From contig PUQB01000411.1 in NCBI GenBank assembly GCA_003024785.1, positions 43,623 to 107,622 on the forward strand: a stretch of DNA of 64,000 nucleotides. Reading direction: 5' to 3'. The notes under the pieces are model-generated. The model was not told the origin of the DNA, did not search any database, and worked only from the letters and a program-made list of their open reading frames with translations. The translations under genes and the position numbers were made by a program. Positions 1 through 64,000 of this stretch are shown one piece after another; the first letter of the stretch is position 1; every line of letters starts with the position of its first letter. This DNA is from Selaginella tamariscina. Lineage: Eukaryota; Streptophyta; Lycopodiopsida; Selaginellales; Selaginellaceae.

Positions 1-701
1 ATTTTTTCAACATTATATATCTTCAACAACATATAAAACTACGATTTCTTTTAAGATCTTAATTTTCATATCAACTAACAGATCTAATAAAGAATAAATG
101 TTTGTAATGAAAATGTTAATAAAAGTGATAGGAGAAAATGCAATTTAAAGAATGTAGAGGAAGCTTGGATTCATTTTGATTCCATGTATAGAATAAAGGA
201 TTGGGTCTTCATCCAAGGCTCGTATATTATAGTTTAGGCAAAATAATATAAATTGATTTTTAGATTAAGAACCATTGTCACCATAGTTACTTACAAATTC
301 AAAATTAAAGATGTTCTTACATAATCAATATTCTGAACCATATTGAACAACATAGTTGAGAGAGAGCTTAATTTCACACATTTATTTTAAGGATTCAAGG
401 TCAATGGGATCATACTATCATAGTTTCTACTTTCTTTACTTTGCATAATCTCTGATCTTACACTTGATAACATGATTAGGAAACGGGCATAAACATAATC
501 TCTTTAATGCACTTAAAAACTAAGTGATTGGATTTGATCAGTCTAAGTCATTAGGGCTAGAGTAAACTTTACTTAAGTCAATACTCACTCACTACCCCCT
601 TAGTATCAATAGTTATGGGTTAGGGTTAGTCCTTAGTCCAAGTGAATAACATTTTGCATGGAGATTTTGTGCTAGCCCACTTGTCTAATCCTTAAAATTA
701 G
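1..701. other. AT-rich flank, no gene seen
   Basis: No open frame of useful length, RNA gene or clear repeat is visible. The stretch ends at the left terminal inverted repeat of the first large transposon copy. Confidence 0.6.
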
Positions 702-728
702 ATGCAAGTTGTAACTAAAATGGGCATG
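702..728 (+). repeat. Left terminal inverted repeat, copy 1
   Basis: A 27-bp sequence starting ATGCAMGTTGTAACTAAART (here M=A, R=A) and ending GGGCATG. It is identical to 17,296-17,322 and is the inverse of 34,853-34,879 and 38,917-38,943 with two substitutions. Confidence 0.8.
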
Positions 729-1195
729 GCTATAGTCCCATTTCCTAATAATTAGCAATTTTAGCTATTAATTAGCATTTTCTAATATTAAAGGAATATT
801 CTTTAGAATATAAGTTTGAAAATAGAATATTCTTTAGAATATTCTATTTTGTATCTACCCTTTAATAAATTATAGCATTCATGAAAAAAAATTAATAACA
901 TTATAAAAGTAGAAGGTATTAAATTATATAATATATTGCCTAATAAAATTAAGGAAGAGCATAAGAGGTACATTACATAAATATTGATGTTGTTATTAAA
1001 ATATATATATTAAAATATAAATTATTAATTAAAAATTGTAGTAGTAATAATAATATATAAATCCTATAATAATATAGTCAATCTTCCATATCATTTTTTT
1101 AAATTTATATAGTTAAGTATACAATTGGTACTTATTAAAGAGTATAATAATTATGAATATTAAAATATATGATATTTTATAATTTTGTAATTGCT
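729..1195. other. AT-rich subterminal region of transposon copy 1
   Basis: Non-coding sequence homologous to 17,323-17,797. It contains several AGAATATTCT-type short palindromes (about 790-850). Similar GGAATATTCC-type motifs occur near the right end of the element (34,680-34,720 and 38,750-38,780). Confidence 0.55.
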
Positions 1196-4100
1196 TTAAG
1201 CTTCAGAAACATACATTCCCTTGCAGTTTTGTTAATCGTGACTTTATCAACGCTTCTTGACATCCATCCATATCGAATGGATTTAAACATTATAAAACAT
1301 GCTGGTCTTTAATTAGGAGACCATGTTTTCTCTAGGCATCCATATTATCTTTCGCTCTCCTTCTCGTGTCGCCTTTTTGTGGTTTGAACCATGCAACCTT
1401 AACAATACTATTTTTTGTGATTACTCAGGTTGTCGATATTTGACCCATCCAAATAGGCTGATTATATGACGCATCTGGAGTAATGAGAACCATCATTAGT
1501 TTTTGAAGATCCTTGGCACAATCAAAGTATGCTTTAGGTTTTTGGTTCCTTTGTCCAACAAAGTGTGGGGTTTGCACTTCCACATCACTACTGGCTTCTA
1601 TGTCGTCTATGCTCAGTGATGTCATTTCAATCTCCTCTCGCCACCTTGTTTTAGGCCAGAAAGGGTGTTGCAATTCTGTACTTGTGACAGTAGGCCCTTC
1701 CAACTCTCGAACAACAGTCTCCCAATAGTTGACCACATGCTTATATAGTTCTGAGTAACCAGTTGCCTTATCAGAATTCTTTGGCATCGATTTTTGAACC
1801 CATGCCACATATTTTTTGATGCCATCAATAATAACCTCTTGTTCCTTGAGCTGGGCACTCAATGGAATAGGGTCTGGTTGTCCTTCTGGGAGAAGTGGCT
1901 TTCCATCCTCTCCACTTTTGAAGAGCATTAAGCCCTCTTTCGGTAACCACTCCTGCTCTGATGGCCGTAACTTGTACTGCATAATAGGTATACCATCTCG
2001 TATGGAGAAAAAGAATTGTAGCGGCACAAGGTGACCAACTAAAGAATCACTCCCTTCTTTTATATACTCCTTGAGAAATTTTTTGAAGTCTGGCACCTCA
2101 GTCACAAGCAAAGCACAACTTTTTTTGGAGATGCAATTTTCAAAAAGATTCATCATATGCGGTAAGGTAAGTGCACTTGTCCTTTTTGTAGAGTTGGAGA
2201 CCTTGCTGAAGAACGCATCAATATCTTCATGAGTGTGACCAACCATAAGGAAACTGAGCGTGATTGTTTCAAACACACCTTTGGCAACAAGCATTGACAA
2301 GTATGCTAGCACATATCTAGAAAATAAAAGTAAGTATGAGCTTGAGAAACCCTTAAGTAAAATGATTTACCTATTTTTGTTCTCGCCTGCACAATTATCC
2401 ATCTGTAAAAGCAAATGACGAGGAAGCTTATTTGATGTTGAGGACACATGTACACTATTTGAGCTAGATCCCTCCACTGAACCAGAACTCTCAACAGGGC
2501 CATCTTTTTCTGTGCAGGCTGTTGACAATGCCTCTCATATTCCCAAGTAGCCTCAAGTGCAGATGTGTTCATGAGAGCATTATGTAAAGGTTGAAGGTGT
2601 TGTTTCTTCACTTTGAGATCACTGATAGGACTTGTCTGTGAGTGGGCTTCAAGGTTTCTGAAACACATGGCTAACGACCCAATAGTGAAATTGGAGTCGC
2701 TAGACCAATGTGGAAGTGAAAAGTGTCCATATGACTCACAACCGTGTCCATGTGTTAGCACACCTGTCAATGAAATCGGAAGTTTCATGACATTTCCAAG
2801 GCACTTTGGTGTTGCAAAGAGCTTTGGAATGCTGGTCTTTGAATGATCCATCTTGTCATGGATCAAGCACAGGTACTCTGATGGGCGTGACACAGAAAGC
2901 ATGCGGTGTGCATAGTACTGAGACCGGCAAGTTTGTTGTGCAATCATGTGGGCCTCCATCTTCCTTTGAATGGTAGTGATCTCCACCAAGGTTTTTGCAC
3001 AAGCCTCTGCAGCCTTCAATGATGTACAAGTGTCACACTTGGAAAAGCTAGAGTGTTTTGCAATCTCCACATCCTTAAAATGAGTATTCCATATGTTGTT
3101 GAAGGTACCAGTGCAGATTGCTTGGAGCCCCATCAAACTGAGGCACTTGTTCACATGTTCACACAGTTTCAATTGAGTGTAGATTGAAGGCAAAACCTTG
3201 AGATTTTCCCTGACCCCTGCATTTGTGGTTCGGCATTTGTGAGGCATCCTGTCTGCATTTGCTTCCACAAAAGCCTTGAGTATCTCTATGGCTGCCATGA
3301 TGTGAGAGCGGGTTTTGACCAAGCGAGTGTTCCCATGAACTGAGGTTCGCGCTCCATCTAGCCACTCATCCCTCCGACGGTAGAACGTGGTCTTTGGGAT
3401 CCCGTATATACTGTACCAAGCTTTGAAGCAGATGGCCACCTTATTAAATACCATGGATGTACTCTGATAACCTGTGTCCGAGGCCATTCCATCAATACAC
3501 CCAGTTAGTGCAGCATATACAAACTCATGCCTTTGCTTTTGGGTGAGCATACGAAAGACATGTCTACATTGGGTAATTTCATTCCGGTCTGCCATCTGAC
3601 AACACTTCTTCTTGCAACAGTCAATCGTGGAAATGCTCGTAACACTTTCGGAAGATGTAGGATCCATCTTTACCCTCTTGCTGAAACTTGCAGGGGAAGA
3701 TCTACAACCCATGAATCGCCTTTTTCTTACAATAGGACCAATGCAAGGAACCTCTTCAAATATGAGTTGTTCTTCCGGGTTGTTATTATTGAAATCCAAC
3801 CCAGAATATGTTGAACCATCTTGCCGTCTTAATTCAGATGTTCGCCACCTCACGAGGGATCCAGGATACAATGTGCCATTAGGTGAAACCTCTGTCACAA
3901 CTACACCCACGAAGTCGGACCCTAGTTTCTCTTCTGACACTGCTTCCATTGGATTTATAGCTGTGATGATGCCTCTTCCGACTTCAATCTCACGAAGAAA
4001 GAGAATCACCTCATCCATCACAGCAGGCAAGCCATCATCTGGTAAACTCGTGCTACTATTTGTTTGTGACTCTGCATATTCTGTGTCAGCCTTGACTTCA

Positions 4101-4306
4101 TCCAAATTCCACAATACAGGAGAACCCTCCTCAAATTCCATTCCCAGAACCTCAACATGCTTGTAAATGGTGTTCACCCATACGTACACACAAGATCCTT
4201 GGGCAATATTGTGACATGATGCATTATTATCTCGAACTTCCACAGTTCCAGTGCCAACTATCTCGTTGTTCCGAAGAAGACATACTTTATCTCCAGTATT
4301 AAACAT
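1196..4306 (-). pseudogene. DUF7869-like transposon protein, copy 1
   Basis: Main gene of the left half of the element, on the minus strand. Reading from 4,306, there is an N-terminal region with a charged GDKVCLLRNNE motif, a Cys-rich patch (CCKKKCC), a helical segment with ARTSVHGNTR, and a SFSKCDTC motif. The C-terminal domain has QMDNCAGENKNR and SFLMVGHTHEDID. The last two resemble DUF7869 proteins that occur in many copies in plant and oomycete genomes (known from the family); a transposase role is my inference. A 54-bp GT-AG intron (2,317-2,370) joins NKNR to YVLAYL. The reading frame changes near 2,520 without an obvious intron and again near 1,430. The first in-frame ATG is at 4,306, but a plausible acceptor (TTTATGTGCAG) just upstream means another 5' exon is possible. 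Confidence 0.65.
2317..2370 (-). other. 54-bp intron in DUF7869-like gene, copy 1
   Basis: On the minus strand the exon ends AACAAAAATAG, followed by GTAAAT. The intron ends TTTTCTAG before ATATGTGCTAGC. Splicing restores an uninterrupted DNCAGENKNRYVLAYL reading. Copy 2 has the equivalent intron at 18,925-18,978. Confidence 0.75.
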
Positions 4307-4460
4307 ATTGTCCTGCACATAAATAATTGTATTATTTATGATATCTGTTTATGCAATATTTCTAAGAAATCTGAATTACGGTTACTTAATAATATGCATA
4401 TGCAATAATACATAATTATGTTTAGAGATAATATCTCATGTTTGATTAATACAACTGATG

Positions 4461-5060
4461 GGCGGGATTAATCCCGCCCACGAATCCCTCCGACGAGGAA
4501 CGGTCGGCGGGATTAATCCCGCCGCCGACTCAACCCCTTCGGAGAGAGTCGGCGGGATTAATCCCGCCTTGGACTCCCTCCGACAAGGAAGAGCCGGCGG
4601 GATTAATCCCGCCGCCTCTTCCTCCTCGGGGGAGTCCGGCGGGATTAATCCCGCCGGACTTCCCCTGGAGGAGTCCAAGGCGGGATTAATCCCGCCCACA
4701 ATTCTTACGACGGGGAATGGGTGGGGGATTAAACCCGCACATAACTCTCTCCAAAACTATGATTTCAAAGAGATCTCGGGATAAATCCTGTCCCCAAATC
4801 CTTAAAACAGGGATGTGGTGGCGAGATTAATCCCGCCACCCCTTCCCTGCCTCCTAAAATGGTTGGCGGGATTAATCCCGCCGACAACTCTTTCTAATAA
4901 ATTCTGGTAACTCTTCATCAGTTGAGAAGGTTATCGGCGGGATTAATCCCGCCACTCTTTTTCAGTGGCGGAGAAGCATTGCCCGAGAGATGGTGGCGGG
5001 ATTAATCCCGCCACCTCTTCGAAGAGGCGAAAAAGAAATGGCCGGATTAATCCCGCCGCC
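4461..5060. repeat. Palindrome array 1 (GGCGGGATTAATCCCGCC)
   Basis: Exact 18-bp palindromes lie at 4,461, 4,506, 4,551, 4,596, 4,638 and 4,679, spaced 41-45 bp apart. Further exact or degenerate copies occur near 4,720, 4,833, 4,865, 4,936, 4,996 and 5,041. Spacers vary but often carry CTCC(G)GACGAGGAA-like sequence. The array starts about 150 bp upstream (5') of the divergently read DUF7869-like gene. It stands out as a GC-rich island in AT-rich DNA. Every unit can form a cruciform or hairpin. Confidence 0.9.
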
Positions 5061-5700
5061 CCGGTTAACCTAGAATATTAAGTTAAAAGGATATTTAAAC
5101 GGGATAAATCCCTAACGGAATATATTATAATCCTAATGCATTCCTAAACCCCTAAATTGTAATTTTAAAGAGAATGTAAGAGAGTGAATCTTTATAAGTA
5201 TTTTTAAATTTGTTTATAATACTTACTTGTAAACAGCACTGAAGGCGCCGTGCTTTCCTATAAAGAATAGCACCCAATTTAATCTCGCTCCTGAGATGAT
5301 CACTATGAAGAAAAAAGAAGATCTAAAGAGTGAAAAATACAGAAATGAAGAAACCCTTGCCGGAGAAAGAACCAGATCTGAATTTGAGTGGGAAATTAAA
5401 TGCATTTTCAAATTTACATGTCAGACCGACAATACATATGTCAGAAATTCAAATTTTTTAAAAAGAACAGAAAATAAAATTTAAGATGAGTTGACACAAA
5501 TATCCGACACTCTGACATATATACTCTCCAGTTCCAATGAGTATTTTAAAATTGCATTTAATGTTATTCAAGTGATTCAAGCTGTTTAATATTACGAAAT
5601 TTTAGACTATATTCTACATTCTTAGTATTCAAGTATATTTATATTATATATATATATAATATATACTTATACAATAAATAAATTGATATATTATTATGTA
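5061..5700. repeat. Conserved AT-rich module after array
   Basis: Non-coding stretch present three times in the window: here, at about 21,841-22,400 and at 27,540-28,100, each time directly after a palindrome array. It begins with a TTAACCTAGAATATTAAG-like boundary and holds a recognisable TAAACGGGATAAATCCCTAA imperfect palindrome. I see no convincing protein; short open frames are not conserved between copies. Confidence 0.6.
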
Positions 5701-6420
5701 TCATTTAAAATATATTCATAGTCTGTTTATTATTATTATTTTCTTAATTACTCGAGTATTTAGTTTTCATTTCCTAGTATCAATGGGATATTCTTTATAT
5801 TTTATTAATATTTGAAGAATATTCTAATATTAAACCTGATTATCATAATTAAATTAGTCTTGTTCTTAATTATTGCAGTAATTATTCTACATTTGTATAT
5901 ATTAATGGGATTTTCTCAATTAATTTGTTATTATTTCAAGAATATTCATGTGTTAAACCTTATTATCAATATTAAATTAATATATATTATTAAAACTATA
6001 TATGACTATTATTAGATAAAATGATGTATATTATGTATAATTTAAAATATGTTCATAGTGTATATTAATATCATTTCCTTAATTACTTGAGTAATTAATC
6101 TTTTTATATTAATGGGATATTCTTTATTATTTTCTTATTATTCCAAGAATATTCCAATATTAAACATGATTATGATAATTAATTTAGTTAATTATTTGAG
6201 TACTTAATTTACATTTGTATATATTAATGGGATTTTCTCAATTAATTTCTTATTATTTCAAGAATATTTCAATGTTAAACCTTTTTATCAATATTAAATT
6301 AATATATATTATTAAAACTATATATGGCTATATATTAGATAAAATCATATATTATTATGTATAATTTAAAATATGTTCATAGTGTGTTTATTAATATTAT
6401 TTTCTTAATTATTCGATGTT
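5700..6420. repeat. AT-rich tandem repeat, ~360-bp unit x2
   Basis: The sequence from about 5,700 to 6,050 repeats from 6,050 to 6,410. Each unit is built of two related half-units containing TATTAATGGGATATTCTTT or TATTAATGGGATTTTCTCAA and AAGAATATTC. Copy 2 modules (22,500-22,870 and 28,200-28,570) carry about one unit, so the number of units varies between copies. Confidence 0.65.
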
Positions 6421-7440
6421 TGTTTTGCACACATATATAAACACAATCATAAATTTACACACGCATTACAAGAACTTACAAAAACACATATGCACACACA
6501 TGCACAACCCTAAACCAAACTGAAGAAATATATTGCTTCTTTATTGAAAACATCATGTTCAACGCATGTATGATATATGTACTCAATCTGTGTGTATGTA
6601 ACACATTGAATTTACATGTGTAATATTTATATTAAGCTTGTTGGGAGCAAAAACCCTAAACCCTAAACCCTAAACCCTGTGTATACATGTGTGTACAAAA
6701 ATAATTTTTCAACACTCTCTCTTCACACCATGCATGATCCATCCTAAACCCTAAACCCTAAACCCTAATATGTAACACAATGAATTTACTCATGTAATAT
6801 GTATGTATGTCTGTGTGTATACACGTGTGTATGTATATATGTGTACTCTGTATGTATATATGTGTACTTTCTGTCTTCTCTCATACATACACACCATGCA
6901 TGATCCATGTTAATATGTACTGTCTCTCTTCTCTCAAACATACACACCATGCATGATCTATAATATGTACTCGGTCTCTCTAATATTATGTACTAATATG
7001 TATGTATGTCTGTGTGTATAATACACACCATGCATGATCCATAATATGTACTGTCTCTCTTCTCTCATATACTATGTATGTATATCTGTGTATAATATGT
7101 GTAAGTATATATGTGTACTAATATATGCAATGTGTACAAAAATAATTTTTCAACACTCTCTCTTCTCTCATACATACACACCATGCATGATCCATCCTAA
7201 ATCCAAAACCCTAAACCCTAAACCCATGTAATGTATGTCTGTGTGTATACACGTGTGTATGTATATATTATGTGTATTAATATATGCAATGTGTATGTAT
7301 GTATTGATACACATGAAACTTTAACACTCTCATGGACACACACATGTTAAATCCCTGCATGATTTATATTTTTGGGTGTATGTGATACACCACGCACACG
7401 CACGCGCTAATAATATAATGAAAGAATATTCGTTTAGGGC
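6420..7440. repeat. Microsatellite/minisatellite block
   Basis: Degenerate tandem repeats rich in TATGTATGT, CTGTGTGTATACACGTG and ACATACACACCATGCATGATCCAT, with a unit of roughly 50-70 bp. It contains interstitial telomere motifs. Homologous blocks lie at 22,870-23,800 and 28,570-29,570. No gene is visible. Confidence 0.7.
6651..7225 (+). repeat. Interstitial telomere motifs (CCCTAAA)n
   Basis: Short perfect or near-perfect runs of the plant telomere heptamer occur at 6,651-6,678 (four units), 6,743-6,767 (three to four) and 7,206-7,225 (two to three). They are separated by microsatellite sequence. All read CCCTAAA on the plus strand, and the latter two directly follow TGCATGATCCATCC. Confidence 0.85.
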
Positions 7441-7500
7441 GAATCTATATTTTATTCTTTTTAGGGTTTAAGTATATTCTCAGAAGGAATATTCTATTAG

Positions 7501-8512
7501 GAGATGTGTTGAGGTTAAGTATGAACGGAATATTAAATCTTAATCATAAAATGAAAAAAACAACTAAATAATAAAAGGATACAATAAAAATCAATTTTTT
7601 GTTCATAAATTAATGTAATAAAATATAAAAGTATAAATTTAACAATTACAAAAATATAATTATAAATATAAAGCATATTCGCTGATGTGGCATAATTATA
7701 AATATAAAGCTTAACTTGTGTAACTTTTTTATATTATTTATTATAAAGTTAAATTTAAATAAAATGAATCTAATTTGATATATACTAAGTTTAAAATTTA
7801 AATGAATTTTTAATATGTTATATCTTCGGTTATTATCTTATAAATTGAATATTAAATTTTTTTTATTACTATAATAAATTTAACATAAATTTAAATGTAT
7901 AAATAAAAATTTAAAATGTGTAATTTTGCACTTATATAAATTAATTAACACATTGAATCTTCATATTGTTACATACACACATTTCTCACACTTGTAAAAC
8001 TTAATTTATCTTAAATACTTAGTATATTTATCTGATTAATCTCTTTTTAAAGTGTAAATTAATAATAATTAAATTAATGCTTAGGTGGCATGCTGCTTTA
8101 TCCGTCATTTGACACATGCCCTAGACGTATTGCATCGTCTCTATGTGCAGGGAAAGTCTTTGCTGACAATATATACAAAGCATATTCGCTGATGTGGCAC
8201 TTTAACTGGCCCTAAAAAAAACTAATTGCTATATTCATAATAATTCGATTTAATATAAATAATTTAAACCACCCACAAATATTTTCTATTTTGTCATTCA
8301 CCGTTAATTAATTAATATAAAATGACAGTCCCATTTGTAAATCAAACACCTATAAATAATATAAATAAAATACTGCAGGGTCCCAATAATATTATTTAAA
8401 TAAGTTTTACTGTATATACATAAAGATAACAAGTTGTTATATAGAATATCTATAATTTAAATATACACACATATATGGCTCTATTATAATTAGAGCTCTA
8501 AAGTACGGTTTA
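7501..8512. repeat. AT-rich DNA with diverged dispersed repeats
   Basis: No gene is visible. A 19-bp string GCATATTCGCTGATGTGGC occurs at both 7,673 and 8,180. Roughly 7,600-7,740 resembles 62,380-62,500 in direct orientation. Roughly 7,985-8,100 resembles 61,930-62,045 in inverse orientation. These look like fragments of one old dispersed repeat family. Confidence 0.5.
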
Positions 8513-8930
8513 TTACGGAGGTATGAAGTCTTACAGAACTATACATTATAAGTTTACATACGAATTAATATATTACATTGCAAATGATTATTTACAAATT
8601 CATGGTCTTTATATACTTTTTGAAATTTTATGTACTAATTAATAGTTAAATTCAGTCAAGTAAAAATATTGGGGCCTCGTGGAAAGAAGAGCGATTAATA
8701 TTTATGTTAATCAATCGACTAATCCTACTGCAGCCGCTATTATTTTAGTTTCTGGTATATTTATTAAGTATTGAGTAATTTTAACAGTTTAACAGTGCTA
8801 GGGCAATGCCCTAATTAAGGTGCTACATTTTTTTTGCCTAGTTTTAACCTCTGCATCATGACATGATGCAATACGTTTGAGACTTACGTGTTAAATGTGT
8901 TTACTACTATTTAATTAATAATTTTATAAT
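8513..8930 (+). repeat. Segment A, left copy
   Basis: Starts at GTATGAAGTCTTAC and runs through a CATCATGACATGATG palindrome. A direct-orientation copy lies at 49,434-49,631 plus 54,407-54,595, interrupted by a gypsy element. The DNA immediately to the right (8,938 on) is instead copied in inverse orientation at 43,484-49,428. Confidence 0.75.
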
Positions 8931-10653
8931 GTAAGAAGAGATTAGCCAGATAAATATATTAACTATAATTAAGGTAAATTAAGCATACATAAATGTGGGA
9001 AAATGTGTGTACATGCATGTGTATGTATATATGTCTATGGCATACTGCAAAATCACACATTTTATTTTGTATTTATATATTTATATTTAATTAAATTAAT
9101 TTTAACTTTAATTTAATATTAAAAATGTTTGAGTACTCAATTTATAAAATATGAGATGCCACTGTAACCAAATATGTAGCATATTAAAAATTATTTTAAA
9201 TTTTATATTTAGTATATTATTCAGATTATTTTTATGTAGATTCATTTTATTTAAATTTAACATTATAATAATATATATAAAAAAGCTATACAAGTTAAGC
9301 AGCTTAAGCTCATTGCTCTCTTATTTACATTTATAATTATATGTTTTCAGTTTTTAAATTTTTTTTAATACTTTGAAATTTTTCTATGAATATAAAATTT
9401 CTTTTTATTGTATAAAAATTAAATTAATTTTATATTAATTTGAAATTTTTCATTAATATAAAAATGAAAAAATAAAACAATAGAAAATACCCCTTGAAAC
9501 TTTGGCTACAATGGTAAACACGAGTAACTTAAGAAAAAGTTATTAAAATGTAAAAATAATCATAAAGTATATTAAACTAATACAAATTTTAAAATAATTT
9601 AAGATATGCAGTGACATTTCTATTTTATAAATTGAGTTTTAATAGTATTAAATTTAAAACACATTTATTTGTTTGAGCAGATTAAAAAAAAATAATGTGT
9701 GGTTTGGTTTTACATGAAATAATTAATATATTAAATGTCTGCCATAATACATACATACGCACAGATATGTATGTACACACACACATTTTTACATTTGATA
9801 ATATATCTTTAAATATTAGTATATATTAGTTTTTATATCAAAATTTCTTAAATAAAATTTAATCCGTCTTAATTATATAGATCCTTAATATATATATTTC
9901 ATCTTAAACAGAAAATATTACTAGGCATTAGACTCTAAGCATGAATACTTTAAGATATAATTTATAATCTATATCCTTCTAAGATATTTCACATTATTAT
10001 ATATTCTTACGGTATGAGGTTTATTACTTACATGTTTATTTCATAAATATTATTATGATGCAATATATGTTAAGAATATAATTAATTTATAGAATAAAAA
10101 AATAAAATTAAGAAGTGAACAATGATGTAATATGATGAAATGGGATAATTCAAAATCTATTTTAACCATACATTTCATTTTTTAAAAAGAACAAGTTTCT
10201 AGTACGGACCCATAGTTTATAATATGATTTATAAAAGTTATGCAAAGTGTATATATACTGCATACAAACACGAGAACAAACATATAATATTATACATTAT
10301 TCTTTATAGTCATAGATTTGTTAAAACTTACTACAAACATTCAAAAAATATTTTCTTTTCTTGAAAAATGTTCGAAATTATATATTACATTAATTATACA
10401 TTTTTTATATAATCAATACGGGTTGTACACAATTTATAATTGCTCGTGTTTTGCACATTTCAAATGCTATTCGAGAACATAGTTACAGACAAAGTTACAG
10501 TTCCCACGGAATCTTGAGAAAATAAGACGAGTATATTCGTCGTTTTCTTCCTTGTCAAACTTGCAAGAAATAGTGTTTGAAATGAAAACAAACTGCGCTA
10601 CAAAGCAATAGTTTACTGAAGATTGAATAAAATGATTCATCTATGTTGGTAAA

Positions 10654-10918
10654 ATGCAGCATTGTTTTAAGCTAATCACCCAAATGTCTTCAGCATGTTG
10701 CAAGCTTTTGATGACGACCACCATTCTGCTTGTGCTTCTCCTCTTTGCTGCAGTTGCAAATGCGACTGCACGCAAGACTGCAGTTGTTGTAAATCCCAAA
10801 GGTAAATTAGATTGTATTAATTGTTAATTAATTATTATTCACAATTTGTCTTTCAGATTGCTTTGATTGCTGCTTCCCTTCTGGTAAATGCACTCGCTGC
10901 TGCTCTGGAGGTTTTTAA
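10654..10918 (+). CDS. Secreted cysteine-rich peptide, left copy
   Basis: Two exons, 10,654-10,801 and 10,857-10,918, separated by a 55-bp GT-AG intron, encode 69 residues. A second Met at codon 11 could be the real start (59 residues). A hydrophobic signal-peptide-like stretch (LLMTTTILLVLLLFAAVANA) precedes a short basic linker and a C-terminal core CFDCCFPSGKCTRCC with six cysteines (C-x2-CC-x5-C-x2-CC). That layout fits a small disulfide-rich peptide exported to the apoplast. I do not recognise the family, and the role (defence, signalling or other) is unknown. The second copy in the other arm is intact and nearly identical, which supports a real gene. Confidence 0.75.
10802..10856 (+). 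other. 55-bp intron of cysteine-rich peptide gene
   Basis: Donor G|GTAAAT, acceptor TTTCAG|AT. Splicing joins the VVNPK-encoding exon in frame to the cysteine core. The same intron is present at 47,351-47,405 in the inverted copy. Confidence 0.75.
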
Positions 10919-11289
10919 TTAAGTCCTAAATATAAGTAAGATTTCGAAAGTTTGTTTTCGTTCGTAAGAATCGGTTTAAATGTTATTAGTTCAGTTGTAT
11001 TTATTGATTGTGAATTAAATTAAATAATTTATATAAATGATTGCAAGTAAATCAAGGTATATTCTTTATGCATATACGATGTAAACTTCGCATACATATT
11101 TTTATTATTTTAACAGCTAGAATCTATGCATACACCTGCATGTATATACATTTTAACCTTTATAAACAGACATATATTCATATATAACGATTGTGTTCAA
11201 TTTGCAACAACTGTGTAGGAAACCCAATTGGTGACTTCTTTAGTTTGTATACGATATGGTTCATGGTATATGTCTGTGATATGTATCTC

Positions 11290-11331
<42 letters not shown>

Positions 11332-12668
11332 CAGAGACAATATAATATATATAAACAGGTTGGTGGAGATACTTTGATAGTGTTATTAGTAGATCATAGA
11401 ATAATGTAGTGGTAATGAATATAAACCTTACAATGTATATATATATAAATATATACATCTACACACGTAAGTCTCTAAGATAAGTGTGTCTGTGTCAGGG
11501 TTTGGCGTTCCGTGTTCAAAATACTTTAATTAAAAAAATTTAAATATTATTTAAATAAATCATCCATGTAGAATTTAATTAAAAAATATTTTAAAAACAC
11601 AAAATGTTCTCAATTAAAATTTTTTAACTAAAATATTTTAATGTTCCGGAACTTCAAAAAACATGGACCGTGCCTTAAATTTATTGAATTACTTCAAAGC
11701 CTTTCTATTTAAATAATTAAATATGAGTTCCACGTTTGGACCACAGTTTCAATTTAATTTTAAAAGGGTTTTAATTTATACAGGTTTAATTTAGTATGGG
11801 TTATACTGTATATATATATGTGTGTATGTGTGTGATAAATATAAATAGTTATGCACCAAATACATATGTACGTATAAAGAAGATAAATTAAATAAGCTTC
11901 AACAAATCTTATTATGAATTCCATATAACTGTTAATATATATCAAAAGTTAATTGCAAATCTCGTACTGATATATTTTAAAATTTTAATTCTAAATCATT
12001 TTAACTCTAGATCTTCTAGTTGATATTTTAAAACTTCATATTATAATATCAATATCAATATAAACAGTTTTCAAAATTTTACTTACTAAAAACACGTATA
12101 TGTATGTGTCAAAATTGGTTTAGCTACTTAGAGAAATTTCAGTTACAACAAGAATTTAGTGAACCTAGAAACATACAAGTCCCCATTTGTGTGTGTATAT
12201 ATATATATATATATAACGAACTGTTGCTTATTAATCTGAACATATTTGATGCTCTAAAACGACCTTTTGGGAAAACAATTTTCATCTATTATAGATAGTC
12301 CTTGCGTTGAGATTTAATTTGTTTGGATTTAATAATTTCAATATTTCTATCAAACAATTGTATATTACTTATTATTAAGCTTTGGTGGTTATATTTAACA
12401 AAAGATATGCATGTTCTTTTAATGCATAATCAGACTATATATCATTTGGTTGTGTGGTTTTGACGTGTGAATACCGAGTTAATAGCATCATTAATGTGAA
12501 CGGCATCGGAGTGCGCATTTACAGGGAACAGTTCGTTTCATGAAATTCCCTGTTCCTGTTCTCTCTCTCTATATATGTGTGCGTGTGTGTGTGAGAATGA
12601 ATGAGAGATGCCACAGTTCTCATAGTTACTTTGGAAATATTTCAAAAAGAAGTAATTAATATCAGTAA

Positions 12669-12750
12669 GTCAACATGTCCGAGTGGTCAAGGAGATAGAC
12701 TTGAAATCTATTGGGCTTTGCCCGCGTAGGTTCGAACCCTGCTGTTGACG
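12669..12750 (+). tRNA. tRNA-Ser (UGA)
   Basis: An 82-nt class II tRNA. Acceptor stem GTCAACA/TGTTGAC is fully paired with G as the discriminator. D-arm is TCCGAGTGGTCAAGGA, anticodon stem ATAGA/TCTAT with loop CTTGAAA (anticodon TGA), long variable arm TGGGCTTTGCCCGC, T-arm GTAGGTTCGAACCCTGC. B-box GGTTCGAACC is intact and there is no intron. It resembles plant nuclear tRNA-Ser genes. Confidence 0.95.
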
Positions 12751-13885
12751 ATAATAATTTAGATGTGTATATATTTTTTATATTTGTATCTGATATGTAT
12801 GCACTTAAACTATTAAATATAAGAGTTTGCTTATAGATCCATAATCTGGTTAATTTAGTTGTGTGTTGTGTGTGTGTGAGCTAGAGATAGAGAGTTGTAT
12901 TAAATATACCTTTTCTCGAGTAAATGCTATATATATAAATAAAAGGAGACACAAACAGACCCACAAACTTCTTTGCAATGAACACATACCTATAGTTATG
13001 TGTATAAGATATATTATTAGACCACACATTATAGATACATGTGTGCAGACATGTAGAGGAGAACGCTTTTGCACTGGATGGCGCGCGTGAGCGCGTGTGT
13101 GTGTGAGAGAGAATTCATAAGGGTAATATTAAATTAGTTATAAAAAATATTTGGTTGTTTAATTGTTTATTATAGTTATGCATGAAGCTCCATAAGTGTG
13201 TGTGTGTGTGTCTCTATATATATACAAATGTAGTTTGCTTGTGAATAATAGAAGTTTAAAATAAATAACTCATCTATATATAACAGTTTGTAACAGTTGA
13301 TTTAAAAAAAAAATTCATACTAGAATATCAATATTAATATACATTTTAAGCTGTAAGATTTCTTTCTAAAAGGTTTACTTATACGAATAAACATGCAAAC
13401 TTAAAATAGAAACACGAACACTTACACATATATGTATGTATACGTCTAATTTATATACACATGTATGGTATACACACTTGTCAGCTAAAAAAAAAAAAAG
13501 CATGAATGTATATTTAACAATTATATCATATGCATTAAATTCAAAATTTATTTGTATATTACATAATATTATATTGTTTAAATGAAAATAAATTGAATTG
13601 ACTACAAACAAAAGTTCAACATTTTAAGGTTGTCAATATTATATATAGTTACAAACATAATCTGGTGATTTTAAAATTCTTTTACACTCTTAATTTATTC
13701 ATTTTAATTAGTTTAAGTCAAACTCAAAAATGGATGTGATTGTGTTTCCGTGTGATATCTACTTTGAGGCAATTTAAATATTTAAGGCTTGAGCAAAACA
13801 AACTTTTAAAACCTCACACGTTATACATATGTATATTAGAATAGGGTTCTCTTTAGTATATAATGTATTTATGTAAGTAAGTGTC

Positions 13886-13931
13886 TATATATATATATAT
13901 ATTATATATATATATTATTATATATATATAT

Positions 13932-13990
<59 letters not shown>
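13886..13990. repeat. (TA)n tract
   Basis: About 105 bp of nearly pure TA with a few ATTATA interruptions. The right arm has only a short TA run at the matching place (about 44,496), so the tract expanded or contracted after the duplication. Confidence 0.9.
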
Positions 13991-13995
<5 letters not shown>

Positions 13996-14994
13996 GAATA
14001 TATTCATTTTAAAAATTGTTTTTCATGTGATATGAACAGTTGACCGTGAAGGACTGATTTCATTGTAATATACAAAAGATTTAAAAGGTTTTTTCAGATT
14101 ACATTTACATCAATATGAAAATTATAAATTTAATATATTTCAACAGTAGTTTCCTTAATAAGTGGAAATGTTACAGGGATGCAATTGCAACATACATGCA
14201 ATGCGACCTTAATACAGCTAAACACATAATTTATCTATATCTATATACACTCTGGAACTATATTAGTATATACACATTTTAACTATAAACAGTCGTACTT
14301 AACTATATATGCTCTAATGGGTATATAATGATATGAAAAAATGAATCACTTATGATAAGGAAAGAATGAGTCAGAATGTATTCATCACTTATGAAATGTC
14401 TCGACAGTGCTGGATGAAAGACAATCAAAAGTATTAATTTATTGTTGATGTATGACAATCATTCATATATAGCCATAAATATTAATATCTAATTGCATAA
14501 TCAACTACACACACATATATATATATAACGTTAGTTTAAAACGTAAATAATGACATTATTATTATTATTTAAATTTAAAAGTATGAAATGCAATTTTGAA
14601 GATCTATGTAATTAAAAGGTTTGTTTCATTCTGGTTGTTAACATTTCAATGTTATAACGAATTTTTAAGTGATTGAAATATAATAAAATTGATCCTTTTA
14701 CAAAGTAGATTGGAAAATATTAACATACGAGTACGACTTTTTATTATAATTTAAACGAATAGTCACAAAGTTATGCGCGGATATTCTTTGGACATAATGT
14801 TTTCCGACGCAACTCCATATGTAATTCGCTGCTACCTGTATTTGGCTTAATTTGTATGCAAATAATACGTCATAGCTCTGGTTTATATATGCATGTATGC
14901 ATAAGCACAAGATATCTATATCTACCTATCTATTTATTTATTTAATTTACACATAGTATTTGTTTTGAATGTACTTTACTACACGTATGCATGT

Positions 14995-16590
14995 AATATA
15001 TTTAAACTATGTGTGTGTTAAATGGACTACTCTTCTGTGAGCAATGTAATTTAAAGTATGTTGTATTTATACTTTTACAAATAATAACATTTATGTATGT
15101 ATGTATGTATGTATGTGTGTGTGTGTGCGCGTGTGTATATATAACAATGATACAGTCATCTATATATACATTAGTATATATATAAATATTCAAAAATAAA
15201 TGGATTACTACTCTTGTGTATTATACATAAACACGCGCGCGTACACACCCATAGATAAAATACATTACACATGTATTTTAGCTCCAACGTTAAACTGATG
15301 CTATTTATACATTAAAAAAATTTGTTGATGTACTTGTTAAGTATGGATTAACTCTTTTTGTAATAATAATCTACTGCTATTTGAAAACGTATGTGTACAT
15401 ACATACATGCTATACTTTCATGTTAAAGTATGTACGGAGGAGAATTCTGTTTATCATCTACAAACATGTTATATTAGATAAAAGATTGAGATAGTGAATT
15501 TGTTAACATAATATGTATTAGAAAAGTTTTAAGAAGGCTTAATAACAAGTTTTTCTTAGATATTTTAAATACATTTAATTGAAAATTTGTTTTGGATAAA
15601 TATACGTAGATACACTGTTCAGTACTTTTATAACGGTTTATTTCTAGATTATAAAAATGTGCACTTCTATATAGTAATTTAATGCTTTACCAATTCCTTT
15701 GTTTTATTTTTTAATATTATTGTAATTTTCAACACAAGTTCAACTCTCTCTCTCCACACACACACGCACCACACTGAGGAAACACGATATTATGCGGCTG
15801 GATAACACAGATGATACCCAGACACACACATATACATATCATCGTAATAACAGTGTTGGGTTACATAATTAACGTAAGTAAAGATTACGTAAGTACGTAC
15901 GTATTTTACACTACATAAGTTCACTTTTAATTATTAAGTTAATTTGATAATTATTATGTTATTTATTATATTGAGTTTTGATTAGAAATTTTGAGCTGTT
16001 TATTATAAATTATTTATATGAATAAATAATTTTAAACTTAATTATATAAACCTTAAAACTTAAAATCTAAGCTTTCTTTTAACTAATTCAGATTTGCAAC
16101 GTAAACGCAATGCAAGCTTAATGAAGCTTCATACACGCATAGAGGTATATGTGTGTGTATGTGGTTGTGTGTGTGACCAATCTAATAAGTAAAATAGCTT
16201 TCTTAAAAGCAGATTTCACACGATACATTTTTTGATTACTGGTCCTTCACTGTTGATAGGTTATCTTTGCTAGGCTGTTATTCACAATTATGTTAATACA
16301 ATGTAAATGATGTATAAATGTCTATTAAGTAGTATGAGTTAAATAACATGTACAACTAGAAGCGCAAGATATATATATATACGGTTGTATCATCGATACT
16401 TTATTTTGTTAATATGTTACTGTGAGAGCTCGGAATATAAAAATGTGTATATATATCATTAGTTCAAAACCCTAACTTATATACAAGAGTGACTTGTCCA
16501 GATTGAATTCAATCTTACGGCTATCAAAATTCACTACACTAATAATATATTGCACATGCAGCCGTACACGTGGATCTTACATCATCCCTC
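14995..16590 (+). repeat. Segment C, AT-rich, repeated at 58.2-61.2 kb
   Basis: No gene is visible. Parts match 58,350-58,570 (TACAGTCATCTATA... GATGCTATTTATA), 58,780-58,990, and most clearly 60,650-61,180 (ATATTATGCGGC, CAGTGTTGGGTTACATAA, CTTTGCTAGG) in direct orientation. The copies are diverged, implying an older duplication than the inverted arms. Confidence 0.6.
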
Positions 16591-16599
16591 CTTTTAGAA

Positions 16600-17141
16600 G
16601 GATGTAAGTTGGTTAGGGTTATCTTGTAAATGGGCCGGATCTAGAGGAACATCAGGAGGAGGCACTGGTAGATCTGTAGGCAGCACAATTGTTTCTATTG
16701 CAAAAATGCTTCAACCGTTGCACATATAATCTTTGAAGGATCGGGCTAAATATTGTGCCAAACTCATAAACATGCGGCCCTTGCGTAGTACTCGATACGG
16801 TCCTTTCCACTGAGAAAGGAGACTCTTAACTAAACCACATACCGTAAGCTTGGGAAAACAAACCAACACCAATTCATCAACCTTTTACTTTGCTGGAGAA
16901 ACGATGGTGCGAGTTGTAGAGTGTTGTTGTCTTATTTGTACGCGGCCCAAGTGTTTTGTTGACTCTGCACAAACCAATGGAAGAATGTTCATCAGATACC
17001 GATCCAACAACCTTGCATCAGTAGTTTGCGGTAACCGAGAAGGCAAACCCAACTCATTGGCAACACGGGTCATGATCATACAAGAGCTTATATGGGGAAG
17101 TACTAATGGAACTGTTAAGCCAGAAAATCCTGCAGTCTAAA
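16600..17141 (-). mobile_element. Ty3/gypsy element G2, 3' part (integrase C-terminus)
   Basis: Minus-strand translation gives an integrase tail: SPYKLLYDHDP at the right edge, then a stretch with VQIRQQHS, then SLLSQWKGPYRVL near 16,800. The last matches the GLS..LLS.WKGPYRV consensus near the end of Ty3/gypsy Pol. Frame changes are present. It continues the integrase that stops at LPFMSLEY at 40,040 on the same strand, so this is the far end of element G2 displaced by later insertions. No LTR was recognised to its left. Confidence 0.7.
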
Positions 17142-17295
17142 TGTAGCAGTGGTCGCCACGACAACTCGTATTAAGAGTCTATCGGAATATGAAAGAACAG
17201 ATATGAAGTATAGATCAGACTTCAGAAGGTCGGGAAAGGTAAGGATGAAAGGTATGGCATGTGAACTGCAGATCCCATCACAGTAGAAATAAAGG
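17142..17295 (-). mobile_element. Putative solo LTR, distal end
   Basis: On the minus strand this piece ends ...CCACTGCTACA and shares the ACTGCAGATC...CAGTAGAAAT element with the minisatellite at 39,361-39,590. Together with 38,944-40,038 it would form one ~1.25-kb LTR (TGTTAG...GCTACA) interrupted by the giant transposon. I could not find a clean 5-bp target duplication around it. Confidence 0.45.
17292..17295. repeat. Target-site duplication AAGG, left
   Basis: AAGG directly precedes the left TIR and is repeated at 38,944-38,947 directly after the right TIR. One 4-bp match is modest evidence alone, but it coincides exactly with both TIR ends. Confidence 0.7.
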
Positions 17296-17322
17296 ATGCA
17301 AGTTGTAACTAAAATGGGCATG
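17296..17322 (+). repeat. Left terminal inverted repeat, copy 2
   Basis: Identical over 27 bp to the copy 1 TIR at 702-728 and inverse to 38,917-38,943. The M and R positions of ATGCAMGTTGTAACTAAART are A and A here, and C and G at the right end. Confidence 0.9.
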
Positions 17323-17797
17323 GCTATAGTCCATTTTCTAATAATTAGCAATTTTAGCTATTTAATTAGCATTTTCTAATATTAAAGGAATATTCTTTAG
17401 AATATATGTTTGAAAAGAATATTCTTTAGAATATTCTATTTTGTATTCTACCCTTTAATAAATTATAGCATTCATTGAACAAAAATTAATAACATTATAA
17501 AAGTAGAATGTATTAAATTATATAATATATTGCCTAATATAACAATTAAGGAAGAGCATAAGAGGTACATTATATAAATATTGATGTTGTTATTAAAATA
17601 TTAATATTTAAATATAACATTATTAATTAAAAATTTGTAGTAGTAATAATATATATATAAAATCCTATAATAATATAGTCAATCTTCCATATCTTTTTAA
17701 ATTTATATAGTTAAGTATACAATTTGGTACTATTATTAAAGAGTTTATAATAATTATGAATATTAAATATATGATATTTTATAATTTTGTAATTGCT

Positions 17798-20700
17798 TTA
17801 AGCTTCAGAAAACATACATTCCCTTGCAGTTTTGTTAATCGTGACTTTATCAACGCTTCTTGACATCCACCCATATCGAATGGATTTAACATTTATAAAA
17901 CATGCTGGGTCTTTTTGATTGGGAGACCATGTTTTCTCTAGGCATCCATTATATCTTTCGCTCTCCTTCTCGTGTCGCCTTTTTTGTGGTTTGAACCATG
18001 CAACCTTAACAATACTATTTTTTGTGATTACTTCAGGTGTGTCGATAATTTGACCCATCCAAATAGGCTGATTATATGACGCATCTGGAGTAATGAGAAC
18101 CATCATTAGTTTTTGAAGATCCTTGCAGCAATCAAAGTATGCTTTAGGTTTTTGGTTCCTTTGTCCAACAAAGTGTGGGGTTTGCACTTCCACATCACTA
18201 CTGGCTTCTATGTCGTCTGTGCTCAGTGATGTCATTTCAATCTCCTCTCGCCACCTTGTTTTAGGCCAGAAAGGGTGTTGCAATTCTGTACTTGTGACAG
18301 TAGGCCCTTCCAACTCTCGAACAACAGTCTCCCAATAGTTGACCACATGCTTATATAGTTCTGAGTAACCAGTTGCCTTATCAGAATTCTTTGGCATCGA
18401 TTTTTGAACCCATGCCACATATTTTTTGATGCCATCAATAATAACCTCTTGTTCCTTGAGCTGGGCACTCAATGGAATAGGGTCTGGTTGTCCTTCTGGG
18501 AGAAGTGGCTTTCCATCCTCTCCACTTTTGAAGAGCATTAAGCCCTCTTTCGGTAACCACTCCTGCTCTGATGGCCGTAACTTGTACTGCATAATAGGTA
18601 TACCATCTCGTATGGAGAAAAAGAATTGTAGCGGCACAAGGTGACCAACTAAAGAATCACTCCCTTCTTTTATATACTCCTTGAGAAATTTTTTGAAGTC
18701 TGGCACCTCAGTCACAAGCAAAGCACAACTTTTTTTGGAGATGCAATTTTCAAAAAGATTTCATATGCGGTAAGGTAAGTGCACTTGTCCTTTTTGTAGA
18801 GTTGGAGACCTTGCTGAAGAACGCATCAATATCTTCATGAGTGTGACCAACCATAAGGAAACTGAGCGTGATTGTTTCAAACACACCTTTGGCAACAAGC
18901 ATTGACAAGTATGCTAGCACATATCTAGAAAATAAAAGTAAGTATGAGCTTGAGAAACCCTTAAGTAAAATGATTTACCTATTTTTGTTCTCGCCTGCAC
19001 AATTATCCATCTGTAAAAGCAAATGAGAGGAAGCTTTATTTGATTTGAGGACACATGTACACTATTTTGAGCTAGATCCCTCCACTGAACCAAAACTCTC
19101 AACAGGGCCATTTTTTTTGTGCAGGCTGCTGACAATGCCTCTCATATTCCCAAGTAGCCTCAAGTGCAGACGTGTTCATGAGAGCATTATGTAAAGGTTG
19201 AAGGTGTTGTTTCTTCACTTTGAGATCACTGATAGGACGTGTCTATGAGTGGGCTTTAAGGTTTTCTGAAAACACATGGCAACGACCCAATAGTGAAATT
19301 GGAGTCGCTAGACCAATGTGGAAGTGAAAAAGTGTCCATATGACTCACAACCATGTCCATGTGTTAGCACACCTGTCAAGAAATCGGAAGTTTTCATGAC
19401 ATTTCCAAGGCACTTTGGTGTTGCAACGAGCTTTGGAATGCTGGTCTTTGAATGATCCATCTTGTCATGGATCAAGCACAGGTACTCTGATGGGCGTGAC
19501 ACAGAGCATGCGGTGTGCATAGTACTGAGACCGGCAAGTTTATTGTGCAATCATGTGGCCTCCATCTTCCTTTGAATGGTGATCTCCACCAAGGTTTTTG
19601 CACAAGCCTCTGCAGCCTTCAATGATGTACAAGTGTCACACTTGGAAAAGCTAGAGTGTTTTGCAATCTCCACATCCTTAAATGAGTATTCCATATTTGT
19701 TGAAGGTACCAGTGCAGATTGTTTAGCACCCATCAAACTGAGGCACTTGTTCACATTCACACAGTTTCAATTGAGTGTAGATTGAAGGCAAAACCTTGAG
19801 TTTTTCCCTGATCCCTGCATTTGTGGTTCGGCATTTGTGAGGCATCCTGTTGCATTTGCTTCCACAAAAGCCTTGAGTATCTCTATGGCTGCCATAATGT
19901 GAGAGCGGGTTTTGACCAGCGAGTTTCCCATATACAGGTTCATCCATCTAGCCACTCATCCCTCCGACGGTATAGAACGTGGTCTTTGGGATCCCGTATA
20001 TATGTACCAAGCTTTGAAGCAATGGCCACCTTATTAAATACCATGGATGTACTCTGATAACCTGTGTCCGAGGATTCCATCAATACACCCAGTTAGGAGC
20101 ATATACAAACTCATGCCTTTGCTTTTGGGTGAGCATACGAAAGACATGTCTACATTGGGTAATTTCATTCCGGTCTGCCATCTGACAACACTTCTTCTTG
20201 CAGCAGTCAATCGTGGAAATGCTCGTAACACTTTCGGAAGATGTAGGATCCATCTTTACCCTCTTGCTGAAACTTGCAGGGGAAGATCTACAACCATGAA
20301 TCGCCTTTTTCTTACAATAGGACCAATGCAAGGAACCTCTTCAAATATGAGTTGTTCTTCCGGTTGTTATTATTGAAATCCAACCCAGAATATGTTGAAC
20401 CATCTTGCCGTCTTAATTCAGATGTTCGCCACCTCACGAGGGATCCATGATGTCAAACTCTTCTGACACTGCTTCCATTGGATTTATAGCTGTGATGATG
20501 CCTCTTCCGACTCAATCTCACGAAAAAAGAGAATCACCTCATCCATCACAGCAGGCAAGCCATCATCTGGTAAACTCGTGCTACTATTTGTTTGTGACTC
20601 TGCATATTCTGTGTCAGCCTTGACTTCATCCAAATTCCACAATACAGGAGAACCCTCCTCAAATTCCATTCCCAGAACCTCAACATGCTTGAAATGGTGT

Positions 20701-20833
20701 TCACCCATACGTACACACAAGATCCTTGGGCAATATTGTGACATGATGCATTATTATCTCGAACTTCCACAGTTCCAGTGCCAACTATCTCGTTGTTCCG
20801 AAGAAGACATACTTTATCTCCAGTATTAAACAT
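17798..20833 (-). pseudogene. DUF7869-like transposon protein, copy 2
   Basis: Same gene as 1,196-4,306, high nucleotide identity, minus strand. The C-terminal half is open here to a stop at 17,798 and adds a tail ending NKTARECMFSEA that is frameshifted in copy 1. The domain core with GHTHEDID is cut by a small deletion near 18,760. Numerous single-base and short indels break the N-terminal half, and a larger deletion near 20,450 removes part of the segment around SDFVGVVVTEVSPNG. The 54-bp intron is retained (18,925-18,978). The frame change near 19,120 is shared with copy 1. This copy cannot encode the full protein as read. Confidence 0.7.
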
Positions 20834-20985
20834 ATTGTCCTGCACATAAATAATTGTATTATTTATGATATCTGTTTATGCAATATTTTAAGAAATCATA
20901 ATACGGTTACTTAATAATATGCATGTGCAATAATACATAATTATGTTTAGAGATAATATCTCATGTTTGATTAATACAACTGATG

Positions 20986-21840
20986 GGCGGGATTAATCCC
21001 GCCACGACTCCCTCCGACGAGGAACGGTCGGCGGGATTAATCCCGCCGACTCTCCGCGGAGGAATCGGCGGCGGGATTAATCCCGTCGACCTCTCCGATG
21101 GGAGAGTGGGCGGGATTAATCCCGCCGACTCCTCCGAAGGAGTAGTGTCGGCGGGATAAGTGAGTAGTGTCGGTGGGATTAATCCCGCCGTTGACTCTAC
21201 CCATCGGAGAGAGTCGACGGGATTAATCCCACTGCCGATTCCCTCCCACGAGGAAGAATTGGCGGATTAATCCCGCCGCCGGACTCCTTGTCTGAAAGAG
21301 GCAACGGGATTAATCCCGCTGATTCTTCCTCGCGGGAGGGAATCGGCAGCGGGATTAATCCCGCTGCAAAATCCCTCTGATGAGGACGAGGGGGCGCGGG
21401 ATTAATCCCGCCCACAAACTGACGAAGAGAATAGGCGGCGGGATTAATCCGGCCCACAACTCTGACGATGGGGAATAAGCGGCGGGATTAATCTCGCCAC
21501 AACTCTCTTCGAAATAATAATTTTAAAGAAATTCGGGATTAATCCTGCCCACAAATATTTAAAACAGGAAAGTGGTCGCAAGATTAATTCCGCCATCCTT
21601 CCTTCTTGCCTCCTAAAATGGTTGGCTAGATTAATCGTAGATAACTCTTTTCAATAAATTCAAGTATCTCTTTATCAGTTGAGAGAATTATCGGCGGGAT
21701 AATCCTGCCACTCTTCTTAAGAGGCGGAGAGCATTGCCCGGACTAATTCTGTCAGTAGCTATCAAAAGAGATGGTGGCGGGATTAATCCCGCCACCTCTT
21801 CAAAGAAGCAAAAAAAAAATGGCCGATTAATCCCGCCGCC
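20986..21840. repeat. Palindrome array 2
   Basis: About 18 copies of GGCGGGATTAATCCCGCC or one-to-three-base variants, spaced mostly 35-50 bp, with CCTCCGA-rich spacers as in array 1. It lies in the same position relative to the DUF7869-like gene (start 153 bp upstream of its ATG), so the array is an original part of the element. Confidence 0.9.
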
Positions 21841-22870
21841 CCAGCTAACCGAGAATATTAAGTTTAAAAGTATATTTAAACGGGATAAATCCCTAATAGA
21901 ATATATTGTAATCCAATGCATTCCTAAATCTCTAAATTCTAAAATTTAAGAGAGAATGTAAGAGAGTGAATCTTTATAATATATCTAAATTTGTTTATAA
22001 TACTTACTTGTAAATAGCACTGAAGGTGCCGTGCTTTCCTATAAACAATAGCGCACCCATTTAATGTCGCTCCTGAGCTGATCACTAAGAAAAAAAGAAA
22101 ATCTGAAGAGTGAAAATGAAGAAACCCTTGCCGGAGAAAGAACCAGATTTGAATTTGAGTGGGAAATTAAATGCATTTTCAAATTTACATGTCAGACTGA
22201 TAATACTTATGTCAGAAATTTGAAATTTTTGAAATAACAGAAAAGAAAATTTAATATGAGTTGAAACAAATAACCGACAGTCTGACATATATACTCTCCA
22301 ATTTCAATGGGTGTTTTAAAATTGCATTTAATGTCATTCAAGTGCTTCAAGCTGTTTAATATTACAAAATTTTATAATTATTTACATTCTTAATATTCAA
22401 GTATATATATTAAGTTTATATTATATATATATATACACTAATACAATAAATAAATTGATTAATATATTATGTATCATTTAAAATATATTCATAGTCTGTT
22501 TATTATTATTATTTTCTTAATTACTCGAGTAATTAATTTACATTTCCTACTATTAATGGGATATTCTTTATTATTTTCTTAATATTCAAAGAATATTCCA
22601 ATATTAAACCTGATTATCATAATAAATTAGTCTTATTCTTAATTATCTTAGTAATTATTCTACATTTGTATATATTAATGGGATTTTCTCAATTAATTTG
22701 TTATTATTTTAAGAATATTCTAGTGTTAAACCTTATTATCAATATTAATTAATATATTATTATTAAAACTATATATGGTTATATATTAGATAAAATCATA
22801 TATTATTATGTATAATTTAAAATATGTTCATAGTGTGTATATTAATATTATTTTCTTAATTATTCGATGT
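21841..22870. repeat. AT-rich module, second copy
   Basis: Homologous to 5,061-6,420 and to 27,534-28,570. It includes the TAAACGGGATAAATCCCTAA palindrome and one unit of the TATTAATGGGATATTC tandem repeat. No gene is visible. Confidence 0.65.
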
Positions 22871-23975
22871 TTGTTTTACACATATATATAAACACAATCA
22901 TAAATTTATATATACACGTGCACACGCATTAGAAGCACTTACAGAGACACATATGCACACACCTGCACATTGCCTAAACCAAACTTGAGAAATAATTATA
23001 TGTTACTTCTTTATTGAAAAACATCATGTTCAACGCATGTATGATCTATATGTACTCAGTGTGTGTGTATGTAACACATTGAATTTACACATGTAATAAT
23101 ATGTATGTCTGTGTGTATACACGTGTATATGTATATATGTGTACTAATATATATAATGTGTACGATTTTCATTTGTTAACACTCTATCTCTTCTCTCATA
23201 CATACACAGTGTCACCATACATAATCCCTTCTCTCATACATACACACCATGCATGATCATAATCCATAATATGTAGCTTGTCTCTTCTCTCATACATACA
23301 CACCATGCATGATCCATAATTTGTACTGATGTTACAATATTATGTAATATGTATAATGTATATTGTGTATAACACTCACTCCTCTCATACATAAACACTA
23401 TGCATGATCCATCCTAACCCTAAACCCTAAACCCTATGTAACACATTGAATTTACACATGTAATATGTATGTATGTCTGTGTGTATACACGTGTATGTAT
23501 ATGTGTGTACTAATATATCCAATGTGTATGAATTTAATTTGTTAACACTCTTTCTCTTCTCTCATACATACACACATGCATGATCCATGTACATATGTAC
23601 TGTCTCTCTTCTCTCAAACATACACACCATACATGATTCTGTACTCTGTCTCTCTAATATTAATATGTACTAATATGTATGTATGTCTATGTGTATAATA
23701 CTATGTGTGTATATATGTATCGTTGCACGTGAAACTTTAACACTCTCATGGACACACACGTGTTAAACCCTTGCATGATATTTATTCTTGGGTGTATATG
23801 ATACACCCACGCACACGCACACGCTGATAATATAATGAAAGAATATTCGTTTAGGTGAATCTATAATTTTTCTTTTTAGGATTTAAGTATATTCTTAGAA
23901 GGAATATTCAATTAGGGTTAATATATATTCTATTCCTTTTTAGGGTTTAAGTATATTCTTAGGGTTTGTAAGGCG
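22871..23975. repeat. Microsatellite/minisatellite block with telomere motif
   Basis: Tandem degenerate units built on CATACACACCATGCATGATCCATAATATGTA plus TATGTATGTCTGTGTGTATAC. A telomere run (CCCTAAA)3 lies at 23,413-23,436. Homologous to 6,420-7,500 and 28,570-29,570. No gene is visible. Confidence 0.7.
23413..23436 (+). repeat. Interstitial telomere motif (CCCTAAA)3
   Basis: CCTAACCCTAAACCCTAAACCCTA directly after GCATGATCCAT, the same context as the runs in copy 1 and at 29,101. Confidence 0.85.
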
Positions 23976-24142
23976 GTGAAATCTCCTTCTCTTTCTCACA
24001 CAAGTGAGATCTCTCTCTCTCTCTCTCACACACACACTCTTCTGAGTTTTTTATTTATTTTTATTCACATATATTTTATATGTGTGTATCTTAATAATAT
24101 AATTTAGATCTCTATCTCTCGCACACACACGCACACTCGTAT

Positions 24143-24188
<46 letters not shown>

Positions 24189-24194
24189 CTGTGT

Positions 24195-24237
<43 letters not shown>

Positions 24238-24911
24238 CCTTTTCTCTATTTTATTCTTCTCTATGTATATTATATATCCTTCTCTCTCTCTCTCTCTTTT
24301 TCTATTTATTTATCTATCTCTCGCACACACACACACACTCCTACATATATATATATACACATATATATATATATATTGTGTGTGTATCTGTATAATTTTA
24401 TTGATTTGTTAATTGTATCTCTCACACACACACGCACACTCCTGTATATATAATGTGTATGTGTGTGTTTGTTTATCTGTATGATTTTATTTGTTTCACA
24501 CACGCATACACACGATATACATATACACACATATATATATACCTATTTACATATATACATACATATATTATGTGTACCAGTATCTGTATAATTTTATTTA
24601 TTTATCTATTTCTCGCACACACACACACGCACACTCCTATATATATAAACACACACACACATATATATATAATTTTATTGATTTGTTAATTGTATCTCTC
24701 GCACACACACGCACACTCCTGTATATATATAGTGTGTGTGTTTTGTTTATCTATATGATTTTATTTGTTTCACACATGCATATACACGATATACATATAC
24801 ACACAATATATATACATATATTATGTGTACCAGTATCTATATAATTTTATTTATTTATCTATCTCTCACACACACACGCACACTCCTGTATATACATATA
24901 CATATACATAA

Positions 24912-24985
<74 letters not shown>

Positions 24986-25140
24986 CTGTATAATTTAATT
25001 TATTTAGCACACACATACGATATACATATACATATACATACGTGTGTGTATCAGTATAATTTTATCTGATTTGTCTATCTCTGGCACACACACGCACTCT
25101 CCTACACACACATATACATATATATAAATATATATGTGTG
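23976..25140. repeat. CA/TA/CT microsatellite block, ~278-bp higher-order unit
   Basis: Long (CA)n runs at about 24,147-24,179 and 24,198-24,230, a (TA)n/(TG)n compound at 24,914-24,982, and a recurring longer unit. The string ATTGATTTGTTAATTGTATCTCT occurs at about 24,399 and 24,677, giving a ~278-bp tandem period. The low-complexity open frames here are not genes. Confidence 0.8.
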
Positions 25141-25141
25141 T

Positions 25142-26310
25142 AGCGGCAAGATTAATCCCGTCGCTATATGGTTAGCCCCTCGGTAGCGGGATTAATCCCG
25201 CCGCCCTTCAGGCAGGCTATTCAGTTAGCCTCATGAGTGGCGGGATTAATCCCGCCGCCCATGAGGCTAATCGAATAACGACGGGATTAATCCCGCCGGA
25301 CGCCAATGCCCTGTGCCGAATCCGACAGGATTTATCCCGCTGCCATTGGCCTATCTGAAGGGCCTAGGTGGCGGGATTAATCCCGCCGGATTCTACGCTC
25401 CGGCGGAATAATCCCGCCGCATACGGATGCCCTGCATGGAATCGGGCGGAATTTATCCCGCGCCATTGGCCTGTCTGAAGGGCCTAGGCGGCGGGATTAA
25501 TCCCGCCCGATTCCGCGCAGGGCATTGGCGTCCGACGGGATTAATCCCGCCACCTGGGGCCCGAGTGAAGGGCTTGGACGGCGGGATTAATCCCGCTGCC
25601 CTGTGCGGAATCGGGCAGGATTAATCCCGCCACCTAGGGCCTGAGTGAAGGGCCTAGGCGGTGGGATTAATCCCTCCCAATTCCACGCAGGGCATTGGCG
25701 TCCGGCAGGATTAATTCCGCTGCCTAGGGTTCGAGTGAAGGGCCTGGGTGACAGGATTAATCCCGCTGTCCTGCACAGAATTGGGCGGGATTAATCCCGC
25801 TGCCAAAGGCCTATCTGAAGGGCCTAGGCGGCGGGATTAATCCTGCTCGATTGTGCGCAGGGCATTGGCGTCCGGCGGGATTAATCCCGCCACCTAGGGA
25901 CCGAGTGAAGGGCCTGGACGGCGGGATTAATCCCGTCGAGCCTTCAATGCCTGTTGGAGGGATGAATCCCGCCACCCTTCCCTTTTTTCTCCATTGGTGA
26001 GTCGGACCAATTTCGAACGTTTCTGTTTGAAACATAGAAGGTTTATAACATACCAATGGAGAGGACTAGGAAGGGTGGCGAGATTCATTTCACCATCCCT
26101 TACATGGTGGGCGAGATTAATCCCGCCCTCTTTCTGGAGTCACTAAAGGGGTGTGCCAAATAAATCCTGCCCAGTTCTCTCTGAGACCGAGAAGGGTGGT
26201 AGGATTAATTCCGCACTCCCGTTCAAGGCCTCCAGAAAGGTGGCGAGATTAATCCCGCCCACTCTTTCAGGAGGCATTGAAGGGGTGGCGAGATTAATCC
26301 CGCCGCACCT
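25142..26310. repeat. Palindrome array 3 (different spacers)
   Basis: More than 20 copies or variants of GGCGGGATTAATCCCGCC. From 25,142 to about 25,960 the spacers differ from the other arrays: they alternate GGCCTGTCTGAAGGGCCTAGGC and CGCAGGGCATTGGCGTCC, giving a higher-order repeat. From 26,050 to 26,310 a third spacer type occurs (TTTCAGGAGGCATTGAAGGGG) with the variant GGCGAGATTAATCCCGCC. Confidence 0.9.
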
Positions 26311-26880
26311 TCCATGTGAATATATATGTGTATTAGTATATATAAGTTGCATATCTCATTTTATTTACTTTTATCATCTTATCATAATATTTCGTGTAAA
26401 AGCTAGGAATCTATGTAAAACTGTTCAGAGCTCACATTTGTGGTGGTTTTTAAAACGAAATGTTATCTTTCTTTTGCACTAGCACAAAGGTGAGCTTTGG
26501 ACAGTTAATTCCGTCCACTTCTCTCTGTGGATTATTTTTGTATATTCGGGTTTATACAAGTGTGTGTGTGTTTTTATATGATTTGTATTCATAGTGTATT
26601 ATTTTGCAGAAGGACGATTTAATTAAACAAGGAGATCAAGTCATTAGTATGGAGTCGTCGTCAAATTCTGGGTAAGAATTAAAATAAAATCTGTTACACT
26701 CGGATATGTGCTTGAACTAATCATTTTCGTATTCAAATGTGGAATTGAGGTGACATTGAAGACAAGAGCAGGAAAAGAGATGGGCAGGGGGATTCTGGAA
26801 TCAACTTGGCCATATTTCAAATTAAACAAGAAGCGCATTAGAACAATCATGGTTGCTGTCAAACTAATCTCTGTCACATC
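26311..26880 (+). pseudogene. Duplicated 5' exons of the ParB-like cargo gene
   Basis: Homologous to 29,731-30,300. It carries the putative first ATG (26,649, MESSSNSG), a GT donor (GGTAAG) and the second exon with EMGRGILESTWPYFKLN (about 26,780-26,835). The acceptor CAG of the functional-looking copy is CAA here (TTCAAATG versus TTCAGATG). A palindrome array follows directly instead of the rest of the gene, so this is an orphan 5' fragment made by internal duplication of the element. Confidence 0.55.
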
Positions 26881-26904
26881 GCATGGCTCCCTCCGACGAG
26901 GAAG

Positions 26905-27533
26905 TAGTGGCGGGATTAATCCCACCGCGGGCTCCCTCCGACGAGGAAATAGTGGCGGGATTAATCTTGCCGCGGGCTCCCTCCAACGAGGAAGTACCAG
27001 TGGGATTAATCCCGCTGCCGGATCTTCCTCGTCTGTGAGAGTCGGCGGGATTAATCCGCCACAAATTCCTCCGACGAGGAAGAGGGGGAGGGATTAATCC
27101 CGCCCACAACACTAACGACGGAGAATAGGCGGCGGGATTAATCCTGCCCACAACTCTGACGACGGGGAATAAGCGGCAGGATTAATCCCACCTACAACTC
27201 TCTCCGAAACTATGATTTCAAAGAGATTCGGGATGAATTCTGCCCATAAATATTTAAAATAGGGAAGTAGTGGCGAGATTAATCCCGCCACCCCTTCTCT
27301 GCCTCCTAAAATGGTTGGCTAGATTAATCCCGTCGACAACTTTTTCTAATAAATTCAAGTAAATCATTATCAGTTAAGAGAGTTATCGGCGAGATTAATC
27401 TCGCCACTCTTTTTAAGAGGCGGAGAAGCATTGCCCGAACTAATTCTGCCATAGCTATGAAAGAGATAGTGGCGGGATTAATCCCGCCACCTCTTCAAAG
27501 AGGCGAAAAAAAATGACCGGATTAATCCCGCCG
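26905..27533. repeat. Palindrome array 4
   Basis: About 13 copies or variants of the palindrome with CTCCCTCCGACGAGGAA-like spacers, closely matching array 2. The final units match arrays 1 and 2 in order (GGTTGGC..., CTCTTTTTAAGAGGCGGAGAAGC, then CCGGATTAATCCCGCC). Confidence 0.9.
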
Positions 27534-28570
27534 CCCTGGCTAACCGAGAATATTAAGTTAAAGGTATATTTAAACGGGATAAATCCCTAACAGAATATAT
27601 TGTAATCCTAATGCATTCCTAAATCCCTAAATTCTAAAATTTAAGAGAGAATGTAAGAGAGTGAATCTTTATAATTATATCTAAATTTATTTATAATACT
27701 TACTTGTAAATAGCACTGAAGGCGCCGTGCTTTTCTATAAACAATAGCGCACCCAATTTAATGTCGCTCCTGAGCTGATCACTAAGAAGAAAAAGAAAAT
27801 CTGAAGAGTGAAAATGAAGAAACCCTTGTCGGAGAAAGAACCAGATTTGAATTTGAGTGGGAAATTAAATGTATTTTCAAATTTACATGTCAGACTGATA
27901 ATACTTATGTTAAAAATTCAAAATTTTTGAAATAATAAAAAAGAAAATTTAAGATGAGTTGAAACAAATAACTGACAGTCTGACATATATACTCTCCAAT
28001 TCCAATAAGTGTTTTAAAATTGCATTTAATGTTATTCAAGTGCTTCAAGCTGTTTAATATTACGAAATTTTTGTAATTATTCTACATTCTTAATATTCAA
28101 GTATATATTATTAAGTTTATATTATATATATATATACACTAATACAATAAATAAATTGATATATTATTATATATCATTTAAAATATATTCATAGTCTGTT
28201 TATTATTATTATTTTCTTAATTACTCGAGTAATTAATTTACATTTCCTACTATTAATGGGATATTCTTTGTTATTTTCTTAATATTCAAAGAATATTCCA
28301 ATATTAAACATGATTATCATAATTAAATTAGTCTTATTCTTAATTATCTCAATAATATTCTACATTTGTATATATTAATGGGATTTTCTCAATTAATTTA
28401 TTATTATTTTAAGAATATTCTAGTGTTAAACCTTATTATCAATATTAAATTAATATATTATTAAAACTATATATGGCTATATATTAGATAAATTATATAT
28501 TATTATGTATAATTTAAAATATGTTCATAGTGTGTATATTAATATTATTTTCTTAATTATTCGATGTTTG
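27534..28570. repeat. AT-rich module, third copy
   Basis: Follows array 4 exactly as 21,841-22,870 follows array 2, and aligns with it almost throughout. No gene is visible. Confidence 0.65.
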
Positions 28571-29574
28571 TTTTGCACATATTATATATAAACACAATCA
28601 TAAATTTATATATACAGGTGCACACACATTAGAAGCACTTACAGAGACACATATGCACACACACACATTGCCCTAAACTAAACTTGAGAAATTATATGTT
28701 GCTTCTTTATTGAAAAACATCATGTTCAACGCATGTATGATCTATATGTACTCAGTGTGTGTATATGTAACACATTAAATTTACATATGTAATATATGTC
28801 TGTGTGTATACACGTGTGTATGTATATATGTGTACTATGCAATGTGTACGATTTTCATTTGTTAACACTCTATCTCTTCTCTCATACATACATAGTGTCA
28901 CCATGCATAATCCCTTCTCTCATACATACACACCATGCATGATCATGATCCATAATATGTAGCCTGTCTCTTCTCTCATACATACACACCATGCATGATC
29001 CATAATATGTACTGATGTTACAATATTATGTAATATGTATAATGTATATTTGTGTATAACACTCACTCCTCTCATACATAAACACCATGCATGATCCATC
29101 CTAACCCTAAACCCTAAACCCTACATTGAATTTACACATGTAATATGTATGTATGTGTGTATACACGTGTGTATGTATATGTGTGTACTAATATATCCAA
29201 TGTGTATGAATTTAATTTGTTAACACTCTCACTCTTCTCTCATACATACACACCATGCATGATCCATGTAAATATGTACTGTCTCTCTCTTTAAACATAC
29301 ACACCATGCATAATCCATAATATGTATTGTCACTCTTCTCTCATACATACACACCATGCATAATCCATAATATGTATTGTCACTCTTCTCTCATACATAC
29401 ACACCATACATGATCCTGTACTCTGTGCTCTCTAATATTAATATGTACTAATATGTATGTATGTCTATGTGTATATATACTATGTGTGTATATATGTATC
29501 GCTGCACGTGAAACTTTAACACTCTCATGGACACACACGTGTTAAACTCGTGCATGATATTTATTCTTGGGGTG
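28571..29574. repeat. Microsatellite/minisatellite block, third copy
   Basis: Same CATACACACCATGCATGATCC repeats as 22,871-23,800, with a telomere run at 29,101-29,123. A local triplication of a ~60-bp unit (CATAATCCATAATATGTATTGTCACTC) is visible at 29,300-29,400. Ends where array 5 begins. Confidence 0.7.
29101..29123 (+). repeat. Interstitial telomere motif (CCCTAAA)3
   Basis: CTAACCCTAAACCCTAAACCCTA after GCATGATCCATC, equivalent to the run at 23,413. Confidence 0.85.
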
Positions 29575-29615
29575 TGCTAAATAAATCTTGCCAAGTTCTT
29601 CTGAGACCGAGAAGG

Positions 29616-29726
29616 GTGGCAAGATTAATTCCGCACTCCCATTCAAGGCCTCTAAAAAGGTGGCGAGATTAATCCCGCCCACTCTTTCAGGAGGCATTGA
29701 AGGGGGGCGAGATTAATCCCGCCGCA
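29616..29726. repeat. Palindrome array 5 (remnant)
   Basis: Three variant units (GGCAAGATTAATTCCGC, GGCGAGATTAATCCCGCC, GGCGAGATTAATCCCGCC) homologous to 26,195-26,310, immediately upstream of the cargo gene leader. Confidence 0.85.
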
Positions 29727-30059
29727 CCTTCCATGTGAATATATATGTGTATTAGTATATATAAGTTGCATATCTCATTTTATTTACTTTTATCATCTTA
29801 TCATAATATTTCGTGTAAAAGCTAGGAATCTATGTAAACTGTTCAGAGCTCAATTTGTGGTGGTTTTAAAACGAAATGTTATCTTTCTTTGCACTAGCAC
29901 AAAGGTGAGCTTTGGACAGTTAATTCCGTCCACTTCTCTGTGGATTATTTTTGTATATTCGGGTTTATACAAGTGTGTGGTGTTTTATATGATTTTTTAT
30001 TCATAGTGTATTATTTTGCAGAAGGACGATTTAATTAAACAAGGAGACGAGTCATTAGT

Positions 30060-33000
30060 ATGGAGTCGTCGTTAAATTCAGGATAAGAAATTAAAATAAA
30101 TTCTGTTATATCGGATATGTGCTTGAACTAATCATTTTTGTATTCAGATGTGGAATTGAGGTGACATTAAAGATGAGAGGAGGAGAAGAGATGGGCAGGG
30201 GGATTCTAGAATCAACTTGGCCATATTTCAAATTAAACGGGAAGCGCATTAGAACAACCATGGGTTGCTGTCAAACTAAACCTCTGTTACATCGCATGAA
30301 CAAGCAAAACAATGGAAAGTGAGTGTGCTAGTCAAGCATCCGAAAGCATGCTGTGAACCCAGATTAAATGATGCTCGACACATATCATGCCTCGTTCCAT
30401 CCAATGTCACGTTCTCGGATCAAGGTCGCCAGTTACAACATTAATTTCGGGTGGTTTGTCGACTTGTGGATAATAACGTTCACGTGTTCCTAATGATATT
30501 GACCGTGGAGTTCTTTCTTCAACTCAACGAAAGCCCATCCTATGGAGGGGATCCAACTGGATGTCTACTTCGAAGATCTTCAGACTCATCGAGTAGGTGT
30601 ATTCAGGAGATATTGCTTCACAATACAGAAAATCACAAGTGGAGCAATCGTCCCTCTTCACATTGAAGAAGAACACAGCGACATCATAAAGGAGATTGAG
30701 AGGGTGGCTTGGTCTCAGGTTCTTTACAGATCACGTTCAATTTGCTTAGCAAATTTCGGGAGCTGGAAGAGTGTGCCGAGAACATTAGAACAGCATCAAT
30801 CGGGGATCACACATGTTGATTCGGATCGTAGAAGAAAATCATTAGTCGTTTTGTCAGCTGCACCTGTGGCGTCCCATGCTGCAATAAGCCACAAGGAAAT
30901 GATGTTGGATGATAGGATTTACAGTGTAGGGTTAAGTATTGCAGCGTCAACCCAAACTTCAATTACAGGCCACTCAATCAGGAACGTGTAGCTGAGCTCA
31001 TGGAGAAGATGAAGGACGACAATTCTTACACCGTTCCACATAATGCTGTTTTGTGCGCATACTACGAAGAAACAAAGGCGCTGACAAAGTGTGGATCACA
31101 ACACCGGAACAAATGAGGAAGGTTCAGACGGAGAATAGAAAATCAGTTAAGTACTACATCATTAGTGGCCAGCACACAATAACGGCAGCCCAACGACTTC
31201 TCGACGAACACAACAAAGGAACGATGGCAACAAAACTTTCCGAGCATACCCGTGAGAAGCTGACGAAAAGATCGGCGTTTTTAGCGAAGCCGAATCTCAC
31301 AATCGAGCAGTACCATAAGTTATCGCGGAATGGGACGCTGCAGACACCAACCACTACAACAGCAAAATATGGGAGAAGTTCAAACACACGCGAGCCGTGT
31401 GGGAATCTCTTCAGCGACCACAAAGAGCTACCGCAGGGAATACACAATCTGCGGACTACCGGGTAAGCAAATTGTTTGGGCGGGATTTATCTCGCCGGTA
31501 TATTAATCTGTCTTTTTTTCAGAGAGTTGAAGAAATTGTAGCAGTTGATTTTGCCCAGGTGGGCGGGAAGGAAACATCCTTTTTGATGATGTTGATTTCT
31601 TGTCCCGAGGATAGGATCTTTGCCAAATGGTTGGGGATTATGGAATCCTTTGCAAAAGGAACACTGAAGAAGAAGCAGACAAGTGAAGTGGAGCCCTCAG
31701 AGAAGTCTGCAAAGAAACCCAGTAAGACGCCGAAGGCTAAGTCTGTTCAATCTATAAAGGATGTAGACAACGATTTCAAGCTCACATGGTTGAAGCCTTT
31801 AAATGGAACAACGATGGAGGAGATGGAAGTCTTGGCTGATTTGGTGATTGATGGCAAATTACAGATTAATAACAGCAGCCCCACCTCTCCTTTTCATCTC
31901 AAGGCAATGGAGTTGAAGACGGTCAGGCACTTCAAGGAGTGGTTGGGAATACACTGCCACAAACTGGGTTGGATTTCGGCTTCAACATACGAAGAGGTCA
32001 GCAAATATTTGCATGTGACAAATGATGATATGCTTGTCGAATGGGTGAATCAATCGGAAGATCTGGGCAAGAATCTATTGCACGCCAACGCCAAAAGGAG
32101 AACATTGCGATGACGCCTTCTCTTATGGCAGTCCTTCAGCAGCGGAGAACCGAGTTGAACCTTATAAAGGAGGATGCTACGAATCACGACAAGCCCTACA
32201 GATGTTTGTTGTTGGATTCGGAGACTTTATGGGGTACCATCACTGCTTGTAGGAAACCGTTTCAATTGTTCGTGATGGATCGGCGGGTGTCAAAAAATCC
32301 TTCGACAGACAGGACACTAGAGGATTTGGTGGAGAAACTTAGCCGTGCAAGCATGTACAAAGAAGGTATTTATTATTGAATTCATACTTGCACTCTTGAC
32401 TGATATCTACGTTTTCAGGTATTTATTTCTTGATTCTTGCTCATGTCACCGATACCTTTGCCTTCTCCTTTGCCAAGAGGAATAAACATCGTTGGACAGG
32501 ATTTTATATGAATGATGCTGATCCGAAGTGCATTGATTCGGTTGTTCACTTGGTTGTTAGGAATGCGCCAAACAGTTTCAAACTTCCAAATGACTGGCCA
32601 GGCATCTGTTTGCACTCCAACGGCCCTGAACCTCCATCCGATACACCGATAGTGAGAGTGACGTATTCGGCAATGTACGTTATCCAAACATCACAAGTCA
32701 AGCGGCACGGAGCATCGTCAACTTGATCAGGGGTCCTCACAGTGATGCGTGGGTTTTTGACTACTGCACTAGGGGGTCCGTCTTGAAGGAGTGTTACCTT
32801 CGGCATACATGTGTATTTGCCGTTGAAAAGGATAAGACCATGGTTGAGGACCTGAACAAGTGGATAGATAGGTTCTCAACTGATACCCCAACGAATCCAT
32901 AAAGGAGTATTTGAGAAAGTTCCCTCCCGATAAGTGCGATAGCTCTGAAGACAATCTGGTTCAATGTCGGAGTCTGAGGACGAACTTCAATCAGATATTA

Positions 33001-33164
33001 GACCGGAAGTTATCTCGAGGAGTACAGAACATTCGCACACTCCATTACCCATGGAAACATCAATAGAAGATACAGAAGATCTTGAACCATCTCACAAGCG
33101 GCTTAGACCTTCTTCGCCTCACTCAGAAGGTAATAGCGAAGAAGAATTGTTAATGAGTTCTTAG
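30060..33164 (+). pseudogene. ParB-like / methyltransferase-like cargo gene, copy A
   Basis: Candidate start at 30,060 (MESS...), exon 2 from about 30,149. Around 30,940-31,200 a ParB/sulfiredoxin-type domain is visible in pieces: VNPNFNYRP, then AELMEKMKDD, then ISGQHTITAAQRLLDEH, resembling the ParB NP-x-N-x-R and G-x-H-R motifs. A Lys-rich linker (31,660-31,745) and a helical region follow. The C-terminal part has VWVFDYCTRGSCLEG and CLVETD (32,750-32,835), like motif I and the acidic strand-2 motif of SAM-dependent DNA methyltransferases. I see no DPPY/DPPW catalytic motif. The tail is acidic. Introns are short (e.g. 31,462-31,521 and ~32,366-32,418). Several frame changes make it unlikely to be translated whole. 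The domain calls are inference from motifs. Confidence 0.55.
31462..31521 (+). other. Intron of ParB-like gene containing a palindrome copy
   Basis: Donor GGTAAGC after the codons for SADYR, acceptor TTTTTTTCAG before AGAGTTGAAG. The intron holds GGCGGGATTTATCTCGCC (31,479-31,496), a two-mismatch version of the array palindrome. Copy B has the same at 35,539-35,556. Confidence 0.65.
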
Positions 33165-33229
33165 AGTGACGAATAGTTGTAAATGAGTGTAACATAAGGC
33201 ATTTTTGTATATTTCGTTTATATTTGTAC

Positions 33230-34347
33230 AGAAAATAAATTCTCAAGGATTAATGAAGCTTTTAGTTCAAACATGGGTCACACATTAACAAGGTAAATAA
33301 TATACCTTGATAATTTTAAGGTCAGCTAATTATCATTTTGCAGATGTAATGAAACAATTGAGAACATGGATTTTCAGCATTGCATGAGGTAAGAGAGGGG
33401 TTTGGCGACAATTTCTTGTGCCACATGTCAGAATGACAGAGTTCATGCAGGAAATGGATAATAATGCAGCTCAAAACATCGTTACCATGGGGGCCACTTC
33501 AGTTTTTCATCATCATTTTTATTGGCTTCAGTTCCGAAATCAATTTCTTCAGCGCATGCAATATCTGAATCTTGTAAGGATGATGTACAATTAAATGATG
33601 AAGGGATAGGCAACGAGATAGTGCAACGGATAAATGTGAAAGGGAGCAAACAAGTGATTTGCAAAGTATTCAAGAGGCAACGCTATCCATGTTACTCATG
33701 GCCATATTGTGTTGTTGGATGTCAATGGTGTTCTGCTTCATCGACAAAGGCCCGAGGATAGGAAAAAAGAAATCAAACAAGGAGATTTCATTCCTTGTCA
33801 TGGTAAATTTCGATATGATATTATTTTTCGTCCAGGGTTGGATCGTCTCTTTCAAAAGCTTAAGGAGATGGGTGCGCTTGTGGGGATTTGGTCATGCATG
33901 CAGATTCATAACTTAACACCGCTGTTGAATTTGCTTAAGAAACATTGTAGTGTTGCAGAAGAGGTGATTCGTAAAGATTGGATTTTTGACCAGCGAATGT
34001 GTTATAAACCTCTCGAATTTCACAATATAAGAAAGGAAAGCAAGCCATACTTCTTCAAGAATGAAAGAATAATTGGGACTCATGGGGAGATCAGTCGCTT
34101 AAGGATAATGAAGAAATGCACATATGTTAGTAGTAGACGACTCTCCTCAGAAGGCTATGCTCAACCAAAACATTGCTTGTATTCATCCAATCACTTTCGA
34201 TCCATATTCGATATCATGGATGAGCTAGTGAACTACTTGGATACGTGCCTCAGAAAGAAGAATCTCGAAAATTTTTGTGAGCAGTATCCACCGTATCATA
34301 CATTTCCTGAAGCTTTTCTTTCTCGTGATTTGAATTTTATAAAATGA
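33230..34347 (+). pseudogene. FCP1/HAD-phosphatase-like cargo gene, copy A
   Basis: The 5' part appears split by short introns (GTAAATAATATACC...TTTTGCAG at about 33,291-33,343; GTAAGAGAGG...GACAG at about 33,389-33,440). The core is open at 33,709-34,130: LLDVNGVLLHR matches HAD motif I in the NLI-interacting-factor/FCP1 family (DxDGT type, with N for the second Asp as in some plant relatives). RPGLDRLFQKL and LVGIWSCMQ carry motif II (the S of WSC). Motif III (VVDDSP-like) is recoverable only in another frame near 34,130. Such proteins usually dephosphorylate phosphoserine or phosphothreonine; the Asp-to-Asn change leaves activity doubtful. A 5' frame change (near 33,700) and a 3' one (near 34,090) suggest decay. 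Confidence 0.55.
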
Positions 34348-34852
34348 AGGATAGCAACCGGGCGCTTTATAATATTATTCTTAAGGAACGTCATTTTTAG
34401 ATGAGCCTTTATGCAGACCTCTCTTATTACATCTTATGTATTAACAAGGATGGCAACTCCCAATTGCATTCGTGAGAGTGTTAAGTGGTGGCAACAACAT
34501 CAAGATATTGACCAAAATGATTTGATTAATCCGGAGAGTGATGATTTAGACAAAATGAAGATTTCTGTATGTTAGGAAGAAAGTATTTATAAAAAATTAA
34601 CATGTTGATAAGAAATGATTTCATTTGTAATTATGTTTGATAGTATTTCTTCATTATTGTAAACTATTTTTAGAATAATATGAATATTCTAAGATATTTT
34701 AGGAATATTCCTTACTAAGTAAGGTTATTGAAGGATTAATTAATTAATTAATTAATATTTAAGGCTTAATTACATATTAATTAAATGATTAATTAATAAT
34801 TAAAACTTAAGTATTAATTAGTAATTTATTTTATATTCCCATTTTCACGTAT
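34348..34852. other. AT-rich right subterminal region of the transposon, first copy
   Basis: Non-coding, homologous to 38,553-38,916. It contains TTAATTAATTAATTAATTAA and GGAATATTCC-type palindromes shortly before the TIR. Confidence 0.6.
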
Positions 34853-34879
34853 CATGCCCACTTTAGTTACAACGTGCAT
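34853..34879 (-). repeat. Internal right-type TIR
   Basis: Same 27-bp sequence and orientation as the true right end (38,917-38,943). It ends the first cargo copy; the second cargo copy begins at once, at a point matching about 30,820. The following bases are ATTG rather than AAGG. Confidence 0.85.
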
Positions 34880-37240
34880 ATTGGATCATAGAAGAAAATC
34901 CTCATCGTTTTGTCAGCTGCACCTGTGGCATCCCATGCTGCAATAAGCCACAAAAAATGATGTTGGATGATAAGATTTACAAGTGTAGGGTTAAGTATTG
35001 AGCGTCAGCCCAAACTTCAATTACATGCCACTCAACTAGGAATGTGTAGCTGAGCTCATGGAGAAGATGAAGGACGACAATTCTTACACGTTCCACATAA
35101 TGCTATTTTATGCGCATACTACGAGAGAAATAAAGGAGCTGACAAAGTGTGGATCACAACACCGGAACAAATGAGGAAGGTTCAGACACGGAGAATAGAA
35201 AATCAATCAAGTACTACATATTAGTGGCCAGCACACAATAACGGCAGCCCAACGACTTCTCGACGAACACAACAAAGGAACGATGGCAACAAAACTTTCC
35301 GAGCATACCCGTGAGAAGCTGACGAAAAGATCGGCGTTTTTAGCGAAGCCGAATCTCACAATCGAGCAGTACCATAAGTTATCGGTGGAATGGGACGCTG
35401 CAGACATCAACCACTACAACAGCAAAATATGGAAGAAGTTCAAACACACGCGAGCCGTGTGGGAATCTCTTCAGCGACCACAAAGAGCTACCGCAGGAAA
35501 TACACAATCTGCGGACTACCGGGTAAGCAAATTGTTTGGGCGGGATTTATCTCGCCGGTATATTAATCTGTCTTTTTTTCTCAGAGAGTTGAAGAAATTG
35601 TAGCAGTTGATTTTGCCCAGGTGGGGGAAGGAAACATCCTTTTTGATGATGTTGATTTCTTGTCCGAGGATAGGATCTTTGCCAAATGGTTGGGATTATG
35701 GAATCCTTTGCAAAAGGAACACTGAAGAAGAAGCAGACAAGTGAAGAGGAGCCCTCAGAGAAGTCTGCAAAGAAACCCAGTAAGACGCCGAAGTCTAAGT
35801 CTGTTCAATCTATAAAGGATGTAGACAACGATTTCAAGCTCACATGGTTGAAGCCTTTAAATGGAACAACGATGGAGGAGATGGAAGTCTTGGCTGATTT
35901 GGTGATTGATGGCAAATTACAGATTAACAACAGCAGCCCCACCTCTCCTTTTCATCTCAAGGCAATGGAGTTGAAGACGGTCAGGCACTTCAAGGAGTGG
36001 TTGGGAATACACTGCCACAAACTGGGTTGGATTTCGGCTTCAACATACGAAGAGGTCAGCAAATATTTGCATGTGACAAATGATGATATGCTTGTCGAAT
36101 GGGTGAATCAATCGGAAGATCTGGGCAAGAATCTATTGCACGCCAACGCCAAGAAGGAGAACATTGCGTGATGACGCCTTCTCTTATGGCAGTCCTTCAG
36201 CAGCGGAGAACCGAGTTGAACCTTATAAAGGAGGATGCTACGAATCAAGACAAGCCCTACAGATGTTTGTTGTTGGATTCGGAGACTTTATGGGGTACCA
36301 TCACTGCTTGTAGGAAACCGTTTCAATTGTTCGTGATGGATCGGTGGGTGTCAAAAAATCCTTCGGCAGACAGGACACTAGAGGATTTGGTGGAGAAACT
36401 TAGCCGTGCAAGCATGTACAAAGAAGGTATTATTATTGAATTCATACTTGCACTCTTGACTGATATCTATTTTTCAGGTATTTATTTCTTGATTCTTGCT
36501 CATGTCACCGATACCTTTGCCTTCTCCTTTGCCAAGAGGAATAAACATCGTTGGACAGGATTTTATATGAATGATGTTGATCCGAAGTGCATTGATTCGG
36601 TTGTTCACTTGGTTGTTAGGAATGCGCAAACAATTTCAAACTTCCAAATGACTGGACAGGCATCTGTTTGCACTCCAACGGCCTTAAACCTCCATCCGAT
36701 ACACCGATAGCTGAGCGTGACGTATTCGACAATGTACGTTATCCAAACATTACAAGTCAAGCGGCACGGAGCATCGTCAACTTGATCAGGGGTCCTCACA
36801 GTGATGTGTGGGTTTTTGACTACTGCACTAGGGGGTCCTGTCTTGAAGGAGTGTTACCTTCGGGATACATGTGTGTATGCCTTGTTGAAACGGATAAGAC
36901 CATGGTTGAGGACCTAAACAAGTGGATAGATAGGTTCTTCACTGACTTGAACCCCAACGAACCAACAAAGGAGTATTTGAGAAAAGTTAGTCCTCCCAAA
37001 TAAAGTGCGATAGTTCTGAAGACGAATCTAGTTCAATGTCGGAGTCTGAGGACGAACTTCAATCAGATATTAGACCGGAGAGTTACTATCTCGAGGAGTA
37101 CAGAACATTCACACATTCCATTACCCATGGAAACATCAATAGAAGATATGGAAAGATACACTGAACCATCTCACAAGCGGCTAGACCTTCTTCGCCTCAC
37201 TCAGAAGGTAATAGCGGAAGAAGAATTGTTAATGAGTTCT
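34880..37240 (+). pseudogene. ParB-like / methyltransferase-like cargo gene, copy B (5'-truncated)
   Basis: Tandem duplicate of about 30,820-33,164 with many small indels. The first exons and the leader are missing. The ParB-like domain N-terminus is broken, but the segment EWDAADINHYNSKIWKKFKH (35,387-35,446), the Lys-rich linker (35,720-35,800) and the methyltransferase-like end VWVFDYCTRGSCLEG...CLVETD (36,808-36,895) are open. The last stays in frame to a stop at 37,003 (KVSPPK), whereas copy A frameshifts there. The intron at ~36,426-36,477 is preserved. As the copy lacks a start it is presumably inactive. Confidence 0.55.
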
Positions 37241-37307
37241 TAGAGTGACGAATAGTTGTAAATGAGTGTAACTAAGGCATTTTTGTATATTTCATTATAT
37301 TTGTACA

Positions 37308-38552
37308 GAAAATAAATTCTCAAGGATTAATGAAGCTTTTAGTTCAAACATGGGTCACACATTAACAAGGTAAATAATATACCTTGATAATTTTAAGGTC
37401 ATAATTATCATTTTGCAGATGTAATGAAACAGTTGAGAAACATGGATTTTCAGCATTGGCCTTGAGGTAAGAGAGGGGTTTGGCAAAATTCTTATGCCAC
37501 ATGTCAGAATGACAGAGTTCATGCAGGAAAAAATACAATGCAGCTTCGAACATCATTACCATGGGGGCCACTTCAGTTTTTTCATCATCATTTCTATTGG
37601 CTTCAGTTCCGAAATTAATTTCTTCAGCGCATGCAATATCTGAATCTTGTAAGGATGATGTACAATTAAATGATAAAGGGATAGGCAACGAGATAGTGTC
37701 AACAGATAAATGTGAAAGGGAGCAAACAAGTGAGTTGCAAAGCATTCAAGAGGCAACGCTACCCATGTTACCATGGCCATATTCTGTTGTTGGATGTCAA
37801 TGGTGTTCTGCTTCATCGACAAAGGCCCGAGGATAGGAAAAATGAAATCAAACAAGGAGATTTCATTCTTTGTCATGGTAAATTTCGATATGATATTATT
37901 TTTCGTCCAGGGTTGGATCGTCTCTTTCAAAAGCTTAAGAGATGGGTGCTTGTGGGGATTTGGTCATGCATGCAGATTCACAACTTAACACCGCTATTGA
38001 ATTTGCTTAAGAAACATTGTAGTGTTGCAGAAAAGGTGATTCGTAAAGATTGATTTTTGACTAGCAAATGTATTATAAACCTCTCGAATTTCACAATATA
38101 AGAAAGGAAAGCAAGCCATACTTCTTCAAGAATGAAAGATTAATTGGGCTTCATGGGAGATCAGTCACTTAAGGATAATGAAGAATGCACATATCTTAGT
38201 GGTAAACGACTCTCCTCAGAAGGCTATGCTCAACCAAAACATTGCTTGTATTCATCCAATCACTTTCGATCCATATTCTGATACCGATATCATGGATGAG
38301 TTAGTGAACTACTTGGATACGTGCCTCAGAAAGAAGAATTTCGAAAACTTTTGTGAGCAGTATCCACCGTATCAAATATTTCCTAAAGCTTTTCTTTCTC
38401 GTGATTTTGAGTTTTATAAAATGAAGGATAGCAATTGGGCGCTTTATAATATTATTCTTAAGGAATCATTCTTTAGACGAGCCTTTATGCAGACCTGGTC
38501 TTATTACATCTTATGTATTAACAAGGATGGCAACTTTCAATTGCATTCGTGA
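37308..38552 (+). pseudogene. FCP1/HAD-phosphatase-like cargo gene, copy B
   Basis: Tandem duplicate of 33,230-34,347. LLDVNGVLLHR (37,788-37,820) and RPGLDRLFQKL are present; a 2-bp loss just after changes the LVGIWSC region. A frame change near 38,050 and another near 38,170 interrupt it. The C-terminal stretch MDELVNYLDTCLRKK (38,293-38,337) is open and runs on, without the stop seen in copy A, to HSWNALYN-like sequence ending at 38,552. Same functional inference as copy A, also probably dead. Confidence 0.5.
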
Positions 38553-38916
38553 GAGTGTAAGGTGGTGGCAACAACATCAAAATAGATTTGATTAATCTGG
38601 AGAGTGATGATTTAGACAAAATGAGAAGATTTCTCTTATAGGAAGAAAGTATTTATAAATAAATTAACATGTTGATAAGGAAATGATTTCATTTGTAATT
38701 ATGTTTGATAGTATTTCTTAATTATTAAACTATTTTTAAAATAATATGAAATTCTAAGATATTTAGGAATATTCCTTACTAAGTAAGGTTATTGAAGGAT
38801 TAATTAATTAATTAATTAATATTTAAGGCTTAATTACATATTAATTAAATGATTAATTAATAATTAAAACTTAAGTATTAATTAGTAATTTATTTTATAT
38901 TCCCATTTTCACGTAT
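38553..38916. other. AT-rich right subterminal region, second copy
   Basis: Homologous to 34,480-34,852, non-coding, with the same TTAATTAA runs and AATATTCC motifs before the terminal repeat. Confidence 0.6.
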
Positions 38917-38943
38917 CATGCCCACTTTAGTTACAACGTGCAT
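38917..38943 (-). repeat. Right terminal inverted repeat of the giant transposon
   Basis: Reverse complement reads ATGCACGTTGTAACTAAAGT followed by GGGCATG. It is followed by AAGG, which matches the four bases before the left TIR. Confidence 0.9.
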
Positions 38944-38984
38944 AAGGAAAAGACTAAGGTAACATGTAATATGGATATAACACT

Positions 38985-39305
38985 AACACAAACCCTAATA
39001 AGGGTATAGCATATAACAGACCTGTAATAAGAGTGACAGACAGACAACAAACCCGTAATAAGGGTAACAAACTCACAGACAAACCCGTAATAAGGGTGAC
39101 AGACAGATAAACAAACCCGTAATAAGGTGACAGACTCATAGATAAACCCGTAATAAGGGTGACAGAGTCACAGACAAACCCGTAATAAGGGTGACAGACT
39201 CATAAACAAACCCGTAATAAGGGTGACAGACAGATAGACAAACTCATAATAAGGGTAACAAAATCACAAACAAACCCGTAATAAGGGTGACAGACTCACA
39301 AACTA
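38985..39305. repeat. Minisatellite, ~36-bp unit x9
   Basis: Tandem units of AACCCGTAATAAGGGTGACAGAC followed by TCACAGACAA- or AGATAAACA-like sequence. Each unit contains a small CCCGTAATAAGGG hairpin-capable palindrome. Confidence 0.85.
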
Positions 39306-39344
39306 GAAACCAATCCTCAGATGGTCAAACGGGAATGAGAAGAG

Positions 39345-39595
39345 AAAAGATATAGCAAGTAGTACTGCAATCTCGATGCAGTAGAAATGAGAAGTAGAAA
39401 TCAAAGAATCAAGTAAGATACCATAGAGAAAGTAAAAAGAGTAAAGATATAGTACTGCAGATCTCGACGCAGTAGAAATCAAAGAATCAAGTAAGATACC
39501 AAAGATAGTAGAAAGAGAATAGATATAGCAAGTAGTACTGCGGATCCCAAACGCAGTAGAAATGAGAAGTAGAATTCAAGTGAAATACTAAAGAG
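39345..39595. repeat. Minisatellite, ~90-bp unit x3
   Basis: Units contain AGATATAGCAAGTAGTACTGC, GCAGTAGAAATGAGAAGTAG and TCAAGTAAGATACCA. A fragment of the unit (ACTGCAGATCCC...CAGTAGAAAT) also lies at 17,268-17,290, on the other side of the giant transposon, showing both flanks once adjoined. Confidence 0.75.
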
Positions 39596-40038
39596 TGAGA
39601 GTAAGAGGAGAGTATATATTGTCAAAACATAGTACAATATTCAGTATACCCGGGATGCTTTCCTACCCCTAACTTCATCTATTTATACCTACACTTCCAG
39701 TCCAGTACATTCAGTTATTGTAACTTCCTTTGAATCTTATCCAGTTGGTTGTGTAACTTCCTTAATGTCGTTATAATAACTGCTCCCTTAGATGTAATAC
39801 GCTAAAATCTGGAACTGTCGTATGTTCTCGGTTCTCGGTCTCTCTGGAACTGCCATATTCCGGTTCCCTCTGGAATTGCCGTATTCCGCTAATACTGAAT
39901 CATGTATGTTCTATATTCTTCTCTAACTCTCGTATTTTTCACCATATATATTGTTTTTTGGTATTTTCCTCGTTATATTTTCCTAATGAAATATGTGTAA
40001 ACTTAGAAATTCTATGATGCCTAAGTACTACTCTAACA

Positions 40039-43000
40039 AAACTTTGTACTCCAGTGACATAAACGGTAGATAACCATCCCAATCCAAATGTTGAAAGTTC
40101 ACATACTTCACGATCATCCCCTTGAACGTTCTGACGAGCCGTTCCACTAAACCATTTGTTTGAGGATGATAAACACTTGTGAAAGTGTGGTGTATCCCTA
40201 GTCGAGACGTCAAAACATGAAATGCCTTAGCCATAAATGCAGACCATTATCCGAGAGAATTCGCTCCAGACAAGAATGCTGAAACACGACCTGATTAAGG
40301 AGAAACTGACCAATAGTAGAAGCAATTGTACTAGCAAGAGCACCAACTTCTACCCAATGAGTTAGGTAATCAAAAGCAATAATAACGTACTTATTGCCAG
40401 CAGTTGACTACAGAAAAGGTCCCATCAAATCAAATGCCACCAACTCAAACGGATGAGGAACTGCAATTGACTCCAACCATCCTTCCGAAGCACATGGGGG
40501 AATATTATGAGCTTGGCACCACAACACAGCTACGCACATACCGAATCACATCTCCTCACAACTCCGGCCAATAGAAATATCTGTGAGCTTCTTCATCACA
40601 CAATGATGTCCCATGTGCCCGCCAAGAATAGGAGAGTCATGGTAAGGCATGGAGGAAGCGTGGAATGAAGACTGAAGGCACCACCAACTGTAAAGGATCA
40701 TCTGGATCAGTCCCCACAAAATAAAGAAGGTCATCCTGAAGGTGATATTGCGAATGTAAATGCCTGAAAGACAAGTCATCAGCAAGTGATGCAGGATTCT
40801 CAAACCCATCACGAAGCCTTCGAATTCACGGCTCAACCTTTTGAGCTTCCCGAACCTCATCCAAAGACGGCAAATCTAACTTTGCATTTTGCGGACATTG
40901 AACATCAAGCATAACGGAATCTTCGTTCAAAAAGTCCATTGAAGCTGGAACAACTGGTTCCTTGAGGCAACAGAAGAGAGAGAAGGTGGAAGAGGAGCCC
41001 GAGAAAGAGCATTAGCATCAGCCATGGAACTTCCTGGTGATGAACAACTTCAAAGTTGTAAATTTGAAGTTTCAAGGCCCACCGAGCAGTACGACCAATC
41101 AAATTCTTCCGCTTTAACAACAAAGTGACTGCAGCATGATTGCCTTCCAACAATGTTTGCGAACCATGCAAGTAGGCACGGAGCTTCTCAAAACCCCAAA
41201 CTACTGCTAGACACTCTTTTCTATCGTGGAGTATTCACCTCTGCTGGCTGCAATGTACGGTTGATGTACACAATGGGATGTCATTGGCCAGGAACACTGT
41301 ACTCTCATGCATCAATACGCCCCCGAGGCCAATGTTAAAAGCATCTACACGCAAGATGAAAGGACGGGTGTAATCCGGGTATGCCAAAACTGGAAGAGTC
41401 GTCAACAACTCTTTGAGATCTGCAAATGCCTGCTTCCAATCCTTAGACCAAACAAAAAAGTATTGACAACTTCAACAACGCCCGCAACGGTGCAGTACGA
41501 TCTGAAAAATGATCCACAAAACGACCCAGATATTGTACCTTGCCAAGAAAGCATTGCACATCATTACACACTTTGGCATAGGGAACTTCAAAACTGCAAC
41601 TAGTTTGTCAGGATCAACTTGCAAATCTTCACGTAAAATGTGATAACCCAATAAGTGGTGTCCTTTGATCCAAACACACACTTAGATGGCTTCAACTTCA
41701 AACCAACTTCTCGCAGCGATCCAAAACCTTACGTACATCACTAACATGTTCCTCCCACGTTCCATCCGAATGGATCAAAACATCATCGATGAAATCGGTA
41801 GTCACCTCTGGCATGTCGCAAAGAACCTCGTCCATTATACGCTAGAAAGTTGTTGAAGCATTGTTCAACCCGAAAGGCATCACAAGAACTTGTACATGCC
41901 AAATGGTGTTCGAAAAGCAGTCTTGGGAATGTCTATGTCAACCATCGAAACTTGCCAATATCCAGAGGCGAGATCTAACTTGGTGAATCAACGGCTCCGC
42001 CCCAGTCAATCCAAAAGGTTTACAGTATGAGGAAGTGGGTACACATCTGAGACGGTTACCTCATTTAATGGCGATAGTCAATGCAGAATCAAACGCTCCC
42101 ATCAAGCTTCGTCACAAGATAAGGTTCGCATGCCCAAGGACTTCGAGATTTCTGGATAGCACCCTTCTCCAACATCTCTTTGACATTCGCTCGTAAGATC
42201 TTGAGCTCCTTTAGTGACCGACACCGAACAGGTACCTTGATTGGCCTAGCATCTCCTGTTGGAATAGGGTAACATGTCACAATCTTGGCCCCAGATGACA
42301 AGTCGAAGTTGAAAAGATCAGCATACTCCTTCTTGAGTTGATTAACAACTACAGCACGACGATCATCTAATGGTCCAGAGAAGGAAAGGAAGAGCATGAA
42401 GGGAAAATGGTTGGAAGTATGGGTGAAACAAAAGTGATGAAAACAGAGGTGGAAGCAGATGGGCGAAGTGGAATATAAATAAGAGGAATGAAAGAAAGAT
42501 GAGGGACAGTCAAACAGGGGGAAGACTTTTCAAAGTCACACTTGGCATGATTCCGAGTCAACCAATCCATACCAAGGATAAGGTGAAAAGTTTGACTCGG
42601 CACCACCTGCAAAGATTAAAGCTCAAACTCATGATCGTCCACACGAACAACAATGTCAACTTCATCCTGCGAACAAGCATGAGTGTGTCCGTTGCCGTAC
42701 AGAATGAAGACTGATTCTACCGCATGACGTAAATGAAGGCTGCAACATGTAGCAACAGATTGAGAAATAAAGGACAAACTCGAACCTATATCCACCAACA
42801 CTAAAAGGAAAATAGGACGTGGCGTGTGATTAAATCGAGCTTAAAAAGTGAAGACCGGATGATTTGGTGCCGAGTGAACCCCTTGATGATACTCCCGAAA
42901 GAAAGACGGAGGGGTCACTAATTTATTCGCACGAGGACCCTCCTTTACTTGTGTGATTCGTTTTCCCGGAAGATCCACTGCATCACAACCTTCCACTGCA

Positions 43001-43485
43001 GCAACACCAACCGGACGTTGTTGACGCCATGGCCTCCATCCTAGAAATGGGGGACGCCAATCGGGAAACTGTTGACAGCACCAATATGTGTGTCCAACCT
43101 CATCACATGCCCAACAATGAACTGCATGTCCACGGGTCCAACCTTGTCCTAGTACACGAGCGGCAATAGCCTCAACCTCCATCAGAGCAAGTCCATCCCC
43201 AACATGAAGTGGAACGAGAGCACGTGAAGGTGCAAGTAAGAGAAGTGACAACTCATATTGTTGTGCCAACCTCAAAGCATCGTCAAGAGTCACTGGAGCT
43301 AGTGCATGCACAAGCCCCACAAGGTCTTGACGAAGTGTTGGCCACAACATACCTAACTTAATGCATTCCAACATGTTAGGTTTTACACGCAGCAAAAGGC
43401 TTCGAAAGCAAACACCAAACTGCATCACCAATTCAGATGGTTCCTGATGAATACAATGCAACTGCTGAAAAGCATCGTCATACAT
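40039..43485 (-). mobile_element. Ty3/gypsy element G2, gag-pol part (degenerate)
   Basis: Minus strand, 5' to 3' from 43,485: gag fragment (to 42,841) with a CCHC knuckle CWACDEVGHTYWCC at about 43,080-43,120; aspartic-protease region with LVDIGSSLSFIS (42,770-42,801) and LILGMDWL; reverse transcriptase from about 42,400 to 41,400, broken by many frame changes; RNase H/connection near 40,905-41,171; integrase with GGHMG...CVMKKLTD (about 40,600) and YHPQTNGLVERLVRTFKGM (40,110-40,170). The integrase is cut at LEY (40,040) and resumes at 17,141. The 5' end stops exactly at the boundary of the inverted arm, without an LTR. Inactive. Confidence 0.8.
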
Positions 43486-45681
43486 GCATACATGTAGTAA
43501 AGTACATTCAAAACAAATACTATGTGTAAATATAAATAAATAAATAAATAAGTAGATATAGATATAAATATAGATATCTTGTGCTTATGCATACATGCAT
43601 AATAACCAGAGTCTATAACGTATTATTTGCATACAAATTAAGCCAAATACGAGGTAGCAGCGAATTACATATGGAGTTGCGTCGGAAAACATTATGTCCA
43701 AAGAATATCCGCGCATAACTTTGTGACTATTCGTTTAAATTATAATAAAAAGTCGTACTCGTATGTTAATATTTTCCAATCTACTTTGTAAAAGGAATCA
43801 ATTATTATTATATTTTCAATCACTTAAAAATTCGTTATAACATTGAAATGTTAACCACCAGAAATGAAACAAACCTTTTAATTACATAGATCTTCAAAAT
43901 TGCATTTCATACTTTTAAATTTAAATAATAATAATAATTGTCATTATTTACGTTTATAACTAACGTTATATATATGTGTGTGTGTGTGTAGTTGATTATG
44001 CAATTAGATATTAATATTTATATGATATGATTGTCATACATCAACAATAAATTAATACTTTTTGATTGCCTTTCATCCAGCACTGTCGAGACATTTCATA
44101 AGTGATGAATACATTCTGACTCATTCTTTCCTTATCATAAGTGATTCATTTTTTCATATCATTATATACCCATTAGAGCATATATAGTTAAGTACGACTG
44201 TTTATAGTTAAAATGTGTATATACTATATAGTTCCAGAGTGTCTATAGATATAGATAAATTATGTGTGTTTAGCTGTATTAAGGTCGCATTGCATGTATG
44301 TTGCAATTGCATCCCTGTAACATTTCCACTTATTAAGGAAACTACTGTTGAAATATATTAAATTTATAATTTTCATATTGATGTAATCTGAAAAAACCTT
44401 TTAAATCTTTTGTATATTACAATGAAATCAGTCCTTCACGGTCAACTGTTCATATCACATGAAAAACAATTTTTAAAATGAATATATATTCACTTATATA
44501 TATATATAGACACACACACATAACTTTGCTTCTTTTATATAATATTAATTACATAAATACGTTATATACTAAAGGAACCCTTATTCTATATATACATATG
44601 TATACGTGTGAGGTTTTTAAAAGTTTGTTTTGCTCAAGCCTTCAGTATTTGAATTGCTCAAAGTAGATATCACACGAAACACAATCACATCCATTTTTGA
44701 GCTTGACTTAACTAATTAAATGAAATAAATTAAGAGTGTAAAAAATTTTAAATCACCAGATTATGTTTGTAACTTTATATAATAATGACAACCTTAACAT
44801 GTTGAACTTTGTTTGTAGTCAATTCAATTTATTTTCATTTAAACAATATAATATTTATGTAATATACAAATAAGTTTTGAATTTAATGTATATGATATAA
44901 TTGTTAAAATATACATTCATGCTTTTTTTTAACTGACAAGTGTGTATACCATACATGTGTATATAAATTAGACGTATACATACATATATGTGTAAGTGTT
45001 CGTGTTTCTATTTTAAGTTTGCATGTTTATTCGTATAAAACTTTGGTAAGTAAACCTTTTAAAAAGAAATCTTACAGCTTAAAATTTATATTATTATTGA
45101 TATTCTAATATGAATTTTTTTAAAAAAATCAACTGTTACAAACTGATATATATAGATGAGTTATTTATTTTAAACTTCTATTATTCACAAAAAAATATGC
45201 ATTTGTATATATAGAGAGAGACACACACACACTTATGGAGCTTCATGCATAACTATAATAAACAATTAAACAATCAAATATTTTTTATAACTAATTTAAT
45301 ATTAAACCCTTATGAATTCTCTCTCACACACACACGCGCCATCCAGTGCAAAAGCGTTCTCCTCTACATGTCTGCACACATGTATCTATAATGTGTGGTC
45401 TAATAATATATCTTATATACATAACTATAGGTATGTGTTGATTGCAAAGAAGTTTGTGGGTCTGTCTGTGTCTACCATGCTCCTTTTATATATTTATATA
45501 TATATAGCATTTACTCGAGAAGAGGTATATTTAATACAACTCTCTATCTCTAGCTCACACACACATAACACACAACTAAATTAACCAGATTATGGATCTA
45601 TAAGCAAACTCTTATATTTAATAGTTTAATTGCATACACATCAGATACAATATAAAAAATATACATATCCAAACTATTATT

Positions 45682-45761
45682 ATCAATAGCAGGTTCGAAC
45701 CTACGCGGGCAAAGCCCAATAGATTTCAAGTCTATCTCCTTGACCACTCAGACATGTTGAC
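45682..45761 (-). pseudogene. tRNA-Ser (UGA) pseudogene
   Basis: Inverted copy of the tRNA at 12,669-12,750. The anticodon arm and variable arm are unchanged. One base is missing from the 3' side of the T-stem (AACCTGC instead of AACCCTGC). The 3' acceptor strand is TATTGAT, giving a C-A mismatch and a terminal G-T pair. A C-to-T change in the D-arm (TCTGAG) also disturbs pairing. Probably non-functional. Confidence 0.8.
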
Positions 45762-45850
45762 TTATTGATATTAATTACTTCTTTTTTAAATATTTCCAAG
45801 GTAACTATGAGAACTATGGTATTTCATGAACTCTCTCTCTCATTCATTCA

Positions 45851-45888
<38 letters not shown>

Positions 45889-46854
45889 TTTTCCATTTGG
45901 AGTAGCCATAATAAATACACATTATATTATGATAAAAGAGAGAGAGAAAGAGAGAGAGTACAAACATGGAATTCCATGAAACGAACTGTTCCTTGTAAAT
46001 GCCCACTCATGGCGTTCACATTAATGATGCTATTAACTCGGTATTCACACTTCAAAACACACAACCAAATGATATATAGTCTGATTATGCATTAAAGAAC
46101 ATGCATATCTTTTGTTAAATATAACCACCAAAGCATGGAACCTTACAATAGAAATATTGAAATTATTAAATCCAAATAAATTAAATCTCAACGCAAGGAC
46201 TATCTATAATAAATGAAAATTGTTTTCCCAAAAGGTCGTTTTAGAGCATCAAATATGTTCAGATTAATAAGCAAACAGTTCGTTATATATATATATATAT
46301 ATACACAAATGGGGACTTGTATGTTTCTAGGTTCACTAAATTCTTGTTGTAACTGAAATTTCTCTAAGTAGCTAAACCAATTTTGACACATACATATACG
46401 TGTTTTTAGTAAGTAAAATTTTGAAAACTGTTTATATTGATATTGATATTATAATATGAAGTTTTAAAATATCAACTAGAAGATCTAGAGTTAAAATTTT
46501 AAAATATATCAGTACGAGATTTACAATTAACTTTTGATATAAATTAACAGTTATACGGAAGCCACACACACACATATATATACTAAATTAAACCTGTATA
46601 AATTAAAATCCTTTTTAAATTAAATTGAAACTGTGGTCTCAATGTGGGACCCATATTTAACTATTTAAATAGAAACAAACTTGAAGTAATTCAATAAATG
46701 GCACACAGACACACACGTATCTTAGAGACTTACATGTGTAGATTTATATATTTATATATATGTACATTGTAAGGTTTATATTCATTACCACTACATTATT
46801 GTATGATCTACTCTATAACACTAAAGTATTTCCACCAACCTGTTTATATATATT

Positions 46855-46916
<62 letters not shown>

Positions 46917-47288
46917 CATACATATCACAGACATATACCATGAACCATATACACTATTAATATATATTACGTATACAAACTAAAGAAGTCACCACAAGAT
47001 GAAATTGGGTTTCCCTACACAGTTGTTGCAAATTGAACACACCAACCTGTTTATAAAGGTTAAAATGTATATACATGCAGGTGTATGCATAGATTCTAGC
47101 TGTTAAAATAATAAAAATATGTATGTGAAGTTTACATCGTATATGCATAAAGAATATACCTTGATTTACTTGCAATCATTTATATAAATTATTTAATTTA
47201 ATTCACAATCAACTGAACTAATAGCATTTAAACCGATTCTTACGAACGAAAACAAACTTTCGAAATCTTACTTATATTTAGGACTTAA

Positions 47289-47553
47289 TTAAAAACCTCC
47301 AGAGCAGCAGCGAGTGCATTTACCAGAAGGGAAGCAGCAATCAAAGCAATCTGAAAGACAAATTGTGAATAATAATTAATTAACAATTAATACAATCTAA
47401 TTTACCTTTGGGATTTACAACAACTGCAGTCTTGCGTGCAGTCGCATTTGCAACTGCAGCACAGAGGAGAAGCACAAGCAGAATGGTGGTCGTCATCAAA
47501 AGCTTGCAACATGCTGAAGACATTTGGGTGATTAGCTTAAAACAATGCTGCAT
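47289..47553 (-). CDS. Secreted cysteine-rich peptide, right copy
   Basis: Exons 47,406-47,553 and 47,289-47,350 with a 55-bp GT-AG intron (47,351-47,405), encoding 69 residues. It is identical to the left copy (10,654-10,918) except for Phe-to-Cys in the signal-peptide-like core (LLLC in place of LLLF). The mature six-cysteine core CFDCCFPSGKCTRCC is unchanged. The reading frame and splice sites are preserved in both arms while surrounding DNA has accumulated indels, which argues for a real, possibly constrained gene. Family and function not recognised. Confidence 0.75.
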
Positions 47554-49433
47554 TTTACCAACATAGATGAATCATTTTATTCAATCTTCAGATAAACTAT
47601 TGCTTTGTAGCGCAGTTTGTTTTCATTTCAAACACTATTTCTTGCAAGTTTGACAAGGAAGAAAACGACGAATATACTCATCTTTATTCAAGATCCGTGG
47701 GAACTGTAACTTTGTCTGTAACTATGTTCTCGAACAGCATTTGAAATGTGCAAAACACGAGCAATTATAAATTATGTACAACCCGTATTGGTTATATAAA
47801 AAAATGTGTAATTAATGTATTATATAAATGGACATTTTTCAAGAAAAAAAAAATATTTTTGAATGTTTGTAGTAAGTTTTAACAAACTATGACTATAAAT
47901 AATTTAATGTATAATATTACATGTTTGTTCTTGTGTTTGTATGCAGTATATATACACTTTGTATAACTTTTATAAATCATATTATAAACTATAGGTCCGT
48001 ACTAGAAACTTGTTCTTTTAAAAAAATGAAATGTATGGTTAAAATAAATTTTGAATTATCCAATTTCATTATATTACATCAGTGTTCAATTCTTAATTTT
48101 ATTTTTTAAATTCTATAAATAATTATATTCTTAACATATATTGCATCATAGTAATATTTATTAAATAAATATGTAAGTTCATACCTTAAGAATATAAATG
48201 TGAAATATCTTAGTGATTTTTTATGTTTAGAAGGATATAGATTATAAATTATATCTTAAAGTATTCATGCTTAGGGTCTAATGCCTAGTAATATTTTCTG
48301 TTTAAGATAAAATGTATATATTAAGGATCTATCTAATTAAGACGGCTCAAATTTTATTTAAGAAATTTTGAACATAATATATAAACTAATATTTAAAGAT
48401 ATATTATTTATTATAAATATATCTTAATTGAATGACTTAAGTTTTATTATCGATACAATACATGTGTCAAATGCCATTTAATTAATATTAATCTTATAAT
48501 TTAAAAAGAGAAAATATATTAATTAATGTATTTAAGATAAATTAAGTTTCTCTATTCTCAAATACACAAATGTAAAAAAATGTGTGTACACATACATATC
48601 TATGCATATGTATGTATTAACATTCAATATGTTAATTATTTCATGTAAAAGCAAACCACACTTTTTTTTTGATCTGCTCAAACAAATAAATTTGTTTTAA
48701 ATTTAATTACTAGTAAAACTCAATTTATAAAATAAAAATGTCAATGCATATCTTAAATTATTTTAAATTTTGTATCAGTTTAATATACTTTATGATTATA
48801 TTTACATTTTAATAATTTTTTTCCTAAGCTAATTAATAAGTTACTCATGTTTACCATCATAGCCAAGGTTTCAAGGGGTATTTTTTATTTTTCTTTTTTT
48901 TTTTTCTTTTTTTAATTTTTATATTAATGAGAAAACTTAAATTAACATCAAATTAATTTAACTTTTATACAATAAAAAGAAATTTTATATTCATAGAAAA
49001 ATTTAAAAGTATTAAACTAAATTTAAAATTGAAAACATATAATAAATAAGAGAGCAAGGAGCTTAAGCTGCTTAACTTGTATAGCTTTTTTATATATATT
49101 ATTATAATGTTAAATTTAAATAAAATGAGACTACATAAAAATAATCTGAATAATATACTAAATATAAAATTTAAAATAATTTTTAATATGCTATATATTC
49201 GATTACAGTGGCATGTCATATTTTATAAATTGAGTACTCAAACATTTTTAATATTAAATTAAAGTTAAAATTAATTAAATTAAATTGATTTTGCACACAT
49301 AATGTATGCCATAGACATATATACATACACATGCATGTACACACATTTTCTCACATTTATATATGCTTAATTTACCTTAATTAAATTAATTAATATATTT
49401 ATCTGGCTAATCTCTTTTTACATTATTACGGAA

Positions 49434-49631
49434 GTATGAAGTCTTACGGAGCTATACATTATAAGTTTACATACGAATTAATATATTACATTGTAAATGA
49501 TTATTTACAAATTCATTCTCTTTTATATACTTTTTGAAATTTTATGTACTAATTAAATAGTTAAATTCAGTCAAGTAAAATAAAAATATTCTCTTTGTTC
49601 ATGCGCCTCGTGGAAAGGAAGAGTGTTAACA
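49434..49631 (+). repeat. Segment A, right copy, first part
   Basis: Direct copy of 8,513-8,695. It is cut at TAACA by the gypsy element G1 and resumes at 54,407. Confidence 0.75.
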
Positions 49632-49841
49632 TGTTATAAATATAACGAATCAAAGAATATTCCTCAAAAAGTATAAGTTAGAATATTGCTAAGGAGCTAT
49701 ACTTAGATCTAATAGAGAATTAAGGACACACTATTATTGGAAGCCTTTAGGGGAGAGCAGCGTGTGGAAGACTAGAGACAGCTCGGGGGAGGTCGGGTGG
49801 TTTTATGAGGGTCTCTAGATTGTACGTAGGGGTGCCTAACA
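49632..49841 (+). repeat. 5' LTR of G1
   Basis: 210 bp, TGTTATAAAT...GTGCCTAACA. It aligns with 54,194-54,401 over its full length, including GGACACACTATTATTGGAAG and CTCTAGATTGTACGTAGG. Confidence 0.9.
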
Positions 49842-49843
49842 AT

Positions 49844-49858
49844 TTGGTATCGAAGGAA
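49844..49858 (+). other. Primer-binding site of G1
   Basis: TTGGTATCGAAGGAA, two to three bases after the 5' LTR, resembling the TGGTATCAGAGC site complementary to plant initiator tRNA-Met, with changes. Confidence 0.6.
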
Positions 49859-49866
49859 GGTTCGAG

Positions 49867-50825
49867 ATGAGTGACCAATGGGAAGGAGAGGACAACACCA
49901 ATGAGGAGTGGACAAACCAGGAAATCGTGCTCGAACTATACGCTATGGCAAAGGATTCTAAGCAATTTCAAGAGTACGTGACTAGTTCCTTGGAGGTGAT
50001 TTGTGAGCGGTTGGATACTATTGAAGATCAACTTGCTCAAGGAACCGTGACTGGTAAAAGCAGGGTGCTAGATCATCTTCGCGTTTCACCTTTTACCAGT
50101 AAAGAAATCCGCGGATGAGGCTATGAGTTGGCTTGAGATAGCAACGAACTTGCTCACTGCACAGGGAGTGACTACCGAGCAGGCTATGATAGCTGTATCA
50201 GTAGCCTTGAAGGATAAAGCTGCGAGGTGGTGGACACGTATTCGAAATCAGTGCCAGTTAGCTCACCAGGAGATGATTGCAACTTGGGGAGTTCTCTAAG
50301 CTATTTAAGAAGGAGTATGCTCCTCGGTTCGATGTGTCTCATGCAGGCGTGAATTGCGACATTTTAGAGCAAGGGAAGATGACCTTGGACGATTACATTA
50401 AGAAATTGAGTCAATTACTTTGCCGTGTACTTGATGTGTCTGTCAACCAGCAGAAGGATTATTTTGTAGATGGGTTGCGAAGTGTTAACTTGCGTAGACA
50501 TCTTAACTCGGTGATTCAGTCCAAGACTTTAGAAGAGCTGTTCGAATATGCTCGCTTGCTAAATGAGGAGGATAAGGTGTTTAAGGAGAATGAGCGACAT
50601 GGCAAGAAGCGTGGTAGGAGCACCTCTCCAAGTCCTAGTGAGCACCAAGAGTATAGAGGAAATAGCCATCGTGCTAGGCCAAAATCCAAGCTGGTAGCTT
50701 CTAGTTCCCTAAGAAGATTGTCAAGGTGTTTGATAGTGAACGTTGCCACCTGTGTGGAGAGGTGGGACACTGGAAGGCAATTGTCCAAGGAGGAACAAGC
50801 CCAAGGGCAAGGGGTTCAATGGTGA
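49867..50825 (+). pseudogene. G1 gag (capsid and zinc knuckle)
   Basis: Starts MSDQWEGEDN at 49,867, about 25 bp after the LTR. A frame change near 50,110 and another near 50,285 break it. The capsid-like part with WWTRIRNQC, FKKEYAPRF and DYFVDGLR lies at about 50,220-50,490. A basic linker follows, then a zinc knuckle (CHLCGEVGHWKANC-like, about 50,740-50,780) reached through a further frame change. This gag would assemble the particle that packages element RNA; as read it is not translatable whole. Confidence 0.8.
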
Positions 50826-53800
50826 CAAGGACAAGGAGACACCTAAGAAGCTTCAGGAGATGGAGCGTGGAGAGGAACACAAGGGAGATAGTTCTAAGCC
50901 ACGAGGTAAATTTCTTTCTGTTCTTGCTCGACAGGTAAACTGCATGGCACGGGAGGAGCCACACACACGTGTTATTGTGGTGGAGGGACGACTTGGTGAA
51001 CGTCCAATGCGAATCCTCTTGGATAGCGGAAGTAGCGACAACTTTGTATCAACAAAGTTAGTGCAGGAGTGCAGCTTGCCCATGAAGACTGTGCCTCAAT
51101 ACGAGATTGAGGGCTCAGCTACTGTCACACAGAGCTGGAATGCTTGTGTGGAGGAGTTACCGCTGACGATTGGCAAAACTCAGCTGGTGGAGACTTTCTT
51201 CCTTGCGGAGCTAGCGCGTGTGGACTCATCCTTGGGATGAGCTGGCTGGAGCGTGTGGATCCTGAGATCAAGTGGAGCATCAAGCGAGTGAAGCTTGAGT
51301 ACAGTGGAGTGAAAGACACTTGGTTTGGAACAAGGCTTGAATCTCCAAACAAGTATCTTTCTACTATGTCTTTGAAGAAATATGATGTATGTATATACAT
51401 GAGTTAGATTCTTCTAATGTCACATTGCGTGAAGCTGCTGTGCAAGTTGTCCTTGAGGAATTTGCTGATGTCTTCCCTCCTGAGCTACCTCATGGCTTAC
51501 CACCTGCAAGAGGTGTGAAGCATGAGATTGGTGTTGGAACAGGGTACGAAAGCCATTTATCGTAAGCCGTTCCGACTGAGCCATGCTAAGAGCAAGAGGT
51601 TAAGAGACAAGTGATGGAGCTATTGGAATATGGCTTCATACAACCGAGCAAGTCTCCATTTGGTGCACCAGTATTGCTTGTCAGGAAGAAGGATGGCACC
51701 ATGAGGATGTGCATAGACTACAGAGCTCTCAACAAGCAAACAGTGAAGGACAGGATGCCCATGCCACGTGTGGATACTATCATGGATCATCTCGGTGGAG
51801 CCAGAGTGTTCACCAAGATAGATTGCGCAGCGGGTATCATCAGATTGCTGTGAAGGAGGCAGATATCTACAAAACTGCTTTCAACACTAGCTTCGGGCAT
51901 TTTGAGTTCACTGTTATGCCATTTGGCTTAACAAATGCCCCAGCCACATTCACTCGGTTGATGACTGAGGTGTTTGGTGACTACTTGCATGACTTTGTGG
52001 AGATCTTCCTCGACGATATTCTTATTTACAGTAAGAATATGAAGGAGCATGTGGAGCATTTGCGGAGAGTTCTTCAATTGCTGAGGAGAACAAGCTCTAT
52101 GCAAAGAAGAGCAAATGTGCATTTGCTCAGTGCGAAGTGGAGTATTTGGGTCACATTGTGATGCCAAGTGGAGTGAAGACTGATCCACAGAAGGTGGCAG
52201 TGGTGGAGCAATGGCCAGTTCCTAGCAATGCACAAGAGTTACGGAGTTTCTTGGGCATGGCTGGTTATTACCGGCGGTATGTCAAGGATTATGCCAAGAA
52301 AGCTTCTCCGTTAACTAGGTTGCTAGGAAGGACGTTCCCTTTGCATGGAGTGCTTCAGAGGAGAGCAGTTTCCAAGCTTTGAAACAAGCTTTGGTACGTG
52401 CACCAGTTTTATGTATTGCAGATCCCTCTAAGCCTTATGAGGTATCGTGTGATGCAAGTGGAGTGGCCATTGGAGCTGTACTTATGCAAGAGGGAAGGCC
52501 TATTGCTTATGAGAGTCGTACTTTGAATCCTGCAGAGCAACGGTACTCAACGTATGAGCAAGAACTACTGGCTATTGTTAATGCATTACGAGTTTGGAGG
52601 CACTATCTTTATGGTGCAAGTTTCAAGGTGTTTACAGATCACAAGCCTTTGGTGTATCTGTTCACACAGAAAGAGTTAAACTCTCGGCAAGCTCGCTGGA
52701 TGGTTAAGCTCATGGAGTTTGGCGGAATTTCTATTGAGCATCGCGCAGGAAAGGCTAACGTGGTGGCAGATGCTTTGTCACGCGTTAGGAGAGCCACAGT
52801 AGTGGGAGAATTCCAAACACGCTTATGTAATGCATTAACAAGGACGGTCAGTGAGTTTAGCCAAGTAGTTCAACATGCTCAAGCACAAGACGCCGAGGTG
52901 CAGGAGCTCAGAGGACAGCTAGAGCCACCATTCTCATTTCAGGATGGGGTTTTGTACTACAATGGCCGTGTGTACCTTCCTCGTGTGGACCATTTGATCA
53001 ACCAGGTACTATATTTTCATCATGATCGCCCGGAGGCTGGTCATTTTGGGGGGAGGAAAACGTATGAGTTGATCAAGAGGAGGTTCTACTGGAGGAATAT
53101 GAAAGCTGATATCATAGAGTACTGCAGGACTTGTGACAAGTGTCAGCAAGTAAAGGTGCCCAGGGAGAAACCAGGTGGGCTATTAGTACCATTGCCTATT
53201 CCAGACAGCGATGGGGCAGTATCTCTATGGACTTTGTCACCCATTTGCCAAGGACACAGAGGCAGAATGAACAGGTGTGGGTCATTGTGGACAGGTTGAC
53301 AAAGTTTGTCAAGTTAGTTCCTTGGGGAAGAATGTGAATGCATCCGAGCTGGCTACGATGTATTTACAACATGTATTTCCTATCCACGGATTTCCAGATG
53401 ATATTGTAAGTGATAGGGACTCCAAGTTCACTTCTAGCTTTTGGAGAGGCTTTTCTAAGTGCATAGAAGTGAAGCTTAAGCTGTGTAGTAGAGATCATCC
53501 CGAAACAGATGGGCAAACAGAGAGGGTGAACCAAGTTCTGGAAGATATGCTAAGGTGCACTATTAACCAGAAGGAAGGCCAGTGGGATAAGTATATTCCA
53601 TTACTCGAGTTTGCTTATAATAACAGCCAGCACAGTGGCATTGGAATGAGTCCATACTATGCTATGTTTGGACGACATCCCAAGACAGCTTTTGAGCTCG
53701 GTTTAGCAAGTAAGAAGGCTCAAGGCAACATGGATGAGGAAGCTAAAGATCTGAGTGTTGAACTTGAAAACATTCAGAGTTTGTGCAAGAAGAACTTACA

Positions 53801-54150
53801 AGCAGCTCAGAGCCGAGCTATCAAGTTTGCTAATGAGCACAGAAGCTTCCGAGAGTTCCAGGTGGGGGATTATGTATATCTCCGAGTGGTATTTGCCACA
53901 CATGTAAGGCGGAACACAGTTGTGGCCTTACGGAAGGGACGCAATGATAAGTTGTCTCCCAGGTACTCAGGTCCTTATGAGATTCTGGAGCGTATCGGTA
54001 AGGTGGCATATTGACTACGGCTGCCAGAAGGAGTGAGGGTGCACCCAGTGTTTCACGTTAGCCAGTTAAAGAGAGTACTCACAAGGAACGAGTCCCAGGT
54101 AGATTCTTTGTGGATGTACGAGGCTAATGATACAGGACCAATTGAGTAAG
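50743..54150 (+). pseudogene. G1 pol (protease, RT, RNase H, integrase)
   Basis: Protease motif ILLDSGSSDNFVS at about 51,010-51,050. Reverse transcriptase from 51,611 with [20 protein letters not shown], a frame change near 51,830, then [12 protein letters not shown] and the active-site FLDDILIYS (Y-to-F in the usual YLDD, 52,000-52,030). RNase H segment 52,137-52,780 with VSCDASG, YSTYEQELLAIV and FTDHKPL. Integrase with the HHCC finger (HHDRPEAGHFGG...CRTCDKC, 53,017-53,145), IDVIS/MDFVT-like first Asp, SDRDSKFTS (about 53,412-53,437) and HPETDGQTERVNQ (53,496-53,535). At least four single-base frame changes; inactive as read. Confidence 0.85.
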
Positions 54151-54180
54151 TTATACTGCCCTTGAGGACAAGGACTTGCT

Positions 54181-54193
54181 AATGGGGGAGGAT
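54181..54193 (+). other. Polypurine tract of G1
   Basis: AATGGGGGAGGAT immediately before the 3' LTR, the expected site for plus-strand priming. Confidence 0.75.
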
Positions 54194-54401
54194 TGTTATG
54201 ACCCATATAATGAATCAAAGAATATTTCAAAAAGGTATAAGCTAGAATATTCTAAGGAGCTATACCTAGATCTAAGAGAGAATTAAGGACACACTATTAT
54301 TGGAAGCCTTTAGGGGAGAGCAGCGTGTGGAAGACTAGAGACAGCTCGGGGAGGTCGGTGGTTTTGTGAGGGTCTCTAGATTGTACGTAGGGTGCCTAAC
54401 A
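54194..54401 (+). repeat. 3' LTR of G1
   Basis: 208 bp, TGTTATGACC...GTGCCTAACA, followed by the TAACA duplication at 54,402-54,406. Confidence 0.9.
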
Positions 54402-54406
54402 TAACA

Positions 54407-54595
54407 TGAAATCAATATTTATGTTAATCAATCCACTAATCCTACTGCAGCCGCTATTATTTTAGTTTCTGGTATAAAATGCCCTAATTAAGGTGCCACA
54501 TCAGTAAATATGTTGCATCATGACATGATGTAATACGTTTGAGACTTATGTGTCAAATGTGTTTACTACTATTTAATTAATAATAATTTTATCAA
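54407..54595 (+). repeat. Segment A, right copy, second part
   Basis: Continues the homology to 8,696-8,930, from AATATTTATGTTAATCAATC to ATTTAATTAATAAT, including the CATCATGACATGATG palindrome. It lacks about 50 bp present in the left copy near 8,760-8,800. Confidence 0.75.
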
Positions 54596-57500
54596 ACATG
54601 ACTTTTGCTGTTTAACAAGGATTTTACAATTGTACAATTATGATATATATGTAAATTTTAATGCAATAAGGTAAAATAGAAAATAAATAACATTTTATTT
54701 AAAATAAAAAATAAAATTTGAGCATTTTAATATAAGGATACTATATATACATATGCAAAAAATCCACTTATAAATATAAAGTATTGGACTACCTTTCCAT
54801 TAAAAGTCGAGCCTCTTTACAGTCTTGATGGTTCTAATTATATAATTCAAATGTTTTTTTGCCACATATACACACCCGTAAACCAGGTTGCATATGTATT
54901 TATTAATGGTTATATATTATTGTGTGTCTATATATAGATATGTAATGAAATCTTCCACCTAAAGAGTTGAGCTTATTATATATGCGAACACATACGTGTA
55001 CGTGTGTAATATGGCCATATTGTACGTTATGTATGTACATGGATGTGTATGATTATGTGAATCTCTACTATATATATACATAATATTATATATTATGTTA
55101 TTAATGTGTATCTATGAAGTATATTGTTTGTCTTATATATGTGTGTATCCTTTGTAAAACAGAGTTTATTCTTAAGACTTCAGTATAACAACTGAGATTT
55201 GAATGTACGGCGGACTTACTAATTTATACAAACAACTTAACCTAACCGCACTTTGTGTGTTCTGTTTTACATCAAACATATATATATATATAACCATTGA
55301 TGGGCTTAATTATTTAATAATAATTTATTAATTGATGAAGCCTTATCTTTAATTGAACACTAACCCTAAGCATGACTAAACATAAAAGCTTATGAAGCTC
55401 AAAAATAAATTTATCAAGTTAAATATAATAATAAGGCTTAATTAATTAATGATTCTTATTTATTGTTATTTTTAATTTTATAACTTTATTTTTAATTTAG
55501 ATATTTATTATCTTTAACTCGATAAATTTATTTTAAACTAACTTCATAAATTTATCTTTTAAGTATCCAGTTTTCATTTTTAAATTAATGAATCTATTCT
55601 TCGTAATTATTGCATGATGTAAATTGGACCTTTAACCAAGTTTTAAATGGTCATTAATTAGGTTTAACGCTTTATAATGATGTAACATGAGATTAAGATT
55701 TAAGATAATTATTGAAGGGGTCAACAAAAAATTGAGTTTCGGATTTAAGATTGCTGTTGATGAGGGTGAATTGTCCTTGTAGTGTCACCTGGGTTTACAA
55801 GTTAAGATGGTATGTGTTCATAACAGACAGACACACACACTCACCCACACACAATAAACTTATTATATAAGATATGCCTGTGTATTTATGTGCGTTTATA
55901 CTGATGTATTATATACAAACATCTTTGTTAAACTATTTTCATTTTATAAACCTCCATGTTATATAAAATGTATATTTCTCCTGTTGAGGGTTCCTAACGG
56001 CTCACATAAAATACCCAATCAATGTAAATTTAATATGGGAATAAAAAATATTTTAACTGCAAAAGATTAAGATAGAATATTTTAGAAATTATATTACAAA
56101 TAAAGCTTAATATTTTAAAATTTAATTTAACTGTCTGCCCAAATTAGTTTAATTTCAATTGAATTAGTTTAGTTGAACAAAGTTCCATACAGATGCATTT
56201 GCACAACAAATTGATTTAAGTTTAATGAGCTGTGTACGTTTGAGTTTTTGACACACACATGTCTATGTACACGTATAGGAAATATGTACGTCTTATTCTC
56301 TGAGCCAAACACACAAATAAATAATTTTGCGTCCACGGAGGTGACGAATATTTACTAGATTAATTAACATTACTAAGGTGTACATCTCTTTAATATAGTA
56401 TAATTTAAAATATAACTTATTATCGAGATTTAACAATACTATACTATATCAAATATATATTTATAAATATTTTATATTTATGCATATCTATCTATCTATA
56501 TATGGAGAGAGAGACATTAAATCCTAAAAGACAAAAAAGTTTCTATTAAATTACTATGTATGTATGTATAAATAAGTATATATGTGCTTTTATGCTTATA
56601 GATCTGCTGTGTGCGAGAGAGAGTTGTATTAAACATCTACCATGGACACGGACAGGCTATATAATAATAACGAGAGAATCTTTTGGTAAATTTGTAATAA
56701 CGACTAAAGTTCTTCGTAACAAGTAATGAAGTGAGGTACACTAACAGCATTCTGTTCGTTCTATTTAAATTTAAATATAAAAAATTCGGGCTGCAAGTAC
56801 TGTGGTAAAGCTTTTAATACGTTTAATGCTTTAAAAGCCCTTTCACATTATAATTTTGATTCAGTCTTTTTAATGTTGGTAAAGAGTTTAATTAGTTTAG
56901 ATAATAAAAGATATTTAAATGGAATCAAAACTATTTACTATGTATCTAACTTTCTAACGCACACACACAATATATATTATATAGACACATATATAGTGTG
57001 TGTGTGTTAGAAAAAGTTCTGCATGACCTAGTGCATTTAGTGCTGCATTTTCTTTGAATAGTTTGGTTGGTCAAAATTGCTGTATATATATATTGGGTGG
57101 TGTAAAATAATAAGTTTAAAAAACAGTATATACACCTTCCTGTTTATATATGTATCGTCTATTATGTTCATACATACAATAATGGGGAGATCAAACTCTA
57201 GACGGAGTATAACAAACAAATTTAATGACAATACCACAACAGTATATTATATGTATAATTTTATAAATATAATTGTTCATATACATGTACAATGATAAAG
57301 AAGTACATACATATTATATTGAATCCTACATAAAGTGGATGGATTCATTCCTTATATGTATATAGATCTATGTGTATTCTGCATATTTTAAGCATAACAC
57401 ACACACACACACACATGCACACATACATGCAACATACATGTTCAATTTGTATTACAGAAATTTCTGTGTATATACTTAAATAATAAATAACACTCATATT

Positions 57501-58130
57501 ACACATATATACATGGTATATAGATAGATAGATAGATATATAAACAGCAACGTTTACTTTACTACACCATGCAATATATGTGTGTGTGTATTAAAATAAT
57601 TTAAAGGTTATTTTAGAAAACATAGAAAAATTTAAATCACATATATCTATAAAAATAACTCAATGCTTTGAGATGTGTTTTCTTTTAATTAGCTTGTTAA
57701 TAAGCAGAAGTTTTACAGGGAGACATGCAATGCACACACACACACGCACACACACATTATATCCAATAGAGTTTATAGAGTTAAGCGTGACTTGTGTGTC
57801 AAATTTTTTTGACAAACGTGTGTTCATTTTGTAATCATTAAAATGAAATGGATAATATTTTCTTTTTAAAAAATACATAGTTATTTTTCATAAAAGTTCT
57901 CATATAAATTTAATATGTTTCAAAAAAGTTTCAAAAAAGTTATTCAAGATATCATATTGAATTTACATGTTTTAATTTTAAAATTTTATTTGATTGGTGC
58001 ACAACGATATTTTAACTAGCTCATTTAATAACAGATATCTGATATGAATGCAACTTATGTATATGCTTAATCAAGCTTTAAAACACACACATGTTTTCAG
58101 CAGGTGGGTGTATCGTATATAATATGTATT
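54596..58130. other. AT-rich DNA, no gene recognised
   Basis: Microsatellites (TA, CA, TG) and AT-rich sequence. About 56,600-56,640 (GAGAGAGAGTTGTATTAAA) faintly resembles 12,885-12,910, and 57,655-57,720 faintly resembles 58,780-58,820, suggesting very old copies of the arm sequence. No convincing coding region. Confidence 0.5.
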
Positions 58131-61100
58131 TCAGAGCAGAATTCGCTCATATTTTATATATAGACGTCATAGTTATGTGTCTATATACATATACTAATGT
58201 AAGTGATTATTAAAATACATAAACCACATAAGTATATTATACTATGTTTGTTGTCTGTGCATACACTGTTGCACACGTATATACATATTCGTTAGTAAAC
58301 TTTTGTAACTTGAAGTATATAGCATGTTTATGATTTTATATATAATAACATATTATATATAATATTGTGTATAATGATATAGTTATTATACAGTCATCTA
58401 TAGTATTTATGTAAAAATAAATATAAAATAAATAGATTCATGTATATAGTACATATACTATACTCTTGTATATTATACATAAAATATAGTGCACTTGTAT
58501 TTCCGCTCCCAGATGTTAAATAGATGCTATTTATATATATAAAACGTGTTGATGTACCTGTTAAGTATGCATATGTATAATGTAAATTAGAAGTGGCTTA
58601 ATAATAAGTGAATATAAATAGTGTTTTAGATATATTAGATAGATTTAATTGAAAAACTAGTTTATATAAAAATTAAAATCTTTCAAATGAAAATAAATAC
58701 ATATTTAGCAGAAACATTCATTCTAATGATTTATTTTAAAGATTATCAAAATGTACACTTTTATAAATATCACTTAATGCTTTAAGATACGTTTTTTATT
58801 CCTTTTAATTGTTAAGTTTCTCTCTCTTATAACACCGAATTACTTCAAAAGAAACGTAGCACAATATTATGCAGCTGGATTACATTCGATTCGGTTGTAC
58901 ATATAGTACATAACGTATGTAGGTTATTTTACATTATAAATAAAAAGTCACTTTTAATTATCAAGTTAAGCTAAAATTATTAAGTTATTTTTTAAATTAA
59001 GTTTAACTGGAACTGTTTAGAATGAAATATTTATGTGAATAATTAAACTTAATTTGAAGAAATTATTAGCATATAGTAATATATGAAATATCACATAGAA
59101 AATATGGTGTATTTTTGTTCCGGTTATATTTATATACATATACATACACACATACATATATGTGTATATGGTGTAGTTGCGTGTAGTTCTAGCTTCATTA
59201 AAGCTTTGAATTGCACTTGTGTCGCAACTCCATTCCTCGTAAAACTTCTGATAGTAACTAAATTAATTAAGGCGGCTCATACGTACGTATATATTTCTAG
59301 GTTCATTAAGTTTCTGTTGTCTGTAAACTTACACATCATACACTATACTCACAGACGTGTGTATGTGCGTTTTTCTAGCTTTATTAAGTTTACATGTGTA
59401 TTCCTGGAAAACTTTAAAACTTTTAAAAAGAAATCTTACATGCTAAAATACATTGTTTATATTTATATAAATATTCTAATATAAACTTTTAAAATATCAA
59501 CTACAAGATTTATAATTAAAAAGATTCCATAAAAGAATTTCTTAATTAAACTTTTATTATTCACGAACATATTAACTGGAACTGTTATATTTATGTGAAT
59601 AATTAAACTTAATTTGAAGAAATTATTAGCATATAGTAATATATGAAATATCACTTGTAGAAAATATGATATATATATATATATACAAAAATATTAACAA
59701 AATTCAATTGAAAATTAATTTCATCTCAGTTGTTAAACTTTCTAAAAGTTTAACAGTATTATCCTGCAGATTCCTGCTATAATTTTAATTTGGTTTTTAG
59801 AACTACATAAACAGTTTTTATATTTTAAATTTTCATTTGTTTTTTCTTTGAACTTTTTGAGTGAAACTTCGTATGAATGCTCAAATTACACATATGAAAT
59901 GACACATGTATAACAATGGGCGTAGCTGTGTATGTATGTAATGTCTAATTCCTGTTATTTTCTTAACAAGTTAAAGATATATTACCTTTATAAGAATTTA
60001 TACAATTTCATACAACGATATCGCTGTAGTAGAATCGTGCTACGAATATATTAGTGTGTAATGAAGTTTAAATTAATTAATTACATTAATTATGGAGTAA
60101 AAATCGGACTGTCATTACAGTAATCATGGAGTAAAAAATAACTACAAAATACTGTAGATAGTGAATTGCTGCCACCAAAAAATTAGCTGATTTCATATAT
60201 ATATATATATATATAATGAGCACACGCACACACATATGTATTTAAGTGTCTTCTTTATTTTCTTTGCTACATTCTTTGGCCCAAGACCGGCTTCATTAAA
60301 CATCTTAATCTCTCTTCTATATTGTAAATAATATTAATTAATTATTTATTAAATATTTTTAAAAAATGTTAAACTTACTCAAGTGATTAAATCATAGTCG
60401 AAAAATATTACGGAAATATTAATTACTAATTAATTACTAGTTTATTAATTACTAATCCGTAACATTTTTTTACTACGGCATATATCACTGAACTTACTAG
60501 TCATTAAAGGTTTGCAATCAAGGGGATTTTCCCACATGTTCTGTTGCACGGGATCTATGTTACCAATTGGAGGGGTTTCACACTCAGATATCCATTTGCT
60601 TCGTGTAAGTTCAAGTATTCTCACACACACACACGCACGCATGGACGCACACGCGCCAAAAAATGCAATATTATGCGGCAGATGATAAACAGACACAATA
60701 TACATATCATCATAATAACAGTGTTGGGTTACATAACGTACATAGCGTTTATGTGGATACTGTACGTACCTAAGTAGTTACATTAAGCATTACAGGTTCA
60801 CTTTTACAAGTTATTTTTATATTAAGTTTTGATTAGAAAATTTTGGGACTGTTTAGAATAAAATATTCTTAATTATATTTATATGAACCTTTAAACTTAA
60901 AGCCACATAATTACAGTATAATTACATTGTATAATAAATAGTTATAAACTAATCTTTCTTTAAACTAATTCAAATTTGCAACGTAAACAAAATATTAATG
61001 CAAGCTTATGTGATGATTCATACAAGCATATATGTGTGTATATGGTTGTGTGTGTGACCGATCTATTAAGTAAAATAGCCTTCTTCAAAGCAAATTTCAC

Positions 61101-61180
61101 ACGTTATATATTACTTTGGTTACTGGTCATTCACTGATGGTAGCTTATCTTTGCTAGGTTGTTATTCACAATTATGCCAA
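58131..61180 (+). repeat. Diverged tandem copies of segment C and arm sequence
   Basis: Matches to 15,130-16,300 at about 58,380-58,990 and again at 60,650-61,180, both direct. 59,370-59,560 matches 45,010-45,190 (TTTTAAAAAGAAATCTTACA) in the orientation of the right arm. No gene is visible. Confidence 0.55.
59008..59670 (+). repeat. Pair of ~95-bp direct repeats
   Basis: 59,008-59,105 and 59,574-59,670 share TTTATGTGAATAATTAAACTTAATTTGAAGAAATTATTAGC (positions 59,030 on and 59,592 on) and the following AGTAATATATGAAATATCAC almost exactly. The ~470 bp between them is flanked by both copies. Confidence 0.8.
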
Positions 61181-62570
61181 TCCAATGTATAGATACCATG
61201 TAAAATGATATATAATATCTATTAAATAATATAAATACTATGTTATTTATTAAATAACATAGCACAATAATTAATATGTATATATATATATTTGTATCAT
61301 TGATATTTTATTTAAAGTATTTTATACAAGTTTTAAGCCCGAACAAGTATCGTTCAAAAAGACTCTCTTTCTCTCTCATATATAATAATCGACATAAATA
61401 CTCATTCTATATTAATATTATACTTATGTATACATTATTGATATATTCATTTTTATTATTTTATTATTAGTTTTACATGTGTGTATACATATTGATTATG
61501 CATATATATACAAATTCACATTCCATTGCTGGATTCAAAGGGAAAGCTAAATGCAGCAATATTCATTATTTATATAATACAGCTACATAGTACTTATTAT
61601 ACAATATCTTCTGCATATATATATATATATATATATAATCAGTTTTACTGATTATTCATATTGTTGAAGTTGGTTTGCTAGTTATATATTGGCAATTTAT
61701 ATTTTTAAACGGTACTGTAAAGACAATTAAATTTTTTTTTATTCATTTGAATGTCAGGCCACGGAGTCAGACAAACTAGGTTTATTTTAGAGCCTAATTA
61801 AGGTGCCACGTCAGTAAATATGTTTGGTATATACTATAATAAAAGACGTTTACCTCGCTTTTACCTTCTATGCAGTACGTTTAGGGCATATTTTGCAAAC
61901 GACGTCATTTGTTAGTGATAACCTGGCATGCCACCTAATCATCAGTTTAATTATTATTAATCTTATAATTTAAAAGGAGATTAGCTAGATAAATATACTA
62001 ATTAATGTATTTAAGATAAATTAAGCTTCATAAGTGTGAGAAAATACGTGTGTGTACATGCATGTGTTTGTATATACATCTATGACAAGATTTAATGTGT
62101 AAAAATCACATTTTTATTTTTTATTTATATAATTGTGTTCAAATAACTTTATTTTAATATTAAAAATGTTTCAATACTCAATTTGTAAAATATGAGATGC
62201 CACATAATTAAATTTATTTTTTTTAATATATTTTAAGATCATTCATATTCAAATTTAACATTTTAATATTTTTCTTTTTTAAATTAATTTTACACTTTAA
62301 ATTTAATTTTATAATTTCTTCTTAGATATTTTAAGCTAACAAAAACTTAATTCGTTTTTGTGTAATAAAAATAATTTTTTATTCATAAATTAATGTGAAA
62401 AAAAATTAGAAATTACAAAAATATCTTTAACAATTGAAAAAATATAATATAAATATAAAATAAAGAAGCAAGGAGCTTAACTTGTATCGCTTTTGATATT
62501 ATAATAGTGCACATGTCCACCGTTGGTGGACTTAATTATTTATAATAATTATTTAATTTAGTTGTTATTC
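61181..62570. repeat. AT-rich DNA with dispersed repeat fragments
   Basis: 61,790-62,060 contains CCTAATTAAGGTGCCACGTCAGTAAATATG (also at 54,483, with a relic at 8,810) and an inverse match to 7,985-8,100. 62,100-62,250 resembles 9,050-9,210. No gene is visible. Confidence 0.5.
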
Positions 62571-62571
62571 A

Positions 62572-62888
62572 AGATCCAGGCGTGAAGGGAAACTTGATGA
62601 GGCAGAGGACGTATTCGATAAGAAGAGTACGGGGTTAAACCCAACGTGGTTAACTACACCTCATTAATAAACTCTTATGTGCAATTAGGGAGAGTTAAGC
62701 ATGCTTTGCTTTTGTTTAACAGGATGTGTGAGGAAGGTGTTAATGCCAACTCTATAACTTACTTGATTATTTCCAAGGGGTTGAGAAGGTTGAATATGTT
62801 TCATGAGCTCATTGAAGTTGAGAAAAAGATGGGTGGAATTGATTTCTGGAAAGGGTTAAAGGATAAAGTTCTATGGGGAAAAGCTTAA
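62572..62888 (+). pseudogene. PPR protein gene fragment
   Basis: Translation gives SRREGKLDEAEDVFDK, then after a frame change VVNYTSLINSYVQLGRVKHA and LLLFNRMCEEGVNANSITY, typical 35-residue pentatricopeptide helices. PPR proteins bind organelle RNA in plants. Only about two and a half repeats remain. The upstream start is missing, a frame change lies near 62,640, and the C-terminal end (stop at 62,886-62,888) is not PPR-like. AT-rich repeat DNA surrounds it, so it looks like a stranded gene fragment rather than a working gene. Confidence 0.7.
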
Positions 62889-64000
62889 ATGATACAGCTC
62901 TTGTCCAGTGTACGTGCATAACTGTGTGTGTGTGCGGGTGTATTAGTTGAGTCTGGGTAATTTCAATCGTACACATGTATATTAAGTATACCCAAATATA
63001 TTACACTGTAAAATTGAATGATGTATTGTATAGAGAAAAACCTAGACTATACAGTGGGTCTCCCTGTAAAAATATAAACTGAATGATGTATTGTACAGAG
63101 AAACCTGATTATTCCTCTGTCGTGCGACACATGGACACGTGGCACTGACAGAATACGGCGAGAGAATCCCCTAAAAAAAATCTACTATGTTGAAATCAAT
63201 GAGAAAATAATTTGTACCTATACTCTTTCTTTTTGCATGTATATATTGTGCAAAACCAGCATATATATAAGTTGTCTTGTTGTACATTACAATGAATCTG
63301 TGCATGAGAAAGTATGAGATTCACATGAGAAATGTATGTGTTAATAGAATTATGTGTAGGAGAGAAAGTGTGTGAGTGTGTGTTTGTGAAGGATAAAAGT
63401 TTTGTGTGTAGTGTGAAAACGTGTACGTGTGTGTACATGTTAATGAAATTAAATGTATTAAAGAGGAAGTGTGTGAGAGAAATCACACATGCATGTGTGC
63501 TGCAGTAATTATGTCTCTTAAGAAAAAAGTATTATGTAAGAAAAGATGAGCATGTGTATGTTTTAATAAAAGTCTGTGTATGCGGATTTAACCACAAGGG
63601 GTAGTTTGTAAATTAAATACTTAAACAATTGAGATTCTAAGTCTGTTAATTATATATACATGTTTAAGTAAAATTTCATGTCATTAATTAAAATTTATTT
63701 TCTTAATAAAAAATCTCACGTGAAATCATATTTAATGCACACAATGCCACGTCATAGTGAGTATAAAAGGTTAAATGAGTAGGTTTTCTCATACTGCAGA
63801 CTTAGGGATTTTGTTCCGGTTTTGTTTCGGCCGATGTGATTGTGGGATGCTTAATATTTGGTAAGCTGTATATTTCTAAATTTTGATGAAGATTTATAAT
63901 TTTCTTTTCTTTTTCTATTTGTTTATTTTCATCTTTTTTATATAAATTGTGTTGAAAATTTACAGTTTTTAATTTTTTTTATTGTTTAATATCTTTTTTT
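62889..64000. other. AT-rich and TG-rich DNA, no gene recognised
   Basis: A short direct repeat (GAATGATGTATTGTA) occurs at 63,017 and 63,081. 63,290-63,500 is rich in TGTGTG and GAGAGA. No convincing open frame. Confidence 0.5.
63762..63769 (+). promoter_or_regulatory. Possible TATA box
   Basis: TATAAAAG preceded by GCCACGTCATAG about 15 bp upstream, in a locally less repetitive stretch. It could belong to a gene whose body lies beyond the right edge; nothing downstream in the window confirms it. Confidence 0.25.

Follow-up and report, generated by a model that had tools for sequence, protein, structure and literature searches.

Paired internal arrays of an 18-bp palindrome in an abundant DUF7869 DNA transposon of Selaginella tamariscina

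Introduction

Several plant DNA transposons are of use for comparison with the element described here. In Arabidopsis, VANC21 is described as binding tandem motifs in noncoding regions, and VANDAL families differ in their motif (PMC5735166). Arrays of motifs bound by an element-encoded protein are also described for CACTA elements, and these motifs are family-specific (PMC2613891). The Sola superfamily occurs in plants, including Physcomitrella (PMC9033089). Here, we analyzed a 64-kb stretch of S. tamariscina DNA (hereafter, the window), in which a sequence-only reading had reported five blocks of an 18-bp palindrome with more than 50 units.

Results

The exact 18-bp palindrome shows 18 copies in the window and none in 100 shuffles. 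Allowing five or fewer mismatches, the window contains 72 non-overlapping sites, 18 of them perfect, and 70 of the 72 are found in the five reported blocks, which confirms the observation. All five blocks are present; however, they are not independent, as three represent one and the same array (array I; 4,461-5,060, 20,986-21,840 and 26,905-27,533) and two represent another (array II; 25,142-26,310 and 29,616-29,726). The sites of array I extend over 4461-5057 in a truncated copy of the element (13 sites) and over 20986-21837 in a full one (16 sites), and those of the array II that stands before gene 2 over 25145-26304 (25 sites). A further 13 sites (26909-27532) come from a partial duplication of array I, and three (29618-29723) from a duplicated end of array II. 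Both duplications were detected by self-BLAST, where 26,148-26,885 and 29,569-30,298 show 94% identity. Within the arrays, palindromes are spaced mostly at 44-46 bp. The remaining two sites start at 31479 and 35539, inside gene 2; they have two mismatches each and are copies of one another. The first of them (31479-31496) starts 16 bp past a putative GTAAGC splice donor, located by eye, and its sequence is identical in all five copies compared (e, f1, h, k and a).

The palindrome-bearing element is a DNA transposon of 13.6-14.8 kb, with inverted terminal repeats and a DUF7869 gene. The window contains a full copy in the forward orientation (17296-38943), which shows both end repeats and is flanked by the 4-bp target site duplication AAGG at 17292-17295 and 38944-38947. 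Its left terminal inverted repeat, ATGCAAGTTGTAACTAAAATGGGCATGG (17296-17323, forward strand), has the start common to the sampled copies, and its right one, ending in TTTAGTTACAACGTGCAT (38915-38943, reverse strand), has a second, internal copy at 34851-34879. The terminal inverted repeats read ATGCA(A/T)GTT(G/A)TAACTAAAATGG... and, inverted, ATGCACGTTGTAACTAAAGTGGGCATG. According to self-BLAST, this copy is enlarged by internal duplications of part of array I, part of array II and the end of gene 2; the tandem duplicate of part of gene 2 and the right end (34883-38943, forward) is 94.7% identical to 30823-34880. A second copy (702-7501, forward) is truncated and retains the left end, gene 1, array I and part of the intergenic region. 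On contig C1, both ends were read for seven copies; the 4-bp duplication matches in four of these, among which two represent one segmental duplicate, and three (a, e and k) show no match. Duplications of 4 bp also flank the window copy and the single array-less derivative that was found (C633:257139-260526, with AATT). The deletion junction of this derivative is found once in the genome at two or fewer mismatches, therefore it has not multiplied. Terminal inverted repeats and short target site duplications are those of cut-and-paste DNA transposons (TIR order), and 4-bp duplications are also characteristic of the Sola superfamily.

Two divergently oriented genes are predicted, with one array before each. 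Gene 1 encodes a DUF7869 protein, according to its reading frames and Pfam (PF25273). In the truncated copy (1425-4306, reverse strand), it consists of exon 1 (4306-2371), an intron (2370-2317) and exon 2 (2316-1425), with splice sites assigned by eye, and PF25273 is matched with E values of 2e-25 on exon 2 and 3.8e-05 on exon 1. A frame break was seen by eye in exon 1 of this copy. In the full copy, gene 1 was located by tblastn, using the exons from the truncated element as queries (17798-20835, reverse strand; outer limits approximate); it is frame-broken and retains an ORF of 307 amino acids (17798-18721). DUF7869 is the sole Pfam family over or near the cut-off in gene 1. Crude omega values of 0.39 and 0.45 indicate purifying selection on this gene. 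With regard to a possible RNase H-like DDE/D transposase, the motifs D-x-M-D, DN..NKN and GHTHED-D are invariant or nearly so (29 of 96 DUF7869 matches compared). Named matches belong to a liverwort, molluscs, a coral, a lancelet and other animals. A sequence search of solved structures (PDB) with DUF7869 gave no match, a search through the full text of open-licence papers gave none on this family, and no DUF7869 locus was found in the viral collection, scanned with alignments and with P0096.

In the full copy, predicted gene 2 (30060-34879, forward) starts at a first ATG chosen by eye at 30060, with an earlier, duplicated start at 26649. Its product is an orphan protein, in which a NIF/FCP1-type phosphatase domain is encoded close to the 3' end (ORF 33709-34347); the homologue search found nothing apart from this domain, and among solved structures only two designed proteins were matched, with E about 1. 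The sequence-only reading had named a ParB-like protein, which finds no support in gene 2, given the lack of a ParB match in Pfam and of a homologue. A by-eye reading of gene 2 as ParB plus methyltransferase was dropped, since Pfam and homologue searches gave no support. Among the ORFs of genes 1 and 2 that were searched, no Pfam match suggests a VANC-type protein, and most of gene 2 matches nothing.

The exact palindrome has 27,128 sites in the 300.7-Mb genome, where the control patterns show one site (centre-swapped palindrome) and none (reversed pattern). The first 100 exact sites listed, on contig C1, are all located in element-derived DNA: 95 belong to the main family and five to two diverged relatives. 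At these sites, the proposal that a single mobile element has the arrays as its structural signature holds, and arrays standing apart from the element, which would speak against it, account for none of the 100. In the copies sampled, array I adjoins the DUF7869 gene and array II adjoins gene 2, at distances from the element ends of about 3.7 kb on one side and about 5 kb on the other; the arrays are thus internal, as proposed, and not subterminal. None of 170 sites (two or fewer mismatches) in six copies is within gene 1; 165 occupy the stretch that spans arrays I and II, and the other five share a single position of gene 2, putatively in an intron, copy d being classified by the split between gene 1 and the rest only. 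This places the motif arrays in noncoding regions, as in VANDAL elements. An abundant DNA transposon with a DUF7869 gene thus contains the arrays as an integral, internal pair. In the viral collection, the palindrome was found in one contig (L001), as a single site judged unrelated.

Nucleotide diversity, with unit order fixed, is 0.064 in palindromes against 0.094 in spacers of array I (nine sequences), and 0.0235 against 0.040 in array II (eight sequences). In these unambiguously aligned parts the difference is just about 1.5-1.7-fold, and it is equalled in 19 and 49 out of 500 circular shifts. Alignment of six whole-element copies gives non-CpG divergences of 0.023 and 0.088, and of 0.0165 and 0.056, for palindrome and spacer, a 3-4-fold difference which may be inflated by the alignment of repeat units. 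Across 297 sites, four of the eight positions of the core GATTAATC show 1-5 mismatches and the other four 11-25, while the outer ten palindrome positions show 13-53. Furthermore, in the two diverged relatives the palindrome is still present, amid spacers that differ entirely. The earlier claim of a conserved palindrome among diverging spacers therefore holds in comparison with the spacers; however, palindromes of array I do not change more slowly than the DNA downstream of the array, being more variable than these about 240 bp (0.048). Array II palindromes are less variable than the DNA downstream (0.032). Retention of the palindrome while spacers turn over is thus shown in part. The arrays might instead be neutral minisatellites, homogenised by unequal exchange, in which the palindrome is conserved only through a common source of units. 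The variable number of sites per copy (13-18 in array I and 13-31 in array II), the array duplications inside the window copy and the variability of array I palindromes relative to downstream DNA agree with such an origin, which we nevertheless regard as quite unlikely, since spacers outpace palindromes within the same arrays, the palindrome persists amid different spacers in the relatives, and every copy compared retains the lone site of gene 2.

Palindromes could also work through hairpins or cruciforms. The perfect dyads span 18-28 bp, and dyad symmetry of the spacers is slightly above that of shuffles (5.84 vs 5.14 pairs); however, 456 sites contain 26 complementary double changes where 17.9 are expected, and only the pair 3-14 stands out (12 vs 4.5; maximum of 12 in 2000 permutations). 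This compensatory change is weak, therefore a protein site is favoured over a hairpin, and we consider a structural role very improbable.

Three distant DUF7869 loci (L002, L003 and L004) were compared, one of which clearly has a palindrome family of its own. L002 contains eight sites of TTTAGCTCGA-N-TCGAGCTAAA, four on each side of the DUF7869 match, a count reached in none of 30 shuffles. The search for a palindrome family found none in L003, and L004 has five sites, four of them within one tandem repeat. In the same test, two of ten control stretches likewise exceed all shuffles, and its even-length version is weaker (L002, four vs a maximum of three in shuffles; L004, five vs a maximum of five).

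L002 bears on two further explanations. The arrays could be landing pads for a host transcription factor, the element having amplified a host-read motif for its two genes without encoding the binder. Such a factor would account for much of the pattern too: the arrays stand directly before both genes, and the inverted pair GGATTA/TAATCC in the palindrome presumably resembles homeodomain-type sites. We consider it unlikely, as none of the 100 listed sites is outside element-derived DNA, and the unrelated palindrome of L002 is more consistent with co-evolution with a protein of its own. Unlikely as well is an array for transposition, with sites of a transposase or accessory protein needed in cis for excision, like the TNPA sites near En/Spm ends. 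The family-specific arrays of CACTA elements, bound by a protein that the element encodes, are a precedent, L002 palindromes flank the gene on both sides, and the array-less derivative has not multiplied; however, the arrays are far from the element ends for pairing them, and the single C633 junction may be a mere post-insertion deletion.

CpG transitions, taken as a sign of methylation, are not elevated in array I (0.035 vs 0.0375 at other sites), whereas they are elevated 2.6-fold in gene 1 with the intergenic part and 2.0-fold in array II. In palindromes, the elevation is 4.2-fold in array II (0.033 vs 0.0078) and 1.35-fold in array I. These indirect signs of low array methylation are mixed, array I speaking for it and array II against. 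The high CpG content of the arrays is partly due to the motif itself.

Discussion

The proposal of a multi-site protein-binding array stands as the best reading, being consistent with the element signature, the lower variability of palindromes relative to spacers and the retention of the palindrome in relatives, although its ParB-like binder does not. We give a probability of roughly 0.47 to an array bound by a regulator, probably element-encoded, that controls or protects the element, closest in logic to the VANC targets of VANDAL transposons. The palindrome would be recognized by a DNA-binding protein that is sequence-specific and probably dimeric, and tens of sites at 44-46-bp intervals would gather this protein densely over both promoters. 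Less surely, the binder may be encoded by the DUF7869 gene 1 or the orphan gene 2, and may keep the promoters of the element active or protect against silencing in a VANC-like manner. The number of motifs could act as an address marking "self" copies, and between families motif and protein would change in concert.

A wider form of this regulator reading is rather doubtful. According to it, DUF7869 transposons would be a widespread group with little description so far, and every family would possess a long palindrome of its own, densely repeated close to the genes as a self-address for an element-encoded dimeric protein keeping copies of the family unsilenced. This would be an independent, palindromic counterpart of VANC, grown to about 27,000 exact palindromes within a single plant genome of 300 Mb. 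Should the interpretation be correct, plant transposons would have a second route to large arrays for protein docking at the promoters of their genes, and the feature would be tied to the DUF7869 protein family.

CACTA (En/Spm) elements, with their TNPA-bound repeats, are similar in having many copies of an element-specific, family-dependent motif (PMC2613891). In the same source, CACTA sites are subterminal, whereas the arrays of the window element are at least 3.7 kb from its ends; the soybean element of that source ends in CACTA, is flanked by a 3-bp duplication and contains a tnp2 domain, whereas the window element has ATGCA ends and 4-bp duplications. Membership in CACTA was rejected, as its termini and 3-bp duplications, a tnp2-type transposase and subterminal arrays were all absent. 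The likeness to Sola consists of the 4-bp target site duplications and the occurrence in plants; we know of no palindrome arrays in Sola transposons. The likeness to the VANDAL/VANC system of Arabidopsis includes tandem arrays of a short motif, noncoding and gene-proximal, in a plant DNA transposon, as well as motifs that vary among related families and arrays that expand and contract (PMC5735166, PMC10398659). Unlike VANDAL, the window element carries a gene for DUF7869 and has target duplications of 4 bp, and its anti-silencing role is putative. Furthermore, VANC motifs are described as 8-9 bp long, non-palindromic and in a single orientation (PMC5735166, PMC10398659), whereas the motif of the window element is an 18-bp palindrome.

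Palindrome copies in the window and in the genome

The 18-bp palindrome GGCGGGATTAATCCCGCC shows 18 exact copies in the window and none in 100 shuffles, and 72 sites were found when up to five mismatches were allowed, with a site-to-site spacing mostly of 44-46 bp. The sequence-only reading had assigned the palindrome to five blocks, which hold 70 of these 72 sites. The blocks are real, but self-comparison of the window shows that they are not five separate arrays but copies of two: array I, located in front of gene 1, comprises three blocks, and array II, located in front of gene 2, comprises two.

In the whole genome (300,702,823 bases, 1,391 contigs), the exact palindrome was found 27,128 times, while its reversed pattern gave no match and a centre-swapped control palindrome (ATTAAT to ATATAT) gave one. 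Site-by-site location covered the first 100 exact sites listed of the 27,128, all of them on a single contig (C1), and all 100 lie in element-derived DNA, with support from BLAST. Nine loci of the main transposon family contain 95 of them (e 25, k 16, a 12, d 12, h 9, f1 7, f2 7, b 4 and c 3), and the diverged relatives i and kup contain four and one (5/100). Exact sites number 7-25 in each of six full copies, so the 27,128 sites would correspond to roughly 2,000 element equivalents.

Structure of the transposon

The compared copies on C1 show constant ends, ATGCAAGTTGTAACTAAAATGGGCATGG on the left and an inverted end on the right. Six copies range between 13.6 and 14.8 kb, and copy d has 11.9 kb in a stretch that includes 2,500 N. 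Target duplications of 4 bases match in four of the seven C1 copies with both ends read (d, ACAT; h, TTAT; f1 and f2, which are one segmental duplicate, ATAA) and do not match in the other three (a, e and k). The full element of the window (17296-38943), enlarged by internal duplications, is flanked by AAGG at 17292-17295 and 38944-38947; a second, truncated copy is located at 702-7501. Target duplications of 4 bases are typical of the Sola group, and suggest that the element may belong to it. A review records this group for Physcomitrella (PMC9033089).

Furthermore, a 19.7-kb segment with a whole transposon copy and its flanks is found twice in a row, with 98% identity, at positions 895001-945000 of C1 (stretches L022-L026). 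The full-copy region of the window is bracketed by an inverted repeat of ~6 kb (8926-14995 and 43481-49426, 86-91% identical in pieces), whose left arm contains at 10680-10920 a short cysteine-rich frame, by eye reminiscent of a metallothionein-like peptide. Directly outside it there is a direct repeat (8510-8665 and 49423-49580, 95%; 8694-8922 and 54411-54584, 70%), with an LTR retrotransposon inserted in its right copy (49640-54401; LTRs of ~200 bp, 94% identical) that shows gag, RNase H and integrase zinc-finger domains.

Genes 1 and 2

The product of gene 1, which is oriented away from array I, is a DUF7869 protein (PF25273, E 2e-25, exon 2). The closest named relatives of this protein are from the liverwort Riccia sorocarpa, unnamed hits ranking above them. 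Together with the AAACCCT telomere-type repeats of the window, these relatives suggest that the host is a plant, perhaps a bryophyte. The motifs D-x-M-D, DN..NKN and GHTHED-D, invariant or nearly so across 29 of 96 DUF7869 hits, resemble a putative DDE/D site; solved structures searched by sequence gave no match to DUF7869. Amino-acid changes among six copies are below expectation: the first reading frame shows 78 amino-acid versus 65 silent changes (crude omega 0.39), and the second, which extends past the gene, 23 versus 16 and three stops (crude omega 0.45). The genome contains at least 300 DUF7869 matches (150 scored of 4,249 first-look candidates), and the Riccia protein gave 5,059 candidates, of which 45 were scored, each with 35% identity.

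The predicted gene 2 is oriented away from array II and its reading is split over several frames. It shows a NIF/FCP1-type phosphatase domain (33709-34347) with an E value of 1.7e-08 in the window; in copy e the match does not reach the cut-off. Such a domain appears unusual for a DNA transposon, and it is perhaps a captured host domain. Pfam gave no other convincing match in gene 2 and protein searches gave no homologue, so the ParB-like protein proposed earlier is unsupported.

Location of the arrays

Array I starts ~3.7-3.8 kb from the left end of the element and ends near 4.4-4.7 kb, and array II ends ~5.0-5.2 kb from the right end. The arrays flank an AT-rich intergenic stretch of 3.0-3.6 kb (GC 0.27), one ahead of each gene. 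In six copies, 170 sites have up to two mismatches. Of these, 165 lie between arrays I and II inclusive and five at a single place of gene 2, a short way into a putative intron; gene 1 has none. In this split, copy d had only its gene 1 part separated. AAACCCT telomere-type short repeats (6651-6768, 7200-7230, 23420-23440 and 29100-29125) are present in all three transposon intergenic stretches of the window.

Nine more stretches where array I was expected were chosen among the family-search hits, and seven contain it with 10-20 sites. L036 is element intergenic sequence past the array, and L035 is part of a 3.4-kb deletion derivative without arrays (contig C633), which also has a matching target duplication (AATT). 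Its deletion junction has a single match in the genome when up to two mismatches are allowed, therefore the derivative has not multiplied; a single copy fits both array loss after insertion and a need for arrays, and cannot distinguish them.

DUF7869 loci in the prokaryote collection

Among 84,980 prokaryote species genomes, DUF7869 matches were found on three contigs (L002, L003 and L004), presumably eukaryotic contaminants. L002 shows another family of palindromes, TTTAGCTCGA-N-TCGAGCTAAA, with four members upstream and four downstream of the gene (eight in all), a size reached in none of 30 shuffles; the motif itself has 10 sites at up to six mismatches versus a mean of 0.19 in 200 shuffles. 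L004 shows five members (0/30 shuffles), four of them in one tandem repeat 1.5 kb past the DUF7869 match, and L003 two, which is chance level. Two of ten control stretches (L019 and L030, with AT-rich motifs) also beat all 30 shuffles, some of the ten holding element ends or diverged arrays themselves. An even-length version of the test gave four members in L002 (shuffles up to 3), five in L004 (up to 5) and three in L003 (up to 5). The candidate family of L002 is convincing because its motif has G and C and flanks the gene on both sides. Near its contig end, past the DUF7869-like gene, L004 has a perfect tandem repeat of 89 bp (4972-5149) that includes two long palindromes. A wider reading, rather improbable on this evidence, is that DUF7869 families each have their own palindrome arrays, read by an element-encoded protein as an anti-silencing self-address.

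CpG content and substitutions

The CpG observed/expected ratio is highest in arrays I (1.2) and II (1.0), lower in gene 2 (0.78) and the intergenic part (0.71) and lowest in gene 1 (0.36), the high array values being partly due to the two CpGs of the motif. Relative to other transitions, those at CpG show an excess of 2.6-fold in both gene 1 and the intergenic part, of 2.2-fold in gene 2 and of 2.0-fold in array II, and array I shows no such excess. Inside the palindromes this excess amounts to 1.35-fold for array I and 4.2-fold for array II. The array I pattern would fit reduced methylation or constraint, and that of array II would speak against reduced methylation.

Conservation of palindrome and spacer

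Diversity was compared in the proximal array parts, where unit order is constant. Palindromes and spacers show 0.0636 and 0.0938 in array I (nine sequences), and 0.0235 and 0.0401 in array II (eight sequences). Downstream DNA shows 0.0483 and 0.0317, respectively, so the palindromes of array I are no slower than their neighbourhood and those of array II are slower. A palindrome mask shifted circularly through the array equalled the observed value at 19/500 (array I) and 49/500 positions (array II), and the evidence from these fixed-order parts is modest. Non-CpG divergence, measured on six copies aligned over the whole element, is 0.023 in the palindromes of array I and 0.0165 in those of array II, versus 0.088 and 0.056 in the respective spacers; gene 1 shows 0.010 and the intergenic part 0.053. 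Misaligned repeat units could have inflated this palindrome/spacer contrast. Units of equal length show palindrome identity of 0.86-0.89 and spacer identity of 0.34-0.65, the sites being selected by palindrome match.

Where they can be aligned, the relatives i and kup share 70-81% and 65-80% identity with the element. Their spacers are wholly different, with spacings of 28-29 or 43-47 bp and gaps of 350-501 bp, and they keep the palindrome, with up to six mismatches, 19 times in i (four exact) and 17 times in kup (one exact). This older retention is the strongest evidence of conservation.

In 297 sites, four positions (A, T, A, T) of the GATTAATC core show 1-5 mismatches, the other four 11-25, and the outer ten palindrome positions 13-53. 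Complementary double changes across the dyad number 26 versus 17.9 expected (456 sites), with only one position pair clearly raised (12 versus 4.5). Core conservation and the few complementary double changes argue for a palindrome read as sequence by a putative protein rather than as a hairpin, and its symmetry suggests that this protein is probably a dimer.

We read the arrays as putative binding sites of a regulator, probably element-encoded and VANC-like in its logic, at a rough probability of 0.47. Diversity downstream of array I, CpG ratios inside the palindromes, the even-length test and the uneven core conservation slightly weaken this reading and the wider one of family-specific palindromes, and slightly strengthen the alternative that the arrays are neutral minisatellites homogenised by unequal exchange, which we nevertheless consider improbable.

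Comparison with known systems

Open-licence literature gave no account of this element under DUF7869 or moss transposon palindromes among the matches listed, and GGGATTAATCCC matched open-licence full texts only in invadopodia work, with no account of this element. CACTA elements carry family-specific motif arrays bound by TNPA near their ends (PMC2613891), whereas the arrays described here are internal; CACTA identity was rejected on the features tested. Pfam recognised no VANC-type protein in the gene 1 and gene 2 frames searched, most of gene 2 giving no match of any kind. The VANC-target arrays of VANDAL elements, as described in PMC5735166 and PMC10398659, are like those described here in that both consist of tandem motifs in noncoding parts, are family-specific, and expand and contract.
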